This document shows, one piece after another, positions 1-64,000 of a stretch of 64,000 bases of DNA. Location of the stretch: assembly GCF_000092245.1 (NCBI RefSeq), contig NC_014166.1, forward strand, positions 186,001-250,000, given 5' to 3'. The notes beneath the pieces are model-generated. The model searched no databases. It saw only the letters and a list, made by a program, of their open reading frames with translations, and was not told the origin of the DNA. The stretch's first letter is position 1. Each line of letters starts with the position of its first letter. Both the position numbers and the translations under genes were made by a program. This DNA comes from Arcobacter nitrofigilis DSM 7299. Lineage in GTDB: Bacteria > Campylobacterota > Campylobacteria > Campylobacterales > Arcobacteraceae.

Positions 1-147
1 TATTTTTTTATAAATAATGATAGTATTTCTCAGTTTGGAGTTATAAATTGTTTAAATGATTTATGTTATTTCGAGGACATAAGTAATTTATCATAAACAA
101 TATCTACGAGAAGTCTTGATTAAAATTTATACAATTAAGGAAATAAA
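1..147 (+). promoter_or_regulatory. Leader upstream of the TRAP operon
   Basis: AT-rich non-coding stretch before the first gene. A ribosome binding site AAGGAAAT lies at 137-144, three bases before the ATG at 148. A 13-base stretch TAAAATTTATACA at 121-133 is identical to the right part of the 17-base palindrome at 9264-9280. No confident -35/-10 pair or sigma-54 site was seen. The neighbouring gene on the left lies outside the window. Confidence 0.35.
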
Positions 148-1242
148 ATGACTAAGAATAGAAGAGATTTTATTAAAAAAACTGGTTTGGCAGGAATTAC
201 AGCAGCAGTGGCAATTCCATCAGTTGCTAGTGCAGATTCTAAAAAAAAGTTTAGATGGAAAATGACAAATTGTTATGGGGCAGGGGCTCCATTTTATTCT
301 ACTGGACCTGGAAGTGCAAGTTATTTTTGTAAAAGAGTTGAAGAGTTGACAAATGGAAGATTGAGAATCAAACATTATCCAGCTGGTGAATTAATCCCTG
401 CAATGGAAGGTTTTGATGCTGTATCAAAGGGTACTATTGAGATGAATTGGGGTAATTCATTTTTTTGGGCTGGTAAAACATTTGCAGCACAATACTTTAC
501 CGCAGTTCCTTTTGGTATGACTTTTGAGGGTACAAATGCTTGGTTACAATTTGGTGGAGGACAAGAGCTTTGGGATGAGGTTTATAAGCCATTTAATGTG
601 ATTGGTTTAGCAGCTGGAAATACAGGTACTCAAATGACTGGATGGTTTAAAAAAGAGATAAATGGTGTTAAGGACTTAAATGGATTGAGAATGAGGGTTC
701 CAGGACTTGCTGGAAAAGTTCTTGAGCAATTAGGTGTTAGTGTTAAGTTATTACCAGGTGGAGAGATTTTCCCAGCTTTAGAAAGAGGTGTAATTGATGC
801 AGCAGAATTTGTTGGACCTTACCAAGATAGAAGAATGGGATTTCAAAAAGCTGCTAAATATTACTACACAACAGGATGGGGAGAACCAAGTAATACAACT
901 GAGTGTTTAATTAATAAAGATGCTTGGGCAACACTACCAAAAGATATTCAAGCAATAGTAAAAACAGTTGCATCTGAGTGTAATCTTATGGGGCTTTCAT
1001 GGTCTGAAGCAAATAATTCAGAAGCATTAGAGGATTTAGTAAAAAATCAAGGTGTTATCGTAAAAACATTACCAGATGAAGTTATTAAAAAACTAAGAGA
1101 AGTCACATTTTCAACATATGACAAACTTACGGCTAAAGATCCTTTGGTTAAAAAAGTTCATGAGAGTTACTTTAACTTTAAAACTATTCATGATGGTTGG
1201 CAAAGTAAAGGTGAATTAGTGGTTATGACTAAGTTGTTATGA
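148..1242 (+). CDS. dctP: TRAP transporter substrate-binding protein, TakP-like
   Basis: Periplasmic binding component of a tripartite ATP-independent (TRAP) transporter, 364 residues. The N-terminus is a twin-arginine signal (R5-R6-D-F) with a likely cleavage after Ala29, so it is probably exported folded by the Tat system. The motif GNTGTQMTGWF near 158-167, the conserved Arg183 in the RMRV segment and the AAEFVGPYQD segment at 218-227 follow the Rhodobacter TakP pattern. TakP binds 2-oxo acids, and Arg183 is the expected carboxylate ligand. It is followed by the small and large permease genes with overlapping or 3-base junctions. The 2-oxo acid substrate is inferred from family resemblance. 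Other carboxylates remain possible. Confidence 0.9.
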   Translation: MTKNRRDFIKKTGLAGITAAVAIPSVASADSKKKFRWKMTNCYGAGAPFYSTGPGSASYFCKRVEELTNGRLRIKHYPAGELIPAMEGFDAVSKGTIEMNWGNSFFWAGKTFAAQYFTAVPFGMTFEGTNAWLQFGGGQELWDEVYKPFNVIGLAAGNTGTQMTGWFKKEINGVKDLNGLRMRVPGLAGKVLEQLGVSVKLLPGGEIFPALERGVIDAAEFVGPYQDRRMGFQKAAKYYYTTGWGEPSNTTECLINKDAWATLPKDIQAIVKTVASECNLMGLSWSEANNSEALEDLVKNQGVIVKTLPDEVIKKLREVTFSTYDKLTAKDPLVKKVHESYFNFKTIHDGWQSKGELVVMTKLL

Positions 1243-1751
1243 TGAAACAACTGGCACTTTTAGCAAATAGACTTGATACGCTTATAATGCGTATCGGTCA
1301 AATAACATCTTGGCTAATTTTTATCTTGGTTTTATTAGTTGCGGGAGATGTTCTTTTTCGATATTTTTTTCATATAAGTTCTATTGCTGAACAAGAGTTT
1401 CAATGGCATCTTTTAGCAGCAATTGCAATATTTGGTTCTGCTTATACTTTCCAACAAGGAGAACATGTAAGAGTTGATCTTTTTTATCACAATTATAGTA
1501 AAAATGTAAAAAGATGGATGAATATATTAATTCCTTTAATAATAATTCTTCCTTTTTCTGCTTTTATAATTTATTTATCAAGTGATTATGTACTGCAATC
1601 TTATGCAAATAATGAAGTCTCACCTGATCCTGGGGGATTACCTTATAGATACCTAGTAAAAGGACTTATACCTTTAGGTTTTATACTTATTTTTATTCAA
1701 GGATTAGCGGTTTTATTAAAAGCCATAACAAAAACAGAAAGCGAGTTATAA
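1239..1751 (+). CDS. dctQ: TRAP transporter small permease (DctQ family)
   Basis: Small membrane subunit of the TRAP transporter, 170 residues with four hydrophobic segments (about 20-40, 55-72, 92-115 and 140-162). This is the size and topology expected for DctQ. Its ATG overlaps the TGA of the binding-protein gene (ATGA), indicating translational coupling, and a second in-frame ATG follows directly. It pairs with the large permease in the inner membrane to drive Na+-coupled uptake. Assignment rests on topology and position between the P and M subunits. Confidence 0.9.
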   Translation: MMKQLALLANRLDTLIMRIGQITSWLIFILVLLVAGDVLFRYFFHISSIAEQEFQWHLLAAIAIFGSAYTFQQGEHVRVDLFYHNYSKNVKRWMNILIPLIIILPFSAFIIYLSSDYVLQSYANNEVSPDPGGLPYRYLVKGLIPLGFILIFIQGLAVLLKAITKTESEL

Positions 1752-1754
1752 TTT

Positions 1755-3080
1755 ATGGATCCACAAATATTAGCAATTTTAATGGTTGTATCTCTTTTTA
1801 CATTGATTTTAGCAGGAGTTCCAGTTGCTTTTGCAATAGCAGGGGCAGGTCTGTTTTTTGGAGCAATTGGTGTAGATATGAATCTTTTCAATTTACTTCC
1901 TGCAAGAATCTTTGGAGTTTTGACTAACTATACACTTTTGGCAGTACCTTTATTCGTTTTTATGGGAATACTTTTAGAAAAATCCCGCATAGCAGAAAAG
2001 ATGCTTGATGTATTAGGACTTTTATCTGGTAAAAAGCCTGGAGGAATGGCTATCGCGATTATCGTTGTGGGTATTCTTATGGGTGCATCAACAGGAATTG
2101 TAGGGGCAACAGTTGTTACTCTAACAATGATTTCTCTTCCTACACTTTTACGAAGAAATTATAGTCATAGTGTTTCGTGTGGTACTATTTGTGCTTCTGG
2201 AACATTGGGACAAATTTTACCTCCTAGTTTAGTTCTTATATTATTGGCAGATATTAGTGGAGAAGCCATAGGACCTCTTTTTGCTGCTGCTTTAGTTCCC
2301 GGGTTACTTTTAGCTTGTATGTATATTTTATATATTGTTTTTTTGAGTTGGTTTTTCCCTCAACATGTGCCACCAATTGATATTGAAGAGAGAGAATCTT
2401 ATTCAAGAAAAGAGTTATACATAGAGTTTATAAAATCAGTTGCACCACCTTTTATTTTAATCTTTGCAGTTTTAGGCTCTATTATTGGAGGGCTTGCAGC
2501 CCCTACAGAAGCTGCTTCAATGGGAGCAATAGGCTCACTTGTGATAGTTTTTTTAAGTAAAAGATTAAGTATGGAAGTCTTGAGGGAAACCTTATACGAA
2601 ACTATGAAAGTAACTGGTATGATTATGTTCGTTTTATTAGCTTCTCAAATATTTGGGCTGAGCTTTAGAGGATTAGAGGGAGATTATTTAGTAGAAGATC
2701 TTTTCGCCGCAATTCCAGGGGGAATGTGGGGTTCTATTATTTTTATGATGTTTGTACTTTTTGTATTAGGATTCTTTTTAGAATGGATTGAAATATCTTA
2801 TATTGTATTGCCTTTGGTTTTACCTATATTTCATGCTTTGGATATAAATATGATATGGCTAGGTATTCTAGTTGCACTAAATTTACAAACTTCATTTTTA
2901 ACTCCACCTTTTGGTTGGTCTTTATTTTTCCTAAAAGGTGTTGCGCCTAAAGAGATAAAGACTATGGAGATATATAAAGGTGTTTTACCTTTTATCGCAA
3001 TTCAGATTTTTGTTATTGGATTAGTGATGCTTTTTCCAGATATTGCTTTATGGTTACCAAAAGCAATTGGATGGATGTAA
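1755..3080 (+). CDS. dctM: TRAP transporter large permease (DctM family)
   Basis: Twelve-segment integral membrane subunit that carries the translocation pathway, 441 residues, normal length for the family. It shows repeated hydrophobic helices, glycine-rich loops such as the one around GASTGIVGATVVTL, and the C-terminal LQTSFLTPPFGWSLFFLKG segment typical of DctM. It starts three bases after the small permease stop. With the two preceding genes it makes a complete TRAP system. The gene after it (gamma-glutamyltransferase family) lies 52 bases downstream on the same strand. Confidence 0.93.
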   Translation: MDPQILAILMVVSLFTLILAGVPVAFAIAGAGLFFGAIGVDMNLFNLLPARIFGVLTNYTLLAVPLFVFMGILLEKSRIAEKMLDVLGLLSGKKPGGMAIAIIVVGILMGASTGIVGATVVTLTMISLPTLLRRNYSHSVSCGTICASGTLGQILPPSLVLILLADISGEAIGPLFAAALVPGLLLACMYILYIVFLSWFFPQHVPPIDIEERESYSRKELYIEFIKSVAPPFILIFAVLGSIIGGLAAPTEAASMGAIGSLVIVFLSKRLSMEVLRETLYETMKVTGMIMFVLLASQIFGLSFRGLEGDYLVEDLFAAIPGGMWGSIIFMMFVLFVLGFFLEWIEISYIVLPLVLPIFHALDINMIWLGILVALNLQTSFLTPPFGWSLFFLKGVAPKEIKTMEIYKGVLPFIAIQIFVIGLVMLFPDIALWLPKAIGWM

Positions 3081-3132
3081 GAAGAAAATAAACTAATTAT
3101 AATAAAATGCTACAAAGGATATTTAAATAAAT

Positions 3133-4725
3133 ATGGATAAATTACTTAAAACACAAACTTCACAAAAAGGCATGGTAGTCTCACCCCATCATGCAGCTTC
3201 AGATGCAGGACTTGAGATACTAAAAAAAGGAGGCAATGCAATTGAAGCTTCAATTGCAGTTGCTTCTTCTTTAGCAATACATTATCCTCACATGACAGGT
3301 ATTGGAGGAGATGCCTTTTGGTTAGTTTATGACCCAAAAGAAGGTGTTTCTTTTATAGAGGCCTCTGGGTATTCTGGATATGATGTAAAAAAAGAGTTAT
3401 ATGAAGGATTAAATGAAATACCTTTTAGGGGAAAATTAGCAGCAAATACAGCAGCTGGAGCAGTTTCTGCTTGGGACTTAGCTTTTGAGAAAAGTAAAAC
3501 TTGGGGTGGAAAAATGACTCCTGCAACTCTTCTTTCTGAGGCAATAAGTTCTGCAAATAGTGGTATTAAAGTAAGTAAATCATTAAGTGAAACCTTAAAA
3601 GAAAAACAAACAGAACTTCAAGCCGATACTTTTTTTGAAAGTGTTTATTATCCAAATAAAGAAGTTCCAAAAGAGGGTGATATCTTAATCCAAAAAGCAT
3701 TGGGTGAAACATTAAAAAGAATTTCGCAAGAAGGGTTTGATACTTTTTATAGGGGTTCTTTATCAGGAGATATAGCAAATGATTTTTCAAAAAGGGAAGG
3801 ATTTATAACTCTTAATGATTTAAATAATCACCAGGCAAGTTGGAATAAGGCACTAGAATTGCAAACTTCTCAAGCAAAATTATTTAATGCTTCAGCTCCT
3901 ACACAAGGGGTCGCTTCTTTGATGATCTTGGGATTATTTGATCGTTGGGTAGAAAAATTACCCCAATTGGATTCTTCAAGTCATGTACACTTGTTAGTAG
4001 AAGCTACAAAAATTGCTTTTTCTCATAGGGCAAAAATGGACACTTCGGCAAGTGCAGAAGAGCTACAAGCTTGGTTGGAACCAGAATATTTAGATAAATT
4101 AAGTGAAAAAATTGATTTACAAAAAGCTAAAGCTTGGGGCAAAGAAACAGCTCCTGGTGATACTACTTGGTTTGGAGCTGTTGATTCCCAAGGTAGAGTT
4201 GTAAGTGCTATTCAAAGTATTTATCATGAGTTTGGTAGTGGTTTGATGTTACCTAATACTGGTATCGTTTGGCAAAATAGGGGATGTAGTTTTTCTTTGG
4301 ACTCTTCACATATTCAAACTTTGATGCCACATAAAAAACCTTTTCATACTTTAAATCCTGCTATTGCTTTATTTAATGATGGAAGAGTGATGGCATATGG
4401 AACAATGGGTGGAGATGGACAACCTCAGACCCAAGCAGCGGTATATTCAAGATATGCATATTATAATGATGACTTGCAAACAACTATTAATAAACCAAGA
4501 TGGTTATTAGGTAGAACTTGGGGAAATTCATCTGAGAGTTTAAAACTAGAGTCTCGTTTTCCACTTGATTGTCAAGAAGATTTGGTAAAAAAAGGGCATG
4601 AGGTAGAGATTTTATCATCTCTTGATTCTGCTGTTGGACATGCAGGTGCAATAGTATGGCATCCTACTGGAAAAATTGAGGGTGCAAGTGACCCCAGAAG
4701 TGATGGAAAAGCATCAAATTTATAA
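3133..4725 (+). CDS. Gamma-glutamyltransferase family hydrolase
   Basis: Ntn-hydrolase of the GGT/acylase family, 530 residues. The precursor is normally cleaved before a Thr that becomes the nucleophile. Here Thr344 lies in the motif GDTTWFGAVD, where classical enzymes have TTH. Other family marks are GGNAIEASIAVASSLAI near 34-49, the TGIGGDAF loop near 56-63 and MGGDGQPQTQAA near 432-443. No signal peptide is evident, so the enzyme is probably cytoplasmic and more like the YwrD/acylase branch than periplasmic Ggt. The upstream purine-rich AAAGGA is 13 bases from the ATG, a long spacing. The gene sits between TRAP and TauE genes, so it may hydrolyse an imported amide or gamma-glutamyl compound. 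The substrate is unknown. Confidence 0.85.
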   Translation: MDKLLKTQTSQKGMVVSPHHAASDAGLEILKKGGNAIEASIAVASSLAIHYPHMTGIGGDAFWLVYDPKEGVSFIEASGYSGYDVKKELYEGLNEIPFRGKLAANTAAGAVSAWDLAFEKSKTWGGKMTPATLLSEAISSANSGIKVSKSLSETLKEKQTELQADTFFESVYYPNKEVPKEGDILIQKALGETLKRISQEGFDTFYRGSLSGDIANDFSKREGFITLNDLNNHQASWNKALELQTSQAKLFNASAPTQGVASLMILGLFDRWVEKLPQLDSSSHVHLLVEATKIAFSHRAKMDTSASAEELQAWLEPEYLDKLSEKIDLQKAKAWGKETAPGDTTWFGAVDSQGRVVSAIQSIYHEFGSGLMLPNTGIVWQNRGCSFSLDSSHIQTLMPHKKPFHTLNPAIALFNDGRVMAYGTMGGDGQPQTQAAVYSRYAYYNDDLQTTINKPRWLLGRTWGNSSESLKLESRFPLDCQEDLVKKGHEVEILSSLDSAVGHAGAIVWHPTGKIEGASDPRSDGKASNL

Positions 4726-4743
4726 AAATAAGGATAAAAATTA

Positions 4744-5550
4744 ATGAATGAATTATTAGTGTTATTACCTATTCTTTTAGCATCTGGTGTAATAGCAGGT
4801 TTATTGGCAGGTTTATTAGGAGTTGGTGGAGGTATTGTTATAGTACCAATGCTTTATCATATATTTATTTATTTAAATATTGATATTACAGTTGCAATTC
4901 CATTATCAATTGGTACTTCACTATCTACAATTGTAGTTACTTCTATCATGTCTGCAAGATCACATCACAAAAAAGGTGGAATTGATTGGGATTTAACTAA
5001 GAGATGGATACCTCTTGTTATCATTGGAGTACTTATAGGTTCTTTTTCATCTAAATATATTGATGCTTCTACTTTAAAATTTATGTTTGGTATCTTATTG
5101 GTAGTAGTTTCACTTAATATGATAATAAGTAGTTTCAAAAGTATAATTATAGCTAAGCAGTTACCTGGTAATTTTGGGCAATCGATTTTTGGATTATTAT
5201 TAGGTGGATTTGCTTCACTTTTAGGAATAGGGGGAGGAACTCTTATGGTTCCACTATTAACTCTTTTTTCTTATCCAATACACAAAGCTGTAAGTACAGC
5301 TTCAATATTTGGTTTGGTTATTAGTATTCCAGCAACTATTGGTTATATTATTGTTGGTTGGGGTGCTCCAAATTTACCTGTAGGCTCTACTGGATATGTG
5401 AATTGGATTGGATTTATTGCACTTGTTCCTATGACTATGATATTTGCTCCTTTGGGAGTAAAATTAGCATATAGACTTAATGTAAAGCAATTAAAAGTAG
5501 CTTTTGCTGTTTTTTTAGCTTGTGTTGGGGTAAAAATGCTTCTAGTGTAA
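4744..5550 (+). CDS. TauE/SafE family sulfite/sulfonate permease
   Basis: Integral membrane protein of 268 residues with about eight hydrophobic helices. It has the two-fold repeat of the family: LAGLLGVGGGIVIVPMLY near 20-38 and LLGGFASLLGIGGGTLMVPLL near 151-172. TauE/SafE proteins move small sulfur oxyanions or organosulfonates such as sulfite or sulfoacetate. The gene is 18 bases after the GGT-family gene, with AAGGA at a good distance from the ATG, so it is probably the last gene of the TRAP operon. That placement hints that the operon handles a sulfur-containing compound. This is inference only. Confidence 0.85.
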   Translation: MNELLVLLPILLASGVIAGLLAGLLGVGGGIVIVPMLYHIFIYLNIDITVAIPLSIGTSLSTIVVTSIMSARSHHKKGGIDWDLTKRWIPLVIIGVLIGSFSSKYIDASTLKFMFGILLVVVSLNMIISSFKSIIIAKQLPGNFGQSIFGLLLGGFASLLGIGGGTLMVPLLTLFSYPIHKAVSTASIFGLVISIPATIGYIIVGWGAPNLPVGSTGYVNWIGFIALVPMTMIFAPLGVKLAYRLNVKQLKVAFAVFLACVGVKMLLV

Positions 5551-5560
5551 GTATTTAAAT

Positions 5561-5594
5561 AAAGACAAATAAGAGAGTTCTTTTATTTGTCTTT
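5561..5594. terminator. Bidirectional terminator hairpin between convergent genes
   Basis: Twelve-base perfect inverted repeat: AAAGACAAATAA at 5561-5572 and TTATTTGTCTTT at 5583-5594, separated by ten bases. It lies after the TauE gene and covers the end of a convergent small reading frame. T-rich sequence follows the stem on the plus strand. Confidence 0.65.
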
Positions 5595-5684
5595 ATCTTC
5601 TATTCTTTGTTTATAGTAAGCAAAGGCAATTACTGCAATTGCAATAAGTACAAATCCAATAACTTCATTTTGTAAATCTGACAT
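5583..5684 (-). CDS. Putative 33-residue single-span membrane peptide
   Basis: A short reading frame with ATG at 5684 and TAA at 5583-5585. The product begins MSDLQNEVIGF. It has a short acidic N-terminus, one hydrophobic helix (about 8-23) and a charged tail ending KDK. The upstream context on the minus strand contains AGGATTTATAG about ten bases from the start. The stop codon lies inside the terminator arm. It lies 19 bases downstream of another small membrane protein on the same strand, so it may be the distal gene of the kinase operon. No family is recognised. Confidence 0.5.
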   Translation of the reverse strand: MSDLQNEVIGFVLIAIAVIAFAYYKQRIEDKDK

Positions 5685-5703
5685 CTATAAATCCTATTAT
5701 TAT

Positions 5704-5898
5704 TTAATCTCTTGTAAAAATAAATGCAAAATACCCAAATGCCATCTCTCCTAAACAGACTATCCCCCACATAGGAGCATAAAAGACACCAATTGCAATA
5801 GAGATAATTAAAGCTATCAAAAGAGCTACTTTAGGCTTTTTTATAAATTTTGCAAGGACAAATCCAAGAATAACAAATATAACAAGATAAATTAACAT
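5704..5898 (-). CDS. Small membrane protein, 64 residues
   Basis: Predicted two-span protein. One hydrophobic helix lies at about 2-17 and a second segment at about 24-45, separated by the basic stretch KFIKKPK, with further hydrophobic sequence to the end. It starts 17 bases downstream of the histidine kinase stop and is probably cotranscribed with it. No recognisable domain. Conservation in related genomes would be the test of reality. The combination of length, hydrophobicity and position makes it credible. Confidence 0.6.
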   Translation of the reverse strand: MLIYLVIFVILGFVLAKFIKKPKVALLIALIISIAIGVFYAPMWGIVCLGEMAFGYFAFIFTRD

Positions 5899-5915
5899 AA
5901 TAAACTCACTTCTTT

Positions 5916-8171
5916 TTAGGTATCACAAAAATTATTGAATGTGATTTGGAAATATGCACCAATATATTGTTTCTTATCATAAGTATAAGTGCTGTTAAAA
6001 ACTTCAATTGAGGCATCATGATATTCTGTAATTATTTGGTGCGACATAGATAATCCAATACCTGTACCTATACTTTTGTGTTTTGTTGTAAAATATGGTT
6101 CAAAAACTTTATGCATGATAGAATCGTCTATTCCTCCTGCATTGTCTTTAATTACCAATATAAGTTGATTGTTTATTTTATGAGTTTCAATAAAAATAAG
6201 CTTTTCGGTATCTTCTTTTAGTTTTTCTTTTATTGCATCTTTTGCATTATTGATGATATTAATAAATGCTTGGATAATTTGATTTTGAAAACCTTCAATT
6301 TCACAATCACTTTTAAAGTTTGTAATCAAATTTATATGGTTGTTATTTATTGAGGGTCTTAAAATAGTTAATGCTTTTTCAATTGTTTCAACAATTGAGA
6401 TTTTTTCTTTTTGGTTTGTATCTTTTATAAAATTTCTAAAATCATCTATTGTTTGAGATAAATAATTAGTTTGACTCATTATTTTTTCCATATCATAAAC
6501 TATTTGGGGAGAGATTTCTTCAACTAATTCATTTTTTATTAGTATTCCACTTGCAATTGTTGAAATCACACTAAGTGGTTGTCTCCATTGATGGGCAATA
6601 TTTCCTATCATCTCACCCATTGAGGCTAATTTTGATTGGGATTCTAACAATTTTCGTTGAGATATATCTTGAGAAATTGAAAGATACCCATAGGTTTCAT
6701 TATCTTTATTTCTTAAAGTAGTAATTGTTACAAGTACAGGGATATGTTCTCCATTTTTTGAAATAACTGTCCATTCATGTTCATTTTTTAAGCCTAAGTT
6801 TGTTTTAGCAGCAAGTACTTCAAAGCTTGATGTTATATTAATATTTAACTCTTTTGATAGATAAATTTTCCTTTGTTTAATTTCAGACTTTAAGTGAAAA
6901 AGTATAGGAGTGTGAATATTTACAACTTCTTTAGCTTCATAACCTAAAAGTCTTTCAGCTTCTTTATTAAACTGTTGAATAACTCCTTCTTTGTTAGTGC
7001 TTATCATCATATATCCAGAGTTGTCGAAAATAGTTGTTTGTAATTCCAGTGCCTTGTGTAGGTTTGCTTCATTTTCTTTTTCTTTTGTTATATCGTAGAA
7101 CCATCCAATAACGGCATTTTCACCATCATATTCAATATTCATATAAGAAGCTAATACCCAAACTTGTTTATTATTTATTTTTACTTCCATTGTCATGTTG
7201 TAAATACTATTTCCAGCGAGTAGCTCTTTTTCTATATTTTCATAAGCAGATTTATTTATGTAATAATTTTTTGGATTTATTCCATAAACATTATCTTTAT
7301 CTATTTGTAATAGTTGAGAATAAGCTCTATTAGCAAAAATTACATAATCTTTATTGTCTTTAATTTTTTTTGTAATCCTTATTGATATCGGACTAAAATC
7401 AAGTAGGTATTCAAGACGATGTTGGCTTTTTTCTAAAATAGCTCTAGAGTCTTTTATTGACAGAATCATTTTATTAATACTAGAAGAAAGTTCATTGATT
7501 TCTGTACTCTTAGAGTAGGGAATAGTTTTGTTTGGTATTCCATAGGTATTGTCATTGTTAATTGTATCAATGATATTTGAAATAGGTTTTAATATATAGT
7601 ATTTTATACTTATAAATAAAAATAAAATCAATAATACAGATAAAAAGATAGTATTTATAACAGAATCATATATGATTGTATCTAGTTCTTCATTTAAAGT
7701 TGAATCACTAAGGTAAATCGTAACAGTACCTAGGATATTATTTGAAGAGTCAGTAATATTCGAACTATTAGAAAAAAAAGAATTTACTAACTGTCTATTT
7801 TGTTCTTCATTTTTATCATCATAGTCCTCGATAATAGAATTCTTATTTTTTATTTTTCCACTTATATAAACATTTTTACCTAATACTTTTCCTAAATTAT
7901 AATCTTTTATTACAATTGCAAAAATATCTTTATCTTTAAGTTCATTAGTAATGATTTGCTCATATTCATTTGGAGAGTATGAAGCAAGTAATATTGAAAT
8001 ATTGCTTTTTAGTGAGAGAATAGACTCTTTTGAATCATCTTTCATCTCTTTTAAAATAGAACTTTTTGTTTTTTGATAGTTATATGCTGAATTGATTAAC
8101 ATAATGCTTACTACAAGTGTAATAATTATTATGCCCAGTTTTGTTAATAGTGAATATTCTCGTATTTTCAT
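5916..8171 (-). CDS. Sensor histidine kinase with periplasmic domain and two PAS domains
   Basis: Membrane kinase of 751 residues. Order: TM1 (about 12-28), periplasmic sensor region (30-170), TM2 (about 172-192), HAMP-like linker, PAS around 260-365, PAS/PAC around 380-505, then HisKA and HATPase. The phosphoacceptor is His527 in GNIAHQWRQPL. The N-box is NIINNAKDAI (about 639), the G1 box DNAGG (about 676) and the G2 box GTGIGLSMS (about 703). There is no receiver domain and no response regulator gene beside it. It begins three bases after the periplasmic binding-protein gene, so the two probably form one sensory unit, in the manner of LuxP/LuxQ or TorT/TorS. The signal is unknown. Confidence 0.92.
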   Translation of the reverse strand: MKIREYSLLTKLGIIIITLVVSIMLINSAYNYQKTKSSILKEMKDDSKESILSLKSNISILLASYSPNEYEQIITNELKDKDIFAIVIKDYNLGKVLGKNVYISGKIKNKNSIIEDYDDKNEEQNRQLVNSFFSNSSNITDSSNNILGTVTIYLSDSTLNEELDTIIYDSVINTIFLSVLLILFLFISIKYYILKPISNIIDTINNDNTYGIPNKTIPYSKSTEINELSSSINKMILSIKDSRAILEKSQHRLEYLLDFSPISIRITKKIKDNKDYVIFANRAYSQLLQIDKDNVYGINPKNYYINKSAYENIEKELLAGNSIYNMTMEVKINNKQVWVLASYMNIEYDGENAVIGWFYDITKEKENEANLHKALELQTTIFDNSGYMMISTNKEGVIQQFNKEAERLLGYEAKEVVNIHTPILFHLKSEIKQRKIYLSKELNINITSSFEVLAAKTNLGLKNEHEWTVISKNGEHIPVLVTITTLRNKDNETYGYLSISQDISQRKLLESQSKLASMGEMIGNIAHQWRQPLSVISTIASGILIKNELVEEISPQIVYDMEKIMSQTNYLSQTIDDFRNFIKDTNQKEKISIVETIEKALTILRPSINNNHINLITNFKSDCEIEGFQNQIIQAFINIINNAKDAIKEKLKEDTEKLIFIETHKINNQLILVIKDNAGGIDDSIMHKVFEPYFTTKHKSIGTGIGLSMSHQIITEYHDASIEVFNSTYTYDKKQYIGAYFQITFNNFCDT

Positions 8172-8174
8172 AAC

Positions 8175-9143
8175 TTAGTTACTTTGTATACCTAAAACAT
8201 TGTGGTTTATAAAAGCAGTTTTTTCTTTTATATTATCAGCTGTAATTATATTTACTGGAAGTTCTATTACTTTTTGTACTTTTTTTCCTTTTAGATAATT
8301 ATCCATTTGTTCTAAGGCTAATTCCCCCATAATAAAAGGTTGTTGAACAGCTGATGCTAATATAATATTTTTAGGAATTAACTCTAAAAAATCAGGTTCT
8401 AAATCAAAAGTTATCAATAAAATTTCATTTTGTTTTTTAAAATCGTTTATTGCTTTTATAGCTGATTTATAAGTTTTTGAAGATTGAAGCCAAATTGTGT
8501 GTAAATCTGGATATTGTATTATCATGTTTTTTATTAAGTTATAAGTCTCTTCTTCTGTTCTTGTCTTAACTTGTTTTAAATCAGCACTTTTAAATGGAGA
8601 TTCATCTAATGCTTTTAAAAAACCAGCTGTTCTTTCTTGAGTGATAATTTTTTTCTGAGGAAGAGCTATAATACCAATTTCCCCTTTCTCAAAACCTTTT
8701 TTAGTTAATTCTTTTGTAAGATATTTACCTAGATCATATGCTCCAAGTTTATTATTTGAAGAGATGTAAGAAATATAGTCTTTACTTCTTGTTCCTGTAT
8801 CAGAAATAACAACTGGAATATTTGCTTTTTTTGTTAGTTTTAAAATAGTTCCTGCAGTATATGAGTTTATAGAAGAAAGTACGATTCCATCTACTTTATC
8901 TTTTATAGCTTTTACAGTATTTTCTAATTCTTTTTTTTGATTATCTTGAGCATCTAGTACTTCTAAATCATAACCTAATTTATTGCAGTTAGTTTTAATT
9001 CCTTTTTTCATGATTTGCCAAAAAGGGATCTCTAGGTTTGCAACTAAATATGCAATCTTTTTATTTTGCACATTTACACCATAGGCCTCTATAGATGATA
9101 TAAATGTGAATAAAAAGATAATGAAAAGTTTTTTTATATACAT
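8175..9143 (-). CDS. Periplasmic sugar-type substrate-binding protein (Peripla_BP_4 fold)
   Basis: Exported binding protein of 322 residues with a Sec signal (MYIKKLFIIFLFTFISSIEA). The fold follows RbsB/TorT/LuxP proteins: start of lobe 1 in KKIAYLVANLEIPFWQIMKKGI, the VDGIVLSSIN segment, IPVVISDTG, and GIIALPQK in lobe 2. No ABC permease or ATPase is adjacent. The next gene is a histidine kinase three bases away. It is therefore more likely a signal receptor than a transporter component. A TATAAT box on the minus strand at 9176-9181 fits its promoter. The ligand is unknown. The family and the divergent carbohydrate cluster suggest a sugar-like ligand. Confidence 0.85.
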   Translation of the reverse strand: MYIKKLFIIFLFTFISSIEAYGVNVQNKKIAYLVANLEIPFWQIMKKGIKTNCNKLGYDLEVLDAQDNQKKELENTVKAIKDKVDGIVLSSINSYTAGTILKLTKKANIPVVISDTGTRSKDYISYISSNNKLGAYDLGKYLTKELTKKGFEKGEIGIIALPQKKIITQERTAGFLKALDESPFKSADLKQVKTRTEEETYNLIKNMIIQYPDLHTIWLQSSKTYKSAIKAINDFKKQNEILLITFDLEPDFLELIPKNIILASAVQQPFIMGELALEQMDNYLKGKKVQKVIELPVNIITADNIKEKTAFINHNVLGIQSN

Positions 9144-9324
9144 TTACTCATTCTTTTTAAATAGGTTTATAAATAATTATATAGTTTATCATAACATATA
9201 AAAAAAAAGTATATTATTAAATAATCAGACTAATAAGATAAAATATTTGTATGCTTATAACATTGTATAAAATTTATACAGCTAGTACTTTAAATTAAAT
9301 ATAAGGATAAGATATACTAAAGTA
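9144..9324. promoter_or_regulatory. Divergent promoter region with 17-base palindrome
   Basis: Non-coding region between the binding-protein/kinase operon (minus) and the glucosylglycerate/Entner-Doudoroff operon (plus). A perfect palindrome TGTATAAAATTTATACA (central A) lies at 9264-9280 and could be an operator or overlap a -10 box. A minus-strand TATAAT is at 9176-9181 and a plus-strand TATACT at 9313-9318. The only good purine run before the plus-strand gene, AAGGA at 9303-9307, is 17 bases from its ATG, unusually far. Confidence 0.5.
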
Positions 9325-10113
9325 ATGTTACCAAAAGATACTAAAACGGACTATTTGATTTTTACAGATTTAGATGGAACTTTATTGGATCATAAAACTT
9401 ATGATTTTAATGAAGCTAAAGAGATACTTGAATATATAAGTGAACAAAAAATACCATTAATAATCGTCACAAGTAAAACAAAAGATGAGGTTATAGAATT
9501 ACAAAAAAGACTAGGTATTTCTTATCCTTTTATTATAGAAAATGGGGCTGGAATATTTATTCCAAAAGAGAAAAGTTTTGAGCTTATCTCTTTAGGTAAA
9601 AGTTATGAGACTACTATTACTTCCTTTAAAAAATATTCAAAAGAGTTCCCTATTAAGGGATTTCATGAAATGAGTGATGAAGAGGTCTCTTTATATACAG
9701 GACTTTCAAAAGATAAATCAAATAAAGCAAAAAAAAGGACTTTTAGTGAGCCTTTTATTTTAAAAGATGAGATGAATATAGAAAAGTTGAAACAATTAGT
9801 TTTAGAAGATGGCTTTGATGTGGTAAAAGGGGGAAGATTTTATCACTTAATTACTTTTGGACAAGATAAAGCAAAGGCAGTAATTGAGATGAAAAAGTAT
9901 TATGAAAACTTGTATAATAAAAGTTTTAAGACAATTGCTTTAGGTGATGGTGAAAATGATATTACTATGTTAAAATGTGTAGATATTCCAATTTTAATAA
10001 AAAAATATGATGGTTCATTTATAAATTGTAAAATAAATAATCTTATAAAATCAAGATTTATTGGTCCAAAAGGTTGGAATGATAGTTTAAAAGGGGTTTT
10101 AAATGTTAAATAA
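9325..10113 (+). CDS. mpgP: Glucosyl-/mannosyl-3-phosphoglycerate phosphatase (HAD family)
   Basis: HAD phosphatase of 262 residues that should remove the phosphate from glucosyl- (or mannosyl-) 3-phosphoglycerate to give the free glycoside. Motif I is FTDLDGTLLD with Asp15 and Asp17, motif II is in VTSKT, a Lys lies in the GQDKAKAV segment, and motif IV is LGDGENDITML. The ENGAGIFIP segment is typical of the MpgP/YedP branch. It overlaps the glycerate kinase gene by 11 bases and is one gene away from the cognate synthase. The synthase next to it belongs to the glucosyl type, so glucosyl-3-phosphoglycerate is the likelier substrate. The start at 9325 has only a weak or distant ribosome site. 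Confidence 0.87.
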   Translation: MLPKDTKTDYLIFTDLDGTLLDHKTYDFNEAKEILEYISEQKIPLIIVTSKTKDEVIELQKRLGISYPFIIENGAGIFIPKEKSFELISLGKSYETTITSFKKYSKEFPIKGFHEMSDEEVSLYTGLSKDKSNKAKKRTFSEPFILKDEMNIEKLKQLVLEDGFDVVKGGRFYHLITFGQDKAKAVIEMKKYYENLYNKSFKTIALGDGENDITMLKCVDIPILIKKYDGSFINCKINNLIKSRFIGPKGWNDSLKGVLNVK

Positions 10114-11416
10114 AAAAGACTTAGAAAATGTTTTTTTATCAATATTAGATGATATTCATCCAAAAAAACTCATAAAAAAACAGTGCAAGTTTGAAAATGA
10201 TAAATTTTATATAAATGCTGAATCTATTGAGATACCAAAAAATAAAAAGATTCATATCTTAGGCTCTGGAAAAGCAGTACTTAGTATGGCTGAGGCTTTA
10301 TATGAAATTATGGAAGACAAAATTGAAAAAGCTCTTTTAGTAGGAGCTTATGAAAATAATTTAAAAAAACAAGATCTCACATATATAAAAAGTACCCATC
10401 CTCTACCTAGTGAGAAAAGTGTAGAAGGGGCAAAAGCTTTAGTAAAAGAGTTTAAATCTTTGGGTGAAGATGATTTTTTTATATATTTATTATCAGGAGG
10501 AAACTCTGCTTTAGTAGAACTCCCAGCAGATGAAATAAGTCTTGAAGAGTTTCAAAAAACAACAAAACTAATGTTAGAAAACTCTATGCCAATAGAATCA
10601 ATAAATTGTGTGAGAAAACATATTTCTCAAGTAAAAGGTGGAAGATTAGCAAGATTTACAAAAGCAAAAGGAGTAGTTTTAACTCTAAGTGATGTTTTAG
10701 GGGATAATTTAGAAGCTATTGGTTCCGCACCACTTTTTTTTGATAGTAGCACTTTTCAAGATGCTTTTGATGCTTTAAATAAATATAATATATTTGAAAA
10801 AGTACCAGATTCTGTACAAAGTTACTTAAAAAAAGCTCTCAATTCAAAAGATTTAGAGACTCCTAAGAGTGAATCTCAAAAAATAAAACATTGTCTAATA
10901 GGTTCAAATGATATTTTACTCAATGTTGCTAAGAATCTTTTAGAAAAGGAAAACTTAAATCCAATCATAGTTGATGAAAAGATAGATGATGATGTTGAAA
11001 TTGTATGTAAAAATCTTCTACAATTTTGTAAAGAAAAAAAAGAGGGATGTTTTATTTTTGGTGGAGAAGCAACTGTAAATGTTAGTGGTACTGGAAAAGG
11101 TGGACGAAATCAACATCTTGTTTTAAGTTTCTTAGATTCTTATCCAAAGGATGAAGATATAATTTTTTTAAGTGCTGCAAGTGATGGTATAGATGGAAAT
11201 TCAGATGCAAGTGGGGCAATAATAGATAAAGACACACTAAAAAAAGTAGAAGAGTTAAACTTAGATATAAAAGCTTATATGAAAAATTTTGATTCAAATA
11301 CTTTTTTTGATAAATTAAATCAACTTTTAAAACCAGGTCCCACACATAATAATATGTTAGATATTGTGATTATATTTATAAATTCAAATAAAAACAAAGG
11401 AGATAAAAATGTCTGA
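10103..11416 (+). CDS. Glycerate 2-kinase (GckA/MOFRL family)
   Basis: Kinase of 437 residues converting D-glycerate to 2-phosphoglycerate. The N-terminal domain carries the GSGKAVLSMAEAL and STHPLPSEKSVEGA segments and the LLSGGNSALVELP loop. The C-terminal MOFRL domain has GGEATVNVSGTGKGGRNQH and the AASDGIDGNSDASGA segment. These mark the class II glycerate kinase family, sometimes mislabelled hydroxypyruvate reductase. AAGGGG precedes the ATG by about seven bases, inside the phosphatase gene. Within this operon its natural substrate is the glycerate released by glucosylglycerate phosphorolysis, which returns carbon to lower glycolysis. Confidence 0.92.
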   Translation: MLNKKDLENVFLSILDDIHPKKLIKKQCKFENDKFYINAESIEIPKNKKIHILGSGKAVLSMAEALYEIMEDKIEKALLVGAYENNLKKQDLTYIKSTHPLPSEKSVEGAKALVKEFKSLGEDDFFIYLLSGGNSALVELPADEISLEEFQKTTKLMLENSMPIESINCVRKHISQVKGGRLARFTKAKGVVLTLSDVLGDNLEAIGSAPLFFDSSTFQDAFDALNKYNIFEKVPDSVQSYLKKALNSKDLETPKSESQKIKHCLIGSNDILLNVAKNLLEKENLNPIIVDEKIDDDVEIVCKNLLQFCKEKKEGCFIFGGEATVNVSGTGKGGRNQHLVLSFLDSYPKDEDIIFLSAASDGIDGNSDASGAIIDKDTLKKVEELNLDIKAYMKNFDSNTFFDKLNQLLKPGPTHNNMLDIVIIFINSNKNKGDKNV

Positions 11417-12620
11417 TTTTTTTCAAAATGGTGTGATAACAACTCTGCAAAAGTTAGGGGATAGAACACTTGAAGATATGGAAAGAGAGCTTTTAAGGTT
11501 TAGTCAAAGAAGAAGAATGGTTCTTTTACTTCCTGCCCTTTATTCAGAGTTTCAAACTCCCTCTATGCATAAAATCATAGATGAATTAAAAAATGTAAAG
11601 TATCTTTACAAGATTATTTTAGGACTTGACCAAGCTACAAAAGAGCAGTTTGAAGAGGTAAAAGAACTTATGTCTATACTTCCTTGTGAGGTTGATATTT
11701 TATGGAATGATGGACCAAATATTAAAGAACTTTATGATGATCTGACAAGAGAGGGCTTCCCTGGACTTGAAACACCAGGAAAAGGAAGAAATGTTTGGAC
11801 CATGATGGGTTATGGTTTAGCTGATAAAGATGCTTATGCTTTTGCTCTTCATGATTGTGATATTGTAAATTATAATAGAGAAATTCCTGCACGTCTTTTT
11901 TTCCCAATAGTTCACCCAGCACTTGATTTTGAATTTAATAAAGGATTTTATTCAAGGGTTACAAATAAACTTCATGGAAGAGCTACAAGGTTGCTTTATA
12001 CTCCTTTATTAAATTCCCTTAAAAAAGTTTATGGAGGGAATAGATATTTAGATTATATGGAGAGTTTTAGATACTCATTATCAGGAGAATTTTCATTTAT
12101 AAGATCTCTTGGTCGCGGTATTGGTATTTCTCCTACTTGGGGATTAGAAGTTTCAACTTTAAGTGAAGTATATAAAAATACTTCAAATAGAAGAATTTGC
12201 CAAACAGAGATAATGGAAAGTTATGAACACAAACACCAAGAATTAAGCAGCCAAAGTGAAGGTGGTGGTATTTATAAAATGGCAAATGATATTGCAAAAA
12301 CTATTTTTAGGGTTATGGCTCAAGAGGGAGTCGTTTTTTCTTCTAGCTCTTTTAAAACCTTACTTGCAACATATTTTCAAGAATCAAGATTTGAAATATC
12401 AAAATATAATGCACTAAGTAAATTAAATGCACTAGATTATAATAGGGAAAAAGAGATTGAAGCAGTAAATACTTTTCAAGATGCTATAAAAAAAGCAGCA
12501 GAAGAGTTTTATGAAGACCCAATGGGTATTCCATCATTATCATCTTGGATTACAGTTCGTTCTGTTATGCCAGAATTTTCTGCAAAATTTATTAAATATG
12601 TAAAGGAGGATAATGAATGA
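11409..12620 (+). CDS. gpgS: Glucosyl-3-phosphoglycerate synthase (GT81-like glycosyltransferase)
   Basis: Cytoplasmic glycosyltransferase of 403 residues expected to join NDP-glucose and 3-phosphoglycerate. The GT-A metal motif is D149-C-D151 in ALHDCDIV. The upstream loop PGKGRNVWTMMGYGLA and the downstream KLHGRATRLLYTPLL and GEFSFIRSL segments fit bacterial GpgS proteins of the Persephonella type. The N-terminal LLLPALYSEFQTP strand is the start of the nucleotide-binding fold. It overlaps the kinase gene by 8 bases and the phosphorylase gene by 4. The adjacent phosphatase and phosphorylase support the assignment. A mannosyl donor cannot be excluded from sequence alone. Confidence 0.82.
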   Translation: MSDFFQNGVITTLQKLGDRTLEDMERELLRFSQRRRMVLLLPALYSEFQTPSMHKIIDELKNVKYLYKIILGLDQATKEQFEEVKELMSILPCEVDILWNDGPNIKELYDDLTREGFPGLETPGKGRNVWTMMGYGLADKDAYAFALHDCDIVNYNREIPARLFFPIVHPALDFEFNKGFYSRVTNKLHGRATRLLYTPLLNSLKKVYGGNRYLDYMESFRYSLSGEFSFIRSLGRGIGISPTWGLEVSTLSEVYKNTSNRRICQTEIMESYEHKHQELSSQSEGGGIYKMANDIAKTIFRVMAQEGVVFSSSSFKTLLATYFQESRFEISKYNALSKLNALDYNREKEIEAVNTFQDAIKKAAEEFYEDPMGIPSLSSWITVRSVMPEFSAKFIKYVKEDNE

Positions 12621-14365
12621 AAGGACCAAAACATATATCAGATCCCAAACATACTATAAATAAAAGACTTCATCGTTTATATCCAGAAGAGATAGCACAA
12701 AGGGCTGTAAATGATATCATTGATTTAATTTTTAAATATAAACAAAGAATTAAACCAAGTGATTATCGTCTAAGCCAAAAAGATATTATTTTGATAACTT
12801 ATGGTGACCAAGTATCAAAACTCCATGAGCCATCTTTAGAGACTTTGAATAATTTTATGAATGACCATCTAAAAGGTGTAATAAATTCTATTCATATTTT
12901 ACCCTTTTATCCATATTCAAGTGATGATGGCTTTTCAGTTGTTAATTATAATGCCGTTGATCCTCATATGGGTTCATGGAGAGAAATTGAGTCAATAAGT
13001 AAAGATTATAGACTTATGGTAGATGGAGTTATAAATCATATCTCTCAATTTTCTGATTGGTTTAAAGCCTATTTAGCAGGTGATCCATATTTTCAAGACT
13101 TTTTTATCAATGTTGATCCTTCAATTGATTTAAGTAAGGTTGTTCGTCCTAGAGCAACGCCGCTATTAAGTGAATTTATTGATGATGAGGGAAAGATAAA
13201 AAATATCTGGACAACCTTTAGTAAAGACCAAGTTGATTTAAACTACAAAAGTCATAGGGTCTTACGAAATGTTTTGGATGCACTTTTTTATTATATAGAA
13301 AAAGGGGCAACACTAATTAGACTTGATGCCATAGCCTTTATTTGGAAAGAGATAGGGACCTCTTGTGTTCATCTTCCCCAAACCCATGAACTAATACAAC
13401 TCATGCGTGAGGTTTTACATGAAGTAGCACCTGAAGTTATTATTATCACAGAAACAAATGTTCCTCACAATGAAAATATTTCATACTTTGGGAGTGGAGA
13501 AGATGAGGCTCAGATGGTATATAACTTTGCTTTGCCTCCTTTATTATTACACTCAATTCTAAACTCAAATACTAAAAAACTAACTGCATGGGCGAAAACT
13601 TTAACTCTTCCTAGTGATAAGGTTTGTTTTTTTAACTTTACTGCAAGCCATGATGGGATAGGTATGCGTCCTATAAAAGGTATTTTAGAAGATGAAGAGA
13701 TTGAAAATCTAGTAAAAACTGTAGAAGACCATGGGGGATTAGTATCTTATAGAGCAGAAGAAGATGGAAGTCAGACTCCATATGAATTAAACTGCTCTTA
13801 TATAGATGCTCTTACTCACCCAAAAGAAGACCAATACCTAAGAGTAAAAAGAATGTTAGTAACTCAAGCAGCTGTTTTAGCAATGCCAGGTGTTCCAGGA
13901 ATTTATTTTCACTCTTTGGTGGGTTCTAAAAATTATCATGATGGGGTTAAACATACAGGTGTAAATCGTACAATAAATAGAGAAAAATATAATATTGATT
14001 GGTTGGAAAATGAACTTTCAAGTCAAGGAACTCTTGCAAAAACAATGTTTGATTCATATAAAAGACTTATATCTATACGAATAAGTGAAGAAGCATTTAA
14101 TCCATTTGGAGAGTTTGAAATTCTAGATTTAGATGATAGACTTTTTGTTATAGATCAATCTTGTTGTGGTAATGAAAATAGAATTGTAGCAATACATAAT
14201 TTCTCAAATGAAGAGGTTATGTGTAAGTTACCTGTTTCTATTTCCTTACCACTTTGTGATATACTTTCTTCAAACTGTATGTCAAAAAATGAAGAAAAAA
14301 CAGAAAAAATGAATGAAATAAAATTAGAGCCATATCAAATTATGTGGCTAAAAGGCAAAATTTAA
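12617..14365 (+). CDS. GH13_18 sugar phosphorylase, probable glucosylglycerate phosphorylase
   Basis: Alpha-amylase-superfamily enzyme of 582 residues of the sucrose phosphorylase branch. The catalytic Asp is D237 in RLDAIAF, the acid/base Glu is E279 in ITETN, and the transition-state Asp is D346 in ASHDG. The opening GDQVSKLHEPSLETLNNFM and HILPFYPYSSDDGFSV are subfamily marks. Members of this branch cleave sucrose, glucosylglycerol, sucrose-6-phosphate or glucosylglycerate with phosphate. Company with a glycerate kinase and a phosphoglycerate glucosyltransferase points to glucosylglycerate, giving glucose-1-phosphate and glycerate. The specificity is inferred from context. Confidence 0.83.
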   Translation: MKGPKHISDPKHTINKRLHRLYPEEIAQRAVNDIIDLIFKYKQRIKPSDYRLSQKDIILITYGDQVSKLHEPSLETLNNFMNDHLKGVINSIHILPFYPYSSDDGFSVVNYNAVDPHMGSWREIESISKDYRLMVDGVINHISQFSDWFKAYLAGDPYFQDFFINVDPSIDLSKVVRPRATPLLSEFIDDEGKIKNIWTTFSKDQVDLNYKSHRVLRNVLDALFYYIEKGATLIRLDAIAFIWKEIGTSCVHLPQTHELIQLMREVLHEVAPEVIIITETNVPHNENISYFGSGEDEAQMVYNFALPPLLLHSILNSNTKKLTAWAKTLTLPSDKVCFFNFTASHDGIGMRPIKGILEDEEIENLVKTVEDHGGLVSYRAEEDGSQTPYELNCSYIDALTHPKEDQYLRVKRMLVTQAAVLAMPGVPGIYFHSLVGSKNYHDGVKHTGVNRTINREKYNIDWLENELSSQGTLAKTMFDSYKRLISIRISEEAFNPFGEFEILDLDDRLFVIDQSCCGNENRIVAIHNFSNEEVMCKLPVSISLPLCDILSSNCMSKNEEKTEKMNEIKLEPYQIMWLKGKI

Positions 14366-14386
14366 AAAAGAAAAAAGGATAAATAA

Positions 14387-15238
14387 ATGAACGCTAAAGA
14401 TAAAACAATAACAAGTTGTCTATTTCCAGCAGCTGGATATGGAACAAGATTTCTTCCAGCAACAAAAGCTATGCCAAAAGAGATGTTACCAGTTCTTACA
14501 AAACCCTTGATTCAGTATGGAGTTGAAGAGGCGATGGAAGCTGGTTGCGACATTATGTCTGTTATTACAGGGCGAGGGAAAAGAGCTATAACAGATCATT
14601 TTGATATCTCTTATGAGTTAGAACACCAAATACAAGGTTCATCAAAAGAGAAAATGTTAGCTGATATTAGAAATATTATTGATAAATGTACATTTACTTA
14701 TACTAGACAAAATGAGATGAAAGGTTTAGGAGATGCTATTTATAAGGGTAAAGTTTTAGTAGGAGACATTAATCCTTTTGCAGTAATCCTTGCAGATGAC
14801 CTTTGTGTAAATCCAAAGGGTGATGGTATTTTAGCTCAAATGGTAAAACTTTATAATAAATATAAATGTTGTATCGTAGCTTGTATGGAAGTACCCAAAG
14901 AAGATGTACATAAATATGGGGTAATAGAAGGTAATCAAATAGAAGATGGTGTTTTTATGGTATCAAATATGGTTGAAAAGCCTGATAATGATAAAGCTCC
15001 ATCAAATTTAGCTGTTATAGGAAGATATATTTTAACACCAGATATTTTTGAAGTAATTCAAAATACAAAACCTGGTAAAAATGGAGAGTTACAAATTACT
15101 GATGCTTTATGTACACAAGCAAAAAAAGGTATGGTAATGGCTTATAAATTCCAAGGAAAAAGATTTGATTGTGGTAGTGTTGATGGTTTTGTTGAAGCTA
15201 CAAACTATTTTTATAATTTAGAGAATAAAAAGAAATAA
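14387..15238 (+). CDS. galU: UTP-glucose-1-phosphate uridylyltransferase
   Basis: Makes UDP-glucose from glucose-1-phosphate and UTP, 283 residues. The nucleotide-binding loop is FPAAGYGTRFLPATKAMPKE (about 13-32), followed by PLIQYGVEEA. ILADDLCV contains the metal Asp, and VEKPDNDKAPSNLAVIGRYIL and KRFDCGSVDGFVEA are standard GalU segments. It begins 21 bases after the phosphorylase stop with AAAGGA before the ATG. In this cluster it would supply the glucosyl donor for GpgS and reuse glucose-1-phosphate. It probably also serves envelope glycan synthesis. Confidence 0.95.
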   Translation: MNAKDKTITSCLFPAAGYGTRFLPATKAMPKEMLPVLTKPLIQYGVEEAMEAGCDIMSVITGRGKRAITDHFDISYELEHQIQGSSKEKMLADIRNIIDKCTFTYTRQNEMKGLGDAIYKGKVLVGDINPFAVILADDLCVNPKGDGILAQMVKLYNKYKCCIVACMEVPKEDVHKYGVIEGNQIEDGVFMVSNMVEKPDNDKAPSNLAVIGRYILTPDIFEVIQNTKPGKNGELQITDALCTQAKKGMVMAYKFQGKRFDCGSVDGFVEATNYFYNLENKKK

Positions 15239-15239
15239 A

Positions 15240-16700
15240 ATGAATACAAAAAATAATCTATGTGATTTTATACTTTTTGGTGGACATGGTGATTTGGCAT
15301 TTAGAAAACTTATGCCTGCACTTTATCATCTATGTAAAGATAAATATATCTCAAGTGAAAGTAGAATAATAACAGTCTCAAGAAAAGAGATAAGCATAGA
15401 TGAACACATAAAGCTTATAGAAGATAAATTAAATGAATTTTTAAGTGAAGAAAAGATTGATGAAGAGTTTTTCAAAATCTTTAAAAAACAACTTCTTATG
15501 GTAACTATAGACTTTGCAGATGAAAAATCATATGAAAAATTGCAAACTATTTTAAATGAACATAGTGATAGAGAGAGAATAAATTATCTATCAACTTCAC
15601 CTGATTTTTTTGGAACTATTTGTAAGTCATTAAATCACTGGAATTTAATAAGTCAACAAACAAGAGTTGTACTAGAAAAACCTTTAGGTAGGGATTTAAA
15701 ATCATCACAAGAGATAAATAAAGAGGTTTTAAAATATTTTGAAGAGGACCAAATATATAGAATTGACCACTATTTAGGTAAAGACACCGTTCAAAATATC
15801 ATGGCTTTGAGATTTTCAAATAGACTTTTTGTTCCACTTTGGAATTCTAACCACATAGACCATGTACAAATAACAGTTGCAGAAAGTGTTGGTGTTGAGA
15901 ATCGTTGGGGTTATTATAATGAGTATGGAGCCTTGAGGGATATGATTCAAAATCACCTTATGCAACTACTTTGTTTAATCGCTATGGAGCCTCCTTGTTC
16001 ACTTGAAGCAAATAGTGTAAGGGATGAAAAAGTAAAAGTATTACGTTCTTTTAGAAATATAAATGATGAAGATATCAAAACGAAAACGGTAAGAGCTCAA
16101 TATAAAGCTGGTTCTTCAGATGGAAAAACAGTTCCAGGATATCTTGATGGAAAAGAGGAAGGAAGTAATACAGAAACTTTTGCAGCCATTAGAGTTGATA
16201 TAGATAATTGGAGATGGAATGGAGTACCTTTTTATATAAGAAGTGGTAAACGTCTTCAAAGAAGAAATTCTGAGATTGTAATTCAGTTTAAAACTATTCC
16301 TCACTCTATATTTGGTGAAGATGAGACTTCAATAAATGCGAATAGATTAGTAATAACTCTACAACCAAAAGAGAGTATTGAGTTAAAGCTTATGAATAAA
16401 ATCCCAGGGTTAAGTGATAGTATGAAACTTCAACAAGTGGATTTAGAACTAAACTCACCCCATAATAGTGATAGAAAACCTGATGCTTATGAAAGACTTA
16501 TTTTAGATGTGGTTCGCTCTAATCCTACGCTTTTTATGAGACTTGATGAGGTAGAAACTGCTTGGAAATGGGCAGATAAGATTATAGAGGGTTGGGAAAA
16601 GAATCTCTCACCTATGAAAACATATACAGCCGGAAGTGATGGACCAAGTGCCGCTATTCAATTAATCGCAAAAGATGGAAGAAGTTGGAACGATGAATGA
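15240..16700 (+). CDS. zwf: Glucose-6-phosphate 1-dehydrogenase
   Basis: NAD(P)-dependent first enzyme of the oxidative branch, 486 residues, standard length. The dinucleotide fold opens with FGGHGDLAFRKLMPALYHL. The substrate motif RIDHYLGKDTVQN contains His177. FYIRSGKRLQRRNSEIVIQFK and the C-terminal YTAGSDGPSAA are typical. It starts one base after the galU stop. No 6-phosphogluconate dehydrogenase gene is present in the window, and the following genes are edd and eda, so the product is directed into the Entner-Doudoroff route. Confidence 0.96.
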   Translation: MNTKNNLCDFILFGGHGDLAFRKLMPALYHLCKDKYISSESRIITVSRKEISIDEHIKLIEDKLNEFLSEEKIDEEFFKIFKKQLLMVTIDFADEKSYEKLQTILNEHSDRERINYLSTSPDFFGTICKSLNHWNLISQQTRVVLEKPLGRDLKSSQEINKEVLKYFEEDQIYRIDHYLGKDTVQNIMALRFSNRLFVPLWNSNHIDHVQITVAESVGVENRWGYYNEYGALRDMIQNHLMQLLCLIAMEPPCSLEANSVRDEKVKVLRSFRNINDEDIKTKTVRAQYKAGSSDGKTVPGYLDGKEEGSNTETFAAIRVDIDNWRWNGVPFYIRSGKRLQRRNSEIVIQFKTIPHSIFGEDETSINANRLVITLQPKESIELKLMNKIPGLSDSMKLQQVDLELNSPHNSDRKPDAYERLILDVVRSNPTLFMRLDEVETAWKWADKIIEGWEKNLSPMKTYTAGSDGPSAAIQLIAKDGRSWNDE

Positions 16701-17385
16701 ATTTAAAGAATTTTTTTCAAGTGAAGGATTAGCACAAAACCTAGCTTCTGATATTGCTTTGATATTAAAAAATAGTATAGAAACTGAGGGGAAAGCGACG
16801 CTTTTAGTATCAGGTGGAAATACTCCAAAGCTATTTTTTCAAAAACTTTCAAACATAAATATTCAATGGGAAAAGGTAACCATAGGATTAGTAGATGAAA
16901 GATGGGTTGAAAATGATTCTAAAGATAGTAATGAGGTTTTAGTAAAAGAAAACTTACTTAAGAATCTTGCTAGAAAAGCCCATTTTGTTGGACTTTATGT
17001 AAAAGGATTAAGTGCAGAGTCTGCCCAAAATATCTCTTCAAAAATATATGAAAATGAGTTTGAAAAAGTAGATGTTTTGGTTTTAGGTATGGGTACTGAT
17101 GGACACACTGCCTCATTATTTCCTAATAATGAAAGGCTAAAAGAGGCTTATGATTTAACAAATGAAAATTTTTGTATTTCAATTGAACCAACAACAGTTC
17201 CTTATACAAGAATGAGTTTAATATTAAAGAAAATTTTAGAAGCTAAAAATATAATATTACATATAGAAGGAAAAGAAAAACTTGAAGTATATAATAGTGC
17301 TATAAATGCAAATGATATTTATAAATATCCAATTAGTTCAGTTTTAAATCAAACTGATAAAAAAATAAAGGTTTATTACTCATGA
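16693..17385 (+). CDS. pgl: 6-phosphogluconolactonase
   Basis: Hydrolyses 6-phosphogluconolactone, about 230 residues from the ATG at 16693 that overlaps the zwf stop region (ATGAATGA). A start at 16675 would add six residues. The later start was preferred because it gives the usual MNEFKEF-type N-terminus. Family motifs are LLVSGGNTPKLFFQKLS, GLVDERWVENDSKDSNE and VLGMGTDGHTASLFP (the catalytic TDGH loop). Position between zwf and edd with overlapping ends fits its pathway step. Confidence 0.94.
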   Translation: MNEFKEFFSSEGLAQNLASDIALILKNSIETEGKATLLVSGGNTPKLFFQKLSNINIQWEKVTIGLVDERWVENDSKDSNEVLVKENLLKNLARKAHFVGLYVKGLSAESAQNISSKIYENEFEKVDVLVLGMGTDGHTASLFPNNERLKEAYDLTNENFCISIEPTTVPYTRMSLILKKILEAKNIILHIEGKEKLEVYNSAINANDIYKYPISSVLNQTDKKIKVYYS

Positions 17386-19202
17386 ATAAAATAATAGAAG
17401 AAGTAACAAACAAAATAATAAAAAGATCACAAAAAAGTAGAAAGATTTATCTATCTAGAATAAATGAAGCTAAAAAAAATAGTGTAAATAGAGCAACCTT
17501 AGATTGTGCCAATTTAGCCCATGCTATTGCTCCAATGACCAATGAAGAAAAAGCTTATTTAAGTGATATGAAATCTTTTAATATGGGAATTGTAACTGCT
17601 TATAATGATATGTTGTCAGCCCATGAACCTTATGCTGCATATCCTGATATCTTAAAAAAAGAGCTTTTAAAACATAGTTCGACTGCTCAAGTTGCAGGTG
17701 GAGTTCCAGCAATGTGTGATGGAGTAACTCAAGGGCAAGCAGGTATGGAATTATCACTTTTTTCTAGGGATAATATAGCTATGGGAACTGCAATTGCCCT
17801 GAGCCATAATACTTATGATGGAGCATTTTATTTGGGAATTTGTGACAAGATTGTTCCCGGATTAATGATTGGAGCTTTGAGTTTTGGACATTTACCAGCT
17901 ATTTTTGTACCATCAGGTCCTATGCCTTCTGGTATTTCAAATAAAGAAAAAGCAAAAGTGAGACAAGAGTTTGCCCAAAACAAAATAGATGAAAAAGCAC
18001 TTTTTGAAGTGGAAAAGGCATCTTATCATAGCTGTGGAACCTGTACTTTTTTTGGAACAGCAAATTCAAATCAAATGCTTTTGGAGATGATGGGCTTACA
18101 ACTTCCTAATGGCTCTTTTGTAAATGCAAATACACCTTTAAGATATGCTTTGACAAAAAAATCAGCCCAAACTCTTATAAACCTATGTGAGAAAAAAATA
18201 TCAATATCAGATATTGTAAATGAAAAAACTTTTGTAAATGCAATTATTGGACTTATGGCAACAGGAGGTTCAACAAATCACACTATTCATTTAATTGCTA
18301 TGGCAAAAGCAGCTGGGATAGTTCTTACTTGGGAAGATTTTGATGATATTTCAAAAGTTACGCCATTACTTTGTAAAATGTATCCAAATGGAAGTGCAGA
18401 TGTAAATCACTTTAGAGATGCGGGTGGAATGAGTGTAGTTATAGCCCAACTTCTTGACTTAGACTTAGTTCATAATGATGTTCAAACAGTTGTTGGATAT
18501 GGTTTAGATAATTTTATCAAAGAACCAGTTTTACAAGATGATGAACTAATTTTTAATGATGGAGAAAAAAGTTCAAAAAATATAGAAGTAATCTCAAGTG
18601 CTAAAACTCCTTTTTCAAAAGAGGGTGGATTAAAACTTTTAGTGGGAAATCTTGGTAAAAGTGTTATAAAAACTTCAGCTTTGAAAGAAGAATATCTTTA
18701 TATAAAAGCACCAGCTGTTGTATTTAATTCACAAGAAGAGTTACAAAAAGAGTTTGTAAAAGGAAAACTAGAAAAAGATTTTATTGCAGTTATAAGATAT
18801 CAAGGACCAAAGGCAAATGGAATGCCAGAACTTCATAAACTAATGCCTCCCCTTGGAGCCTTACAAGATAAAGGTTTTAAAGTAGCAATTATAACAGATG
18901 GTAGAATGTCAGGGGCTTCTGGAAAAGTTGCCTCTGCAATACATCTTTATCCTGAGGCTATTGAAGGTGGACTTATAGCAAAAATTGAAAATGGTGATAT
19001 GATAGAGATGGATGTAAAAAATGGCACAATAAAACTTCTAATTGATAAAGAAGTTTTAGAAAAAAGAGAAGTTAAACAGATAAATTTAGAAAAAAATAGA
19101 CATGGTTTCGGACGAGAACTATTTTCAAGTATTAGAGAAAATGTAAGTTCAAGTGAAACCGGAGCAACTATTTTTAAACTTGTAGGAGAAGAAAACTTAT
19201 GA
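17382..19202 (+). CDS. edd: 6-phosphogluconate dehydratase
   Basis: [4Fe-4S] dehydratase of the IlvD/Edd family, 606 residues, making 2-keto-3-deoxy-6-phosphogluconate. It has TAYNDMLSAHEPYAAYP, GGVPAMCDGVTQGQAGMELS (a cluster Cys), CDKIVPGLMIGAL (a second) and SCGTCTFFGTANSNQMLLE (a third). The C-terminal TDGRMSGASGKV segment is also a family signature. Edd rather than IlvD is chosen because of the length and the adjacent eda. Its ATGA overlaps the lactonase stop, and its own stop overlaps the eda start. Confidence 0.96.
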   Translation: MNKIIEEVTNKIIKRSQKSRKIYLSRINEAKKNSVNRATLDCANLAHAIAPMTNEEKAYLSDMKSFNMGIVTAYNDMLSAHEPYAAYPDILKKELLKHSSTAQVAGGVPAMCDGVTQGQAGMELSLFSRDNIAMGTAIALSHNTYDGAFYLGICDKIVPGLMIGALSFGHLPAIFVPSGPMPSGISNKEKAKVRQEFAQNKIDEKALFEVEKASYHSCGTCTFFGTANSNQMLLEMMGLQLPNGSFVNANTPLRYALTKKSAQTLINLCEKKISISDIVNEKTFVNAIIGLMATGGSTNHTIHLIAMAKAAGIVLTWEDFDDISKVTPLLCKMYPNGSADVNHFRDAGGMSVVIAQLLDLDLVHNDVQTVVGYGLDNFIKEPVLQDDELIFNDGEKSSKNIEVISSAKTPFSKEGGLKLLVGNLGKSVIKTSALKEEYLYIKAPAVVFNSQEELQKEFVKGKLEKDFIAVIRYQGPKANGMPELHKLMPPLGALQDKGFKVAIITDGRMSGASGKVASAIHLYPEAIEGGLIAKIENGDMIEMDVKNGTIKLLIDKEVLEKREVKQINLEKNRHGFGRELFSSIRENVSSSETGATIFKLVGEENL

Positions 19203-19822
19203 ATGCAAATGATGTAATGAAAATATCACCAATAGTACCAGTTATTGCCCTTGATGATATAAAAGATGCTTTGCCTTTAGCAAAAGCTTTAAGTGAGGGT
19301 GGAATAAATATTATGGAGATAACTTTAAGAACAAAAGCTGGACTTAAAGCTATTAATCTTATCTCAAAAGAGATGCCATCTATGAATGTGGGAGCTGGAA
19401 CAGTTTGCAATAATGTTGATTTGATGGAAGCAAAAGCAGTGGGTGCAAAATTTGTATTTTCTCCTGGAATTTCTCAAGAGTTAATAGATAGTGCAAAAAA
19501 ATATAAGATGACAATTATTCCAGGAATTGCAACTGCTTCAGAAGTTATGCTTGCTCAAAATAATGGTATTTATAATTGTAAATTATTCCCTGCAACAATA
19601 AGTGGAGGAGTTGATATTTTAAAAGCTTTTCAAGGACCTTTTCCAAAAATGAAGTTTTGTCCCACAGGTGGAGTAAATCTAGAAAATCTAAATGACTTTT
19701 TATCTTTAAAAAATGTTTTATGTGTTGGTGGAACATGGATTATTCCAAAAGATATTATAAAAAGTGGTGATTTTAATAAGATTACAGAGTTATGTATTGA
19801 GGCACTAGCAAAAATAAAATAA
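19199..19822 (+). CDS. eda: KDPG aldolase
   Basis: Class I aldolase splitting KDPG to pyruvate and glyceraldehyde-3-phosphate, 207 residues. The Schiff-base residue is Lys128 in YNCKLFPA, and the catalytic Glu is Glu40 in MEITLRT. GAGTV, FSPGI and FCPTGGVNLENL (phosphate site) complete the TIM-barrel signature. ATGA overlap with edd indicates coupled translation. This completes the Entner-Doudoroff branch within one operon. Confidence 0.96.
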   Translation: MNANDVMKISPIVPVIALDDIKDALPLAKALSEGGINIMEITLRTKAGLKAINLISKEMPSMNVGAGTVCNNVDLMEAKAVGAKFVFSPGISQELIDSAKKYKMTIIPGIATASEVMLAQNNGIYNCKLFPATISGGVDILKAFQGPFPKMKFCPTGGVNLENLNDFLSLKNVLCVGGTWIIPKDIIKSGDFNKITELCIEALAKIK

Positions 19823-19834
19823 AAGGAGATTATT

Positions 19835-21469
19835 TTGGCAAATGAATTAGCAGGAAAAAAAGCACCTAAAGAGATATTAGAGAATATCCCAAAACTACTT
19901 TCATCTTATTATGAAAATAAGCCAAATATAAATGAAGTAAGTCAAAAAGTTAGTTTTGGTACATCTGGACATAGGGGAAGTTCCCTAAAAACAAGTTTCA
20001 ATGAAGACCATATTTTAGCTATTTCTCAAGCCTTATGTGAATATAGAAAAGATGCAAAAATAACTGGAACTTTATATATAGGAATAGATACTCATGCCCT
20101 CTCAACTCCTGCTCAAACAACAGCATTACAAGTATTTATAGCAAATAAAATAAAATGTAAAATTGCCCAAAATAAAAACTTCACTCCCACTCCTGTAATT
20201 TCCTTTACTATTTTAGAAGCTAATAAAAATAGTAAAATTTTAAATGATGGAGTCGTAATAACTCCTTCTCACAATCCACCAAGTGATGGTGGCTTTAAAT
20301 ATAATCCACCAAATGGTGGACCAGCAGATAGTGATATTACAACTATCATAGAAAATAGAGCAAATGAGATTTTGGCAAATGGTTTAAAGGATGTAAAAAA
20401 AGTCTCAATTGAAGAGTTAGATGGTTCTTTGTTTGTAGAAGAGTTTGATTTTATAACTCCTTATGTAAAAGCTCTTGATACTATTATTGATATGGCTTGT
20501 ATTAAAAAAGCAAATCTTAAAATTGGTGTTGACCCAATGGGCGGTTCTGGAATAGAAGTTTACAAAAAGATAAAAGAGATTTATGGTTTAAATCTTGAAA
20601 TTGTAAATGATAAAGTTGATCCAACTTTTTCTTTTATGACTTGTGATCATGATGGTAAGATTAGAATGGATTGTTCATCAAAAGATGCAATGGCTTCATT
20701 AATAGGCTTAAAAGACAAGTATGAATTAGCTTTTGCAAATGATCCTGACTTTGATAGACATGGAATCGTGACTCCAAGTGTTGGGCTTATGAATCCAAAT
20801 CATTATCTCTCTGTTGCTATTTGGTATTTATTTTCAAATAGACCTTGGAGTGATGACTTAGGCATTGGGAAGACATTAGTCTCAAGTTCTATGATAGATA
20901 GGGTTGCAAAGATGCTTAATAAGAAGCTTTATGAAGTACCTGTTGGCTTTAAATGGTTTGTTGATGGTCTTTATGAAGGAACTTTAGGTTTTGGAGGAGA
21001 AGAGAGTGCTGGAGCTTCATTTTTAAGATTTGATGGAAGTGTTTGGTCAACTGATAAAGATGGAATAATTTTAAATTTATTAGCAGCTGAGATTACTTCA
21101 AAACTAAAAAAAGACCCTGGAACTATTTATAAAGAGTTAGAAGAGAAAAATGGAACTTCATATTATAAAAGAATCGATGCCCCAGCAACGATAGAACAAA
21201 AAGCTAAACTAAAAAGTCTAAGTGTTGAAGATATAGTATCAAAAGAGCTTGCAGGGGAACTTATCGAAAATATTTTTACTAAAGCAGAGGGTAATAAAGC
21301 ATCCATTGGAGGGTTGAAAGTGGTTACCAAAAATGGTTGGTTTGCAGCTCGTCCTTCAGGTACAGAAGATATATATAAAATCTATGCGGAAAGTTTTATA
21401 AGTAGTGAGCATTTGGAGCTTATTTTAACCCAAGCTCAAGAGATAGTAACACAAAGTATAAAAGGATAA
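19835..21469 (+). CDS. pgm: Phosphoglucomutase (alpha-D-glucose, Pgm type)
   Basis: Interconverts glucose-1-phosphate and glucose-6-phosphate, 544 residues, the length of the E. coli Pgm type. The phosphoserine is Ser145 in TPSHNPPSDGG, the metal loop is DPDFDRHG, the sugar-binding loop is GFGGEESAGAS, and the C-terminal phosphate loop is RPSGTEDIYKIYAES. The start is a TTG at 19835 with a strong AGGAG six bases upstream and no closer ATG, so TTG initiation is likely. It provides the link between the phosphorylase product and zwf. Confidence 0.95.
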   Translation: MANELAGKKAPKEILENIPKLLSSYYENKPNINEVSQKVSFGTSGHRGSSLKTSFNEDHILAISQALCEYRKDAKITGTLYIGIDTHALSTPAQTTALQVFIANKIKCKIAQNKNFTPTPVISFTILEANKNSKILNDGVVITPSHNPPSDGGFKYNPPNGGPADSDITTIIENRANEILANGLKDVKKVSIEELDGSLFVEEFDFITPYVKALDTIIDMACIKKANLKIGVDPMGGSGIEVYKKIKEIYGLNLEIVNDKVDPTFSFMTCDHDGKIRMDCSSKDAMASLIGLKDKYELAFANDPDFDRHGIVTPSVGLMNPNHYLSVAIWYLFSNRPWSDDLGIGKTLVSSSMIDRVAKMLNKKLYEVPVGFKWFVDGLYEGTLGFGGEESAGASFLRFDGSVWSTDKDGIILNLLAAEITSKLKKDPGTIYKELEEKNGTSYYKRIDAPATIEQKAKLKSLSVEDIVSKELAGELIENIFTKAEGNKASIGGLKVVTKNGWFAARPSGTEDIYKIYAESFISSEHLELILTQAQEIVTQSIKG

Positions 21470-21472
21470 AAG

Positions 21473-22681
21473 ATGAATTATAGTGCAAATTTTAGTCCAA
21501 GGGTTTCTGATAGTGAGATTTTCGAAAGTATAAAAAAAGAGAAGCAAGATATAGGTTATTATAACTTGCCTTTTCAAGATACAACTCTAATAAAGGAGTA
21601 TGCCCAAACTGTCAAGCAAAAAGATATAGCAATAATTGGAATAGGTGGAAGTACTTTAGGAACTTTTGCAATTTATAGTTTTTTAACTAGAACCCATAAC
21701 TTTGATAAAAAGCTTTATTTTTTTGAATCAACTGATCCAATTGATATAAATACAAGATTGGAAAGATTAGATTTAGACAATACCCTATTTATCGTTATTA
21801 GTAAATCAGGTACAACTATTGAGACAATAAGTGTCTTTAAATACCTTTACTCAAAAGTTAAAATTGACAAAAATAATTGTTTAATAATAACAGAGACTGA
21901 CAGTAAACTAAATGATTTTGCCCAAAGTAATGATATAAAAACATTTGAAATACCCAAAAATGTTGGTGGGAGATTTTCTGTATTTTCTACTGTAGGACTT
22001 GTACCTTTAGCAATTGTTGGAATTGATATTGATAGATTATTGGATGGTGCAAAAGAGGCTTATAGTGAATACTTTGAACAAGAGGCTTTATATAAAAGAA
22101 TAATGACAAAAGCTAGATTTATGGCAGAGTATAAGCATAAGTTTAATAATAATGTAGTTTTTTCTTATGCTTCAGAACTTGAAGGATTTAATAAATGGTA
22201 TGTTCAATTATGGGGAGAAAGCTTAGGGAAAATTGACAAAGACAATACTCACCAAGGTTTGACACCAATTGGTTTATTAGGTCCAGTTGATCAACATAGT
22301 TTTTTACAGTTAATCATCCAAGGGAAAAGGGATAAAACGGTTACTTTTATTAAAATAAAAGATTTCGCAGATAACTCAAAAATTCCTGATGTAAAATTAA
22401 AAGGTTTAGAAGAACTTGATTATATTAATAATTTAAAATTCTCTGAGCTTATAAATCATCAAGCAGATGCTACTATAGAAGCAGTACATGATTTACAAGA
22501 TATTCCATGTGATACTATTACTATGGATAAAGTTGATGGATTTAGTTTAGCAAAATTAATGTATGTATATGAATTACTAACTTCAATAGTTGGAAAATTT
22601 TTATTTATAAATGCCTATGATCAACCAGGCGTTGAAAGTGGTAAAATAATTTTAAAAGAGAAACTAAAAAAGAAAAAATAG
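21473..22681 (+). CDS. pgi: Glucose-6-phosphate isomerase, short type
   Basis: Interconverts glucose-6-phosphate and fructose-6-phosphate, 402 residues, shorter than the 549-residue E. coli form but usual for Campylobacterota. Motifs are IAIIGIGGSTLGTFAIYSFL, VISKSGTTIETIS, GGRFSVFSTVGLVPLAI, WGESLGKIDKDNTHQGLTP and GPVDQHSFLQL. It starts three bases after pgm and is the last gene of the long block. An independent promoter box follows before the next gene. Confidence 0.95.
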   Translation: MNYSANFSPRVSDSEIFESIKKEKQDIGYYNLPFQDTTLIKEYAQTVKQKDIAIIGIGGSTLGTFAIYSFLTRTHNFDKKLYFFESTDPIDINTRLERLDLDNTLFIVISKSGTTIETISVFKYLYSKVKIDKNNCLIITETDSKLNDFAQSNDIKTFEIPKNVGGRFSVFSTVGLVPLAIVGIDIDRLLDGAKEAYSEYFEQEALYKRIMTKARFMAEYKHKFNNNVVFSYASELEGFNKWYVQLWGESLGKIDKDNTHQGLTPIGLLGPVDQHSFLQLIIQGKRDKTVTFIKIKDFADNSKIPDVKLKGLEELDYINNLKFSELINHQADATIEAVHDLQDIPCDTITMDKVDGFSLAKLMYVYELLTSIVGKFLFINAYDQPGVESGKIILKEKLKKKK

Positions 22682-22727
22682 GGCATAGAGTGTTCTTATA
22701 GACATATGAAAAACTTTTGAATTAATG

Positions 22728-22733
22728 TATAAT
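22728..22733 (+). promoter_or_regulatory. TATAAT -10 box upstream of the DUF523 gene
   Basis: A perfect TATAAT preceded directly by TG lies 26 bases before the ATG at 22760, in the 78-base gap after pgi. AAGGTAAGGAAAG, a strong ribosome site, follows. It suggests that transcription of the following genes is separate from the carbohydrate operon. Confidence 0.55.
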
Positions 22734-22759
22734 CTTCTATTAAAAGGTAAGGAAAGATT

Positions 22760-23713
22760 ATGAAATTAGGAATATCTTCGTGTTTGATAGGAAATCTCTG
22801 TCGTTATGATGGAGCTCATTCAAGAGATGCTTTTGTGGTTAATATACTTCAAAAATATTTTGAAATAGTGCCTTATTGTCCTGAGAGTATTATTTTTGGT
22901 ACACCAAGGGAGACTATTAGATTGGTTCGAAATGGTGAAGATATAAAAGTTACTACTTCAAATGGTGAAAAAGATGTAACTAAACAATTAGATGAAATCT
23001 CTGTTTCTTGTGCAAAACAAATAGCCAATGATGATATTTGTGGATTTATTTTAAAATCAAAATCACCTACCTGTGGAATGGAAAGAGTAAAAGTTTACCA
23101 AGAAAAAAATGCCCCAAGTAAAAAAGAAGGAGTTGGTCTTTTTGCAAAAAGAATAAAAGAATTTTATCCTTATTTACCCCTAGAAGAAGAGGGTAGACTT
23201 AATGATGCTTGGTTAAAAGAGAACTTTTTAATGCAAATCTTTGCTTATAGAGATTTACATGAATTATTAAAAAAAGAAGATATTGAGTTTAATGATTTAG
23301 TAGAGTTTCATACTTCATACAAATATTTAATTTATGCAAAATCACAAGAGTTTTATAAAGAGTTGGGGCATATTGTCGCAAATCATGAGAAAAAACCTTT
23401 AGAAGAGATTTTAGCTGAATATAAACAAAGTTTTTTAAAAGCAATAAGTGAAAAAAGTACTATCAATAAAACTTACAATGTCTTACTTCATATTTTTGGA
23501 TATTTCAAAAAACATATCTCAAAAGAAGAAAAAGAGTTATTACTTGTAAGTATGGATGAGTATAAAGATGGTATTATTCCTCTTATAACCATAGTTAAGA
23601 TGTTCAAAATATATATTAGTAGATACGATATCGAATACTTAAAAAAACAAAAGTTTTTAAATCCTTATCCAGCTGAACTTGCTTTGAGATCTGATTTAAA
23701 AGCTAATAAATAG
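22760..23713 (+). CDS. DUF523-DUF1722 fusion protein (YbgA-like C-terminus)
   Basis: Two-domain protein of 317 residues. The N-terminal DUF523 (about 1-145) has GISSCLIGNLCRYDG with Cys8 and Cys14, and SPTCGMERVKVY with a third Cys. DUF523 relatives such as TudS use three Cys to hold a [4Fe-4S] cluster in thiouracil desulfuration. The C-terminal DUF1722 (about 180-305) matches the YbgA domain, with the EFHTSYKYLIYAKSQEFYKELG segment. The fusion is a known architecture, but its cellular role is not established. It precedes a DUF420 membrane protein by seven bases. Confidence 0.85.
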   Translation: MKLGISSCLIGNLCRYDGAHSRDAFVVNILQKYFEIVPYCPESIIFGTPRETIRLVRNGEDIKVTTSNGEKDVTKQLDEISVSCAKQIANDDICGFILKSKSPTCGMERVKVYQEKNAPSKKEGVGLFAKRIKEFYPYLPLEEEGRLNDAWLKENFLMQIFAYRDLHELLKKEDIEFNDLVEFHTSYKYLIYAKSQEFYKELGHIVANHEKKPLEEILAEYKQSFLKAISEKSTINKTYNVLLHIFGYFKKHISKEEKELLLVSMDEYKDGIIPLITIVKMFKIYISRYDIEYLKKQKFLNPYPAELALRSDLKANK

Positions 23714-23720
23714 GACTTAA

Positions 23721-24185
23721 ATGGAAACTGTAAGTAATAATATTATACCACTTCATATGAATGTGATGTTGGTCTTCTTTTCAGTATTACCTTTTCTTGT
23801 GATGGGTAGTATATTTCTTGCTAAAAATAAGCAGTATAAATTACACTTTTATTCTCAAGGGTTTATTTTAGTTTTGACAATTTTGGTATTGGTATTTTTT
23901 GAAATTATGATTAGAATTGATGGTGGCTTTTTTGAGTTTGCCAAACAAAGTGATATGCCACATGGCTTTTTAGTAGGATATTTGATTTTTCATATAATAA
24001 TTGCTTTGATTGCTGCTGTTTTATGGATAAGATTATTTATCAAATCTATGCTTTTATATCAAAATGGAAAAATAGAAGAGATAAAAGCTTCAAATCATAT
24101 ACGAGAAGGGCAGATTACTTTTATATTTTTATTACTTAGTTGTATAACTGGAGTATTTGTTTATCTATTTTTGTTTATTTTTTGA
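23721..24185 (+). CDS. DUF420 family membrane protein
   Basis: Membrane protein of 154 residues with four hydrophobic helices (about 12-30, 40-60, 82-105 and 128-150). The DUF420 pattern of conserved His residues is present: H in KLHFYSQGF, H in MPHGFLVGYLIFH, and a REGQITFIFLLLSCITGVFVYLFL ending. DUF420 proteins are sometimes linked to cytochrome oxidase assembly (CtaM/YozB type). No oxidase genes are here, so function is open. Confidence 0.75.
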   Translation: METVSNNIIPLHMNVMLVFFSVLPFLVMGSIFLAKNKQYKLHFYSQGFILVLTILVLVFFEIMIRIDGGFFEFAKQSDMPHGFLVGYLIFHIIIALIAAVLWIRLFIKSMLLYQNGKIEEIKASNHIREGQITFIFLLLSCITGVFVYLFLFIF

Positions 24186-24224
24186 AAAAGATGTTAAAAT
24201 ACGAAAAAAGAATAAGGAAGTTTA

Positions 24225-24773
24225 ATGAGTATAGAGAAGGATCTTTTAGATAGAAGTGGTAGTGTTTGCGAACTTTGTGGAGCAAGTGATGGTCTTGAGG
24301 CAATTGAAGTTGCACCAAAAGATGAGAAGATTGTAGTATGTTCTACATGTAAAGAGCAAATTGAAGATGAGTCAAAAATGGATTCAAATCACTTTAGATG
24401 TTTAAATGATTCTATGTGGAGTGAAACTCCAGCTGTACAAGTTGTTGCTTATAGATTATTAAAGAACTTATCAATTGATGAAGGTTGGGCTCAAGATTTA
24501 GTTGAGATGATGTATTTAGAACCTGAAACTTTAGAGTGGGCAGAAGCAGGACTTACTACTGGTGAAGTTGTAAAAGATAGTAATGGGGTTACTTTAAATT
24601 CAGGTGATAGTGTAACTATTATAAAAGATTTAGATGTAAAAGGTGCTGGATTTACAGCAAAAAGAGGAACAGTTGTAAAAGGTATATCTTTGGGTGATGA
24701 TCCAACTCACATTGAAGGTAAAGTAAATGGAGTTAGAATCTTTTTAAAAACTTGTTTTTTGAAAAAGTCTTAA
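24225..24773 (+). CDS. PhnA domain protein
   Basis: Soluble protein of 182 residues. A PhnA-type zinc ribbon sits at the N-terminus, with Cys pairs in CELCGAS and CSTCKEQ. The C-terminal SH3-like PhnA domain contains KDSNGVTLNSGDSVTIIKDLDVKG and the GVRIFLKTCFLKK ending. Despite the name, members outside phosphonate operons have no proven phosphonate role, and none of the phn genes is nearby. The ATG has AAGGAAG upstream. A hairpin terminator follows. Confidence 0.85.
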   Translation: MSIEKDLLDRSGSVCELCGASDGLEAIEVAPKDEKIVVCSTCKEQIEDESKMDSNHFRCLNDSMWSETPAVQVVAYRLLKNLSIDEGWAQDLVEMMYLEPETLEWAEAGLTTGEVVKDSNGVTLNSGDSVTIIKDLDVKGAGFTAKRGTVVKGISLGDDPTHIEGKVNGVRIFLKTCFLKKS

Positions 24774-24778
24774 TATAA

Positions 24779-24805
24779 ACTCTCTACAAAAGTAGAGAGT
24801 CTTTT
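24779..24805. terminator. Rho-independent terminator between phnA-like gene and purT
   Basis: Perfect nine-base stem: ACTCTCTAC at 24779-24787, loop AAAA, GTAGAGAGT at 24792-24800, then CTTTT. It serves the plus-strand gene and may also end the convergent minus-strand operon. Confidence 0.8.
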
Positions 24806-25973
24806 AGCAATCAGAGAAGTTTTTTATAATCTCTTTTGCATTTTTAAGGGCTTTATCACTTGAATCTTTATCAAAAGTAAGTGCTACAGCCATTCTCCTT
24901 CCCACATGAGATTGTGGTTTTCCAAAAACTCTAACATATGAATTATCACTAAATGCTTCATCTTTTATATCAATAATAGGATTAAAAGTATCTGCAACAG
25001 CTTTATAAGCCGCACTTGCACCTGCTCCATATTGAATATAATTTAAAGGCAATCCTAATACTGCTCTTACATGAAGTGCAAATTCACTTTGAGATTGAGT
25101 AATCATAGTTACCATTCCTGTATCATGAGGTCTTGGGCTTACTTCAGAAAAATAAACTTCATCACCTTTTACAAATAATTCAACTCCAAAAATACCTCTA
25201 CCACCTAAACCATCAGTGATTTTTTTAGCTATTTCTTCTGATTTTTTGATTGCTTTATCACTCATTTTCATTGGTTGCCATGAGAAGATATAGTCACCAT
25301 CTTTTTGAATATGTCCAATAGGAGCACAGAAGATAGTTTGTCTTTCATTTCTTACTGTTAAAAGAGTTATTTCATAATCAAATTTTATAAACTCCTCAAC
25401 AATTAATTCACTAGCATCACCCCTAGCTTCTTTTGCAATTTCCCATGATTTTTCTAATTCTTTAGCACTTTTAGCAATACTTTGTCCGTGTCCAGAACTA
25501 CTCATTACAGGCTTAATAACACAAGGAAAACCAATATATTCTGCTGCATTTTTTAGTTCATCAAAACTTTTTACAAACTTATATTTACTTGTAGGAAGTT
25601 CTAACTCTTCAGCTGCAAATTCTCTTATGTTTTTTCTATTCATTGTTTTGTTTACAGCTTCGGCATTTGGGATTACATGAAATCCCTCTTTTTCAGCAGT
25701 AAACAGAGCATCAATATTGATTGCTTCAACTTCTGGCAGAATATAATCAGGTTTTTCTCTTCTAATTACATCTAATATTTCATTTTTATTTTTCATATTG
25801 ATTGTATAAGCTTTATTTGCAACAAGTTGTGCAGGAGCATTATTATAACTGTCAACTGCAATAGTTTCAATACCTAATCTTTGAGCTTCAATTATAACTT
25901 CTTTACCAAGTTCACCACTTCCAAGTAACATTATTTTAATTGAATTAGATTTTAAGGGAGTCCCAAATTTCAT
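24804..25973 (-). CDS. purT: Formate-dependent phosphoribosylglycinamide formyltransferase
   Basis: ATP-grasp enzyme of purine synthesis that uses formate, ATP and GAR, 389 residues, normal length. It opens with [48 protein letters not shown] (ATP loop), [30 protein letters not shown] (metal Glu pair) and the short C-terminal domain are all present. It overlaps the upstream glucosaminidase gene by 29 bases, suggesting coupling. Confidence 0.96.
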
Positions 25974-26715
25974 TTTTATCCTTTTTTAAATTTTTGTAGA
26001 ATCTTTTATCATATTCTTCTAAATCATTTTTTTCTATTACACTTTTTAATATTTTTAGATATCTTTCTTTTATTTGAGAGTAGTTTATTAAGGTTTGGCT
26101 TAAAACTAAACCAGATAATTTCTTCTTCATTTTTTGGAAATGAGAACGTAACATTCTAAATGAAATATAAGCATTCGTTCTATTTAGATTTAGCATGTAT
26201 GAAGAGATAGATTTCTCAAATGAGTCAAATATCCTCACTAAATGTGTAGCATTGGGGTCTCTGTTTAAAGGAACCATTCCTCTTTCTCCATTTTGACCAT
26301 ATGTCCAATGTCCAAATAGATTATTTCCTTCTTTTGCAAATCTACTTGTCCCCCAACCACTTTCAACAGCAGCTTGGGCTAACGCTAAAGATGGAGGTAC
26401 AATATTTACTCTAAATAAAAGTTTTTTATAATCGTAAATACTATCTACTTTATATCTTTTTGCTATTAAATCAAGCCTCTGTATATTTTCAATTTTTCTA
26501 CTAAAATGTTTATCCAATCTCATTTTTAAGATAAATTCTCTATCTTTTAATATCTTTTTATTGGCATGTTCAATGTAAGGATATAAGTAGTCAAAAAAAT
26601 AGTCTTGTTTTTTAGTAGTTGCTCTCATTTCGTAATATTCATCAGGGAAACCAGTAGTTTCAGCATAAGAATTCATTAGAAAGAAAATTGAAAGTAAAAA
26701 TAAGATTTTTTTCAT
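25945..26715 (-). CDS. Bax-like exported glucosaminidase
   Basis: Exported peptidoglycan hydrolase-like protein of 256 residues with signal [18 protein letters not shown]. The glucosaminidase core is [34 protein letters not shown] (about 107-140), with the expected catalytic Glu in AAVESGWG. It resembles E. coli Bax and the C-terminal domain of FlgJ. The [15 protein letters not shown] region fits the rest of the fold. It lies nine bases after dapF and overlaps purT. A wall-remodelling role is inferred. Confidence 0.85.
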
Positions 26716-26723
26716 GGTATCTC

Positions 26724-27461
26724 TTATATTTGTGCTACAAATACTTTTTTTACTGCACCTTTAAAGAAGAGCTCACCATCTCTTATACTAACTGTTAACT
26801 CCTCTTTACTTTTTGGATAAACAAAAGCTTTAGTATCTACTAATCCTAAAGCATTTGCTCTTAAGAAGCATGCAACCATTCCTGTACCACATGCTAAAGT
26901 CTCACCTTCAACACCTCTTTCATAAGTTCTTACAAAAATTTTTCCATCTTCAATTTTTGCAAAGTTTACATTTGCGTTATGTTCATATCTCATTTTTGCA
27001 CATAAATCATGATTATATTTTTCTAAATCATCTACAATAGTTATTAAATGGGGAACTCCTGTATCAATTAAATACCAAGTCAAACCCTCTTGCTCAAACT
27101 CTTCTTTTATGATTTTAGGTTTAGTCATTTGTGTTTCCACAATATTTCCATCTACAGATGATGTTATAAATCCAGCTTCTGTCAAAAACTTCATATTTGA
27201 AGGAGCTAAGCCATTATTATAAGCATAGTGTGCTACTGCTCTTGTACCATTTCCACACATCGCGGCATCACTACCATCACTATTATAAAAAAGCCATTCA
27301 AAATCAGCTGTTTGATTTGGAACAATAACAATTAGCCCATCTGCACCAATACCTTCAGTTCTATTACATAGATTTATAGCATCTTGGGAATAGTCTTTTT
27401 TTATTAGTGTATGAAAAATTACAAAGTCATTTCCACTGGCGCTGTATTTTGTATATGTCAT
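26724..27461 (-). CDS. dapF: Diaminopimelate epimerase
   Basis: Converts LL-DAP to meso-DAP for lysine and peptidoglycan, 245 residues, near the short Campylobacterota length. The two catalytic Cys are in AAMCGNGTRAVAHYAY and ETLACGTGMVAC. KYSASGNDFVIF opens the protein. It overlaps coaE by four bases (ATGA type), so the two are translationally coupled. Confidence 0.95.
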   Translation of the reverse strand: MTYTKYSASGNDFVIFHTLIKKDYSQDAINLCNRTEGIGADGLIVIVPNQTADFEWLFYNSDGSDAAMCGNGTRAVAHYAYNNGLAPSNMKFLTEAGFITSSVDGNIVETQMTKPKIIKEEFEQEGLTWYLIDTGVPHLITIVDDLEKYNHDLCAKMRYEHNANVNFAKIEDGKIFVRTYERGVEGETLACGTGMVACFLRANALGLVDTKAFVYPKSKEELTVSIRDGELFFKGAVKKVFVAQI

Positions 27462-28048
27462 ATAAGTTCTCCTATAACTCGTTCAACTTCTTTTTGAAGG
27501 TTTTTTAAATTTGTTGAATTATCAATTACTAAATCTGCTAAATTCTTTTTTTCTTCTATATCCATTTGATTTGAAATTTTTAATTTGGCTTCTTCTTTGC
27601 TTATACTATCCCTTTTCATCAATCTTTCTATTTGTATCTCTTTTGGTGTATAAACCACTAAAGATTTTTTAATAGGATAATTCATTTTTTCATAAAATAA
27701 AGGGATATCTATAAGATACGGTTTTCCTTGCTGTTCAAAGATTAAAGACTCTTTTTCTATCTCTTCTTTTATTAAAGGATGAATAAAACTTTCCAATTTT
27801 TCTTTATTTTTTTGATTTGAAAATATGATAGGACCTAGTTTTTTTCGAAGAACCTTTCCATTTTCTACATACTCTTTCCCAAACATTGAAGCTATTTTAT
27901 CACTATGCCTGTCTAAAAGTCTATGTGCTATCTTGTCTGCATCTATTGTCAAAAATCCATGTAGCTTAAAAAGACTACAAACTGTACTTTTACCTGTGGC
28001 TATACCACCTGTTAGTGCAATAGCATATTTAAATGTTTCATTATTCAT
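27458..28048 (-). CDS. coaE: Dephospho-CoA kinase
   Basis: Last step of CoA synthesis, 196 residues. The P-loop is GGIATGKSTVCSLF. DADKIAHRLL follows, then the LIDIPLFYEKMNYP segment and VVYTPKEIQIERLMKRD in the lid region. It starts 61 bases after the stop of the spermidine synthase-like gene upstream of it on the minus strand. Confidence 0.94.
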   Translation of the reverse strand: MNNETFKYAIALTGGIATGKSTVCSLFKLHGFLTIDADKIAHRLLDRHSDKIASMFGKEYVENGKVLRKKLGPIIFSNQKNKEKLESFIHPLIKEEIEKESLIFEQQGKPYLIDIPLFYEKMNYPIKKSLVVYTPKEIQIERLMKRDSISKEEAKLKISNQMDIEEKKNLADLVIDNSTNLKNLQKEVERVIGELI

Positions 28049-28103
28049 TATTAGATTTTACAATAAAATTGATTAATTTAAAAGGAAAGTGAGTTTTGTA
28101 TCA

Positions 28104-28120
28104 CAAAGCTTATCGCTTTG
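28104..28120 (-). terminator. Small hairpin at the end of the spermidine synthase-like gene
   Basis: CAAAGC at 28104-28109 and GCTTTG at 28115-28120 form a six-base stem over the TAA stop. There is no clear U run after it, so termination strength is doubtful. Confidence 0.3.
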
Positions 28121-28664
28121 CAATACCTGTTAGCTCTTTTTGAATGTGAGTTGGGAATACAAAAGAAGCATGTTGAATCTCTGTAGAATAGTAGTTTAAG
28201 TCCACAAGTAAATCAGATCTTTGTAAAATAATATCAGCTGTTGGATGATATTTTTTTGATGCTAATACACAAGTTGTATGTCCAAAACTATATGGCATAC
28301 AAATCCAAAAGTTAGCTCCTGTAATTGTTAAATCATTTTTTAATCTAGCAGCATCTTTAGAATGACTATTAGTTTTATAAGAAATTAGACCATCATCTTT
28401 TAAGATTTTTTGAATATTTGCTAAAATTAATTCATCAATATTTATATCAGTTAAAATTATTACATCAATATTTTTTTCATTTTTAGAGTTTAATAAAGAA
28501 ATATCCCCATATTCTACATTTACTCTATGTTTTGCAACTTCTTGTTTTAACTCTTCATCACAGTTTCCTATAACTAAAATATTTTCAGGTTCTTTGTGCG
28601 TACACAGGGGAACGTGAATAATCATTTCATTAAAAGCAAAGTTTTTGTTTTCAACACTTGACAT
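28110..28664 (-). CDS. speE: Shortened spermidine synthase-like protein
   Basis: 184 residues. The C-terminal half aligns by eye with Helicobacter SpeE (262 residues): LISYKTNSHSKDAARLKNDL, FWICMPYSFGHTTCVLASKKYHP and YYSTEIQHASFVFPTHIQKEL. The N-terminal beta domain of about 70 residues and a stretch inside the Rossmann domain are missing. The usual glycine-rich SAM motif is replaced by ILVIGNCDEELKQEV. It could be a catalytically altered or inactive relative. The reading frame is intact with a sound promoter side, so it is not simply a broken gene. Annotation as an active synthase should be treated with care. Confidence 0.65.
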   Translation of the reverse strand: MSSVENKNFAFNEMIIHVPLCTHKEPENILVIGNCDEELKQEVAKHRVNVEYGDISLLNSKNEKNIDVIILTDINIDELILANIQKILKDDGLISYKTNSHSKDAARLKNDLTITGANFWICMPYSFGHTTCVLASKKYHPTADIILQRSDLLVDLNYYSTEIQHASFVFPTHIQKELTGIAKR

Positions 28665-28695
28665 TATTAGTCCTTTTATTTTATTAAATTTTCGA

Positions 28696-28701
28696 TATAA
28701 T
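28696..28701 (+). promoter_or_regulatory. TATAAT -10 box of purM
   Basis: A perfect TATAAT in the 104-base divergent gap, 67 bases before the purM ATG. A ribosome site AAAAAAAAGGTGAAG lies directly before the start codon. No purine riboswitch fold was recognised in the leader. Confidence 0.55.
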
Positions 28702-28768
28702 AGCGAAAAATTTTTAAATTAATAAAAGATAATTACTTTAATTGTAAAAATAAAAAAAAAGGTGAAGA

Positions 28769-29764
28769 ATGAGCACAGTTAGTTACAAAGATGCTGGTGT
28801 AGATATAGACGCAGGAAATCAATTTGTTGAAAATATTAAACCATATGTTAAATCAACAATGATCCCTGGAGTACTTGGGGGAATAGGTTCTTTTGCAGGT
28901 GCCTTTGAGTTACCAAGTGGTTACAAAAAACCAGTATTACTTTCAGGAACTGATGGTGTTGGAACTAAATTAAAATTAGCAATTGATTCTAAAAAATTTG
29001 ATACAGTAGGTATTGACTTAGTTGCTATGTGTACAAATGACTTATTATGTAATTTTGGTGAGCCTCTATTTTTCTTAGATTATTATGCAACTGCGAAATT
29101 AGAAGTTGAAGAAGCAACTCAAGTTGTAAAAGGAATTGCAGAAGGTTGTATTAGAAGTGAATGTGCACTTGTAGGTGGTGAAACTGCTGAAATGCCAGGT
29201 ATGTACAAAGAGGGTGATTTTGATTTAGCTGGTTTTTGTGTTGGAATTGCTGAAAAAGATGAGTTAAATAGAATAGATAAAATCTCTATTGGAGATACTC
29301 TAATTGCTCTTCCATCTTCAGGAGTTCACTCAAATGGTTTTTCACTTGTAAGAAAATTATTATTAGAAAAACTAGGAATGTCTTTAGATGACGATTTCCA
29401 AGGAAAACCATTAAAAGATGTATTATTAGAGCCAACTAGAATATATGTAAAAGAGTTCAAAGCAAACAAAGATAATATAAATGCTTTAGCCCATATCACA
29501 GGTGGTGGGATTACAGAAAATTTACCAAGAGTTTTACCAGATAATTTTAAAGCAGTGGTTGATAGAAGTAAAATTAAAGTTTTACCAATTTTTGAATTTA
29601 TGTCTAAACATGTTGAAGTTGAAGAGATGTATAGAACATTTAATATGGGTGTTGGTATGGTTTTAGTTGTAAATCCTGGAAATGTGGATGCCATTTTAGC
29701 TAATACTGATGGATATGTTATTGGAGAAATTGCTGAAGGTGAAAAAGGCGTAGAGTTTATCTAG
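28769..29764 (+). CDS. purM: Phosphoribosylformylglycinamidine cyclo-ligase
   Basis: AIR synthetase of purine biosynthesis, 331 residues. It begins SYKDAGVDIDAGNQFVENIKP. LLSGTDGVGTKLKLAI is the ATP-binding loop. MCTNDLLCNFGEPLFFLDYYA, VGGETAEMPGMY and HITGGGITENLPRVLP are family marks. Single gene with its own promoter and a strong terminator. Confidence 0.97.
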   Translation: MSTVSYKDAGVDIDAGNQFVENIKPYVKSTMIPGVLGGIGSFAGAFELPSGYKKPVLLSGTDGVGTKLKLAIDSKKFDTVGIDLVAMCTNDLLCNFGEPLFFLDYYATAKLEVEEATQVVKGIAEGCIRSECALVGGETAEMPGMYKEGDFDLAGFCVGIAEKDELNRIDKISIGDTLIALPSSGVHSNGFSLVRKLLLEKLGMSLDDDFQGKPLKDVLLEPTRIYVKEFKANKDNINALAHITGGGITENLPRVLPDNFKAVVDRSKIKVLPIFEFMSKHVEVEEMYRTFNMGVGMVLVVNPGNVDAILANTDGYVIGEIAEGEKGVEFI

Positions 29765-29784
29765 GTTTTTATTTTTTTCTTTTA

Positions 29785-29817
29785 AAGGTAAGCTCTTTTT
29801 GGCTTACCTTTTTTTAT
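29785..29817. terminator. Rho-independent terminator after purM
   Basis: Nine-base stem AAGGTAAGC (29785-29793) and GCTTACCTT (29802-29810) with an eight-base loop, followed by a run of Ts. On the minus strand it also precedes the end of the convergent operon. Confidence 0.85.
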
Positions 29818-29822
29818 GCTTT

Positions 29823-30464
29823 TTAAAAAGTGTATGAAGAATCTTTTAGTGAAGCATGAGAATAGTCACAAAAGGGCTTATTTTCTGATGCTCCACAACG
29901 ACATAGGGTAAATTTAGTTTTATTGGCAAATGATGACCAGTGTTCAATTTTTAAATCAACTGCTCCAATTACAGTAATTGGACCATTTTTTAGTATATTG
30001 ATATTTTCTTTCTCATAATCTTGCATAATTTGTTTATTTTCTATTGAGTAAGATAAGGCACTAGAAGGACAGCCTTCAATTGACTTGATTATCTCTTGGG
30101 TTGTCTCTGTATCTAAGTTAATCCAGTCATGTGAGTTTTCTGAGCTATAAATAGAGGGAAATTCATTAACACATTGTGCACTACCAGCACAAATTGAGCG
30201 ATTAAAAGTTACAGTTACATCTTTTGAATTATAAACTTGAATAATCTCTTCTTTTAATTTTTTTTCTGAAGTAAAATTATCTTTTAAGTGAGTTCCATCA
30301 CAAAAAGGTTGGTTTTTAGATTTCCCACATCTGCAAATAAGGGTGCTTTTTTCTAATGTAATGGGCAAAGAGTCATAAAATATTATATTTTTTAAAGTTT
30401 TATTACTTAAGTTTGAAATTTTTAAAGGGCCATTTTCTATAGGGATAATTGATAATTCATTCAT
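29823..30464 (-). CDS. CDGSH/[Fe-S] protein: CDGSH, Fer4_19, CDGSH
   Basis: 213-residue iron-sulfur protein with three modules. A first CDGSH motif reads CRCGKSKNQPFCDGTH (about 43-58). A central mono-cluster ferredoxin-like module has SICAGSAQC and EGCPSSAL. A second CDGSH-like motif near the C-terminus reads CRCGASENKPFCDYSH, with Tyr in place of Gly. CDGSH domains hold redox-active [2Fe-2S] clusters with one His ligand. The role is likely electron transfer or cluster sensing. It is the last gene of the MarR-linked operon but is separated by 88 bases from the gene before it. Confidence 0.85.
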   Translation of the reverse strand: MNELSIIPIENGPLKISNLSNKTLKNIIFYDSLPITLEKSTLICRCGKSKNQPFCDGTHLKDNFTSEKKLKEEIIQVYNSKDVTVTFNRSICAGSAQCVNEFPSIYSSENSHDWINLDTETTQEIIKSIEGCPSSALSYSIENKQIMQDYEKENINILKNGPITVIGAVDLKIEHWSSFANKTKFTLCRCGASENKPFCDYSHASLKDSSYTF

Positions 30465-30552
30465 ATGTACTCCTTTTTTATAATAAATAAGAACTTAAAA
30501 CTTGTTATTCTAAAAACCAACAATAAAAGTTTACAATACAATTATTAATCAA

Positions 30553-31329
30553 TTATTTCTTAAATATTATTGTATCCATTGATTGATTTCCATACATATA
30601 AATATCGTGTAAAGATTCTCCTATATGATTATTTGAGGCACCAAAAGTTACAAATAAAGGTAAAAAATGTTCTTTAGAGGGATGATTTATTTGTAAATTT
30701 GGGGCTTCTTTTTCATAATTCAATAAAGAGTTAACATTACCTTTTTGAATATTTCCAACAACCCAATCTCTAAACTCTTTTGCATAAGAATTAGGTTTTG
30801 CATTTTCATTTTCCCAAGTTGAGTTCATAATATTATGAGTCATAGCACCACTTCCAATAATTAAGGTATCTTCTCTTAATTTACTTAAAATTACTCCCAA
30901 TTCAAAAAGTTTTTTTGAATCAAAGTTTATTGGTAAAGAGAGTTGAATAATTGGAATATTTGCCTTTGGATATATTAAGCTTAGAGGTGACCATACTCCA
31001 TGATCAAATCCACCTCTTGAAATATCTTTTTCTATTTCTATTCCAGAACTTTTAATTAAACTTATTATTTCATCACATTTTTTTAAGTCACTTTTTGCTT
31101 TATATTCTAATTGGTATAACTCTTTTGGGAAATTATAAAAATCATGTATAGTATGAGGACTCTCTTCATATAATATTTTTAAATTTTTAGTTAGCCAATG
31201 GGCTGAAATAACTAAGATAAATTTAGGTTCAGGAAAATTTGATGATAAATTTTTTAAAAAGGAAGTAGTGCTATTATCCATTATAGATAGAGCTGGACTA
31301 CCATGTGATATATATAAACTTGGGAACAT
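30553..31329 (-). CDS. ygiD: DODA/YgiD-type extradiol ring-cleavage dioxygenase
   Basis: Class III extradiol dioxygenase-like protein of 258 residues. It begins MFPSLYISHGSP, with the metal His in SHGSP. VISAHWLTKN holds the second His, and RGGFDHGVWSPLSLIYP and the GSGAMTHNI segment complete the active site. Relatives open the catechol ring of DOPA and similar compounds using Zn or Fe(II). Its neighbours (quinone reductase, pirin, MarR regulator) suggest catechol or quinone detoxification. Confidence 0.88.
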   Translation of the reverse strand: MFPSLYISHGSPALSIMDNSTTSFLKNLSSNFPEPKFILVISAHWLTKNLKILYEESPHTIHDFYNFPKELYQLEYKAKSDLKKCDEIISLIKSSGIEIEKDISRGGFDHGVWSPLSLIYPKANIPIIQLSLPINFDSKKLFELGVILSKLREDTLIIGSGAMTHNIMNSTWENENAKPNSYAKEFRDWVVGNIQKGNVNSLLNYEKEAPNLQINHPSKEHFLPLFVTFGASNNHIGESLHDIYMYGNQSMDTIIFKK

Positions 31330-31338
31330 TTTTGTCCT

Positions 31339-31779
31339 TTAATTTGCTTTATAAACTTTATTAACCAATGAGTATAAAGTATCTAGTTCTTCGTCACTTA
31401 GTACTTCCATCGCTTTATATAAATTTTTTGCATGTTCTGGAAACACTTTTTCTATAACTTCTTTACCTTTTTGTGTAATTGTTAAAATTGAGGCTCTATT
31501 ATCATTTGGATCTTTTATTGAAGTAATCCATTCATCTCTTTTTAAATTTTTTACTACAACAGTAATATTTCCAGGAGTACTCATAGTAAGTTTTGTTATT
31601 GAACCTATATTTAAATCACCTCTATGGTATAGGACTTCTAAAACCTTAAATTGGTTAAAAGTTAGCCCATGTTGAGATAAGTACGAAAGAGTTTTATTTG
31701 TTATTTTAAGAGATGCTTTTTCCAATCTAACAACAGTCTTCATAGACTTATCTGTTCTTTCTCCATAAGTTTTTACCAT
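31339..31779 (-). CDS. MarR-family transcriptional regulator
   Basis: Winged-helix dimer of 146 residues. The HTH lies around 50-95, with GDLNIGSITKLTMSTPGNITVVVKNLKRDEWI, and the wing is DPNDNRASILTITQKGKEVIEKVFP. No Cys-rich redox switch is obvious. It sits inside the operon of pirin, quinone reductase and dioxygenase genes and probably controls it, perhaps via the inverted repeat at 33053-33072. Confidence 0.92.
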   Translation of the reverse strand: MVKTYGERTDKSMKTVVRLEKASLKITNKTLSYLSQHGLTFNQFKVLEVLYHRGDLNIGSITKLTMSTPGNITVVVKNLKRDEWITSIKDPNDNRASILTITQKGKEVIEKVFPEHAKNLYKAMEVLSDEELDTLYSLVNKVYKAN

Positions 31780-31810
31780 TTTTCTTCCTTTAAATTTTAA
31801 TCAATAAAGC

Positions 31811-32515
31811 CTAAGCTTCTTTCATCTCTATAAATAAGAAATGTGAATTTGAAATAGCATTAATAGTAATTTCATTTTCTTTAGTGATTTCCATAGCATC
31901 GCCATGATTTAACTCAACATTATTAATTGTTGAAGTGCCTTCTATTTGTACAAAATAAACTTGTCTATTTTTATGGATTTTATATTCAAGTGTTTTATCT
32001 TTTTCTAATTCGCTTACATAAAAATTCACATCTTGGTGAATCTTAATTTCTGCATCTCCTTCTTGCGAAGATACTATATTTAATAATTTATTTTTTCTTT
32101 CTTCTTCTAAATATCTCTTTGAACCGTAAAGTCTTGGTAAAGAGCTTTTTGGTGGGATAATCCAAATTTGTAAAAGTCTTAAATCTTTAGTTTTATTAAG
32201 ATTGTATTCACTGTGATAAATACCATCTCCTGCACTTAAATATTGGACTTCTCCACGTTTTAGTGTCTCTTCATTTCCCATAGAATCTTTGTGTGTAATC
32301 TCTCCATCAATAACATAAGAGATTATTTCCATGTTTGCATGTGGATGAGTACCAAAACCACTATCTGGATGTATAATATCATCATTTATTACTCTTAAAA
32401 CCCCAAAATTTATATTATTAGGATTTCTATATTCTGCAAAACTAAAATGGAAACGACTTTCCAACCAACCAAGATTTGATGTTCCCATATTCTCCTTTAA
32501 AAGTTTTTTTAACAT
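31811..32515 (-). CDS. Pirin-like cupin, YhhW/quercetinase type
   Basis: Bicupin of 234 residues. The metal-binding segment is GFGTHPHANMEIISYVIDGEITHKDSMGN and the second part is GDGIYHSEYN, supplying His, His, His and Glu ligands. Members of the YhhW branch show quercetin 2,3-dioxygenase activity in vitro. Three bases separate it from the flavoprotein gene upstream. The natural substrate is not known but an aromatic or quinone-like one fits the operon. Confidence 0.88.
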   Translation of the reverse strand: MLKKLLKENMGTSNLGWLESRFHFSFAEYRNPNNINFGVLRVINDDIIHPDSGFGTHPHANMEIISYVIDGEITHKDSMGNEETLKRGEVQYLSAGDGIYHSEYNLNKTKDLRLLQIWIIPPKSSLPRLYGSKRYLEEERKNKLLNIVSSQEGDAEIKIHQDVNFYVSELEKDKTLEYKIHKNRQVYFVQIEGTSTINNVELNHGDAMEITKENEITINAISNSHFLFIEMKEA

Positions 32516-32518
32516 AAT

Positions 32519-33022
32519 TTATCCTTTTACTATACTAGCAAACTGACTAATAATTCTTTGTGAACTCTCAACATCCAATGCTTTTGTATATGTTGTTAGA
32601 ATTTCTCTTGGTAAGACTATTGCATTAAGTCTTGTAAATTGCGTTCTCATAGCATTTAAAGCATCCTGTCCACCACTACCAGAGTGTGTTGCCAATTGTA
32701 TTTTTTTAAGAGCAAAAAGTGCTCTAAAGTCATCACCTATTCTTGATAACCAAGCAATTGTATTTACTAAAACTGGTGGTAGTGAAAAATTGTACTCAGG
32801 TGAAATAAATAAAAATCCTTCTGCCTTATTCATTTTTTCAGATAATTCATGAATCTTTGTGGGAATACCGTCATTTTGTTCTTTTAATGTATCGTACATA
32901 GGTAGATTTAATTCAACTAAATTAATTATTTCACTTTCTAACTTTTCACTTTTTAATTGTTCTTGTAAATTTTTTGCTAATTTCATATTTTCATTTAAAC
33001 TTGCTACAAATATTAATATCAT
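32519..33022 (-). CDS. NADPH-dependent FMN reductase family protein
   Basis: Flavodoxin-like reductase of 167 residues. It has the opening LIFVASLNENMKLAKNLQEQL and the FLFISPEYNFSLPPVLVNTIAWLSR segment of the FMN_red family (azoreductase/chromate or quinone reductases). Two-electron reduction of quinones is the likely task. It is the first gene of the operon that also encodes pirin, MarR, dioxygenase and CDGSH proteins. Confidence 0.85.
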   Translation of the reverse strand: MILIFVASLNENMKLAKNLQEQLKSEKLESEIINLVELNLPMYDTLKEQNDGIPTKIHELSEKMNKAEGFLFISPEYNFSLPPVLVNTIAWLSRIGDDFRALFALKKIQLATHSGSGGQDALNAMRTQFTRLNAIVLPREILTTYTKALDVESSQRIISQFASIVKG

Positions 33023-33052
33023 AATTTATTCCTTAAATATTATTGTATATTT

Positions 33053-33072
33053 TGAACTTTTTTAATAGTTCA
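33053..33072. promoter_or_regulatory. Inverted repeat upstream of the quinone-stress operon
   Basis: TGAACT (33053-33058), eight bases, AGTTCA (33067-33072) lies 31 bases before the first gene of the operon. Spacing and symmetry suit a winged-helix dimer such as the MarR protein encoded downstream. Confidence 0.4.
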
Positions 33073-33080
33073 CCTATTTA

Positions 33081-33111
33081 GAAGTTACCAAGTAAATAAC
33101 TTGATAACTTC
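33081..33111 (-). terminator. Hairpin after yceI
   Basis: GAAGTTACCAAGT and ACTTGATAACTTC form a stem of about 13 pairs with one mismatch (a G-U pair in the minus-strand RNA) and a five-base loop, directly after the yceI stop. The U run after it is poor, so efficiency is uncertain. Confidence 0.55.
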
Positions 33112-33118
33112 AGAATGT

Positions 33119-33685
33119 TTATTTTGCTAAAACACCTTCTAATTCAACATTGATTTTAACAGTTTCTCCAACTAAAACTCCACCAGCTTCTAAAGTTTTA
33201 TTCCAGTTAAGACCAAAGTCTTTTCTATTGATTTTTCCTGATAGTTCTAACCCAACTCTTTTATTTCCCCAAGGGTCAGTAACTGTTCCATTATTTTCAT
33301 AATCAAATACTACAGGTTTAGTAATACCTCTTATAGTAAGTTTCCCATATGCTTTATCTCCTTTGATTTTTTCTAAATCAAATGTTAATTCTGGATGATT
33401 TGCCGCATCAAAGAAATCAGCAGATTTTAAATGTCCATCTCTTTTTGCATTATCAGTATTGATTGAAGCAACTTCTGCTGTACCTTTTAAGCTTTTTAAT
33501 GTATTTGTTTTTTCATCAAAAACAAAAGAACCATTAAATTTATCAAATTTCCCAGTTACATTTGAAATCATTAAGTGTTTAACTTTAAATCCAAGGTTTG
33601 AGTGAACTGTATCAACATTATATGTTCCTGCAAATAATGCACCTGCTGTTAAGATAGAGATTAGTCCTAATTTTACTATATTCAT
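33119..33685 (-). CDS. yceI: YceI family periplasmic protein
   Basis: Exported lipocalin-like protein of 188 residues with signal MNIVKLGLISILTAGALFAG. It has TYNVDTVHSNLGFKVKHLMISNVTGKF and the GKLTIRGITKPVVFDYENNG segment of the family. YceI proteins bind polyisoprenoids such as ubiquinone precursors in a beta-barrel. The gene is single, with its own regulatory region containing two copies of a palindromic site. Association with quinones fits the neighbouring operon. Confidence 0.93.
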   Translation of the reverse strand: MNIVKLGLISILTAGALFAGTYNVDTVHSNLGFKVKHLMISNVTGKFDKFNGSFVFDEKTNTLKSLKGTAEVASINTDNAKRDGHLKSADFFDAANHPELTFDLEKIKGDKAYGKLTIRGITKPVVFDYENNGTVTDPWGNKRVGLELSGKINRKDFGLNWNKTLEAGGVLVGETVKINVELEGVLAK

Positions 33686-33701
33686 TTTTTTTCCTTTTAA
33701 T

Positions 33702-33847
33702 TACTAATTAGTAGTATTTACATTTGACTTTTTACAAAGCAACAACTTCTTCTGAAACATTATAAGAATTTATAATTAAAATTGATTAAAGAACAAAACT
33801 TAGTTCGTTTTGAACCCATGGAAGAATTATACTACTAATTAGTAGTA
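33702..33847. promoter_or_regulatory. yceI control region with two palindromic operator-like sites
   Basis: The 14-mer ACTAATTAGTAGTA occurs at 33703-33716 and again at 33834-33847. The second copy is part of a perfect 18-base palindrome TACTACTAATTAGTAGTA (33830-33847), and the first is centred on TACTAATTAGTA (33702-33713). A minus-strand TATAAT at 33759-33764 lies between them, so the pair would flank the promoter. A third symmetric element, CAAAAC-7-GTTTTG, is at 33794-33812. Confidence 0.6.
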
Positions 33848-33860
33848 CTTGTCAAGTAAA

Positions 33861-33892
33861 ATTGCCTAAAAAATATAAATTCTTTAGGCAAT
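33861..33892 (-). terminator. Terminator of the histone-like gene
   Basis: Ten-base perfect stem ATTGCCTAAA (33861-33870) and TTTAGGCAAT (33883-33892) with a 12-base loop, followed on the minus strand by TTTT, just after the stop of the gene at 33899. Confidence 0.7.
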
Positions 33893-33898
33893 TGTTCT

Positions 33899-34084
33899 CT
33901 AAGCGGCTTTTTTAGCTATTTTTTTAGCAACTTTTTTTGCAGCTTTTGGTTTAGTTAGTTTTAATTTAGTAACTTTTTTAGTAATCTTTTTAGCTATTTT
34001 TTTAGCTGGTTTCTTTTTAGCAACTTTTGAAGCAGCTTTTGTAGCTATTTTAGCAACTTTTTTTTCTTTTAATACTTTTGACAT
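33899..34084 (-). CDS. Lysine/alanine-rich histone H1-like protein
   Basis: 61-residue highly basic protein made almost wholly of Lys, Ala, Val, Ile and Thr, with repeated AKK and KKI-type units such as KVAKKKPAKKIAKKITKK. It resembles the tails of eukaryotic H1 and the bacterial Hc1/AlgP/KAP-type proteins, so DNA binding or nucleoid compaction is likely. AAAGGATTAAC gives a good ribosome site. It is monocistronic, with its own terminator. Low-complexity sequence makes homology assignment weak. Confidence 0.75.
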   Translation of the reverse strand: MSKVLKEKKVAKIATKAASKVAKKKPAKKIAKKITKKVTKLKLTKPKAAKKVAKKIAKKAA

Positions 34085-34281
34085 GTTAATCCTTTAAATT
34101 TTATCTATTACTTCTTAATAAAAGTAATATAATATAGACATTGTATAGAATAATTTTCTATTTGTCAAGTTTTTTGCATAAGATTAATATAAATTTTCTA
34201 ATTTGTGTTTAACCAATTAATAATATATTTTTAGATAAAATCTATCGTTTTACTCAAATGAAAGAAAATTAAGGAAAATAA
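34085..34281. promoter_or_regulatory. Divergent promoter region, histone-like gene and aminotransferase
   Basis: 197 non-coding AT-rich bases. An inverted repeat TTACTT-8-AAGTAA lies near 34108-34127, close to the likely minus-strand promoter. A possible plus-strand -10 box, TAAAAT, is at 34236-34241. AAGGAAAAT precedes the aminotransferase ATG. Confidence 0.35.
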
Positions 34282-35390
34282 ATGTTATTGACTCCAGGTC
34301 CTACTCCAGTACCAGAATTTGTAAGAAAAGCTATGGCTGATATTACTATTCATCATAGAACACCAGAGTTTGAATCTATTTTTGGACAAACTAGAGAATT
34401 ATTATTAGAATTATACGGAATGGATGAGGTTGTGATGCTCGCTTCTAGTGGAACAGGTGCAATGGAAGCTTGTATTTTAAACTTAGTAAATAAAAAAGCC
34501 CTTACAATTAACTCAGGTAAATTTGGTGAGAGATTTGGAAAAATTTGCAAAGCTTATAACTTACCTTATACTGAAATAAAAAATGAATGGAATACTCCTG
34601 TTAGTGTTGAAGAAGTAATGGATACACTAAAAAATGACAGTGAAATTGATGCCATTTTTATTCAAATATGTGAAAGTGCTGGAGGACTTAGACATCCAGT
34701 AGAAGAACTAGCAAAACAAGTAAAAGAATTTAATAAAAATATTATGATTGTAGCTGATGGAATTACTGCCGTTGGTGTAGAAAAAATCGATACAACAAAT
34801 CTTGATGCTGTAATTACTGGTAGTCAAAAAGCACTAATGCTTCCTCCTGGTCTTGCTATGATTGGATTAAGTAATGTGGCTGTTGAAAAAATACAAACTT
34901 TATCAAAAGGGTATTATTTTAATTTAGCAACAGAAATAAAAGTACAAAAAACAAATACAACAGCTTGGACTGCGGCAACAACTTTAATCATTGGATTAAA
35001 GGAAATTTTAACACATATAAAAAATAATGGTGGATTTGAAACCCTTTATGAAAAAACAGCTTTAAGAGCAAAAGCTACAAGAGAGGCTTTAAAAGCAATT
35101 GGCTGTGAAATATATCCAAAAATGCCAGCTAATGCTATGACAACAATTTATACAGAAAATGCTCCAGCTATTAGAAAAATTTTAAAAACAAAATATAATG
35201 TAAATATTGCAGGTGGACAAGATCATATTAAAAATTCTATTTTTAGAATCAATCACATGGGGCTTGTAGAAGATTTTGAAACGGCATGGGCTGTAAATGC
35301 AGTAGAATTAGCAATGGATGAGTTAGGTCTTAGAGCATTTGATGGAACAGCAAATAAAATATTTGCAATGGTTACTTTTAAAGGTAATGA

Positions 35391-35394
<4 letters not shown>
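34282..35394 (+). CDS. Class V PLP aminotransferase (serine/alanine-glyoxylate type)
   Basis: 370-residue PLP enzyme. It begins LLTPGPTPVPEFVRKAM. ASSGTGAMEACILNLV binds the cofactor phosphate, VADGITAVGVEKID supplies the Asp, and the Schiff-base Lys is in TGSQKALMLPPGLAM. This pattern fits alanine-glyoxylate/serine-pyruvate aminotransferases, often labelled in this phylum as a soluble hydrogenase subunit by old transfer. Its stop overlaps the hisZ start by four bases. The precise amino donor is not determinable here. Confidence 0.88.
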
Positions 35395-37494
<2,100 letters not shown>

Positions 37495-37499
37495 CATTT

Positions 37500-38051
37500 A
37501 TGAAAATGAAATTACATCATACACCTTATATCGCAAGAAGAATATCAAGAGATTTGGTAAATTGTGAATTTGTAGAAGTAAGAAAAACTAAAGAAGAAAT
37601 CACACGAGAAGTGGAAAGAATTTTAGATATAGATATCGAAAAAGAACATGACTTAGACGAAAAAGTTGATGAAATATTAGCAGAACAAGCAGAAGAAATA
37701 GAGTTTTTAAATGCTGATTATAGACAACTTTTTTGGATGACTAAAAAAAGACTTGCGAATGAGTTTGGAGTTATATTAAATAATGATGATAGATTTTCAG
37801 ATATTTCACATCAATTATTAGATTTTCTTTGGGAAGAGGATTATATTCATTATACTGTTTCAGATAATAAAGTAAAAAATGTAATTTTTGATTCTATTAG
37901 TCAATTTTTAGAAGGTTTTGAAAAAGCAGATGATGCTGTATATGAAAAAATTAAAAACTACAAAAGAAAATTGATACAAGGTACAGATGAGTATGATATT
38001 GTTTATCATAGATTATATGAAGAAGAGTTAATAAAAAGAGGGTTAATGTAA
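37500..38051 (+). CDS. DUF507 family protein
   Basis: Soluble, charged protein of 183 residues, rich in Glu, Lys and Asp with predicted helices. It begins MKMKLHHTPYIARRISRDLVN, the typical DUF507 opening, and has the YRQLFWMTKKRLANEFGVILNNDDRFSDISHQLLDFL core. The family is widespread in Campylobacterota and Aquificota with no established role. It lies five bases after purA and one before carA, so it is cotranscribed with nucleotide genes. Confidence 0.85.
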   Translation: MKMKLHHTPYIARRISRDLVNCEFVEVRKTKEEITREVERILDIDIEKEHDLDEKVDEILAEQAEEIEFLNADYRQLFWMTKKRLANEFGVILNNDDRFSDISHQLLDFLWEEDYIHYTVSDNKVKNVIFDSISQFLEGFEKADDAVYEKIKNYKRKLIQGTDEYDIVYHRLYEEELIKRGLM

Positions 38052-38052
38052 T

Positions 38053-39171
38053 ATGCAAAAAGTATGGATATATTTAGAAAATGGGACATTTCTAGAAGCG
38101 AATTCTTTTGGTGCAAAAGGTACAACAGTTGGTGAAATTGTATTTAATACATCTCTAACAGGATACCAAGAAATAATCACAGATCCAAGTTATGCTGGAC
38201 AATTTGTAACTTTTACTATGCCAGAAATTGGAAATGTAGGGGTAAATAAAAATGATATGGAAAGTAGTACAGCTTTTTGTAAAGGTATATTAGTAAGAAA
38301 CTATCATCATGAATACTCTAATTATAGAGGAGAAAGTGATTTATGTTCTTTATTAAAAGAGCATAATGTTTTAGGTATTAAAGATATTGATACAAGATAT
38401 TTAACAAAAATGATTAGAGATGAAGGTGCTATGATGATGATAGCATCAACTGAAATTTCTGACAAAGAAGAGTTAGCTAAACAATTAGCTGCAAGTCCTA
38501 GAATTGAAGATATTAATTATATAGAGGAAGTGAGTACAAAAGAGCCATATATACATAAAAATGGAGCTTGGAATCATCAACTTCTTTCTTACAATAAAGC
38601 TGTAATGAGTGATAAAAAAATAGTTGTTATAGACTTTGGTGTAAAAAGAAATATTTTAAATGAGTTAGTTGAATCAGGACTTGAAGTTGAAGTTGTACCT
38701 TCATCATTTAATGCTGATGAATTAATAGCTAGATATGAAGCAAAAGAGATTGGTGGAGTATTTTTATCAAATGGTCCAGGTGATCCTCTTACTTTAGTAA
38801 AAGAGAAAGAAGAAGTTCAAAAACTAATTGCTACAGATATACCTATTATTGCAATTTGTTTAGGAAATCAATTGCTTTCTATTGCACATGGTTTTGACAC
38901 ATATAAGTTAAAATTTGGACAACATGGTGGAAATCATCCTGTTGTAAATAATGGTGTAGTTGAAATAACTGCACAAAATCACAATTATAATGTTCCTGAT
39001 AGTATTGTAAAAATTGCAGAAGTAACTCATAGAAACTTATTTGATGATACAATTGAAGGAGTTAGATATAATAATAAGAACATTTATTCGATTCAACATC
39101 ACCCAGAAGCTAGTCCTGGGCCTCATGATTCTAAATACATCTTTAAACAATTTGCTGAAATGGTAAAGTAA
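38053..39171 (+). CDS. carA: Carbamoyl-phosphate synthase small subunit
   Basis: Glutamine amidotransferase subunit of 372 residues for arginine and pyrimidine synthesis. The N-terminal domain has FNTSLTGYQEIITDPSYAGQ. The class I GATase triad is in AICLGNQLLSIA (Cys) and SIQHHPEASPGPHDS (His, Glu). The nucleophile loop reads ICLGNQ rather than the common ICLGHQ. The large subunit gene is not adjacent. Confidence 0.96.
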   Translation: MQKVWIYLENGTFLEANSFGAKGTTVGEIVFNTSLTGYQEIITDPSYAGQFVTFTMPEIGNVGVNKNDMESSTAFCKGILVRNYHHEYSNYRGESDLCSLLKEHNVLGIKDIDTRYLTKMIRDEGAMMMIASTEISDKEELAKQLAASPRIEDINYIEEVSTKEPYIHKNGAWNHQLLSYNKAVMSDKKIVVIDFGVKRNILNELVESGLEVEVVPSSFNADELIARYEAKEIGGVFLSNGPGDPLTLVKEKEEVQKLIATDIPIIAICLGNQLLSIAHGFDTYKLKFGQHGGNHPVVNNGVVEITAQNHNYNVPDSIVKIAEVTHRNLFDDTIEGVRYNNKNIYSIQHHPEASPGPHDSKYIFKQFAEMVK

Positions 39172-39172
39172 A

Positions 39173-39202
39173 TTTTATTCTTCACTTTTGTGAAGAATAA
39201 AA
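39173..39202. other. 13-pair hairpin after carA
   Basis: TTTTATTCTTCAC at 39173-39185 and GTGAAGAATAAAA at 39190-39202 pair perfectly around a TTTT loop, two bases after the carA stop. No T run follows on either strand, so it may act as an mRNA 3' stabiliser or a weak terminator before the gene at 39236. Confidence 0.55.
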
Positions 39203-39235
39203 GCAATAAAATGAACTGTATATTGAAGGAATAAA

Positions 39236-39727
39236 ATGAAAACTCTAGAAAATAATACAAAAGATACTAACAAAAAAGAAATTGATGCAATGAAAATGCT
39301 ACTTAAACTAAGTGGCAAAATACCATTTTTTTCTATTTTATCTAAGGATGAAATTGAAGAAATAATCACAGAAGTACAAATAATAACATACAAAAATAAA
39401 GAAATCATATTTCAAGAGGGTGAGACTACTAGAAATTATATATATTATTTACTAAAAGGTAGACTTTATATAAATAGAAAAAAGCAAATAGATTCAAGGT
39501 CAAGTGTTAGAATTGCTACCATTGATAAACCAGCGTTATTTGGTGAGATGATGAGACTGACAGGGGAACCTAGAAGTGCTACTGTTGAGTCAGGAGAGTC
39601 TAATACATTAGTTTTAGCCTTTAGAATTAAAGATTTTAGAGAACAAACTAGTATGTCAAAGTTTTATAAAAATGTTATTATGGAATTATCTGCAAAAATT
39701 GTGCAGATGAACAAAAAACACTATTAA
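39236..39727 (+). CDS. Single-domain cyclic-nucleotide-binding protein
   Basis: 163 residues with one Crp-type cNMP-binding beta-roll. It opens KIPFFSILSKDEIEEII, and the phosphate cassette is FGEMMRLTGEPRSATVESGE, with the Glu and Arg ligands kept. There is no C-terminal helix-turn-helix, so it is not a complete Crp/Fnr regulator. It may be a regulatory subunit or a stand-alone ligand sensor. AAGGA lies upstream of the ATG at a normal distance. It converges directly on pgpA with no gap. Confidence 0.8.
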   Translation: MKTLENNTKDTNKKEIDAMKMLLKLSGKIPFFSILSKDEIEEIITEVQIITYKNKEIIFQEGETTRNYIYYLLKGRLYINRKKQIDSRSSVRIATIDKPALFGEMMRLTGEPRSATVESGESNTLVLAFRIKDFREQTSMSKFYKNVIMELSAKIVQMNKKHY

Positions 39728-40198
39728 TTAAAGTACAAATTTTATTAAGAGTTGATATACACCAGCAGAAGCAATACCAGCTGCCAATCCCGCAACTAAA
39801 TCATCACCCATAACTCCCCAACCACCTTTTACATCTCTATCAATTTTACCAATAACTGATGGTTTCCAAATATCAAAAAGTCTAAAGAACAGAAATGCTA
39901 AAGGTGCAAGATAAAACATATTTTCATTTGTAATACCACAAATAGAGAGTGCTAGCCACATGCCAGCTAATTCATCGATGACAATTTCTTTACCATCATG
40001 CATACCAACTTCTTTTTCATAGATATTGATTTGTTTTATTGCAATGGCTGAAATTAAAAGTGAGAGTAAAAAAAGTGTTGATACATGAACAAATTGCAAA
40101 AGAAATAGACCTATAATTAGGGCAACAAAGCTACCAACAGTTCCTGGAGCTTTAGGTGATAAGCCACTATAAAAAAGAGTTAAAAAAGCTTTTCTCAT
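39728..40198 (-). CDS. pgpA: Phosphatidylglycerophosphatase A
   Basis: Membrane lipid phosphatase of 156 residues with three to four hydrophobic segments. The opening FYSGLSPKAPGTVGSFVAL, the EIVIDELAGMWLAL acidic motif and GGWGVMGDDLVAGLAAGI are PgpA hallmarks. Its start overlaps the stop of the regulator gene upstream by one base. Confidence 0.93.
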   Translation of the reverse strand: MRKAFLTLFYSGLSPKAPGTVGSFVALIIGLFLLQFVHVSTLFLLSLLISAIAIKQINIYEKEVGMHDGKEIVIDELAGMWLALSICGITNENMFYLAPLAFLFFRLFDIWKPSVIGKIDRDVKGGWGVMGDDLVAGLAAGIASAGVYQLLIKFVL

Positions 40199-41082
40199 TA
40201 TTTTTTCTTCTCAATTCCTAGTTTTTTTCTTTTTTCCCAAAGTGATTTTCTTGAAATCCCAAGTTTTTTAGATAGTTCAGTATCTGGATATTTTGATTGA
40301 AATGACATAACCATCATCTTAACATAATCATTTATTGTCATAATATTATTATTTAACATAAACATATCAGGTCTCATAAATTCAATTTTTGGGAAGGGGA
40401 AATCAACTTCCTTTTCTAGGGAGCTAATAATGCAGTTTTTATGCTCTATAGCAATACAAACATTATCTTTTGCACTTTTCTTTAATGAGTGATAATCAGT
40501 TAGATAAACTACTTCTTTATTTGTAATAGTTGATAACTCTTTTTGCCAAGTTGGGCTATCAAGGGCTATAAATCTAATTGGTAATTTTAAAGATTTTGAT
40601 ATTTCAAAAGCTAATTTATCTGTACATCTTTGTGAGTTTGTTTCCACAAGCATTGGTAGAGAGTGTGATATGTTAACACCAGTTGTATCAATCTCTTCAA
40701 GTAAAAACTCAACATATGTCTTAAGAGTAGCTAGTTCTTGTTTCATCTGTCTACACTCTTTGTAGTGATAAATCTTTCTTATTAATTCATCCATAATAAA
40801 TGGTTTCATAATATAATCTTTTGCACCTTCATTAATTGGTTCAGTAACAGTTTCATCGCTAATATAAGAAACAAGTAAGATTATAATAGAGTTTTTATAT
40901 TTTTGAATAGTTTTTTTTACCATTTCACTAGGAAGTGAAGTTGATAATAAAACCATATCATAATCTTTGGTTAAATTGTTATTTGGCATTTCTACAAAAT
41001 CACAAGAGTGACCATCATCTAGTATTCTTGAAACAACTTTCTGTGCTAGATAAATTTCATTTTCTATTATTAATATATTCAT
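40198..41082 (-). CDS. HP1021-like atypical response regulator
   Basis: 294 residues, like Helicobacter HP1021 (about 298) and with the same neighbour, ispDF. The receiver-like domain (1-120) has Ser47 where the phosphoacceptor Asp belongs (YDMVLLSTSLP) and Glu7-Asn8 in place of the acidic pair, while the KPF motif remains. A C-terminal Fis-type HTH reads TELSKKLGISRKSLWEKRKKLGI. There is no AAA+ domain. Five Cys residues (Cys27 and in KECRQ, QRCTD, NVCIAI, KNCIIS) fit the redox-sensing role reported for the HP1021 family. It should bind DNA without phosphorylation. Confidence 0.87.
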   Translation of the reverse strand: MNILIIENEIYLAQKVVSRILDDGHSCDFVEMPNNNLTKDYDMVLLSTSLPSEMVKKTIQKYKNSIIILLVSYISDETVTEPINEGAKDYIMKPFIMDELIRKIYHYKECRQMKQELATLKTYVEFLLEEIDTTGVNISHSLPMLVETNSQRCTDKLAFEISKSLKLPIRFIALDSPTWQKELSTITNKEVVYLTDYHSLKKSAKDNVCIAIEHKNCIISSLEKEVDFPFPKIEFMRPDMFMLNNNIMTINDYVKMMVMSFQSKYPDTELSKKLGISRKSLWEKRKKLGIEKKK

Positions 41083-42206
41083 TTATTCTTCCAATCAAAA
41101 TATTTTAATGTTGCAACACTATGTACTGTAACACCTTCACTTCTTCCAACAAATCCAAGCTCTTCTGAAGTTGTTGCTTTAACATTAACATATTGCATAT
41201 TTACATTCAAGAGCTGTGCCATAGACTTCTTGATTTGAGATTTATAAGGATTTATTTTAGGTTTTTGTGCAAGTATTGTAAAATCTACATTAATTATTTC
41301 ATAACCAACATTATAAACAAAGTTTACTATCTTTTCAAGTAATATTTTTGAGTCAATATTTTTATATGTATTATCAGTATCTGGAAAAAAATCTCCAATG
41401 TCACCTGCACCAATAGCACCTAGAAGTGCATCAATTACAGAGTGAATTAGCACATCTCCATCACTATGTGCTTTAAATCCAATATCACTATCAATTTGAA
41501 TTCCACCAAGTATCATTTGTTTGTTTTTTTCAAAGGCATGCGTGTCTATACCAAATCCTGTAAAAAAATTATTTGAAGGTCCTTCAAGACAAGGATTTGA
41601 TTTAAGGTCTTCTTGAAAAGTTAACTTGTTACTTTCTATACTTCCCTTTACATAAAAGATTGGTTCATCTATATTTTTTATAGCAGAACTATCATCTGTA
41701 AAAAAAGTATCAGTATCAAGGGCTTTTTTTAAAATTTTTGTATTGGAAAGTTGAGGGGTTTGTATAAGTCTTACTTCGTCTCTATTGATTGTCTCATCTT
41801 TAAAAATAACAGTATCAGATACATTTAAAACAGGAACAATACAGGAAGCTTTTTCTTTATTTGAAATAAGGTTTAAAATAACCTCTTTTGGCACACAAGT
41901 TCTAGCTACATCAGTAACCATTACATAATCAGAATCAATTGATTTTAGGGCATTCGTCATAGACTCTTGTCTGGTCTCTCCACCTAATACAAAATCATAC
42001 TCATCAGAAAAATTTTGCATGTAAGATAATTCATCTTTTGAAGCTGTAATAACTACTTTGTCAAAATTATAATAAGAAGTAATCTTTTTAGCAACAAATA
42101 ACCATAAAGGAATATCTCCTACTCTTAACCACTGTTTCTTACAATTAAGCCCAAATCTAGTAGAGTTTCCAGCACATAATACTAATAAAGTAACTTTAGA
42201 CAACAA
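41079..42206 (-). CDS. ispDF: Bifunctional IspD-IspF
   Basis: Fused isoprenoid enzyme of the MEP pathway, 375 residues. The IspD part (about 1-210) has VLCAGNSTRFGLNCKKQWL and MVTDVARTCVP. The IspF part (about 215-375) has GFGIDTHAFEKNKQMILGGIQI, FKAHSDGDVLIHSVIDALLGAIGAGDIGDFFPDTD and the KATTSEELGFVGRSEGV ending. The fusion is a common trait of Campylobacterota. It overlaps the HP1021-like gene by four bases. Confidence 0.96.
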   Translation of the reverse strand: MLSKVTLLVLCAGNSTRFGLNCKKQWLRVGDIPLWLFVAKKITSYYNFDKVVITASKDELSYMQNFSDEYDFVLGGETRQESMTNALKSIDSDYVMVTDVARTCVPKEVILNLISNKEKASCIVPVLNVSDTVIFKDETINRDEVRLIQTPQLSNTKILKKALDTDTFFTDDSSAIKNIDEPIFYVKGSIESNKLTFQEDLKSNPCLEGPSNNFFTGFGIDTHAFEKNKQMILGGIQIDSDIGFKAHSDGDVLIHSVIDALLGAIGAGDIGDFFPDTDNTYKNIDSKILLEKIVNFVYNVGYEIINVDFTILAQKPKINPYKSQIKKSMAQLLNVNMQYVNVKATTSEELGFVGRSEGVTVHSVATLKYFDWKNK

Positions 42207-42292
42207 TACCCCTTGTGTAAAAAAGTTACAAATTATAACTAATGTTACTTATGAAAAATTTAAGTTAGAAAATTAGTTAATATTAATTAAAA

Positions 42293-43114
42293 TTATTGCT
42301 CACTCATCTTTTCTTTTATTTTATCAATAGCATTTACTAAAGGTTCAATTTCAAGATTATATTTTGTAGCTAGTTCTAAAGCTCTTTCCACTTGTTCATC
42401 ACCCAATGGGTTTCTTATATCAGTTAAAACTTTTACTACTTCAAGTATTTTAACTTTTCTTTGGTACTCTTCAGGACATTGTTCAACATTACCTACAAAT
42501 CCAATAGTAAAAATGAGATTATGACTTAAATTCCAGTGTTTGAAAATATTTGCAGTAATTCTTGAACATGAAAATCCAGTAAAAGACTCTTCAATATTAG
42601 ATAGACTTCCTTCCGCAGTTTTTAAGGCTTCTTGGAACTCTTCAGTTTTATTTTGTTCTTGAATTATTTCAGAGATAATAAATTTACCAGTTTCTTGTAA
42701 AAATGCAGGTAATAATAGATCTTCTTTTAATCCAAAATCAATTTCACCAACCCAATTATTTATGATATTAGATGCTAAATTTGATGCCATAAGAAAATCA
42801 TCAGTAGATATGTTATAGGCATTTAGATTTGATTTGATTAAGTCTTGAACAACAGAACCCAGAGCAATAGAAATAGTAAAGTTTATTCCAAGTAAGTTTA
42901 CAGCTCTACTTGGTGTTTCCACTTCACTTCTAAAACCAAACATTGCAGAATTGGCAACTCTTAGAAGAGTAGTAATAATAAGTGGATCTTGGTTAATAAT
43001 CTTTAAAAGTTCTAGTGGTTCTTTTTCTGGTCGTCTTCTAAAGTTTTCTAATTCGATAACACTATTTGGTAAAGGTGGTAACGATTCTATTTTTTCTATA
43101 ATATCATTTTTCAT
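42293..43114 (-). CDS. HDOD domain signalling protein
   Basis: 273-residue HDOD protein (HD-related output domain lacking the metal HD pair). It opens with IEKIESLPPLPNSVIEL, then INQDPLIITTLLRVANSAMFGFRSEVETPSRAVNLLGINFTISIALGSVVQ. The rest is helical, including LLLPAFLQETGKFIISEI. HDOD proteins act in signalling and motility control through interactions. It begins eight bases after a large protein with a degenerate GGDEF domain, suggesting a joint pathway. Confidence 0.87.
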   Translation of the reverse strand: MKNDIIEKIESLPPLPNSVIELENFRRRPEKEPLELLKIINQDPLIITTLLRVANSAMFGFRSEVETPSRAVNLLGINFTISIALGSVVQDLIKSNLNAYNISTDDFLMASNLASNIINNWVGEIDFGLKEDLLLPAFLQETGKFIISEIIQEQNKTEEFQEALKTAEGSLSNIEESFTGFSCSRITANIFKHWNLSHNLIFTIGFVGNVEQCPEEYQRKVKILEVVKVLTDIRNPLGDEQVERALELATKYNLEIEPLVNAIDKIKEKMSEQ

Positions 43115-43122
43115 TTATTTCC

Positions 43123-45567
43123 CTATTCTTCATAAAATAATAGATTATTTTTACTTATTATTGCCTTATCTAATGTTTTAACCGATTTATTGTATAGGTC
43201 ATATTGTGCTATAGTTACGCAAATAACGAATTCCATATCAATTTCTTGACCATTCTTATTAATTTTAAACTTCATGATTCTATCAACAAAAGTGTTGATA
43301 AAATTTTTGTTATTAATTATTATACCAATTTTTCCCTCATTTAAGTAATATATTGAATCATCTTCTTCAAGTAATGTGGATATTTTATTAATTATTGTTT
43401 GTAAATATTTCTCCCCCACATTAAATCCAAAGTCTTGAGTTATTTTACTAAATGACCTAACAAAAATTTGAACAAAGTTTGTCATAAGTCCACTTCTATT
43501 GGATAAATCAAGTTTTAGTTTATGAATATTTTCTAAACCTGTAGTGTTATTTGTAAAGGTTTGGCTCTCTTTTTTATAAATAGAAAAAATATTTTTTAAG
43601 TTACTAAGAATAAAATCTTCATTTTCTTCATTGATATATTTGAAGTTATTTTCATAAATAGCTGGGAAAATAAATTGAATAGTATACATTTCATCAATAG
43701 GAATTTTGTGCATTTTATAACCTTCATCAACAATCAATGATTTTTTCTTTGTAAGACCTAAAATTGATATTTCACAAATCCCATAATAAATTTGTTCGCT
43801 TAGAAGTGAACAAATTAGAAAATTAAGTTTTTCATAATTAAGGTTATTGACACTTAAAATATCATTTGTAATTTGAACAAGGGCATTATTTATCTCATAT
43901 TTAGTTTTTAATTTACCATATGTAAGATAATTTCTAGTACCAATTTTTCCTAAAGATACCAACTCATCGTTTGCCATATCTTCATTTTTAAAACTTAGTT
44001 CATTTAAATGATACCGGCCAAATTCTTTTAATAAATTTTGATTAATCCATTTATATTCATTTTTAAGTAAATCAAATCCATTTATGTTGACATAAGTTGA
44101 ATACATCTCTCTTGATTCTCTTATTCTTTTTACATCTTTAAATTTAGAAAAATAATAAGAAATACTTAAATAAAGTTTCGAAAACATTGGTAAAAGATGA
44201 GAAGCTACTTTGTTTTTTTCTATATATTTGTGGACACTTTTTACAAAACTTTCTTCTTCTTTTGAGCTTTCACTACTAGTAATATAATTTAAAATAGTAT
44301 CAATAGTTTTTAATTTATAAAATTCATAATAATCATTCTTTAAGGACTTAGAGTCTATTAAAGTTTGACCAATATTTATATAGTAATATTTATTAATATT
44401 TTCAGCTAAAAGAAGAATATCATGGATAGGAAGAAGATTTAAAATATTAAATTTATCTGCTTCTATAATAAAATTATTGATTGCACTTTTATAATCTTTT
44501 ATTTGGGCTACTTTCCCATCATTTGTTTTGTAACTTAAAGCAATAGAGTTTAGTAAATCCTCTGTTAATGAATCTAAAGTAATAGTTCCATTTTTTGAAA
44601 AAGACATAGAGAAATTTTCTTCATATAAGTGCATACATCTTTTTAAAGAGTTACAAATAAAATAATCAGCTGTATTATAGTTTTGATTGAGTTTTTTTAA
44701 CATAATTAGAAGCAAATAAGAGGAGTTCTTTCTAAATATTAAGTACTCTTCTTCTTTTGAACTACTATTTCCAGCAAAATTAGTATCTTTTGAAATATCG
44801 TAACCATCACTAATCTTTTGAAGTAATAAATAATATTGTTCAATTAAATAATCAAAATCTTTGCCCCAAGCATCAACAAAAGGCAAGTGAGAAAAGTAAT
44901 AAAGGATTTGTCCTAAAATATTATTTAAACTATTTAAATAATTTTCACCAAGTTTTATAGTGAATTTTAGCATGTTTATAGTCTCTGATAAAATATCAGT
45001 GATTGGAGTTATTGTTTGTTTTCTTTTAATATCAATTGAATTTATCTGACAAAGTTTTGTATAAACTTTTAATAAACAAAGATAATTAGCAAATATAACA
45101 TCAAAAGTCTCTTCATTTTCTAATTGTTTTAAGGAATTTTCATATTCTCTAAATAGATTTTGGATTTCATCATAGTTGTAAGTATTATAATTTTCAAAAA
45201 CTTTATAATACTTTCCCCTTGAGAGTAAATTTATTATTGTATTTATATCTTTAAAAAATAAGGCAGAACCATTTTTTAAAATATTTTCTAATTTTTTATT
45301 AATAAATAAAATCAAATATTTATTAAAATAAGTGTGATTTCTTACTAAGTCTATTAAATCTTGGGGGATCTCTTTTTTTAAATAATAAAGATTATCTATA
45401 TAATCAATTAGTGCTATATAATTTGTTTCTGCAGAGTCTAAAAGTTTATCTTCTGTTTTTATAATTTTATACTTATCAATAATTTTAAAAATCTGTGAAT
45501 CTTCTAAATTCTCAAATTCTTCCTTGGTTGACAGTGAAAAGTCTGAGTCTTCAAAATTTTGGTTCAT
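43123..45567 (-). CDS. Large protein with degenerate C-terminal GGDEF domain
   Basis: 814 residues from the ATG at 45567, which has AGGA five bases upstream. A TTG at 45582 is less likely. The first 640 residues are helical, rich in Asn, Lys, Leu and Tyr, with no recognised domain, and could be TPR-like. The end (about 670-814) follows the GGDEF fold: FVQIFVRSFSKITQDFGFNVGEKYLQTIINKISTLLEEDD. The signature itself is replaced by LNEGKIGIII, so cyclase activity is improbable. It lies eight bases before the HDOD gene. Role unknown. Regulatory scaffold is a guess. Confidence 0.65.
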   Translation of the reverse strand: MNQNFEDSDFSLSTKEEFENLEDSQIFKIIDKYKIIKTEDKLLDSAETNYIALIDYIDNLYYLKKEIPQDLIDLVRNHTYFNKYLILFINKKLENILKNGSALFFKDINTIINLLSRGKYYKVFENYNTYNYDEIQNLFREYENSLKQLENEETFDVIFANYLCLLKVYTKLCQINSIDIKRKQTITPITDILSETINMLKFTIKLGENYLNSLNNILGQILYYFSHLPFVDAWGKDFDYLIEQYYLLLQKISDGYDISKDTNFAGNSSSKEEEYLIFRKNSSYLLLIMLKKLNQNYNTADYFICNSLKRCMHLYEENFSMSFSKNGTITLDSLTEDLLNSIALSYKTNDGKVAQIKDYKSAINNFIIEADKFNILNLLPIHDILLLAENINKYYYINIGQTLIDSKSLKNDYYEFYKLKTIDTILNYITSSESSKEEESFVKSVHKYIEKNKVASHLLPMFSKLYLSISYYFSKFKDVKRIRESREMYSTYVNINGFDLLKNEYKWINQNLLKEFGRYHLNELSFKNEDMANDELVSLGKIGTRNYLTYGKLKTKYEINNALVQITNDILSVNNLNYEKLNFLICSLLSEQIYYGICEISILGLTKKKSLIVDEGYKMHKIPIDEMYTIQFIFPAIYENNFKYINEENEDFILSNLKNIFSIYKKESQTFTNNTTGLENIHKLKLDLSNRSGLMTNFVQIFVRSFSKITQDFGFNVGEKYLQTIINKISTLLEEDDSIYYLNEGKIGIIINNKNFINTFVDRIMKFKINKNGQEIDMEFVICVTIAQYDLYNKSVKTLDKAIISKNNLLFYEE

Positions 45568-45644
45568 AAAAATCCTAAGCAATATTTATAAATTATATAT
45601 AAATGAAACTTAGAAGATTAATAAAACAAAATTAATTTAATAGA

Positions 45645-45675
45645 TTAAGTTTTTATAAACTTAACTTGATATAAT
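45645..45675 (+). promoter_or_regulatory. thiC promoter with overlapping inverted repeat
   Basis: TTAAGTTT (45645-45652) and AAACTTAA (45657-45664) form an eight-base inverted repeat just upstream of a TATAAT box (45670-45675), 28 bases before the thiC ATG. The leader is far too short for a TPP riboswitch, and no THI-box sequence is visible. Confidence 0.5.
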
Positions 45676-45694
45676 CAGAAAAATTTTTATATAG

Positions 45695-47053
<1,359 letters not shown>

Positions 47054-47063
47054 AGATAATTTT

Positions 47064-47276
47064 GTGAATGTAAAAGTACTTAAACCTTGCCATTGTATAA
47101 GAAGGTTTAAGTTTGATGAAGTTTTTGAGTATTATAATAAAGAAGATGCTTTAAAAAAAGCAGAAGAAATTATTGAAGTTATGAAAACAAAAAGTTGTCA
47201 AAGCCATGAGTTTTCGATAATTGAAAATGATGATGGCTTTGAAATATCTAGTAAAGTTAATTATAAATCATGGTAA
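47064..47276 (+). CDS. Small protein with CHC motif, 70 residues
   Basis: Uncharacterised acidic protein starting at GTG 47064. A second in-frame start is not evident nearby. It has a Cys-His-Cys at 9-11 (KPCHCIRRF) and another Cys near 45 (KSCQSHEF). A helical middle, EDALKKAEEIIEVMK, separates them. The Cys residues could bind metal. It lies ten bases after thiC and is probably cotranscribed. The weak start signal makes translation less certain. Confidence 0.55.
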   Translation: MNVKVLKPCHCIRRFKFDEVFEYYNKEDALKKAEEIIEVMKTKSCQSHEFSIIENDDGFEISSKVNYKSW

Positions 47277-47321
47277 AATAAGTATGATTTTTAATTAAGA
47301 TAAAAATTATCCTATTTTCTC

Positions 47322-47327
47322 TATAAT
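47322..47327 (+). promoter_or_regulatory. TATAAT -10 box of mrp
   Basis: Perfect TATAAT 37 bases before the ATG at 47364. The sequence GCGAAAAAATTGAATAATAATTTTAAGGAAG leads to a strong ribosome site (AAGGAAG). A TTG at 47337 in the same frame lies before that ribosome site and is rejected as start. Confidence 0.55.
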
Positions 47328-47363
47328 GCGAAAAAATTGAATAATAATTTTAAGGAAGTATTG

Positions 47364-48479
47364 ATGGCAAATGTAGCTGATATAAAAAAAGAATTAGAAA
47401 AAGTAATCTACCCAGGTTTTACAAAATCAATTGTGGAGTTTGGATTTTTAAAAAACGTTGAAGTAAATGGTGATGCGGTAAGCATACTTGTGGAAATAAC
47501 TTCAAGTGTACAAGAAGTAGAACATGAAATAAGAACTAATATTAAAAAAGTGTTGGAAAATATTGGTGTTACAAATTTAGATTTACAAGTAAAAAAACCA
47601 GAAGCACCAAAACAAACAAGTAATAGTGTAAGTGGAAAAAATATTGCTCCACAAATTAAAAATTTTGTAATGGTATCTTCAGGAAAAGGTGGAGTTGGTA
47701 AATCAACTACAACTGTTAACCTAGCAGTAGCTGCTGCTATGCAAGGTAAAAGAGTTGGTATTTTAGATGCTGATATTTATGGACCAAATATTCCTCGAAT
47801 GTTCGGATTACAAGGTAAAGAAGTTGAAGTAATCGGAAATAAAGCAAAACCATTCCATGCTTATGGTGTAGATGTTATGTCTATGGGATCACTTATGGAA
47901 GAGGGACAAGCTCTTATTTGGAGAGGTGCTATGATTATGAAAGCAATCCAACAACTTCTAAGAGATATTTTATGGGAAGAATTAGATATTTTATTTATTG
48001 ATATGCCTCCTGGAACTGGTGATGCACAATTAACATTGGCTCAAAGTGTTCCTGTAACTTGTGGTGTAAATGTTACAACTCCTCAACATGTAGCACTTGA
48101 TGATTCAAGAAGAAGTTTAGATATGTTTAAAAAACTTCATATTCCAGTTGGTGGAATTGTTGAAAATATGAGTGGATTTATTTGTCCTACATGTAATACA
48201 GAATCTGATATTTTCGGAATGGGTACTTGTGAAGCCCTAGCAAAAGAGTATGGAACAACTGTTTTAGGAAACTTGCCAATTGAACCTGCTATTAGAGAAG
48301 GTGGAGATAATGGTAAACCAATTGTTTATTTCCATCCTGAATCAATTTCTGCAAAAAGATATATGAAAGCAGCTGAAACTTTAATTGAATTTATTGATAA
48401 TGTAAGTGATAAAGCTGAAAATGCTTCTATTCAACCAACTACACCTCCTGGTGTATCTGCTTGTTCAACAGCAAAATAA
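47364..48479 (+). CDS. mrp: Mrp/ApbC/NBP35-type iron-sulfur cluster carrier ATPase
   Basis: 371 residues from the ATG at 47364. An N-terminal DUF59/MIP18-like domain (about 1-80) includes KVIYPGFTKSIVEFGFLKNV. The deviant Walker A is VSSGKGGVGKSTTTVNLAVA, the Walker B is ILFIDMPPGTGD, and the cluster-binding CPTC lies in FICPTCNTESDIFG. It should transfer [4Fe-4S] clusters to target proteins. ThiC, itself an Fe-S enzyme, is the preceding large gene. Confidence 0.95.
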   Translation: MANVADIKKELEKVIYPGFTKSIVEFGFLKNVEVNGDAVSILVEITSSVQEVEHEIRTNIKKVLENIGVTNLDLQVKKPEAPKQTSNSVSGKNIAPQIKNFVMVSSGKGGVGKSTTTVNLAVAAAMQGKRVGILDADIYGPNIPRMFGLQGKEVEVIGNKAKPFHAYGVDVMSMGSLMEEGQALIWRGAMIMKAIQQLLRDILWEELDILFIDMPPGTGDAQLTLAQSVPVTCGVNVTTPQHVALDDSRRSLDMFKKLHIPVGGIVENMSGFICPTCNTESDIFGMGTCEALAKEYGTTVLGNLPIEPAIREGGDNGKPIVYFHPESISAKRYMKAAETLIEFIDNVSDKAENASIQPTTPPGVSACSTAK

Positions 48480-48487
48480 TTATTAAA

Positions 48488-48516
48488 AATATTTAGAGTT
48501 TTTAACTCTAAATATT
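48488..48516 (+). terminator. Terminator after mrp
   Basis: Thirteen-base stem AATATTTAGAGTT (48488-48500) and AACTCTAAATATT (48504-48516) with a three-base loop, eight bases after the mrp stop. The following CTTCTC is only partly U-rich. Confidence 0.65.
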
Positions 48517-48593
48517 CTTCTCAAAATTACCCATTTTATAACATCATAATAAAAAATTAATTTACTTATATCAAATGATTATAAATCCTTAGA

Positions 48594-48599
48594 TATAAT
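48594..48599 (+). promoter_or_regulatory. TATAAT -10 box of the trans-sulfuration operon
   Basis: Perfect TATAAT 24 bases before the ATG at 48624. The region between 48517 and 48623 is otherwise AT-rich without visible SAM riboswitch elements. Confidence 0.5.
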
Positions 48600-48623
48600 A
48601 AACAAAAAATTATTAGGCTTATT

Positions 48624-49775
48624 ATGAAAAAACACCTAGAGACAAAACTTTCTCATCTGCAAGATTTTGCTACAATTCAAGACCAGTACGGTGCTTCGCA
48701 CTTTCCTATATATAACACAGGAACATTTGATCTAAAAAAACAAGACGGTGAGAAGATATATGATTATACAAGAAGTGATAATCCTACAAGAGAAGCTTTA
48801 GAAAACCTTTTTACAGATGTAGAAAATGGAGCCGGTTGTGTTTGTACTCATACAGGAATTGGGGCAGTATCACTTTTATTTGAAACAGTTTTAAAAGCAA
48901 ACTCTGAAGTTTTAGTGGAAGCTGATTGTTATGGTGGGACATTTAGATTATTAAAAGTTTTTCAAGGTAAATACAATATTAAAGTACATTTTGCTGATTT
49001 TTTAAGTGAAGCAGAGTTAGAAAAGATTTTAAAAAACAATAAAATTGATTTAGTTTTATGTGAATCACCAACAAATCCTGGTCTTAAAATAATTGATATA
49101 GGTATGGTATCTGTTTTGGCAAAAAAATATAATGCTCTTTTTGCACTTGATAATTCACTAGCAACTTTTATTTCACAACGGCCACTTGATATGGGTGCTG
49201 ATTTTTCACTTTTTTCTACTACTAAATATATCTCAGGACACGGAAGTGTAGTAGCTGGTGCAATTGTTGCAAAAACAAAAGAATTGGCTGATGAACTTCA
49301 TTATTATGCAAATGCCCATGGAAGAAGTCAAAACCCAATGGATGTATTTTTAATAAGCTTAGGAATTCCAACTCTTAAAATAAGAATGAAAGAACATCAA
49401 AAAAGTTCTATAATGATTGCTGAATTCCTAGAAAAACAAAGTTTTATAAAAGCAGTTATGCATCCAGCTTTAAAATCGCACCCTCAACACAAACTTGCAA
49501 CTTATCAAATGGATTATATTCCAGGTGTTTTTTGTGCAGAATTTATAAATAAAGATTTTGCTGAAAAATTTATTGAAAATACAAAAATCTTTGGAGAAAA
49601 ATGTTCTTTTGGAAGTCCTGATTCTAGAGTAGAAATTCCTGCAAAAATATCACATGCTTCATTTTCAAAAGAGGAATTAGCTGCAATTGGAATAAGTGAT
49701 GGTACAGTTAGATTTTCTATTGGATTAGAAAATGTTGAAGATTTAATAGAAGATATTGAACAAGCCTTAAAATAG
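48624..49775 (+). CDS. metB: Cystathionine gamma-synthase/lyase family PLP enzyme
   Basis: 383-residue Cys/Met metabolism PLP enzyme, usual length. YTRSDNPTREALENLFTDVENG is the classical opening. THTGIGAV binds the cofactor phosphate, CESPTNPGLKIIDI and ALDNSLAT carry the Asp, and the Schiff-base Lys is in SLFSTTKYISGHGSVVAGAI. It forms cystathionine from an O-acyl-homoserine and cysteine, or the reverse lyase step. The two activities cannot be separated by eye. The stop TAG abuts the ATG of a second PLP enzyme. Confidence 0.88.
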   Translation: MKKHLETKLSHLQDFATIQDQYGASHFPIYNTGTFDLKKQDGEKIYDYTRSDNPTREALENLFTDVENGAGCVCTHTGIGAVSLLFETVLKANSEVLVEADCYGGTFRLLKVFQGKYNIKVHFADFLSEAELEKILKNNKIDLVLCESPTNPGLKIIDIGMVSVLAKKYNALFALDNSLATFISQRPLDMGADFSLFSTTKYISGHGSVVAGAIVAKTKELADELHYYANAHGRSQNPMDVFLISLGIPTLKIRMKEHQKSSIMIAEFLEKQSFIKAVMHPALKSHPQHKLATYQMDYIPGVFCAEFINKDFAEKFIENTKIFGEKCSFGSPDSRVEIPAKISHASFSKEELAAIGISDGTVRFSIGLENVEDLIEDIEQALK

Positions 49776-51272
49776 ATGGAAAATAGTTCGTTTAAGCCTA
49801 TAGAATGTGGTGAAACACTACCACAAAATAATGTTCATGCGGTAAGTGTAAGTATGCCAAAACTTCAAGATGTAATTGATTATGAAGAGGGTTTTGGTGA
49901 AGCGATGGAAAAAATAAAGTCTGGTTATCCCAGATTTACTATGCATCCATATTTAAGAATCCTTGCAAAATATATAAAAGAAAAATATAAAGTAAGTGAT
50001 TCTTATGAAGTGGTACTATTAAGTTCTCAAAAAGCTGTTGATATTTTAAGCGATAAATACTATATACATAATAAAATAGATATTGATGAACCTTTTGGTG
50101 TAATTTTAGTGAGAAATGGAACTTGTCAACTTCAAAGAGTATTGATGTTTATCCAGCATGTAGGTTACAATTTATCTTCTAGATTTGCCGAAGATTATTT
50201 ATATAATATTGGATTGATAAACTCAAAACATAAAGAAGAAACAGAAAAGGAAGAGCTTGCTTTTGATTTAGTAGTTTCAACTTTAGCAAAAGCTTATAAT
50301 CAAGCAAAAGAAAATATCACCTTAGCTCCTTCTGGTATGAATGCTATGTATGGCGTTGTAAAAGGTTTAAAAAATATCCAAAGAAAAAATGGAAGAGATA
50401 TATTAGTTCAACTTGGTTGGTTATATTTAGATACTATGAATATAGTAAAACACTATTATGAACAATCAAAAGTCTTTTGTGATGTAAAAAATTTAGATTT
50501 ATTAGAAGAGTATTTAAAAGAAAACGGCTTTAAAGTAAGTGCAATAATCACAGAAGTTCCTACAAATCCTCTTTTATTATGTGTTGACATGAAAAGATTA
50601 AACTCTCTTTGCAAAAAATATAATATTCCTTTGGTTGTTGATTCCACATTGGCAACACCATATAATGTAAATTTAAATGATTATGCAGATATATATGTAG
50701 AGTCTCTTACAAAATTTGCTTCAGGTAATGCAGATGTTCTCATGGGTGCAATTATTTTAAATCAAAAATCAAAACTATCTCATATGAATGTTGAGTTTTT
50801 TAAACATTGCGATAAAGCATATATAAAAGATATCCAAAGAATGGCTTTTGAAATAAAAGATTATGAAACACGAGTTAAAAGAATTAGTTCAAATACAAAA
50901 GCTTTAGTTGAATACTTTAAAAAGTGTTCTTATATAGATAAGATATATTATTGTTTAAATGATGAAAATGAATTGGAGTATAAACAAATAATGAAAGATG
51001 ATAATTCATATACAGGACTTATTTCTGTAACTTTTAATAAATCATTTGAAACTATATATGATAATATAAATTTTGCAAAGGGACCTAGTCTAGGAACAGA
51101 CTTTACTCTTCTTATGCCGTATACATATCTTGCTCACTATGATTATATAAAAAGTGAAGAGGGTGAAAAATACTTGGATGAGATTGGATTACCTAAAGAT
51201 ATACTTAGAATTTCTGTTGGTAGTGAAAATATTAATGACATAATAGAAGAATTCAAAAGATTAGAGGAATAA
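49776..51272 (+). CDS. Second Cys/Met-metabolism PLP enzyme, extended divergent form
   Basis: 498 residues, about 110 longer than its neighbour. The first 150 or so have no counterpart there. They begin MENSSFKPIECGETLPQNNVHAVSVSMPKLQDVI, recalling the extra N-terminal part of fungal-type cystathionine gamma-synthases. The PLP core has APSGMNAMYGVVKGL, EVPTNPLLLCVD, PLVVDSTLATP and the Lys in ESLTKFASGNADVLMGAI. The C-terminal PKDILRISVGSENINDII is standard. The ATG follows the preceding TAG directly (TAGATG), pointing to termination-reinitiation. Its exact reaction is unknown. Confidence 0.8.
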   Translation: MENSSFKPIECGETLPQNNVHAVSVSMPKLQDVIDYEEGFGEAMEKIKSGYPRFTMHPYLRILAKYIKEKYKVSDSYEVVLLSSQKAVDILSDKYYIHNKIDIDEPFGVILVRNGTCQLQRVLMFIQHVGYNLSSRFAEDYLYNIGLINSKHKEETEKEELAFDLVVSTLAKAYNQAKENITLAPSGMNAMYGVVKGLKNIQRKNGRDILVQLGWLYLDTMNIVKHYYEQSKVFCDVKNLDLLEEYLKENGFKVSAIITEVPTNPLLLCVDMKRLNSLCKKYNIPLVVDSTLATPYNVNLNDYADIYVESLTKFASGNADVLMGAIILNQKSKLSHMNVEFFKHCDKAYIKDIQRMAFEIKDYETRVKRISSNTKALVEYFKKCSYIDKIYYCLNDENELEYKQIMKDDNSYTGLISVTFNKSFETIYDNINFAKGPSLGTDFTLLMPYTYLAHYDYIKSEEGEKYLDEIGLPKDILRISVGSENINDIIEEFKRLEE

Positions 51273-51274
51273 TT

Positions 51275-51622
51275 ATGGACATGAACAAAATAAAAGAACT
51301 GATTTTAAAATTCTCAAAAGAAAGGGATTGGGATAAATTTCACAATCCAAAAAATTTAGCAATGGCACTTAGTGTAGAAACAGCAGAACTAGTTGAAATT
51401 TTTCAATGGCTAAATGAAGACCAAAGCTTAAATTTAGATAAGGCAAAAAAAGAGCATTTAGAAGAAGAAGTCGCAGATATTGCAGTTTATTTGCTAAGAA
51501 TTTGTTATTCACACAATATTGATTTAGAAAAAGCAATTATTTCTAAAATGAAGAAAAATGAAATTAAGTATCCTTTATATGACAAAAATGGCGAAAAAAT
51601 CGACTATGGAAAGAAAAACTAA
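51275..51622 (+). CDS. MazG-like nucleotide pyrophosphohydrolase
   Basis: 115-residue single-domain MazG/RS21-C6 type enzyme. The metal motif is spread over LAMALSVETAELVEIFQWL and EEEVADIAVYLLRICY, giving the EXXE-EXXD pattern. It probably cleaves non-canonical or surplus dNTPs such as dCTP. It starts two bases after the PLP enzyme stop and is the last gene before the rRNA operon. Confidence 0.88.
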   Translation: MDMNKIKELILKFSKERDWDKFHNPKNLAMALSVETAELVEIFQWLNEDQSLNLDKAKKEHLEEEVADIAVYLLRICYSHNIDLEKAIISKMKKNEIKYPLYDKNGEKIDYGKKN

Positions 51623-51740
51623 TACAAAACCAAAAGATTTTCAAAATTTAAGCTAAATTTAATTCCCAGCACTTGACAAAGAAGAAAAAACCTATTATAA
51701 TTCCCGTCCAATTTGAGTGACAAACGTCGCGAAGGGTTGA

Positions 51741-51752
51741 TGTTCTTTAACA
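51741..51752 (+). promoter_or_regulatory. boxA antitermination element
   Basis: TGTTCTTTAACA differs by one base from the classical TGCTCTTTAACA boxA, which recruits NusB/NusE to rRNA transcripts. It lies 40 bases downstream of the -10 box and upstream of 16S. Confidence 0.8.
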
Positions 51753-51774
51753 AACTACGGTTTAAAGAAGTAAG

Positions 51775-51800
51775 TAACTTTTATAAACCGAATATGATAT
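51775..51800 (+). other. Left arm of pre-16S processing stem
   Basis: These 26 bases are complementary, with two G-U pairs, to 53508-53533 downstream of 16S. The pair would loop out the whole 16S rRNA as an RNase III substrate. Confidence 0.85.
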
Positions 51801-51929
51801 AAAACAAGAGAATTTATACAATTCTCGTCTATTAAAAAAACAATGAGTAATGTCAGTAAACAATTGCAATTAACTTTTACGGAAGTTGAATAAAAGAGTT
51901 AGACACTAGTCATGATTAAACTAAACATT

Positions 51930-53444
<1,515 letters not shown>

Positions 53445-53507
53445 CAGAGTAATGAAGTTAGATTCGGTTCTAACTTCAAGAAATAAAAAACAATGGGTAA
53501 ATATCCA

Positions 53508-53533
53508 ATATCATATTCGGTTTGTAAAGGTTA
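53508..53533 (+). other. Right arm of pre-16S processing stem
   Basis: Pairs with 51775-51800 over 26 positions including two wobble pairs. It lies in the spacer between 16S and tRNA-Ile. Confidence 0.85.
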
Positions 53534-53555
53534 TTGAAAATAATAGGTGAAGAAT

Positions 53556-53632
53556 GGGCCTATAGCTCAGCTGGCTAGAGCGCTCGACTGATAATCGTGA
53601 GGTCCCAGGTTCAAGTCCTGGTAGGCCCACCA
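53556..53632 (+). tRNA. tRNA-Ile (GAT)
   Basis: 77 bases including encoded CCA. Acceptor GGGCCTA pairs with TAGGCCC. The anticodon loop CTGATAA carries GAT, and the T arm has GGTTCAAGTCC. It sits in the standard 16S-23S spacer position. Confidence 0.97.
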
Positions 53633-53651
53633 TGAGAAGATAATCTTTGTT

Positions 53652-53727
53652 GGGGAATTAGCTCAGCTGGGAGAGCGCCTGCCTTGCACGCAGGAGGTCA
53701 GCGGTTCGATCCCGCTATTCTCCACCA
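53652..53727 (+). tRNA. tRNA-Ala (TGC)
   Basis: 76 bases including encoded CCA. Acceptor GGGGAAT pairs with ATTCTCC (one wobble). The anticodon loop CTTGCAC carries TGC, and the T arm has GGTTCGATCCC. It follows tRNA-Ile by 19 bases. Confidence 0.97.
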
Positions 53728-53852
53728 ACATTAGCACCTAAACCAAAGTAGAATAGAGATAAAAACTAAATATAAGTCTTAAAAAATAAGATTTATATTT
53801 GGTTTTCGAATCAAAATGCTTTCAGGCATTTCCTGAAAATGTTATTTAAAAA

Positions 53853-53871
53853 TTTAATGTTAAAGTCTTTA
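53853..53871 (+). other. Left arm of outer pre-23S stem
   Basis: Nineteen bases, TTTAATGTTAAAGTCTTTA, are the exact reverse complement of 57042-57060, more than 3 kb downstream. This forms an outer stem around 23S. Confidence 0.75.
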
Positions 53872-53963
53872 AAATTTTTTCGAATTAGAATAAAGAGATT
53901 TATTTTAATACAAAATAGAAAACAATTTAAACACACAATTACTATTTTTATTAAATATTGTAT

Positions 53964-53988
53964 TTAATAAGATAGTAGCCAAGGAATA
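53964..53988 (+). other. Left arm of inner pre-23S stem
   Basis: About 25 bases complementary, with wobble pairs and one bulge, to 56948-56973 just after 23S. Likely RNase III substrate. Confidence 0.8.
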
Positions 53989-54028
53989 ATTATCAAAAAA
54001 GGTAACTAAAGAGATTTAGTTATACAAA

Positions 54029-56943
<2,915 letters not shown>

Positions 56944-56944
56944 T

Positions 56945-57145
56945 ATATATTTCTTGGTTTACTATCTTATTAAGTACATACTTAATGAGTGAAAAATGAA
57001 AAGTTAAAAATGAAAAATTTTTCTTTTATTTTTTCTGTGTGTAAAGACTTTAACATTAAACATTCTATCTCAAGATAGAGTTGAGTATTAAGAGCGAATT
57101 GAAATTTGATTTTTCATTTAAAAGCTTCGCTTTTACTACTCAACT
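56945..57145 (+). other. Spacer between 23S and 5S
   Basis: About 200 AT-rich bases holding the right arms of the two pre-23S stems (56948-56973 and 57042-57060). A palindrome ATTAAGTA-CA-TACTTAAT lies at 56969-56986. A hairpin TCTATCT-CA-AGATAGA lies near 57064-57079. An outer pair GTTGAGTA / TACTCAAC (about 57081 and 57137) stands just before 5S. Confidence 0.65.
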
Positions 57146-57146
57146 T

Positions 57147-57264
57147 TGTTGGTGATTATAGAGAAGTGGAAATACCCGGCTCCATTCCGAACCCGGAAGT
57201 CAAGCACTTCATCGCTGATAATACTGCAGGGTCCCCTTGTGGAAACGTAAGTCGTCGCCAACTC
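57147..57264 (+). rRNA. rrf: 5S ribosomal RNA
   Basis: About 118 bases. The terminal helix is GTTGGTGA with TCGCCAAC. The loop-region ACCCGGCTCCATTCCGAACC and the GAAGTCAAG segment are standard 5S landmarks. Ends are approximate by two to three bases. Confidence 0.93.
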
Positions 57265-57274
57265 TTGAGTTTTT

Positions 57275-57326
57275 AAAGCTTAGCTCTTTATAGATTTTTA
57301 TCTATCCTGTGCTAAGCTTTTTTTTT
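57275..57326 (+). terminator. rRNA operon terminator
   Basis: Ten-base stem AAAGCTTAGC (57275-57284) and GCTAAGCTTT (57311-57320), enclosing a second hairpin ATAGAT/ATCTAT, followed by a run of Ts. Strong intrinsic terminator. Confidence 0.92.
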
Positions 57327-57515
57327 GTACTTTTTTTATTACCCTTCTCCCCTATCTTTTATCTTATACTTTCTTTTTATTTTTATAATACATTTAGCTT
57401 AGAAAATATTATTTTACTTTATTTCATGCCTTTATGAGTCTTTATTGTACTATTTTAGTATTGATTTATTTTCTTTCTTGTTATACAATTAAAGTATTAA
57501 TATAAAGGATATAAA

Positions 57516-57614
57516 ATGTATTTAGATAAAATTGGAATTTTAGTAGGAATAGGTTTATTGATTTTTATGTTATTAAGTTTTGTAGTGAAGTATTTTATAC
57601 GAAAAAAAGAGTAG
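57516..57614 (+). CDS. Putative 32-residue single-span membrane peptide
   Basis: Short frame with ATG at 57516 and TAG at 57612-57614, preceded by AAAGGA at a six-base spacing. The product starts MYLDKIGILVG, has one hydrophobic helix (about 6-24) and ends with the basic tail KYFIRKKE. That is a positive-inside topology. Upstream 57327-57515 is non-coding, AT-rich, with a possible -10 TATACA at 57482-57487. No family recognised. Confidence 0.5.
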   Translation: MYLDKIGILVGIGLLIFMLLSFVVKYFIRKKE

Positions 57615-57625
57615 TCTCTACTCTT
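57607..57625. terminator. Bidirectional terminator between small gene and hisIE
   Basis: AAGAGTAG (57607-57614), TCT loop, CTACTCTT (57618-57625). On the minus strand a run of Ts follows immediately, on the plus strand CTTTTCTT. It overlaps the ends of both convergent genes. Confidence 0.75.
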
Positions 57626-58301
57626 CTTTTCTTGAATTCTTTTCGTCAATTCCTGACATGCCAAATCTTCTAGCTAGTTCTTGTTTAATTCTATCAGGAG
57701 ATATGTCTTTACTTGCTAATGCAACCATTGTGTGGTAAACCAAATCTGCTGCTTCATAAATCATCTCTTCACTATTATCATCTTTAACGGCAAAAGTAAA
57801 TTCACCAGCTTCTTCAACAATTTTTTTAAGCATAGAATTCTCTTTACCATTTAATAGTTTAGATGTGTAAGATTTTTTAGGATCATCATTTTTTCTATCC
57901 TGTATTACATGAAATAAGTTATCTAAAACAGAGTATTTATTACTTGTATTAACTTCAACATCGCTAATAATTTCATTTGATTCTAAATTAGTAAAGAAGC
58001 ATGATTTTCTACCTGTATGACAAGCTACACCTTCTTGTATAACTTTTATCAATATTGTATCATTGTCACAATCAAGCAGTATTTCTACTATTTCTTGTGT
58101 ATGTCCAGACTCTTCACCTTTTTTCCAAATTCTTTGTTTACTTCTAGAAAAATAGTGAGCATATTTAGTTGAAAGAGTTAAAGATAAAGCTTCTTTATTC
58201 ATATAAGCTAACATCAAAACTTCATTTGTCTTAGAATCTTGTGTGATAACTGGAATTAAACCATCCATCTTTTCCCATGCAATATTTTCTATATTATTCA
58301 T
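57618..58301 (-). CDS. hisI: Bifunctional phosphoribosyl-AMP cyclohydrolase / phosphoribosyl-ATP pyrophosphatase
   Basis: HisIE fusion of 227 residues for histidine steps two and three. The HisI half has [40 protein letters not shown] and the metal Cys pair in [25 protein letters not shown]. The HisE half (about 120-215) has [16 protein letters not shown] and [14 protein letters not shown]. It is the distal gene of a minus-strand group after a small exported protein. Confidence 0.96.
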
Positions 58302-58310
58302 ATTTTTACC

Positions 58311-58616
58311 TTAGAAATTTTTACCTAAATTAATTTTTACACCATCAATAGATCTTTCTTCTGTATTTACATTAACTGTACCATCTATTTCAATATCATC
58401 TTTGTTTTTTTGGGTCAAATCAACTTCTTTATTTATAGGTTTAGTTAATAAGTCCTCTTTTTTTTGATAATCTTTTTTAGTTTTTAGTTTTGGTTCTATC
58501 TTTGGGTTTACTAATTTAATATTATTTAAATCAATACTATTTTTTTGATCTTTAGCATTTACAAGAATTACAGAACTCAGCATAATAAAGATTATTGTTA
58601 ATATTTTATTTAACAT
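58311..58616 (-). CDS. Small exported protein, 101 residues
   Basis: N-terminal signal MLNKILTIIFIMLSSVILVNA, then a highly charged Lys/Asp/Asn-rich segment with no fold recognised (about 22-78) and a C-terminal VNVNTEERSIDGVKINLGKNF that could form a beta-strand pair. It lies nine bases before hisIE and follows the SPFH gene. Periplasmic location is probable. Function unknown. Confidence 0.65.
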   Translation of the reverse strand: MLNKILTIIFIMLSSVILVNAKDQKNSIDLNNIKLVNPKIEPKLKTKKDYQKKEDLLTKPINKEVDLTQKNKDDIEIDGTVNVNTEERSIDGVKINLGKNF

Positions 58617-58626
58617 AGGTATTCAA

Positions 58627-58656
58627 TTATAAAGAGTAGAAAACTACTCTTTATAA
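58627..58656 (-). terminator. Hairpin between SPFH gene and small exported protein gene
   Basis: Thirteen-base perfect stem TTATAAAGAGTAG (58627-58639) and CTACTCTTTATAA (58644-58656), loop AAAA, two bases after the SPFH stop. The U run is weak, so partial read-through into the next genes is likely. Confidence 0.5.
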
Positions 58657-58658
58657 AA

Positions 58659-59735
58659 TTATTTGTTTATTGCAGAATTAATAGATCTATCTTTAGTATC
58701 TACCCAAATATTTGGAGTAGAACCACCAGGAGTTAAGAAGATTTTTGCATCTTTATTAACTTTTAGGGCTTCGTTAAATTTACCTTGAACTTGAATTTGT
58801 TGCATTTTAAGTAAATTTGGAGTTAAAGATTCAGCAATAGCTTTATTTGCTGCTGCTTGTGCTTTGGCTTCAATTGTTACAGCATCTGCTCTACCTTTTG
58901 CTTCAATTCTATTTGCTTCAGCATCCCCAGTTGCTTTTGCAGCTCTTTTTTCAGCCTCTTGTTTAGTTCTTTGAACTTCATATTTAACTCTTTCAGATTC
59001 TTGATTTGCAATTTGAACTCTTTCAATTTGTTCTTTAATCTTAGGAGGAAGACCAATTTCTCTTAATAGAACTGATAAAAGTGAAACAGGCTTACCATCA
59101 AGTTTTTCAATGTTTGCTCTAATACCATCTTCGATTTTAACAGCTATTTCATTTCTTTTTGTTGGTAATTCTTCAGCTGTGTATGTTCCAACAACATTTC
59201 TAACTATATCTCTAACAACTGGGTTGATAATTTTTTCTTCCCATGAAAGTCCCCAGTTAGCAATTGTAGTTGGAGCTCCAGCAGCAGTAAGTCTATATTG
59301 AACAGTCAATTCGATAGATACAGGTAATCCTCTTGCATCAAGAATATTAATTGCAGGATTTAATTTAATACCTGAATCATAACCGCCCATTTGTTCAACG
59401 CTACTATAGTTAATAAGTCTAACTTTTGTATCTATTACAATAACTTTTTGAATAATAGGAAGATAAAGATGAAATCCTGGATTTAAAGGAATACTTTCAT
59501 ATTTACCTGCAGTTACTTTAATACCTACTTGTCCTGATTCAATAATTACAAAAGGTCTAAATACAAATAACATTATCACTACAATTATAATTGCATAAAT
59601 GAAACCTGCTTTTTTACCAAAGTTTTTAAAAAATTCAGGTGGCTCAAAAGGAGGTTGATATCCTCCCCCATTAGAGCCCCCACCACTGTTTTTGTTTTGT
59701 TGTCTATTTTTAAAATAATCATTATCTATTGGCAT
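58659..59735 (-). CDS. Prohibitin-type SPFH membrane protein
   Basis: 358 residues. A Gly/Asn-rich cytoplasmic start leads to one membrane span (about 45-62, IYAIIIVVIMLFVFRPF) and the SPFH domain, beginning IIESGQVGIKVTAGKYES. VEQMGGYDSGIKLNPAINILDARGLPVSIELTVQYRL and the long Ala/Glu-rich coiled coil (about 235-305) follow. It resembles prohibitins/HflC-like scaffold proteins that form ring assemblies. No ftsH gene is adjacent. Function in membrane quality control is inferred. Confidence 0.9.
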   Translation of the reverse strand: MPIDNDYFKNRQQNKNSGGGSNGGGYQPPFEPPEFFKNFGKKAGFIYAIIIVVIMLFVFRPFVIIESGQVGIKVTAGKYESIPLNPGFHLYLPIIQKVIVIDTKVRLINYSSVEQMGGYDSGIKLNPAINILDARGLPVSIELTVQYRLTAAGAPTTIANWGLSWEEKIINPVVRDIVRNVVGTYTAEELPTKRNEIAVKIEDGIRANIEKLDGKPVSLLSVLLREIGLPPKIKEQIERVQIANQESERVKYEVQRTKQEAEKRAAKATGDAEANRIEAKGRADAVTIEAKAQAAANKAIAESLTPNLLKMQQIQVQGKFNEALKVNKDAKIFLTPGGSTPNIWVDTKDRSINSAINK

Positions 59736-59783
59736 TAATATCCTTAAATATTTTTAAATTTTTCTGCTCCATTTTTATGAAAC

Positions 59784-59817
59784 ACAAAAGATAAAACTAC
59801 AATGTTTTATCTTTTGT
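59784..59817 (-). terminator. Distal hairpin after ilvE
   Basis: Fourteen-base perfect stem ACAAAAGATAAAAC (59784-59797) and GTTTTATCTTTTGT (59804-59817), loop of six. It lies downstream of ilvE on the minus strand, in tandem with the hairpin at 59823-59848. Confidence 0.65.
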
Positions 59818-59822
59818 ATTTC

Positions 59823-59848
59823 AACTAAGTAGGAAATTCTACTTAGTT
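59823..59848 (-). terminator. Hairpin overlapping the ilvE stop
   Basis: AACTAAGTAG (59823-59832) and CTACTTAGTT (59839-59848) with a six-base loop, spanning the TAA of ilvE. Followed by a second stem 26 bases on. Confidence 0.55.
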
Positions 59849-60763
59849 AATGTATGTTAAATGTTTAGCATACTTTTCGTTTTTACCTTGAACGATGTCA
59901 AAATATCCACTTTGAAGTTTTTCTGTTATAGGACCTCTTTCACCAGCTCCTATAATTCTTGCATCTACTTCTCTAATAGGTGTTACTTCAACAGCAGTTC
60001 CTGTAAAGAATGCTTCATCAGCAATATATATTTCTTCTCTTGTGATTCTTCTTCTTTCTACTTTATAACCTAAATCATGTGCTAAGTCAATAACTGTTGC
60101 TTGTGTAATAGATTCTAAAGAAGTATCATTTGGAGGAGTAATAATTATACCATCTCTTACAATAAAGAAACAAGCACCTGATGCTTCAGCAATATAACCT
60201 TGATCATCTCTTAAAAGTGCTTCATCATATCCAGCTTCAACTGCTTCATATTTTGCCATTTGAGAGTTTAAATAATTAGCAACTGCTTTTGCTTTCCCCA
60301 TACCTGAAGTATTTGGAGTTCTTGTCATAGATGTTATTTTAACTCTAACACCTTTTTTAAGACCTTCTTCACCTAAATATGCACCCCATTCCCAAGCAGA
60401 AATAGATACATTTACAGGAGCCTCTTTATGGTAAAGTCCCATAACTCCATAACCTAAATAAACCAAAGGTCTAATATATGCACCTTCATTTAATTCATTT
60501 TTTTGTAATAATTCAACTTGTGCTTTGTTTAACTCATCTTCACTAAATGGCACATCCATTAATGTCATTTTTGAAGAGTTCAATAATCTTTTTGTGTGTT
60601 CTTTTAATTTGAAAATAGCACATCTACCATCATGTGTTTTATAGGCTTTTGTACCTTCAATTGCACCATTTCCATAGTGTAAAGTGTGGCTTAATACATG
60701 AACTTTTGCATCATGCCAATCAACAAACTTACCATCCATCCAGATGTATTTTGCTTCTGTCAT
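59843..60763 (-). CDS. ilvE: Branched-chain amino acid aminotransferase
   Basis: Class IV PLP aminotransferase of 306 residues from the ATG at 60763, which has AGGA eight bases upstream. A TTG at 60805 is rejected. It begins MTEAKYIWMDGKFVDWHDAKVHVLSHTLHYGNGAIEGTKAY. The Schiff-base Lys is in MGKAKAVANYLNSQMAKYEA. EASGACFFIVRDG and the FFTGTAVEVTPIREVD segment complete the family signature. It makes leucine, isoleucine and valine from their keto acids. Confidence 0.96.
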   Translation of the reverse strand: MTEAKYIWMDGKFVDWHDAKVHVLSHTLHYGNGAIEGTKAYKTHDGRCAIFKLKEHTKRLLNSSKMTLMDVPFSEDELNKAQVELLQKNELNEGAYIRPLVYLGYGVMGLYHKEAPVNVSISAWEWGAYLGEEGLKKGVRVKITSMTRTPNTSGMGKAKAVANYLNSQMAKYEAVEAGYDEALLRDDQGYIAEASGACFFIVRDGIIITPPNDTSLESITQATVIDLAHDLGYKVERRRITREEIYIADEAFFTGTAVEVTPIREVDARIIGAGERGPITEKLQSGYFDIVQGKNEKYAKHLTYIN

Positions 60764-60914
60764 CTGATTTTTCCTATTATAAATTTTGATAAATAGTCTA
60801 TCCAAGTTTTGATTAAATAAAAGTGAATCTATTAGTATAAAAAATATCTATAATATATAATAAGTTTATTTATGATTAAATACGGTTTAAAAAATATATA
60901 TTAACGAGAAGATA

Positions 60915-61523
60915 ATGAATCAACAAGAGTTATGGAATAAGAAATTTTCAAGAGATGGGTATTTGTATGGAACTAATCCCAATCAATTTATAAAAAATAC
61001 TTCTGCTAATTTTAAAAAGGATCAAACAGCATTGTGTTTAGGTGAGGGAGAGGGTCGAAATGCTATTTTCTTAGCAAAGGAAGGTTTTGATGTTGAAGCG
61101 ATTGATGCTTCAGATATTGGTTTAAATAAACTTTTTGAACAAAGTCAAATAGAAAATGTAGAGATAAAAACAAATTGTATGGATATAAATCATTGGCAGC
61201 CTTCTAAAAAATATGGAACCATATTATTCTCTTATTTACATTTAAAAATTGATGAGTTGAAAAACTTGATTAAAAAAATAGAGAGTGCATTGGAAGAGAA
61301 TGGTTTTTTTGTATGTGAAGTATTTTCAAAAAATCAAATAGAAAGAAATAGTGGTGGACCAAAAGATTTAGAGTTACTTTATAGTATGGATGATTTTAAA
61401 GATAATATAAAAGAGCTAAAGATTCATAAATTAGAAGAAGTAATTACAACGTTAGAAGAGGGAACTGGTCACCAAGGCGAAGCTTGTGTTATAAGATTGA
61501 TAGCCCAAAAGAGTAAATTTTAA
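60915..61523 (+). CDS. Class I SAM-dependent methyltransferase
   Basis: 202 residues. The SAM motif I is ALCLGEGEGRNAIFLAKEGFDVEAIDAS (about 38-65). The opening WNKKFSRDGYLYGTNPNQFI is shared with TehB-like and YeaB-type methyltransferases. ILFSYLHLKIDELKNLIKKIESALEENGFFVCEVF forms the later strands. Substrate unknown. TehB-type tellurite or thiol methylation is one possibility. It sits 75 bases before metH. Confidence 0.85.
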   Translation: MNQQELWNKKFSRDGYLYGTNPNQFIKNTSANFKKDQTALCLGEGEGRNAIFLAKEGFDVEAIDASDIGLNKLFEQSQIENVEIKTNCMDINHWQPSKKYGTILFSYLHLKIDELKNLIKKIESALEENGFFVCEVFSKNQIERNSGGPKDLELLYSMDDFKDNIKELKIHKLEEVITTLEEGTGHQGEACVIRLIAQKSKF

Positions 61524-61598
61524 CAGGTTTTTAACAAACTTTTTAGTAGAGTAAAAATTAAAATAAAAGACAAAAAATAATAAGAGATAGAACATATA

Positions 61599-64000
61599 AT
61601 GAAAAATAGAATAAATGAAATTATACAAAATAAAGTATTGATTATCGATGGAGCAATGGGAACTCAATTACAAAATGCAGAAATAAAACCTGAAGCATGG
61701 AAGTATGAGAACCAAGATTTAGAAGGGTGTAATGAACTTCTGAATGAAACTGCCCCTGAAATTTTGGAAGGAATTCATGATGCCTATGCAAAAGCAGGGG
61801 CAAATTTAATTTCAACAAATACTTTTGGAACTATGCCTTGGGTACTTGATGAATATGGAATCTCTTCAAAAGCCTATGAATTATCTAAACTAGGTGCCGA
61901 ACTTGTAAAAAAATCTTGTAAAAAGTATGAAACAGAAGATGAGCCAAGATTCTGTTTAGGTTCAATTGGACCAGGAACTAAGCTCCCATCACTAGGACAT
62001 ATTAGATATGATGAGATGTATGAAGGGTATAAAGAAGTAGCAAATGGATTAGCTGATGGTGGATGTGACATATATTTACTTGAAACTTGTCAAGATCCAC
62101 TTCAAATAAAAGCAGCACTTCATGCTCTAACTGATACTCATCCTGAAATTCCAGTAATGGTATCTGTAACTATTGAGTTATCTGGAACTATGTTAATAGG
62201 AACAGATGCTATGACAATAGCTGCTATTATGAGCCCTTTTAATATTTTATCTTTAGGTTTTAACTGTGGTACTGGACCAAAACAAGTCCATAAACATGTA
62301 AAAACATTAAGTGAAGTTTGTAAATTCCCTATTTCAGTTCATGCCAATGCAGGACTTCCTCAAAATAAAGGTGGAGTTTCATATTATCCAATGGGACCAG
62401 AAGAGTTTACTCAACTACAAAGTAGTTTTTTAGAAATAAATGGAGTCTCATTTTTAGGTGGTTGTTGTGGAACAACTCCTGAACATATAGAAGCTTTAGC
62501 AAATAAAGTACGGGGAATCAAACCAAAAGCTCCAAGTGGATTTTTAAAAGCTTCTTTGGCATCACTATTTAATACAGTTCCACTAAAACAAGATCCAGCT
62601 CCTTTATTAATAGGTGAGAGAAGTAATGCAACTGGTTCAAAAGCTTTTAGGGATTTATTAAAAGATAATAATTATGAGGGAACGCTATCTGTTGGGCAAC
62701 AGCAAGTAAGAGCGGGAGCTCATATTATTGATGTAAGTGTTGGATTTGCAGGACGAGATGAAACAGGAGATATGGATAAGGTAGTTGAACTTTATTCTCA
62801 AAAAGTTTCACTTCCTTTGATGCCAGATTCAACACAAATAAAAGCTTTAGAAGCTGCTCTTAAACAAATAGGTGGAAGATGTATTATAAATTCTGTAAAC
62901 CTTGAAGATGGTGAGGAGAAGTTTGATGCTGTGTGTAAACTTGCTAAGAAATTTGGGGCAGCACTTGTTTGTTTGGTTATTGATGAAGTTGGAATGGCTA
63001 AAACTAAAGAAGACAAAATCAGAATTGCTGAACGTATTTATGATTTATGTGTAAATAGACATGGATTTAATCCTGAAGATTTAGTTTTTGATATGCTTAC
63101 CTTTACTATTGGTTCTGGAGATGATGAGTATAGAACAGCTGGTGTTGAGACTATGGAAGCAATTAGAGAGTTTCAAATACTTCACCCAGAAGTAGGAACT
63201 ACCTTAGGGCTTTCAAATATCTCTTTTGGACTTGATATAAAAGCTAGAGTTTATTTAAATTCTATTTATTTAGATCATTGTGTAAAAGCAGGACTTACGA
63301 GTGCCATTGTAAATGTTAAACATATCTTACCACTAAATAAAATCACAGAAGAGGATAGAAAAGCTTGTGATGATTTGATTTTTAATAATCAAGAAGATGG
63401 TGACCCTTTATTTAAATTTATTGACCACTTTTCAAATGTAGAAGCTCAAGAAGATCAAAGTGATGAAGAGTACTTAAAAATGGAGCCAATAGATAAAGTT
63501 AAAAAACTTTTATTAGATGGGGACAAAGATAGACTTCTTCCTTTGGTTGATGAATTAAGACATACCATAAAAGCAGAGATGATAGTAAATGAATGGTTAA
63601 TTGATGGTATGAAAATTATTGGTGAACTTTTTGGTTCTGGTCAAATGCAATTACCCTTTGTACTTCAAAGTGCTGAGACTATGAAAGCAACAGTAGATGC
63701 TTTAAATCCATATTTACCAAAAGAAGAAAAAGCTAGTGAAACAGTGCTTGTAATTGGAACGGTAAAAGGTGATGTTCATGATGTGGGTAAAAATTTGGTG
63801 GATATTATTTTAAGTAATAATGGATTTAAAGTTATAAATATAGGAATAAAAGCAGATATCAATGACTTTATAATAGCTGTACAAAAGCATAAAGCACAAG
63901 CAATTGGGATGAGTGGATTACTTGTAAAATCAACGGCTGTTATGAAAGAAAATCTTGAAGAACTTAAAAGACAAGGTATTGATATTCCTGTACTTTTAGG
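61599..64000 (+). CDS. metH: Cobalamin-dependent methionine synthase, 3' end beyond window
   Basis: First 800 codons of MetH from the ATG at 61599 to the window edge. The homocysteine domain (about 1-310) opens VLIIDGAMGTQLQ, with zinc Cys in LGFNCGTGP and GGCCGTTPEH. The pterin domain (about 340-610) has LLIGERSNATGSKAF and IDVSVGF. The cap region follows from about 630. The B12 Rossmann domain starts near 710 and holds the cobalt-binding His727 in KGDVHDVGKN. Only the C-terminal part is cut off, so presence of a reactivation domain cannot be judged. No cobalamin riboswitch fits in the 75-base gap upstream. Confidence 0.96.
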   Translation, partial: MKNRINEIIQNKVLIIDGAMGTQLQNAEIKPEAWKYENQDLEGCNELLNETAPEILEGIHDAYAKAGANLISTNTFGTMPWVLDEYGISSKAYELSKLGAELVKKSCKKYETEDEPRFCLGSIGPGTKLPSLGHIRYDEMYEGYKEVANGLADGGCDIYLLETCQDPLQIKAALHALTDTHPEIPVMVSVTIELSGTMLIGTDAMTIAAIMSPFNILSLGFNCGTGPKQVHKHVKTLSEVCKFPISVHANAGLPQNKGGVSYYPMGPEEFTQLQSSFLEINGVSFLGGCCGTTPEHIEALANKVRGIKPKAPSGFLKASLASLFNTVPLKQDPAPLLIGERSNATGSKAFRDLLKDNNYEGTLSVGQQQVRAGAHIIDVSVGFAGRDETGDMDKVVELYSQKVSLPLMPDSTQIKALEAALKQIGGRCIINSVNLEDGEEKFDAVCKLAKKFGAALVCLVIDEVGMAKTKEDKIRIAERIYDLCVNRHGFNPEDLVFDMLTFTIGSGDDEYRTAGVETMEAIREFQILHPEVGTTLGLSNISFGLDIKARVYLNSIYLDHCVKAGLTSAIVNVKHILPLNKITEEDRKACDDLIFNNQEDGDPLFKFIDHFSNVEAQEDQSDEEYLKMEPIDKVKKLLLDGDKDRLLPLVDELRHTIKAEMIVNEWLIDGMKIIGELFGSGQMQLPFVLQSAETMKATVDALNPYLPKEEKASETVLVIGTVKGDVHDVGKNLVDIILSNNGFKVINIGIKADINDFIIAVQKHKAQAIGMSGLLVKSTAVMKENLEELKRQGIDIPVLL

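What the first reader, a model, noticed from the sequence alone, without database searches (positions are those of the whole stretch)
9325..22681. Complete glucosylglycerate cycle fused to an Entner-Doudoroff operon
Ten consecutive plus-strand genes with overlaps or tiny gaps encode a closed set. A GpgS-like synthase and HAD phosphatase make glucosylglycerate. A GH13_18 phosphorylase breaks it to glucose-1-phosphate and glycerate. A glycerate 2-kinase recovers glycerate. galU recycles glucose-1-phosphate, and pgm, zwf, pgl, edd and eda take it to pyruvate. pgi adds the fructose-6-phosphate link. Catalytic residues are visible in every enzyme. Making and degrading an osmolyte from the same operon, with the product drained into the Entner-Doudoroff route, would be a compatible-solute battery or glucose store. 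It is unusual in a phylum mostly described as not using sugars.
Basis: partly seen in the sequence, partly recalled or inferred. Interest (0 to 1): 0.78.

Follow-up and report, generated by a model that had tools for sequence, protein, structure and literature searches.

The report
Glucosylglycerate cycle joined to Entner-Doudoroff operon
A salt-marsh bacterium that cannot use sugars carries one tight gene block that should make a small protective sugar compound, break it down again without spending ATP on the sugar, and burn it, which may explain why this bacterium has a sugar-burning pathway at all.

Summary
In detail: 9325-22681 is an uninterrupted plus-strand run of eleven genes (not ten), gaps -26 to +21 bases. 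The GH13 enzyme carries both published signatures of glucosylglycerate phosphorylase (TETN, PYELN) and is 44% identical to E. coli YcjM. The closed genome gave no Glk, ROK, PTS enzyme I, PFK, or gluconokinase over cut-off, so the only sugar route into this Entner-Doudoroff (ED) operon that I can point to is internal glucosylglycerate; gluconeogenic glucose-6-phosphate remains open. Synthase and phosphorylase occur in the same 28 of 104 family genomes; ED lies directly behind the core in 16 of 21 with both, and in front of it, independently, in one Sulfurimonadaceae MAG. The exact eleven-gene order is seen only in the genus. An operon that makes and recycles glucosylglycerate is known in Prochlorococcus; the ED junction and kinase-free setting look new. 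Against: 8 of 16 joined-block genomes have a glucokinase, 7 of 28 core genomes have no edd found, and no metabolite or expression data exist here.

The parts
9325..10113 (+). gpgP-like HAD-IIB phosphatase (glucosyl-3-phosphoglycerate phosphatase, inferred)
   Evidence: TIGR01486 MPGP family 227.7 bits, over cut-off 164.75; HAD motifs invariant in 14 aligned rows: D15, D17, T49, S50, K182, G207, D208, N211, D212 (their roles are recalled)
10103..11416 (+). MOFRL-type glycerate 2-kinase (recovers glycerate as 2-phosphoglycerate, inferred)
   Evidence: PF13660 and PF05161 over cut-off; NF041176 3.1e-69, under cut-off
11409..12620 (+). gpgS-like glucosyl-3-phosphoglycerate synthase
   Evidence: NF040724 GpgS_Meth 5.8e-93 and PRK13915 5.3e-11, both under cut-off; D149-C150-D151 invariant in 32 rows; modest-confidence model whose nearest solved folds are MpgS and mycobacterial GpgS
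12617..14365 (+). GH13_18 glucosylglycerate phosphorylase (ggaP)
   Evidence: TETN 278-281 and loop-A P388-Y389-E390 invariant in 25 rows including E. coli YcjM; 44% identity to YcjM over 526 columns; signatures from PMC7178133 (passages)
14387..15238 (+). galU, UTP-glucose-1-phosphate uridylyltransferase
   Evidence: TIGR01099 387 bits, over cut-off
15240..16700 (+). zwf, glucose-6-phosphate dehydrogenase
   Evidence: TIGR00871 590 bits, over cut-off
16675..17385 (+). pgl, 6-phosphogluconolactonase
   Evidence: TIGR01198 175 bits, over cut-off
17382..19202 (+). edd, 6-phosphogluconate dehydratase
   Evidence: TIGR01196 931 bits, over cut-off 708
19199..19822 (+). eda, KDPG aldolase
   Evidence: TIGR01182 256 bits, over cut-off
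19835..21469 (+). pgm, phosphoglucomutase
   Evidence: TIGR01132 839 bits, over cut-off; start codon TTG
21473..22681 (+). pgi, glucose-6-phosphate isomerase (402 aa)
   Evidence: PF00342 1.2e-33, over cut-off

Best explanation
The block is one operon that runs an intracellular glucosylglycerate (GGA) cycle with an ED outlet. Making: pgm and galU turn glucose-6-phosphate into UDP-glucose, GpgS joins it to 3-phosphoglycerate and the HAD phosphatase releases GGA, a charged, nitrogen-free compatible solute. Breaking: the GH13_18 phosphorylase splits GGA with phosphate into glucose-1-phosphate and glycerate, so the sugar leaves already phosphorylated and needs no glucokinase. Glycerate kinase returns glycerate to lower glycolysis. 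pgm, zwf, pgl, edd and eda take the hexose to pyruvate and glyceraldehyde-3-phosphate, giving reduced nicotinamide. In this non-saccharolytic species I think GGA is an osmolyte that doubles as a carbon and reducing-power reserve, and that it is the main hexose that the ED enzymes burn. Shown: gene order, families, signature residues, conservation, absence of the main sugar-entry families in the closed genome. Inferred: donor sugar, substrates, co-transcription, flux direction, physiological role.
For: GGaP signatures TETN and PYEL and 44% identity to E. coli YcjM, annotated as glucosylglycerate phosphorylase. GpgS and GGaP in the same 28 of 104 family genomes. Core joined to ED in 16 of the 21 family genomes with both GGaP and edd (in two of the 16 a contig end interrupts the block). 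GGaP and edd co-occur: 19 of 28 GGaP genomes against 3 of 76 others have an edd over cut-off, Fisher p 2.6e-11, not corrected for kinship. An independent junction with ED in front of the core in a Sulfurimonadaceae MAG contig (L119), whose GGaP falls with four ED-less cores of another family at 100/100 support. Own genome, 99.96% complete, one contig: no Glk PF02685, no ROK, no PTS EI, no PFK, FGGY kinases only GlpK and LsrK, GntK model only 21.5 bits against a cut-off of 113.75, no second match to PF00128. A. nitrofigilis neither oxidises nor ferments carbohydrates, tolerates 7% NaCl, fixes nitrogen and has no granules (PMC3035288, passages). No transporter gene in the block.
Against: 8 of the 16 joined-block genomes have a Glk, so there the same ED genes could serve imported glucose. 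In 7 of 28 GGaP genomes no edd was found (two of the 7 are 84% and 86% complete), so ED is not needed for GGA turnover. ED could also run on gluconeogenic glucose-6-phosphate to make NADPH. Other hexokinase types, sugar-phosphate uptake and 6-phosphogluconate dehydrogenase were not searched. The synthase and the glycerate kinase lie below the curated equivalog cut-offs, the synthase model is poor (mean pLDDT 70) and its best fold match is a mannosyl enzyme. Gene order around the core and ED varies: pgm is in 5 of the 16 joined blocks only. No expression or metabolite data.
Confidence: 0.66

Rival explanations
1. GGA is only an osmolyte whose pool size is trimmed by the phosphorylase, and ED shares the operon because all these enzymes touch glucose phosphates. 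ED's real work is NADPH from gluconeogenic glucose-6-phosphate.
For: 7 of 28 GGaP genomes have the core with galU and no edd found. pgm or pgi sit beside the core without ED in several loci. Of nine free-standing ED loci, four (L068, L070, L072, L073) show no sugar uptake or kinase gene that I recognise beside them (read from the reading frames, not scanned by profile), so ED without a dedicated sugar supply exists in this family.
Against: ED is joined to the core in 16 of the 21 family genomes with both, and again independently on the other side of the core in L119. Free-standing ED copies form their own group of nine (96/95), and four of the nine (L067, L069, L071, L074) have a PfkB-type kinase beside them, two of these with an ABC transporter and a mannitol dehydrogenase (Pfam for L067 and L071; L069 and L074 by like reading frames), i.e. 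their own substrate supply.
Confidence: 0.24
2. The sugar is mannose or another sugar: the synthase and phosphatase make mannosylglycerate, and the GH13 acts on another glucoside.
For: The phosphatase belongs to the mannosyl-3-phosphoglycerate phosphatase family. The best fold match of the synthase is T. thermophilus MpgS.
Against: The synthase matches two GpgS models and nothing else at E 0.001; the bifunctional mannosyl-3-phosphoglycerate synthase/phosphatase model NF011072, which is in that library, did not match it. GH13_18 strictly binds glucosyl in subsite -1 (PMC7178133, passage). GGaP signatures are met. galU is in the block.
Confidence: 0.05
3. The block imports and eats GGA or sugars from the marsh plant or neighbours, as suggested for GGA uptake in Prochlorococcus.
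For: A putative transporter gene lies in the Prochlorococcus operon (PMC11631117, passages). YcjM in E. coli lies beside an ABC transporter. A sugar-type periplasmic binding protein lies divergently at 8175-9143.
Against: No permease in the block or among the flanking genes listed, and a synthase and phosphatase are included. The binding protein sits beside a histidine kinase and keeps this place only in the same genus among the loci compared.
Confidence: 0.05

Closest known systems
Glucosylglycerate phosphorylase (GGaP, EC 2.4.1.352; Meiothermus silvanus, Spirochaeta thermophila, E. coli YcjM) in GH13_18
   Same: TETN acid/base loop, conserved Glu in loop A, frequent neighbours glycerate kinase, gpgS or gpgP (PMC7178133, passages)
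   Different: Here part of an eleven-gene run with galU, ED, pgm and pgi; none of the passages I read mentions an ED neighbour
Glucosylglycerate metabolism operon of Prochlorococcus NATL2A
   Same: Synthesis of glucosyl-3-phosphoglycerate and recycling of GGA to glucose-1-phosphate and 3-phosphoglycerate, compatible-solute genes co-located in one operon; compatible solutes discussed as an energy store (PMC11631117, passages)
   Different: A phototroph with a putative transporter gene in the operon and no ED genes mentioned in the passages; its authors lean to uptake rather than storage
Mycobacterial GGA accumulation and glucosylglycerate hydrolase
   Same: GGA accumulates under nitrogen starvation and is used on recovery (PMC6608630, start of abstract in the listing; PMC11009771, sections 3 and 4)
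   Different: Hydrolysis gives free glucose that needs a kinase; here phosphorolysis
ED pathway in Arcobacter (A. anaerophilus IR-1, A. nitrofigilis)
   Same: ED listed as present in both; IR-1 lacks hexokinase and does not use sugars (PMC4584990, passages)
   Different: No internal substrate was proposed in the passages read; the GGA genes are not mentioned there

Membership tests
Glucosylglycerate phosphorylase (GH13_18 GGaP) | (T/S)ETN at the tip of beta-strand 5 | tested here: met
   TETN 278-281, invariant in 25 aligned rows; 42 of 42 copies over 500 aa from the unnamed-genome regions
Glucosylglycerate phosphorylase (GH13_18 GGaP) | Glu instead of Gln in loop A | tested here: met
   E390 in PYELN, invariant in 25 rows; PYE(L/I)N in 41 of 42
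Glucosylglycerate phosphorylase (GH13_18 GGaP) | Phosphorolysis of glucosylglycerate, not sucrose | not testable with these tools
   Needs an assay
Sucrose phosphorylase (GH13_18) | N(L/V)D(I/L/V)YQ motif in loop A | tested here: not met
   0 of 42; window has PYELN
Glucosyl-3-phosphoglycerate synthase (GpgS) | Reaches NCBIfam equivalog cut-off | tested here: not met
   NF040724 312 of 700 bits; homologous, but outside the curated core
Glucosyl-3-phosphoglycerate synthase (GpgS) | Metal-binding DxD and GpgS fold | tested here: inconclusive
   D149-C150-D151 invariant (its role is recalled); fold matches MpgS and GpgS at TM-scores of about 0.26-0.46 on a model of pLDDT 70, only 2 matches (both MpgS) at E 0.001 or better
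Entner-Doudoroff pathway | zwf, pgl, edd, eda all over curated cut-offs | tested here: met
Saccharolytic ED operon | Sugar uptake and kinase genes available | tested here: not met
   None in the block; no Glk, ROK, PTS EI or gluconokinase over cut-off in the genome; other kinases and sugar transporters not searched

The most novel reading that the evidence does not exclude
In non-saccharolytic Arcobacter the ED pathway has an internal, not external, substrate: it is the combustion arm of a compatible-solute reserve. Phosphorolysis makes a glucokinase unnecessary, and salt or nitrogen status rather than sugar supply would decide when ED runs. The junction arose at least twice in Campylobacterota.
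Probability: 0.4. Interest if true: 0.75.

Novelty: new variant of a known kind. Interest (0 to 1): 0.6.

Why it matters
A complete ED pathway in bacteria that neither use nor, as far as I can see, phosphorylate sugars is an oddity (reported without hexokinase for A. anaerophilus IR-1, PMC4584990). This block offers a concrete substrate for it and makes the question testable with one metabolite measurement and one deletion. It also predicts an osmolyte in part of the Campylobacterota, for which I found no report in the searched library, and a way in which a salt-stress solute can double as a fuel.

Tried and rejected
Sucrose phosphorylase reading: rejected because the sucrose motif is in 0 of 42 copies and the GGaP motifs are in 42 and 41 of 42. 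External sugar as the usual ED feed in this species: not supported; the kinase and PTS searches were negative. Chance neighbours: rejected by conservation. Solved-structure search for the synthase by sequence and by profile gave nothing. The promoter and terminator scan gave fewer hits than the mean of the shuffles and was not used. Literature: 'glucosylglycerate phosphorylase' 14 papers listed, four opened in passages or sections (PMC7178133, PMC11009771, PMC10608839, PMC11631117). 'glucosylglycerate' with 'Arcobacter' 0 papers; with 'Campylobacter' 5 listed, none opened, none about this phylum's glucosylglycerate by title or start of abstract; with 'Entner-Doudoroff' 8 listed, two opened, no joined operon in the passages seen. 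'Entner-Doudoroff' with 'Arcobacter' 25 papers, 20 listed, two opened in passages; with 'glucokinase' 3 listed, none opened. Searches found 539 and 137 papers, of which 20 and 10 rows were seen; every row seen had a count of 0 for the glucosylglycerate or glucosyl-3-phosphoglycerate term. The original GGaP paper (PMC5601347) is not held.
Full report
What is there. The stretch 9325-22681 holds eleven plus-strand genes with gaps of -26 to +21 bases: HAD phosphatase, MOFRL glycerate kinase, GpgS-like synthase, GH13_18 enzyme, galU, zwf, pgl, edd, eda, pgm, pgi. galU, zwf, pgl, edd, eda and pgm pass curated NCBIfam cut-offs; the phosphatase passes the MPGP family model; the synthase (312 of 700 bits) and the glycerate kinase (234 of 550 bits) are clear homologues below equivalog cut-offs. 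pgi passes Pfam. Base composition of the block is close to that of the window (30.4% and 30.7% G+C).

The host. The window lies in a one-contig genome of 3,192,235 bases. That is exactly the length published for the Arcobacter nitrofigilis type strain (PMC3035288, abstract), so I take it to be that genome; the identification rests on length alone. The paper says that the species fixes nitrogen, needs 0.5% and tolerates 7% NaCl, forms no granules, and neither oxidises nor ferments carbohydrates (passages). PMC4584990 lists ED as present in A. nitrofigilis, and in A. anaerophilus IR-1, which lacks hexokinase and does not use sugars (passages). A paper on two shale Arcobacter isolates says that they have no potential to make osmolytes other than ectoine (PMC6249378, passages); those are other strains and I did not test them.

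The phosphorylase. A 2020 review states that GGaP is told from sucrose phosphorylase by (T/S)ETN and by Glu in loop A (PMC7178133, passages). The window protein has TETN and PYELN. The key positions are invariant in 25 aligned rows that include E. coli YcjM, to which it is 44% identical over 526 columns. In 42 copies over 500 aa from the fetched unnamed-genome regions, 42 have (T/S)ETN, 41 have PYE(L/I)N, and none has the sucrose phosphorylase motif; in 79 reading frames over 450 aa from the 80 named loci, 79 have (T/S)ETN and 63 have PYE(L/I/V)N. It is the only match to PF00128 in the genome, which speaks against a glycogen branching enzyme of GH13; glycogen synthase and phosphorylase were not searched.

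The synthase. The profile of 32 relatives finds no solved structure by sequence. A model (mean pLDDT 70) has mannosyl-3-phosphoglycerate synthase and mycobacterial GpgS as nearest solved folds, at low TM-scores of about 0.26-0.46, only the two best (both MpgS chains) at E 0.001 or better. I read this as the right superfamily and no more. The choice of glucose over mannose rests on the GpgS profile match, galU and GGaP.

Conservation. In 104 genomes of the family, GGaP occurs in 28 and the synthase in the same 28. A sample of 397 genomes of the phylum gave 24 with a match; 22 are full-length GGaP (7 of this family, 15 of four other families) and the other 2 (G326, G107) are weak matches to other GH13 proteins. 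All 15 outside the family have phosphatase, glycerate kinase, synthase and phosphorylase together, 11 of 15 with galU. None has zwf, pgl, edd or eda beside them in the 13.6-19 kb fetched; the one edd-like hit, in L098, is 28% identical and I take it for a dihydroxy-acid dehydratase. A true edd (over cut-off) occurs in 22 of 104 family genomes, with fragments in two more, G098 and G075. Of the 28 GGaP genomes 21 have edd (fragments counted) and 7 do not (two of the 7, G071 and G096, are 84% and 86% complete); of the 76 others 3 have it (kinship not corrected). Of the 21, 16 have ED directly behind the core, counting the window, G075 which is cut by a contig end inside edd, and G059 where core and galU-ED lie at the ends of two contigs; 5 have ED elsewhere. 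What is conserved is core plus ED. The surroundings vary: pgm is in 5 of the 16; the isomerase is of two types (44-100% or 26-28% identical to the window's) or not seen; G058 lacks glycerate kinase in the block, G083 lacks galU there, and G033 has its phosphatase in two pieces. The exact eleven-gene order is seen in the window, G032 and G033, the three genomes of the genus.

A second, independent junction. Among the 80 best named loci, L119 (Sulfurimonadaceae MAG BB26, a 15.5-kb contig) has zwf-pgl-edd-eda in front of gpgP-glyK-gpgS-ggaP-galU, with about 180 bases between eda and gpgP. Its GGaP groups with four ED-less cores of another family (f7) at 100/100 support, outside the 100/99 group of 32 that holds the joined Arcobacteraceae blocks. 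L120 (a MAG labelled Arcobacter sp.) has the same order as the window up to eda. The other 77 named loci show no ED genes beside GGaP among up to fifteen reading frames displayed; many are short contigs, so this is not proof of absence. The edd tree sets the nine free-standing copies apart from the joined ones (96/95). Of these nine loci, L067 carries an ABC transporter (binding protein, permease and ATPase by Pfam), a mannitol dehydrogenase and a PfkB kinase, and L071 a PfkB kinase and a ROK-type regulator; L069 and L074 look alike by reading frames; L066 is cut at zwf; in L068, L070, L072 and L073 I recognise no sugar uptake or kinase gene (not scanned by profile). So free-standing ED is tied to imported sugar in some genomes only. 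On the GGaP tree the label 'joined' needs 10 changes (at least 5 forced by well-supported branches), so it is gained or lost often.

Where the hexose can come from. In the window's genome I found no Glk, no ROK, no PTS enzyme I, no PFK, and no gluconokinase over cut-off: the two FGGY proteins are glycerol kinase and autoinducer-2 kinase, and the only GntK-model match is 21.5 bits against a cut-off of 113.75. So GGA phosphorolysis is the one route to hexose phosphate from a sugar that I can point to; gluconeogenesis is the other source. This is not general: 8 of the 16 joined-block genomes have a Glk, and 8 have neither Glk nor ROK, 6 of these 8 at least 90% complete.

How it should work (inference from established enzymology). 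GGA + phosphate gives glucose-1-phosphate and glycerate without ATP for the hexose. Glycerate costs one ATP and returns it at pyruvate kinase. ED then gives pyruvate, glyceraldehyde-3-phosphate and reduced nicotinamide. Running both halves at once would waste UTP and ATP, so control by salt, phosphate or transcription should exist; I found no evidence on it.

What is known already. GGaP beside gpgS, gpgP or glycerate kinase is known (PMC7178133, passages). A GGA operon with making and recycling is known in Prochlorococcus, where its use as an energy store was considered and an outside source was favoured (PMC11631117, passages). Recovery from nitrogen starvation on GGA is known in mycobacteria (PMC6608630, start of abstract in the search listing). 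Rhodoalgimonas was assigned a GGaP by the same two motifs (PMC10608839, passages). I found no report of a GGA-ED operon or of GGA in Campylobacterota in the searches named under Tried and rejected.

Changes made on checking. The free-standing ED loci are less uniformly tied to sugar genes than I first wrote, and L114 is not an extra case; I lowered the main confidence from 0.68 to 0.66 and raised the first rival from 0.22 to 0.24 for that reason.

Verdict. A real, conserved junction of known enzyme sets in a new combination, with a directly testable role: new variant of a known kind, interest 0.6.

Noticed in passing
window 5916-9143 (minus strand): A PAS histidine kinase and a sugar-type periplasmic binding protein (Peripla_BP_4) lie divergently from the block; among the loci compared, this pair keeps this place only in the same genus (G032, G033). 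It may be a sensor for the block or unrelated.
   Followed up: partly
L113 (own genome, C1 about 1,289,683): An autoinducer-2 kinase (LsrK model NF008187, 879 bits, over cut-off) sits in this non-saccharolytic genome; with the binding protein above it may point to AI-2 processing.
   Followed up: no
L115 and L116: Flavobacteria (Wenyingzhuangia) carry the four-gene GGA core at 74-75% GGaP and 83-85% synthase identity, nested among Arcobacteraceae-type copies: likely horizontal transfer between phyla.
   Followed up: partly
L031 (G033): The phosphatase gene, and also the neighbouring histidine kinase gene, are each split into two reading frames; decay or sequencing error.
   Followed up: no
L047 (G058): Glycerate kinase is missing between gpgP and gpgS, so glycerate must be recovered by another gene or lost; the rest of that genome was not searched for it.
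   Followed up: no
L122, L124, L125, L126: Candidatus Scalindua MAGs have GGaP about 60% identical to the window's, with none of the window block's other genes recognised beside it.
   Followed up: no
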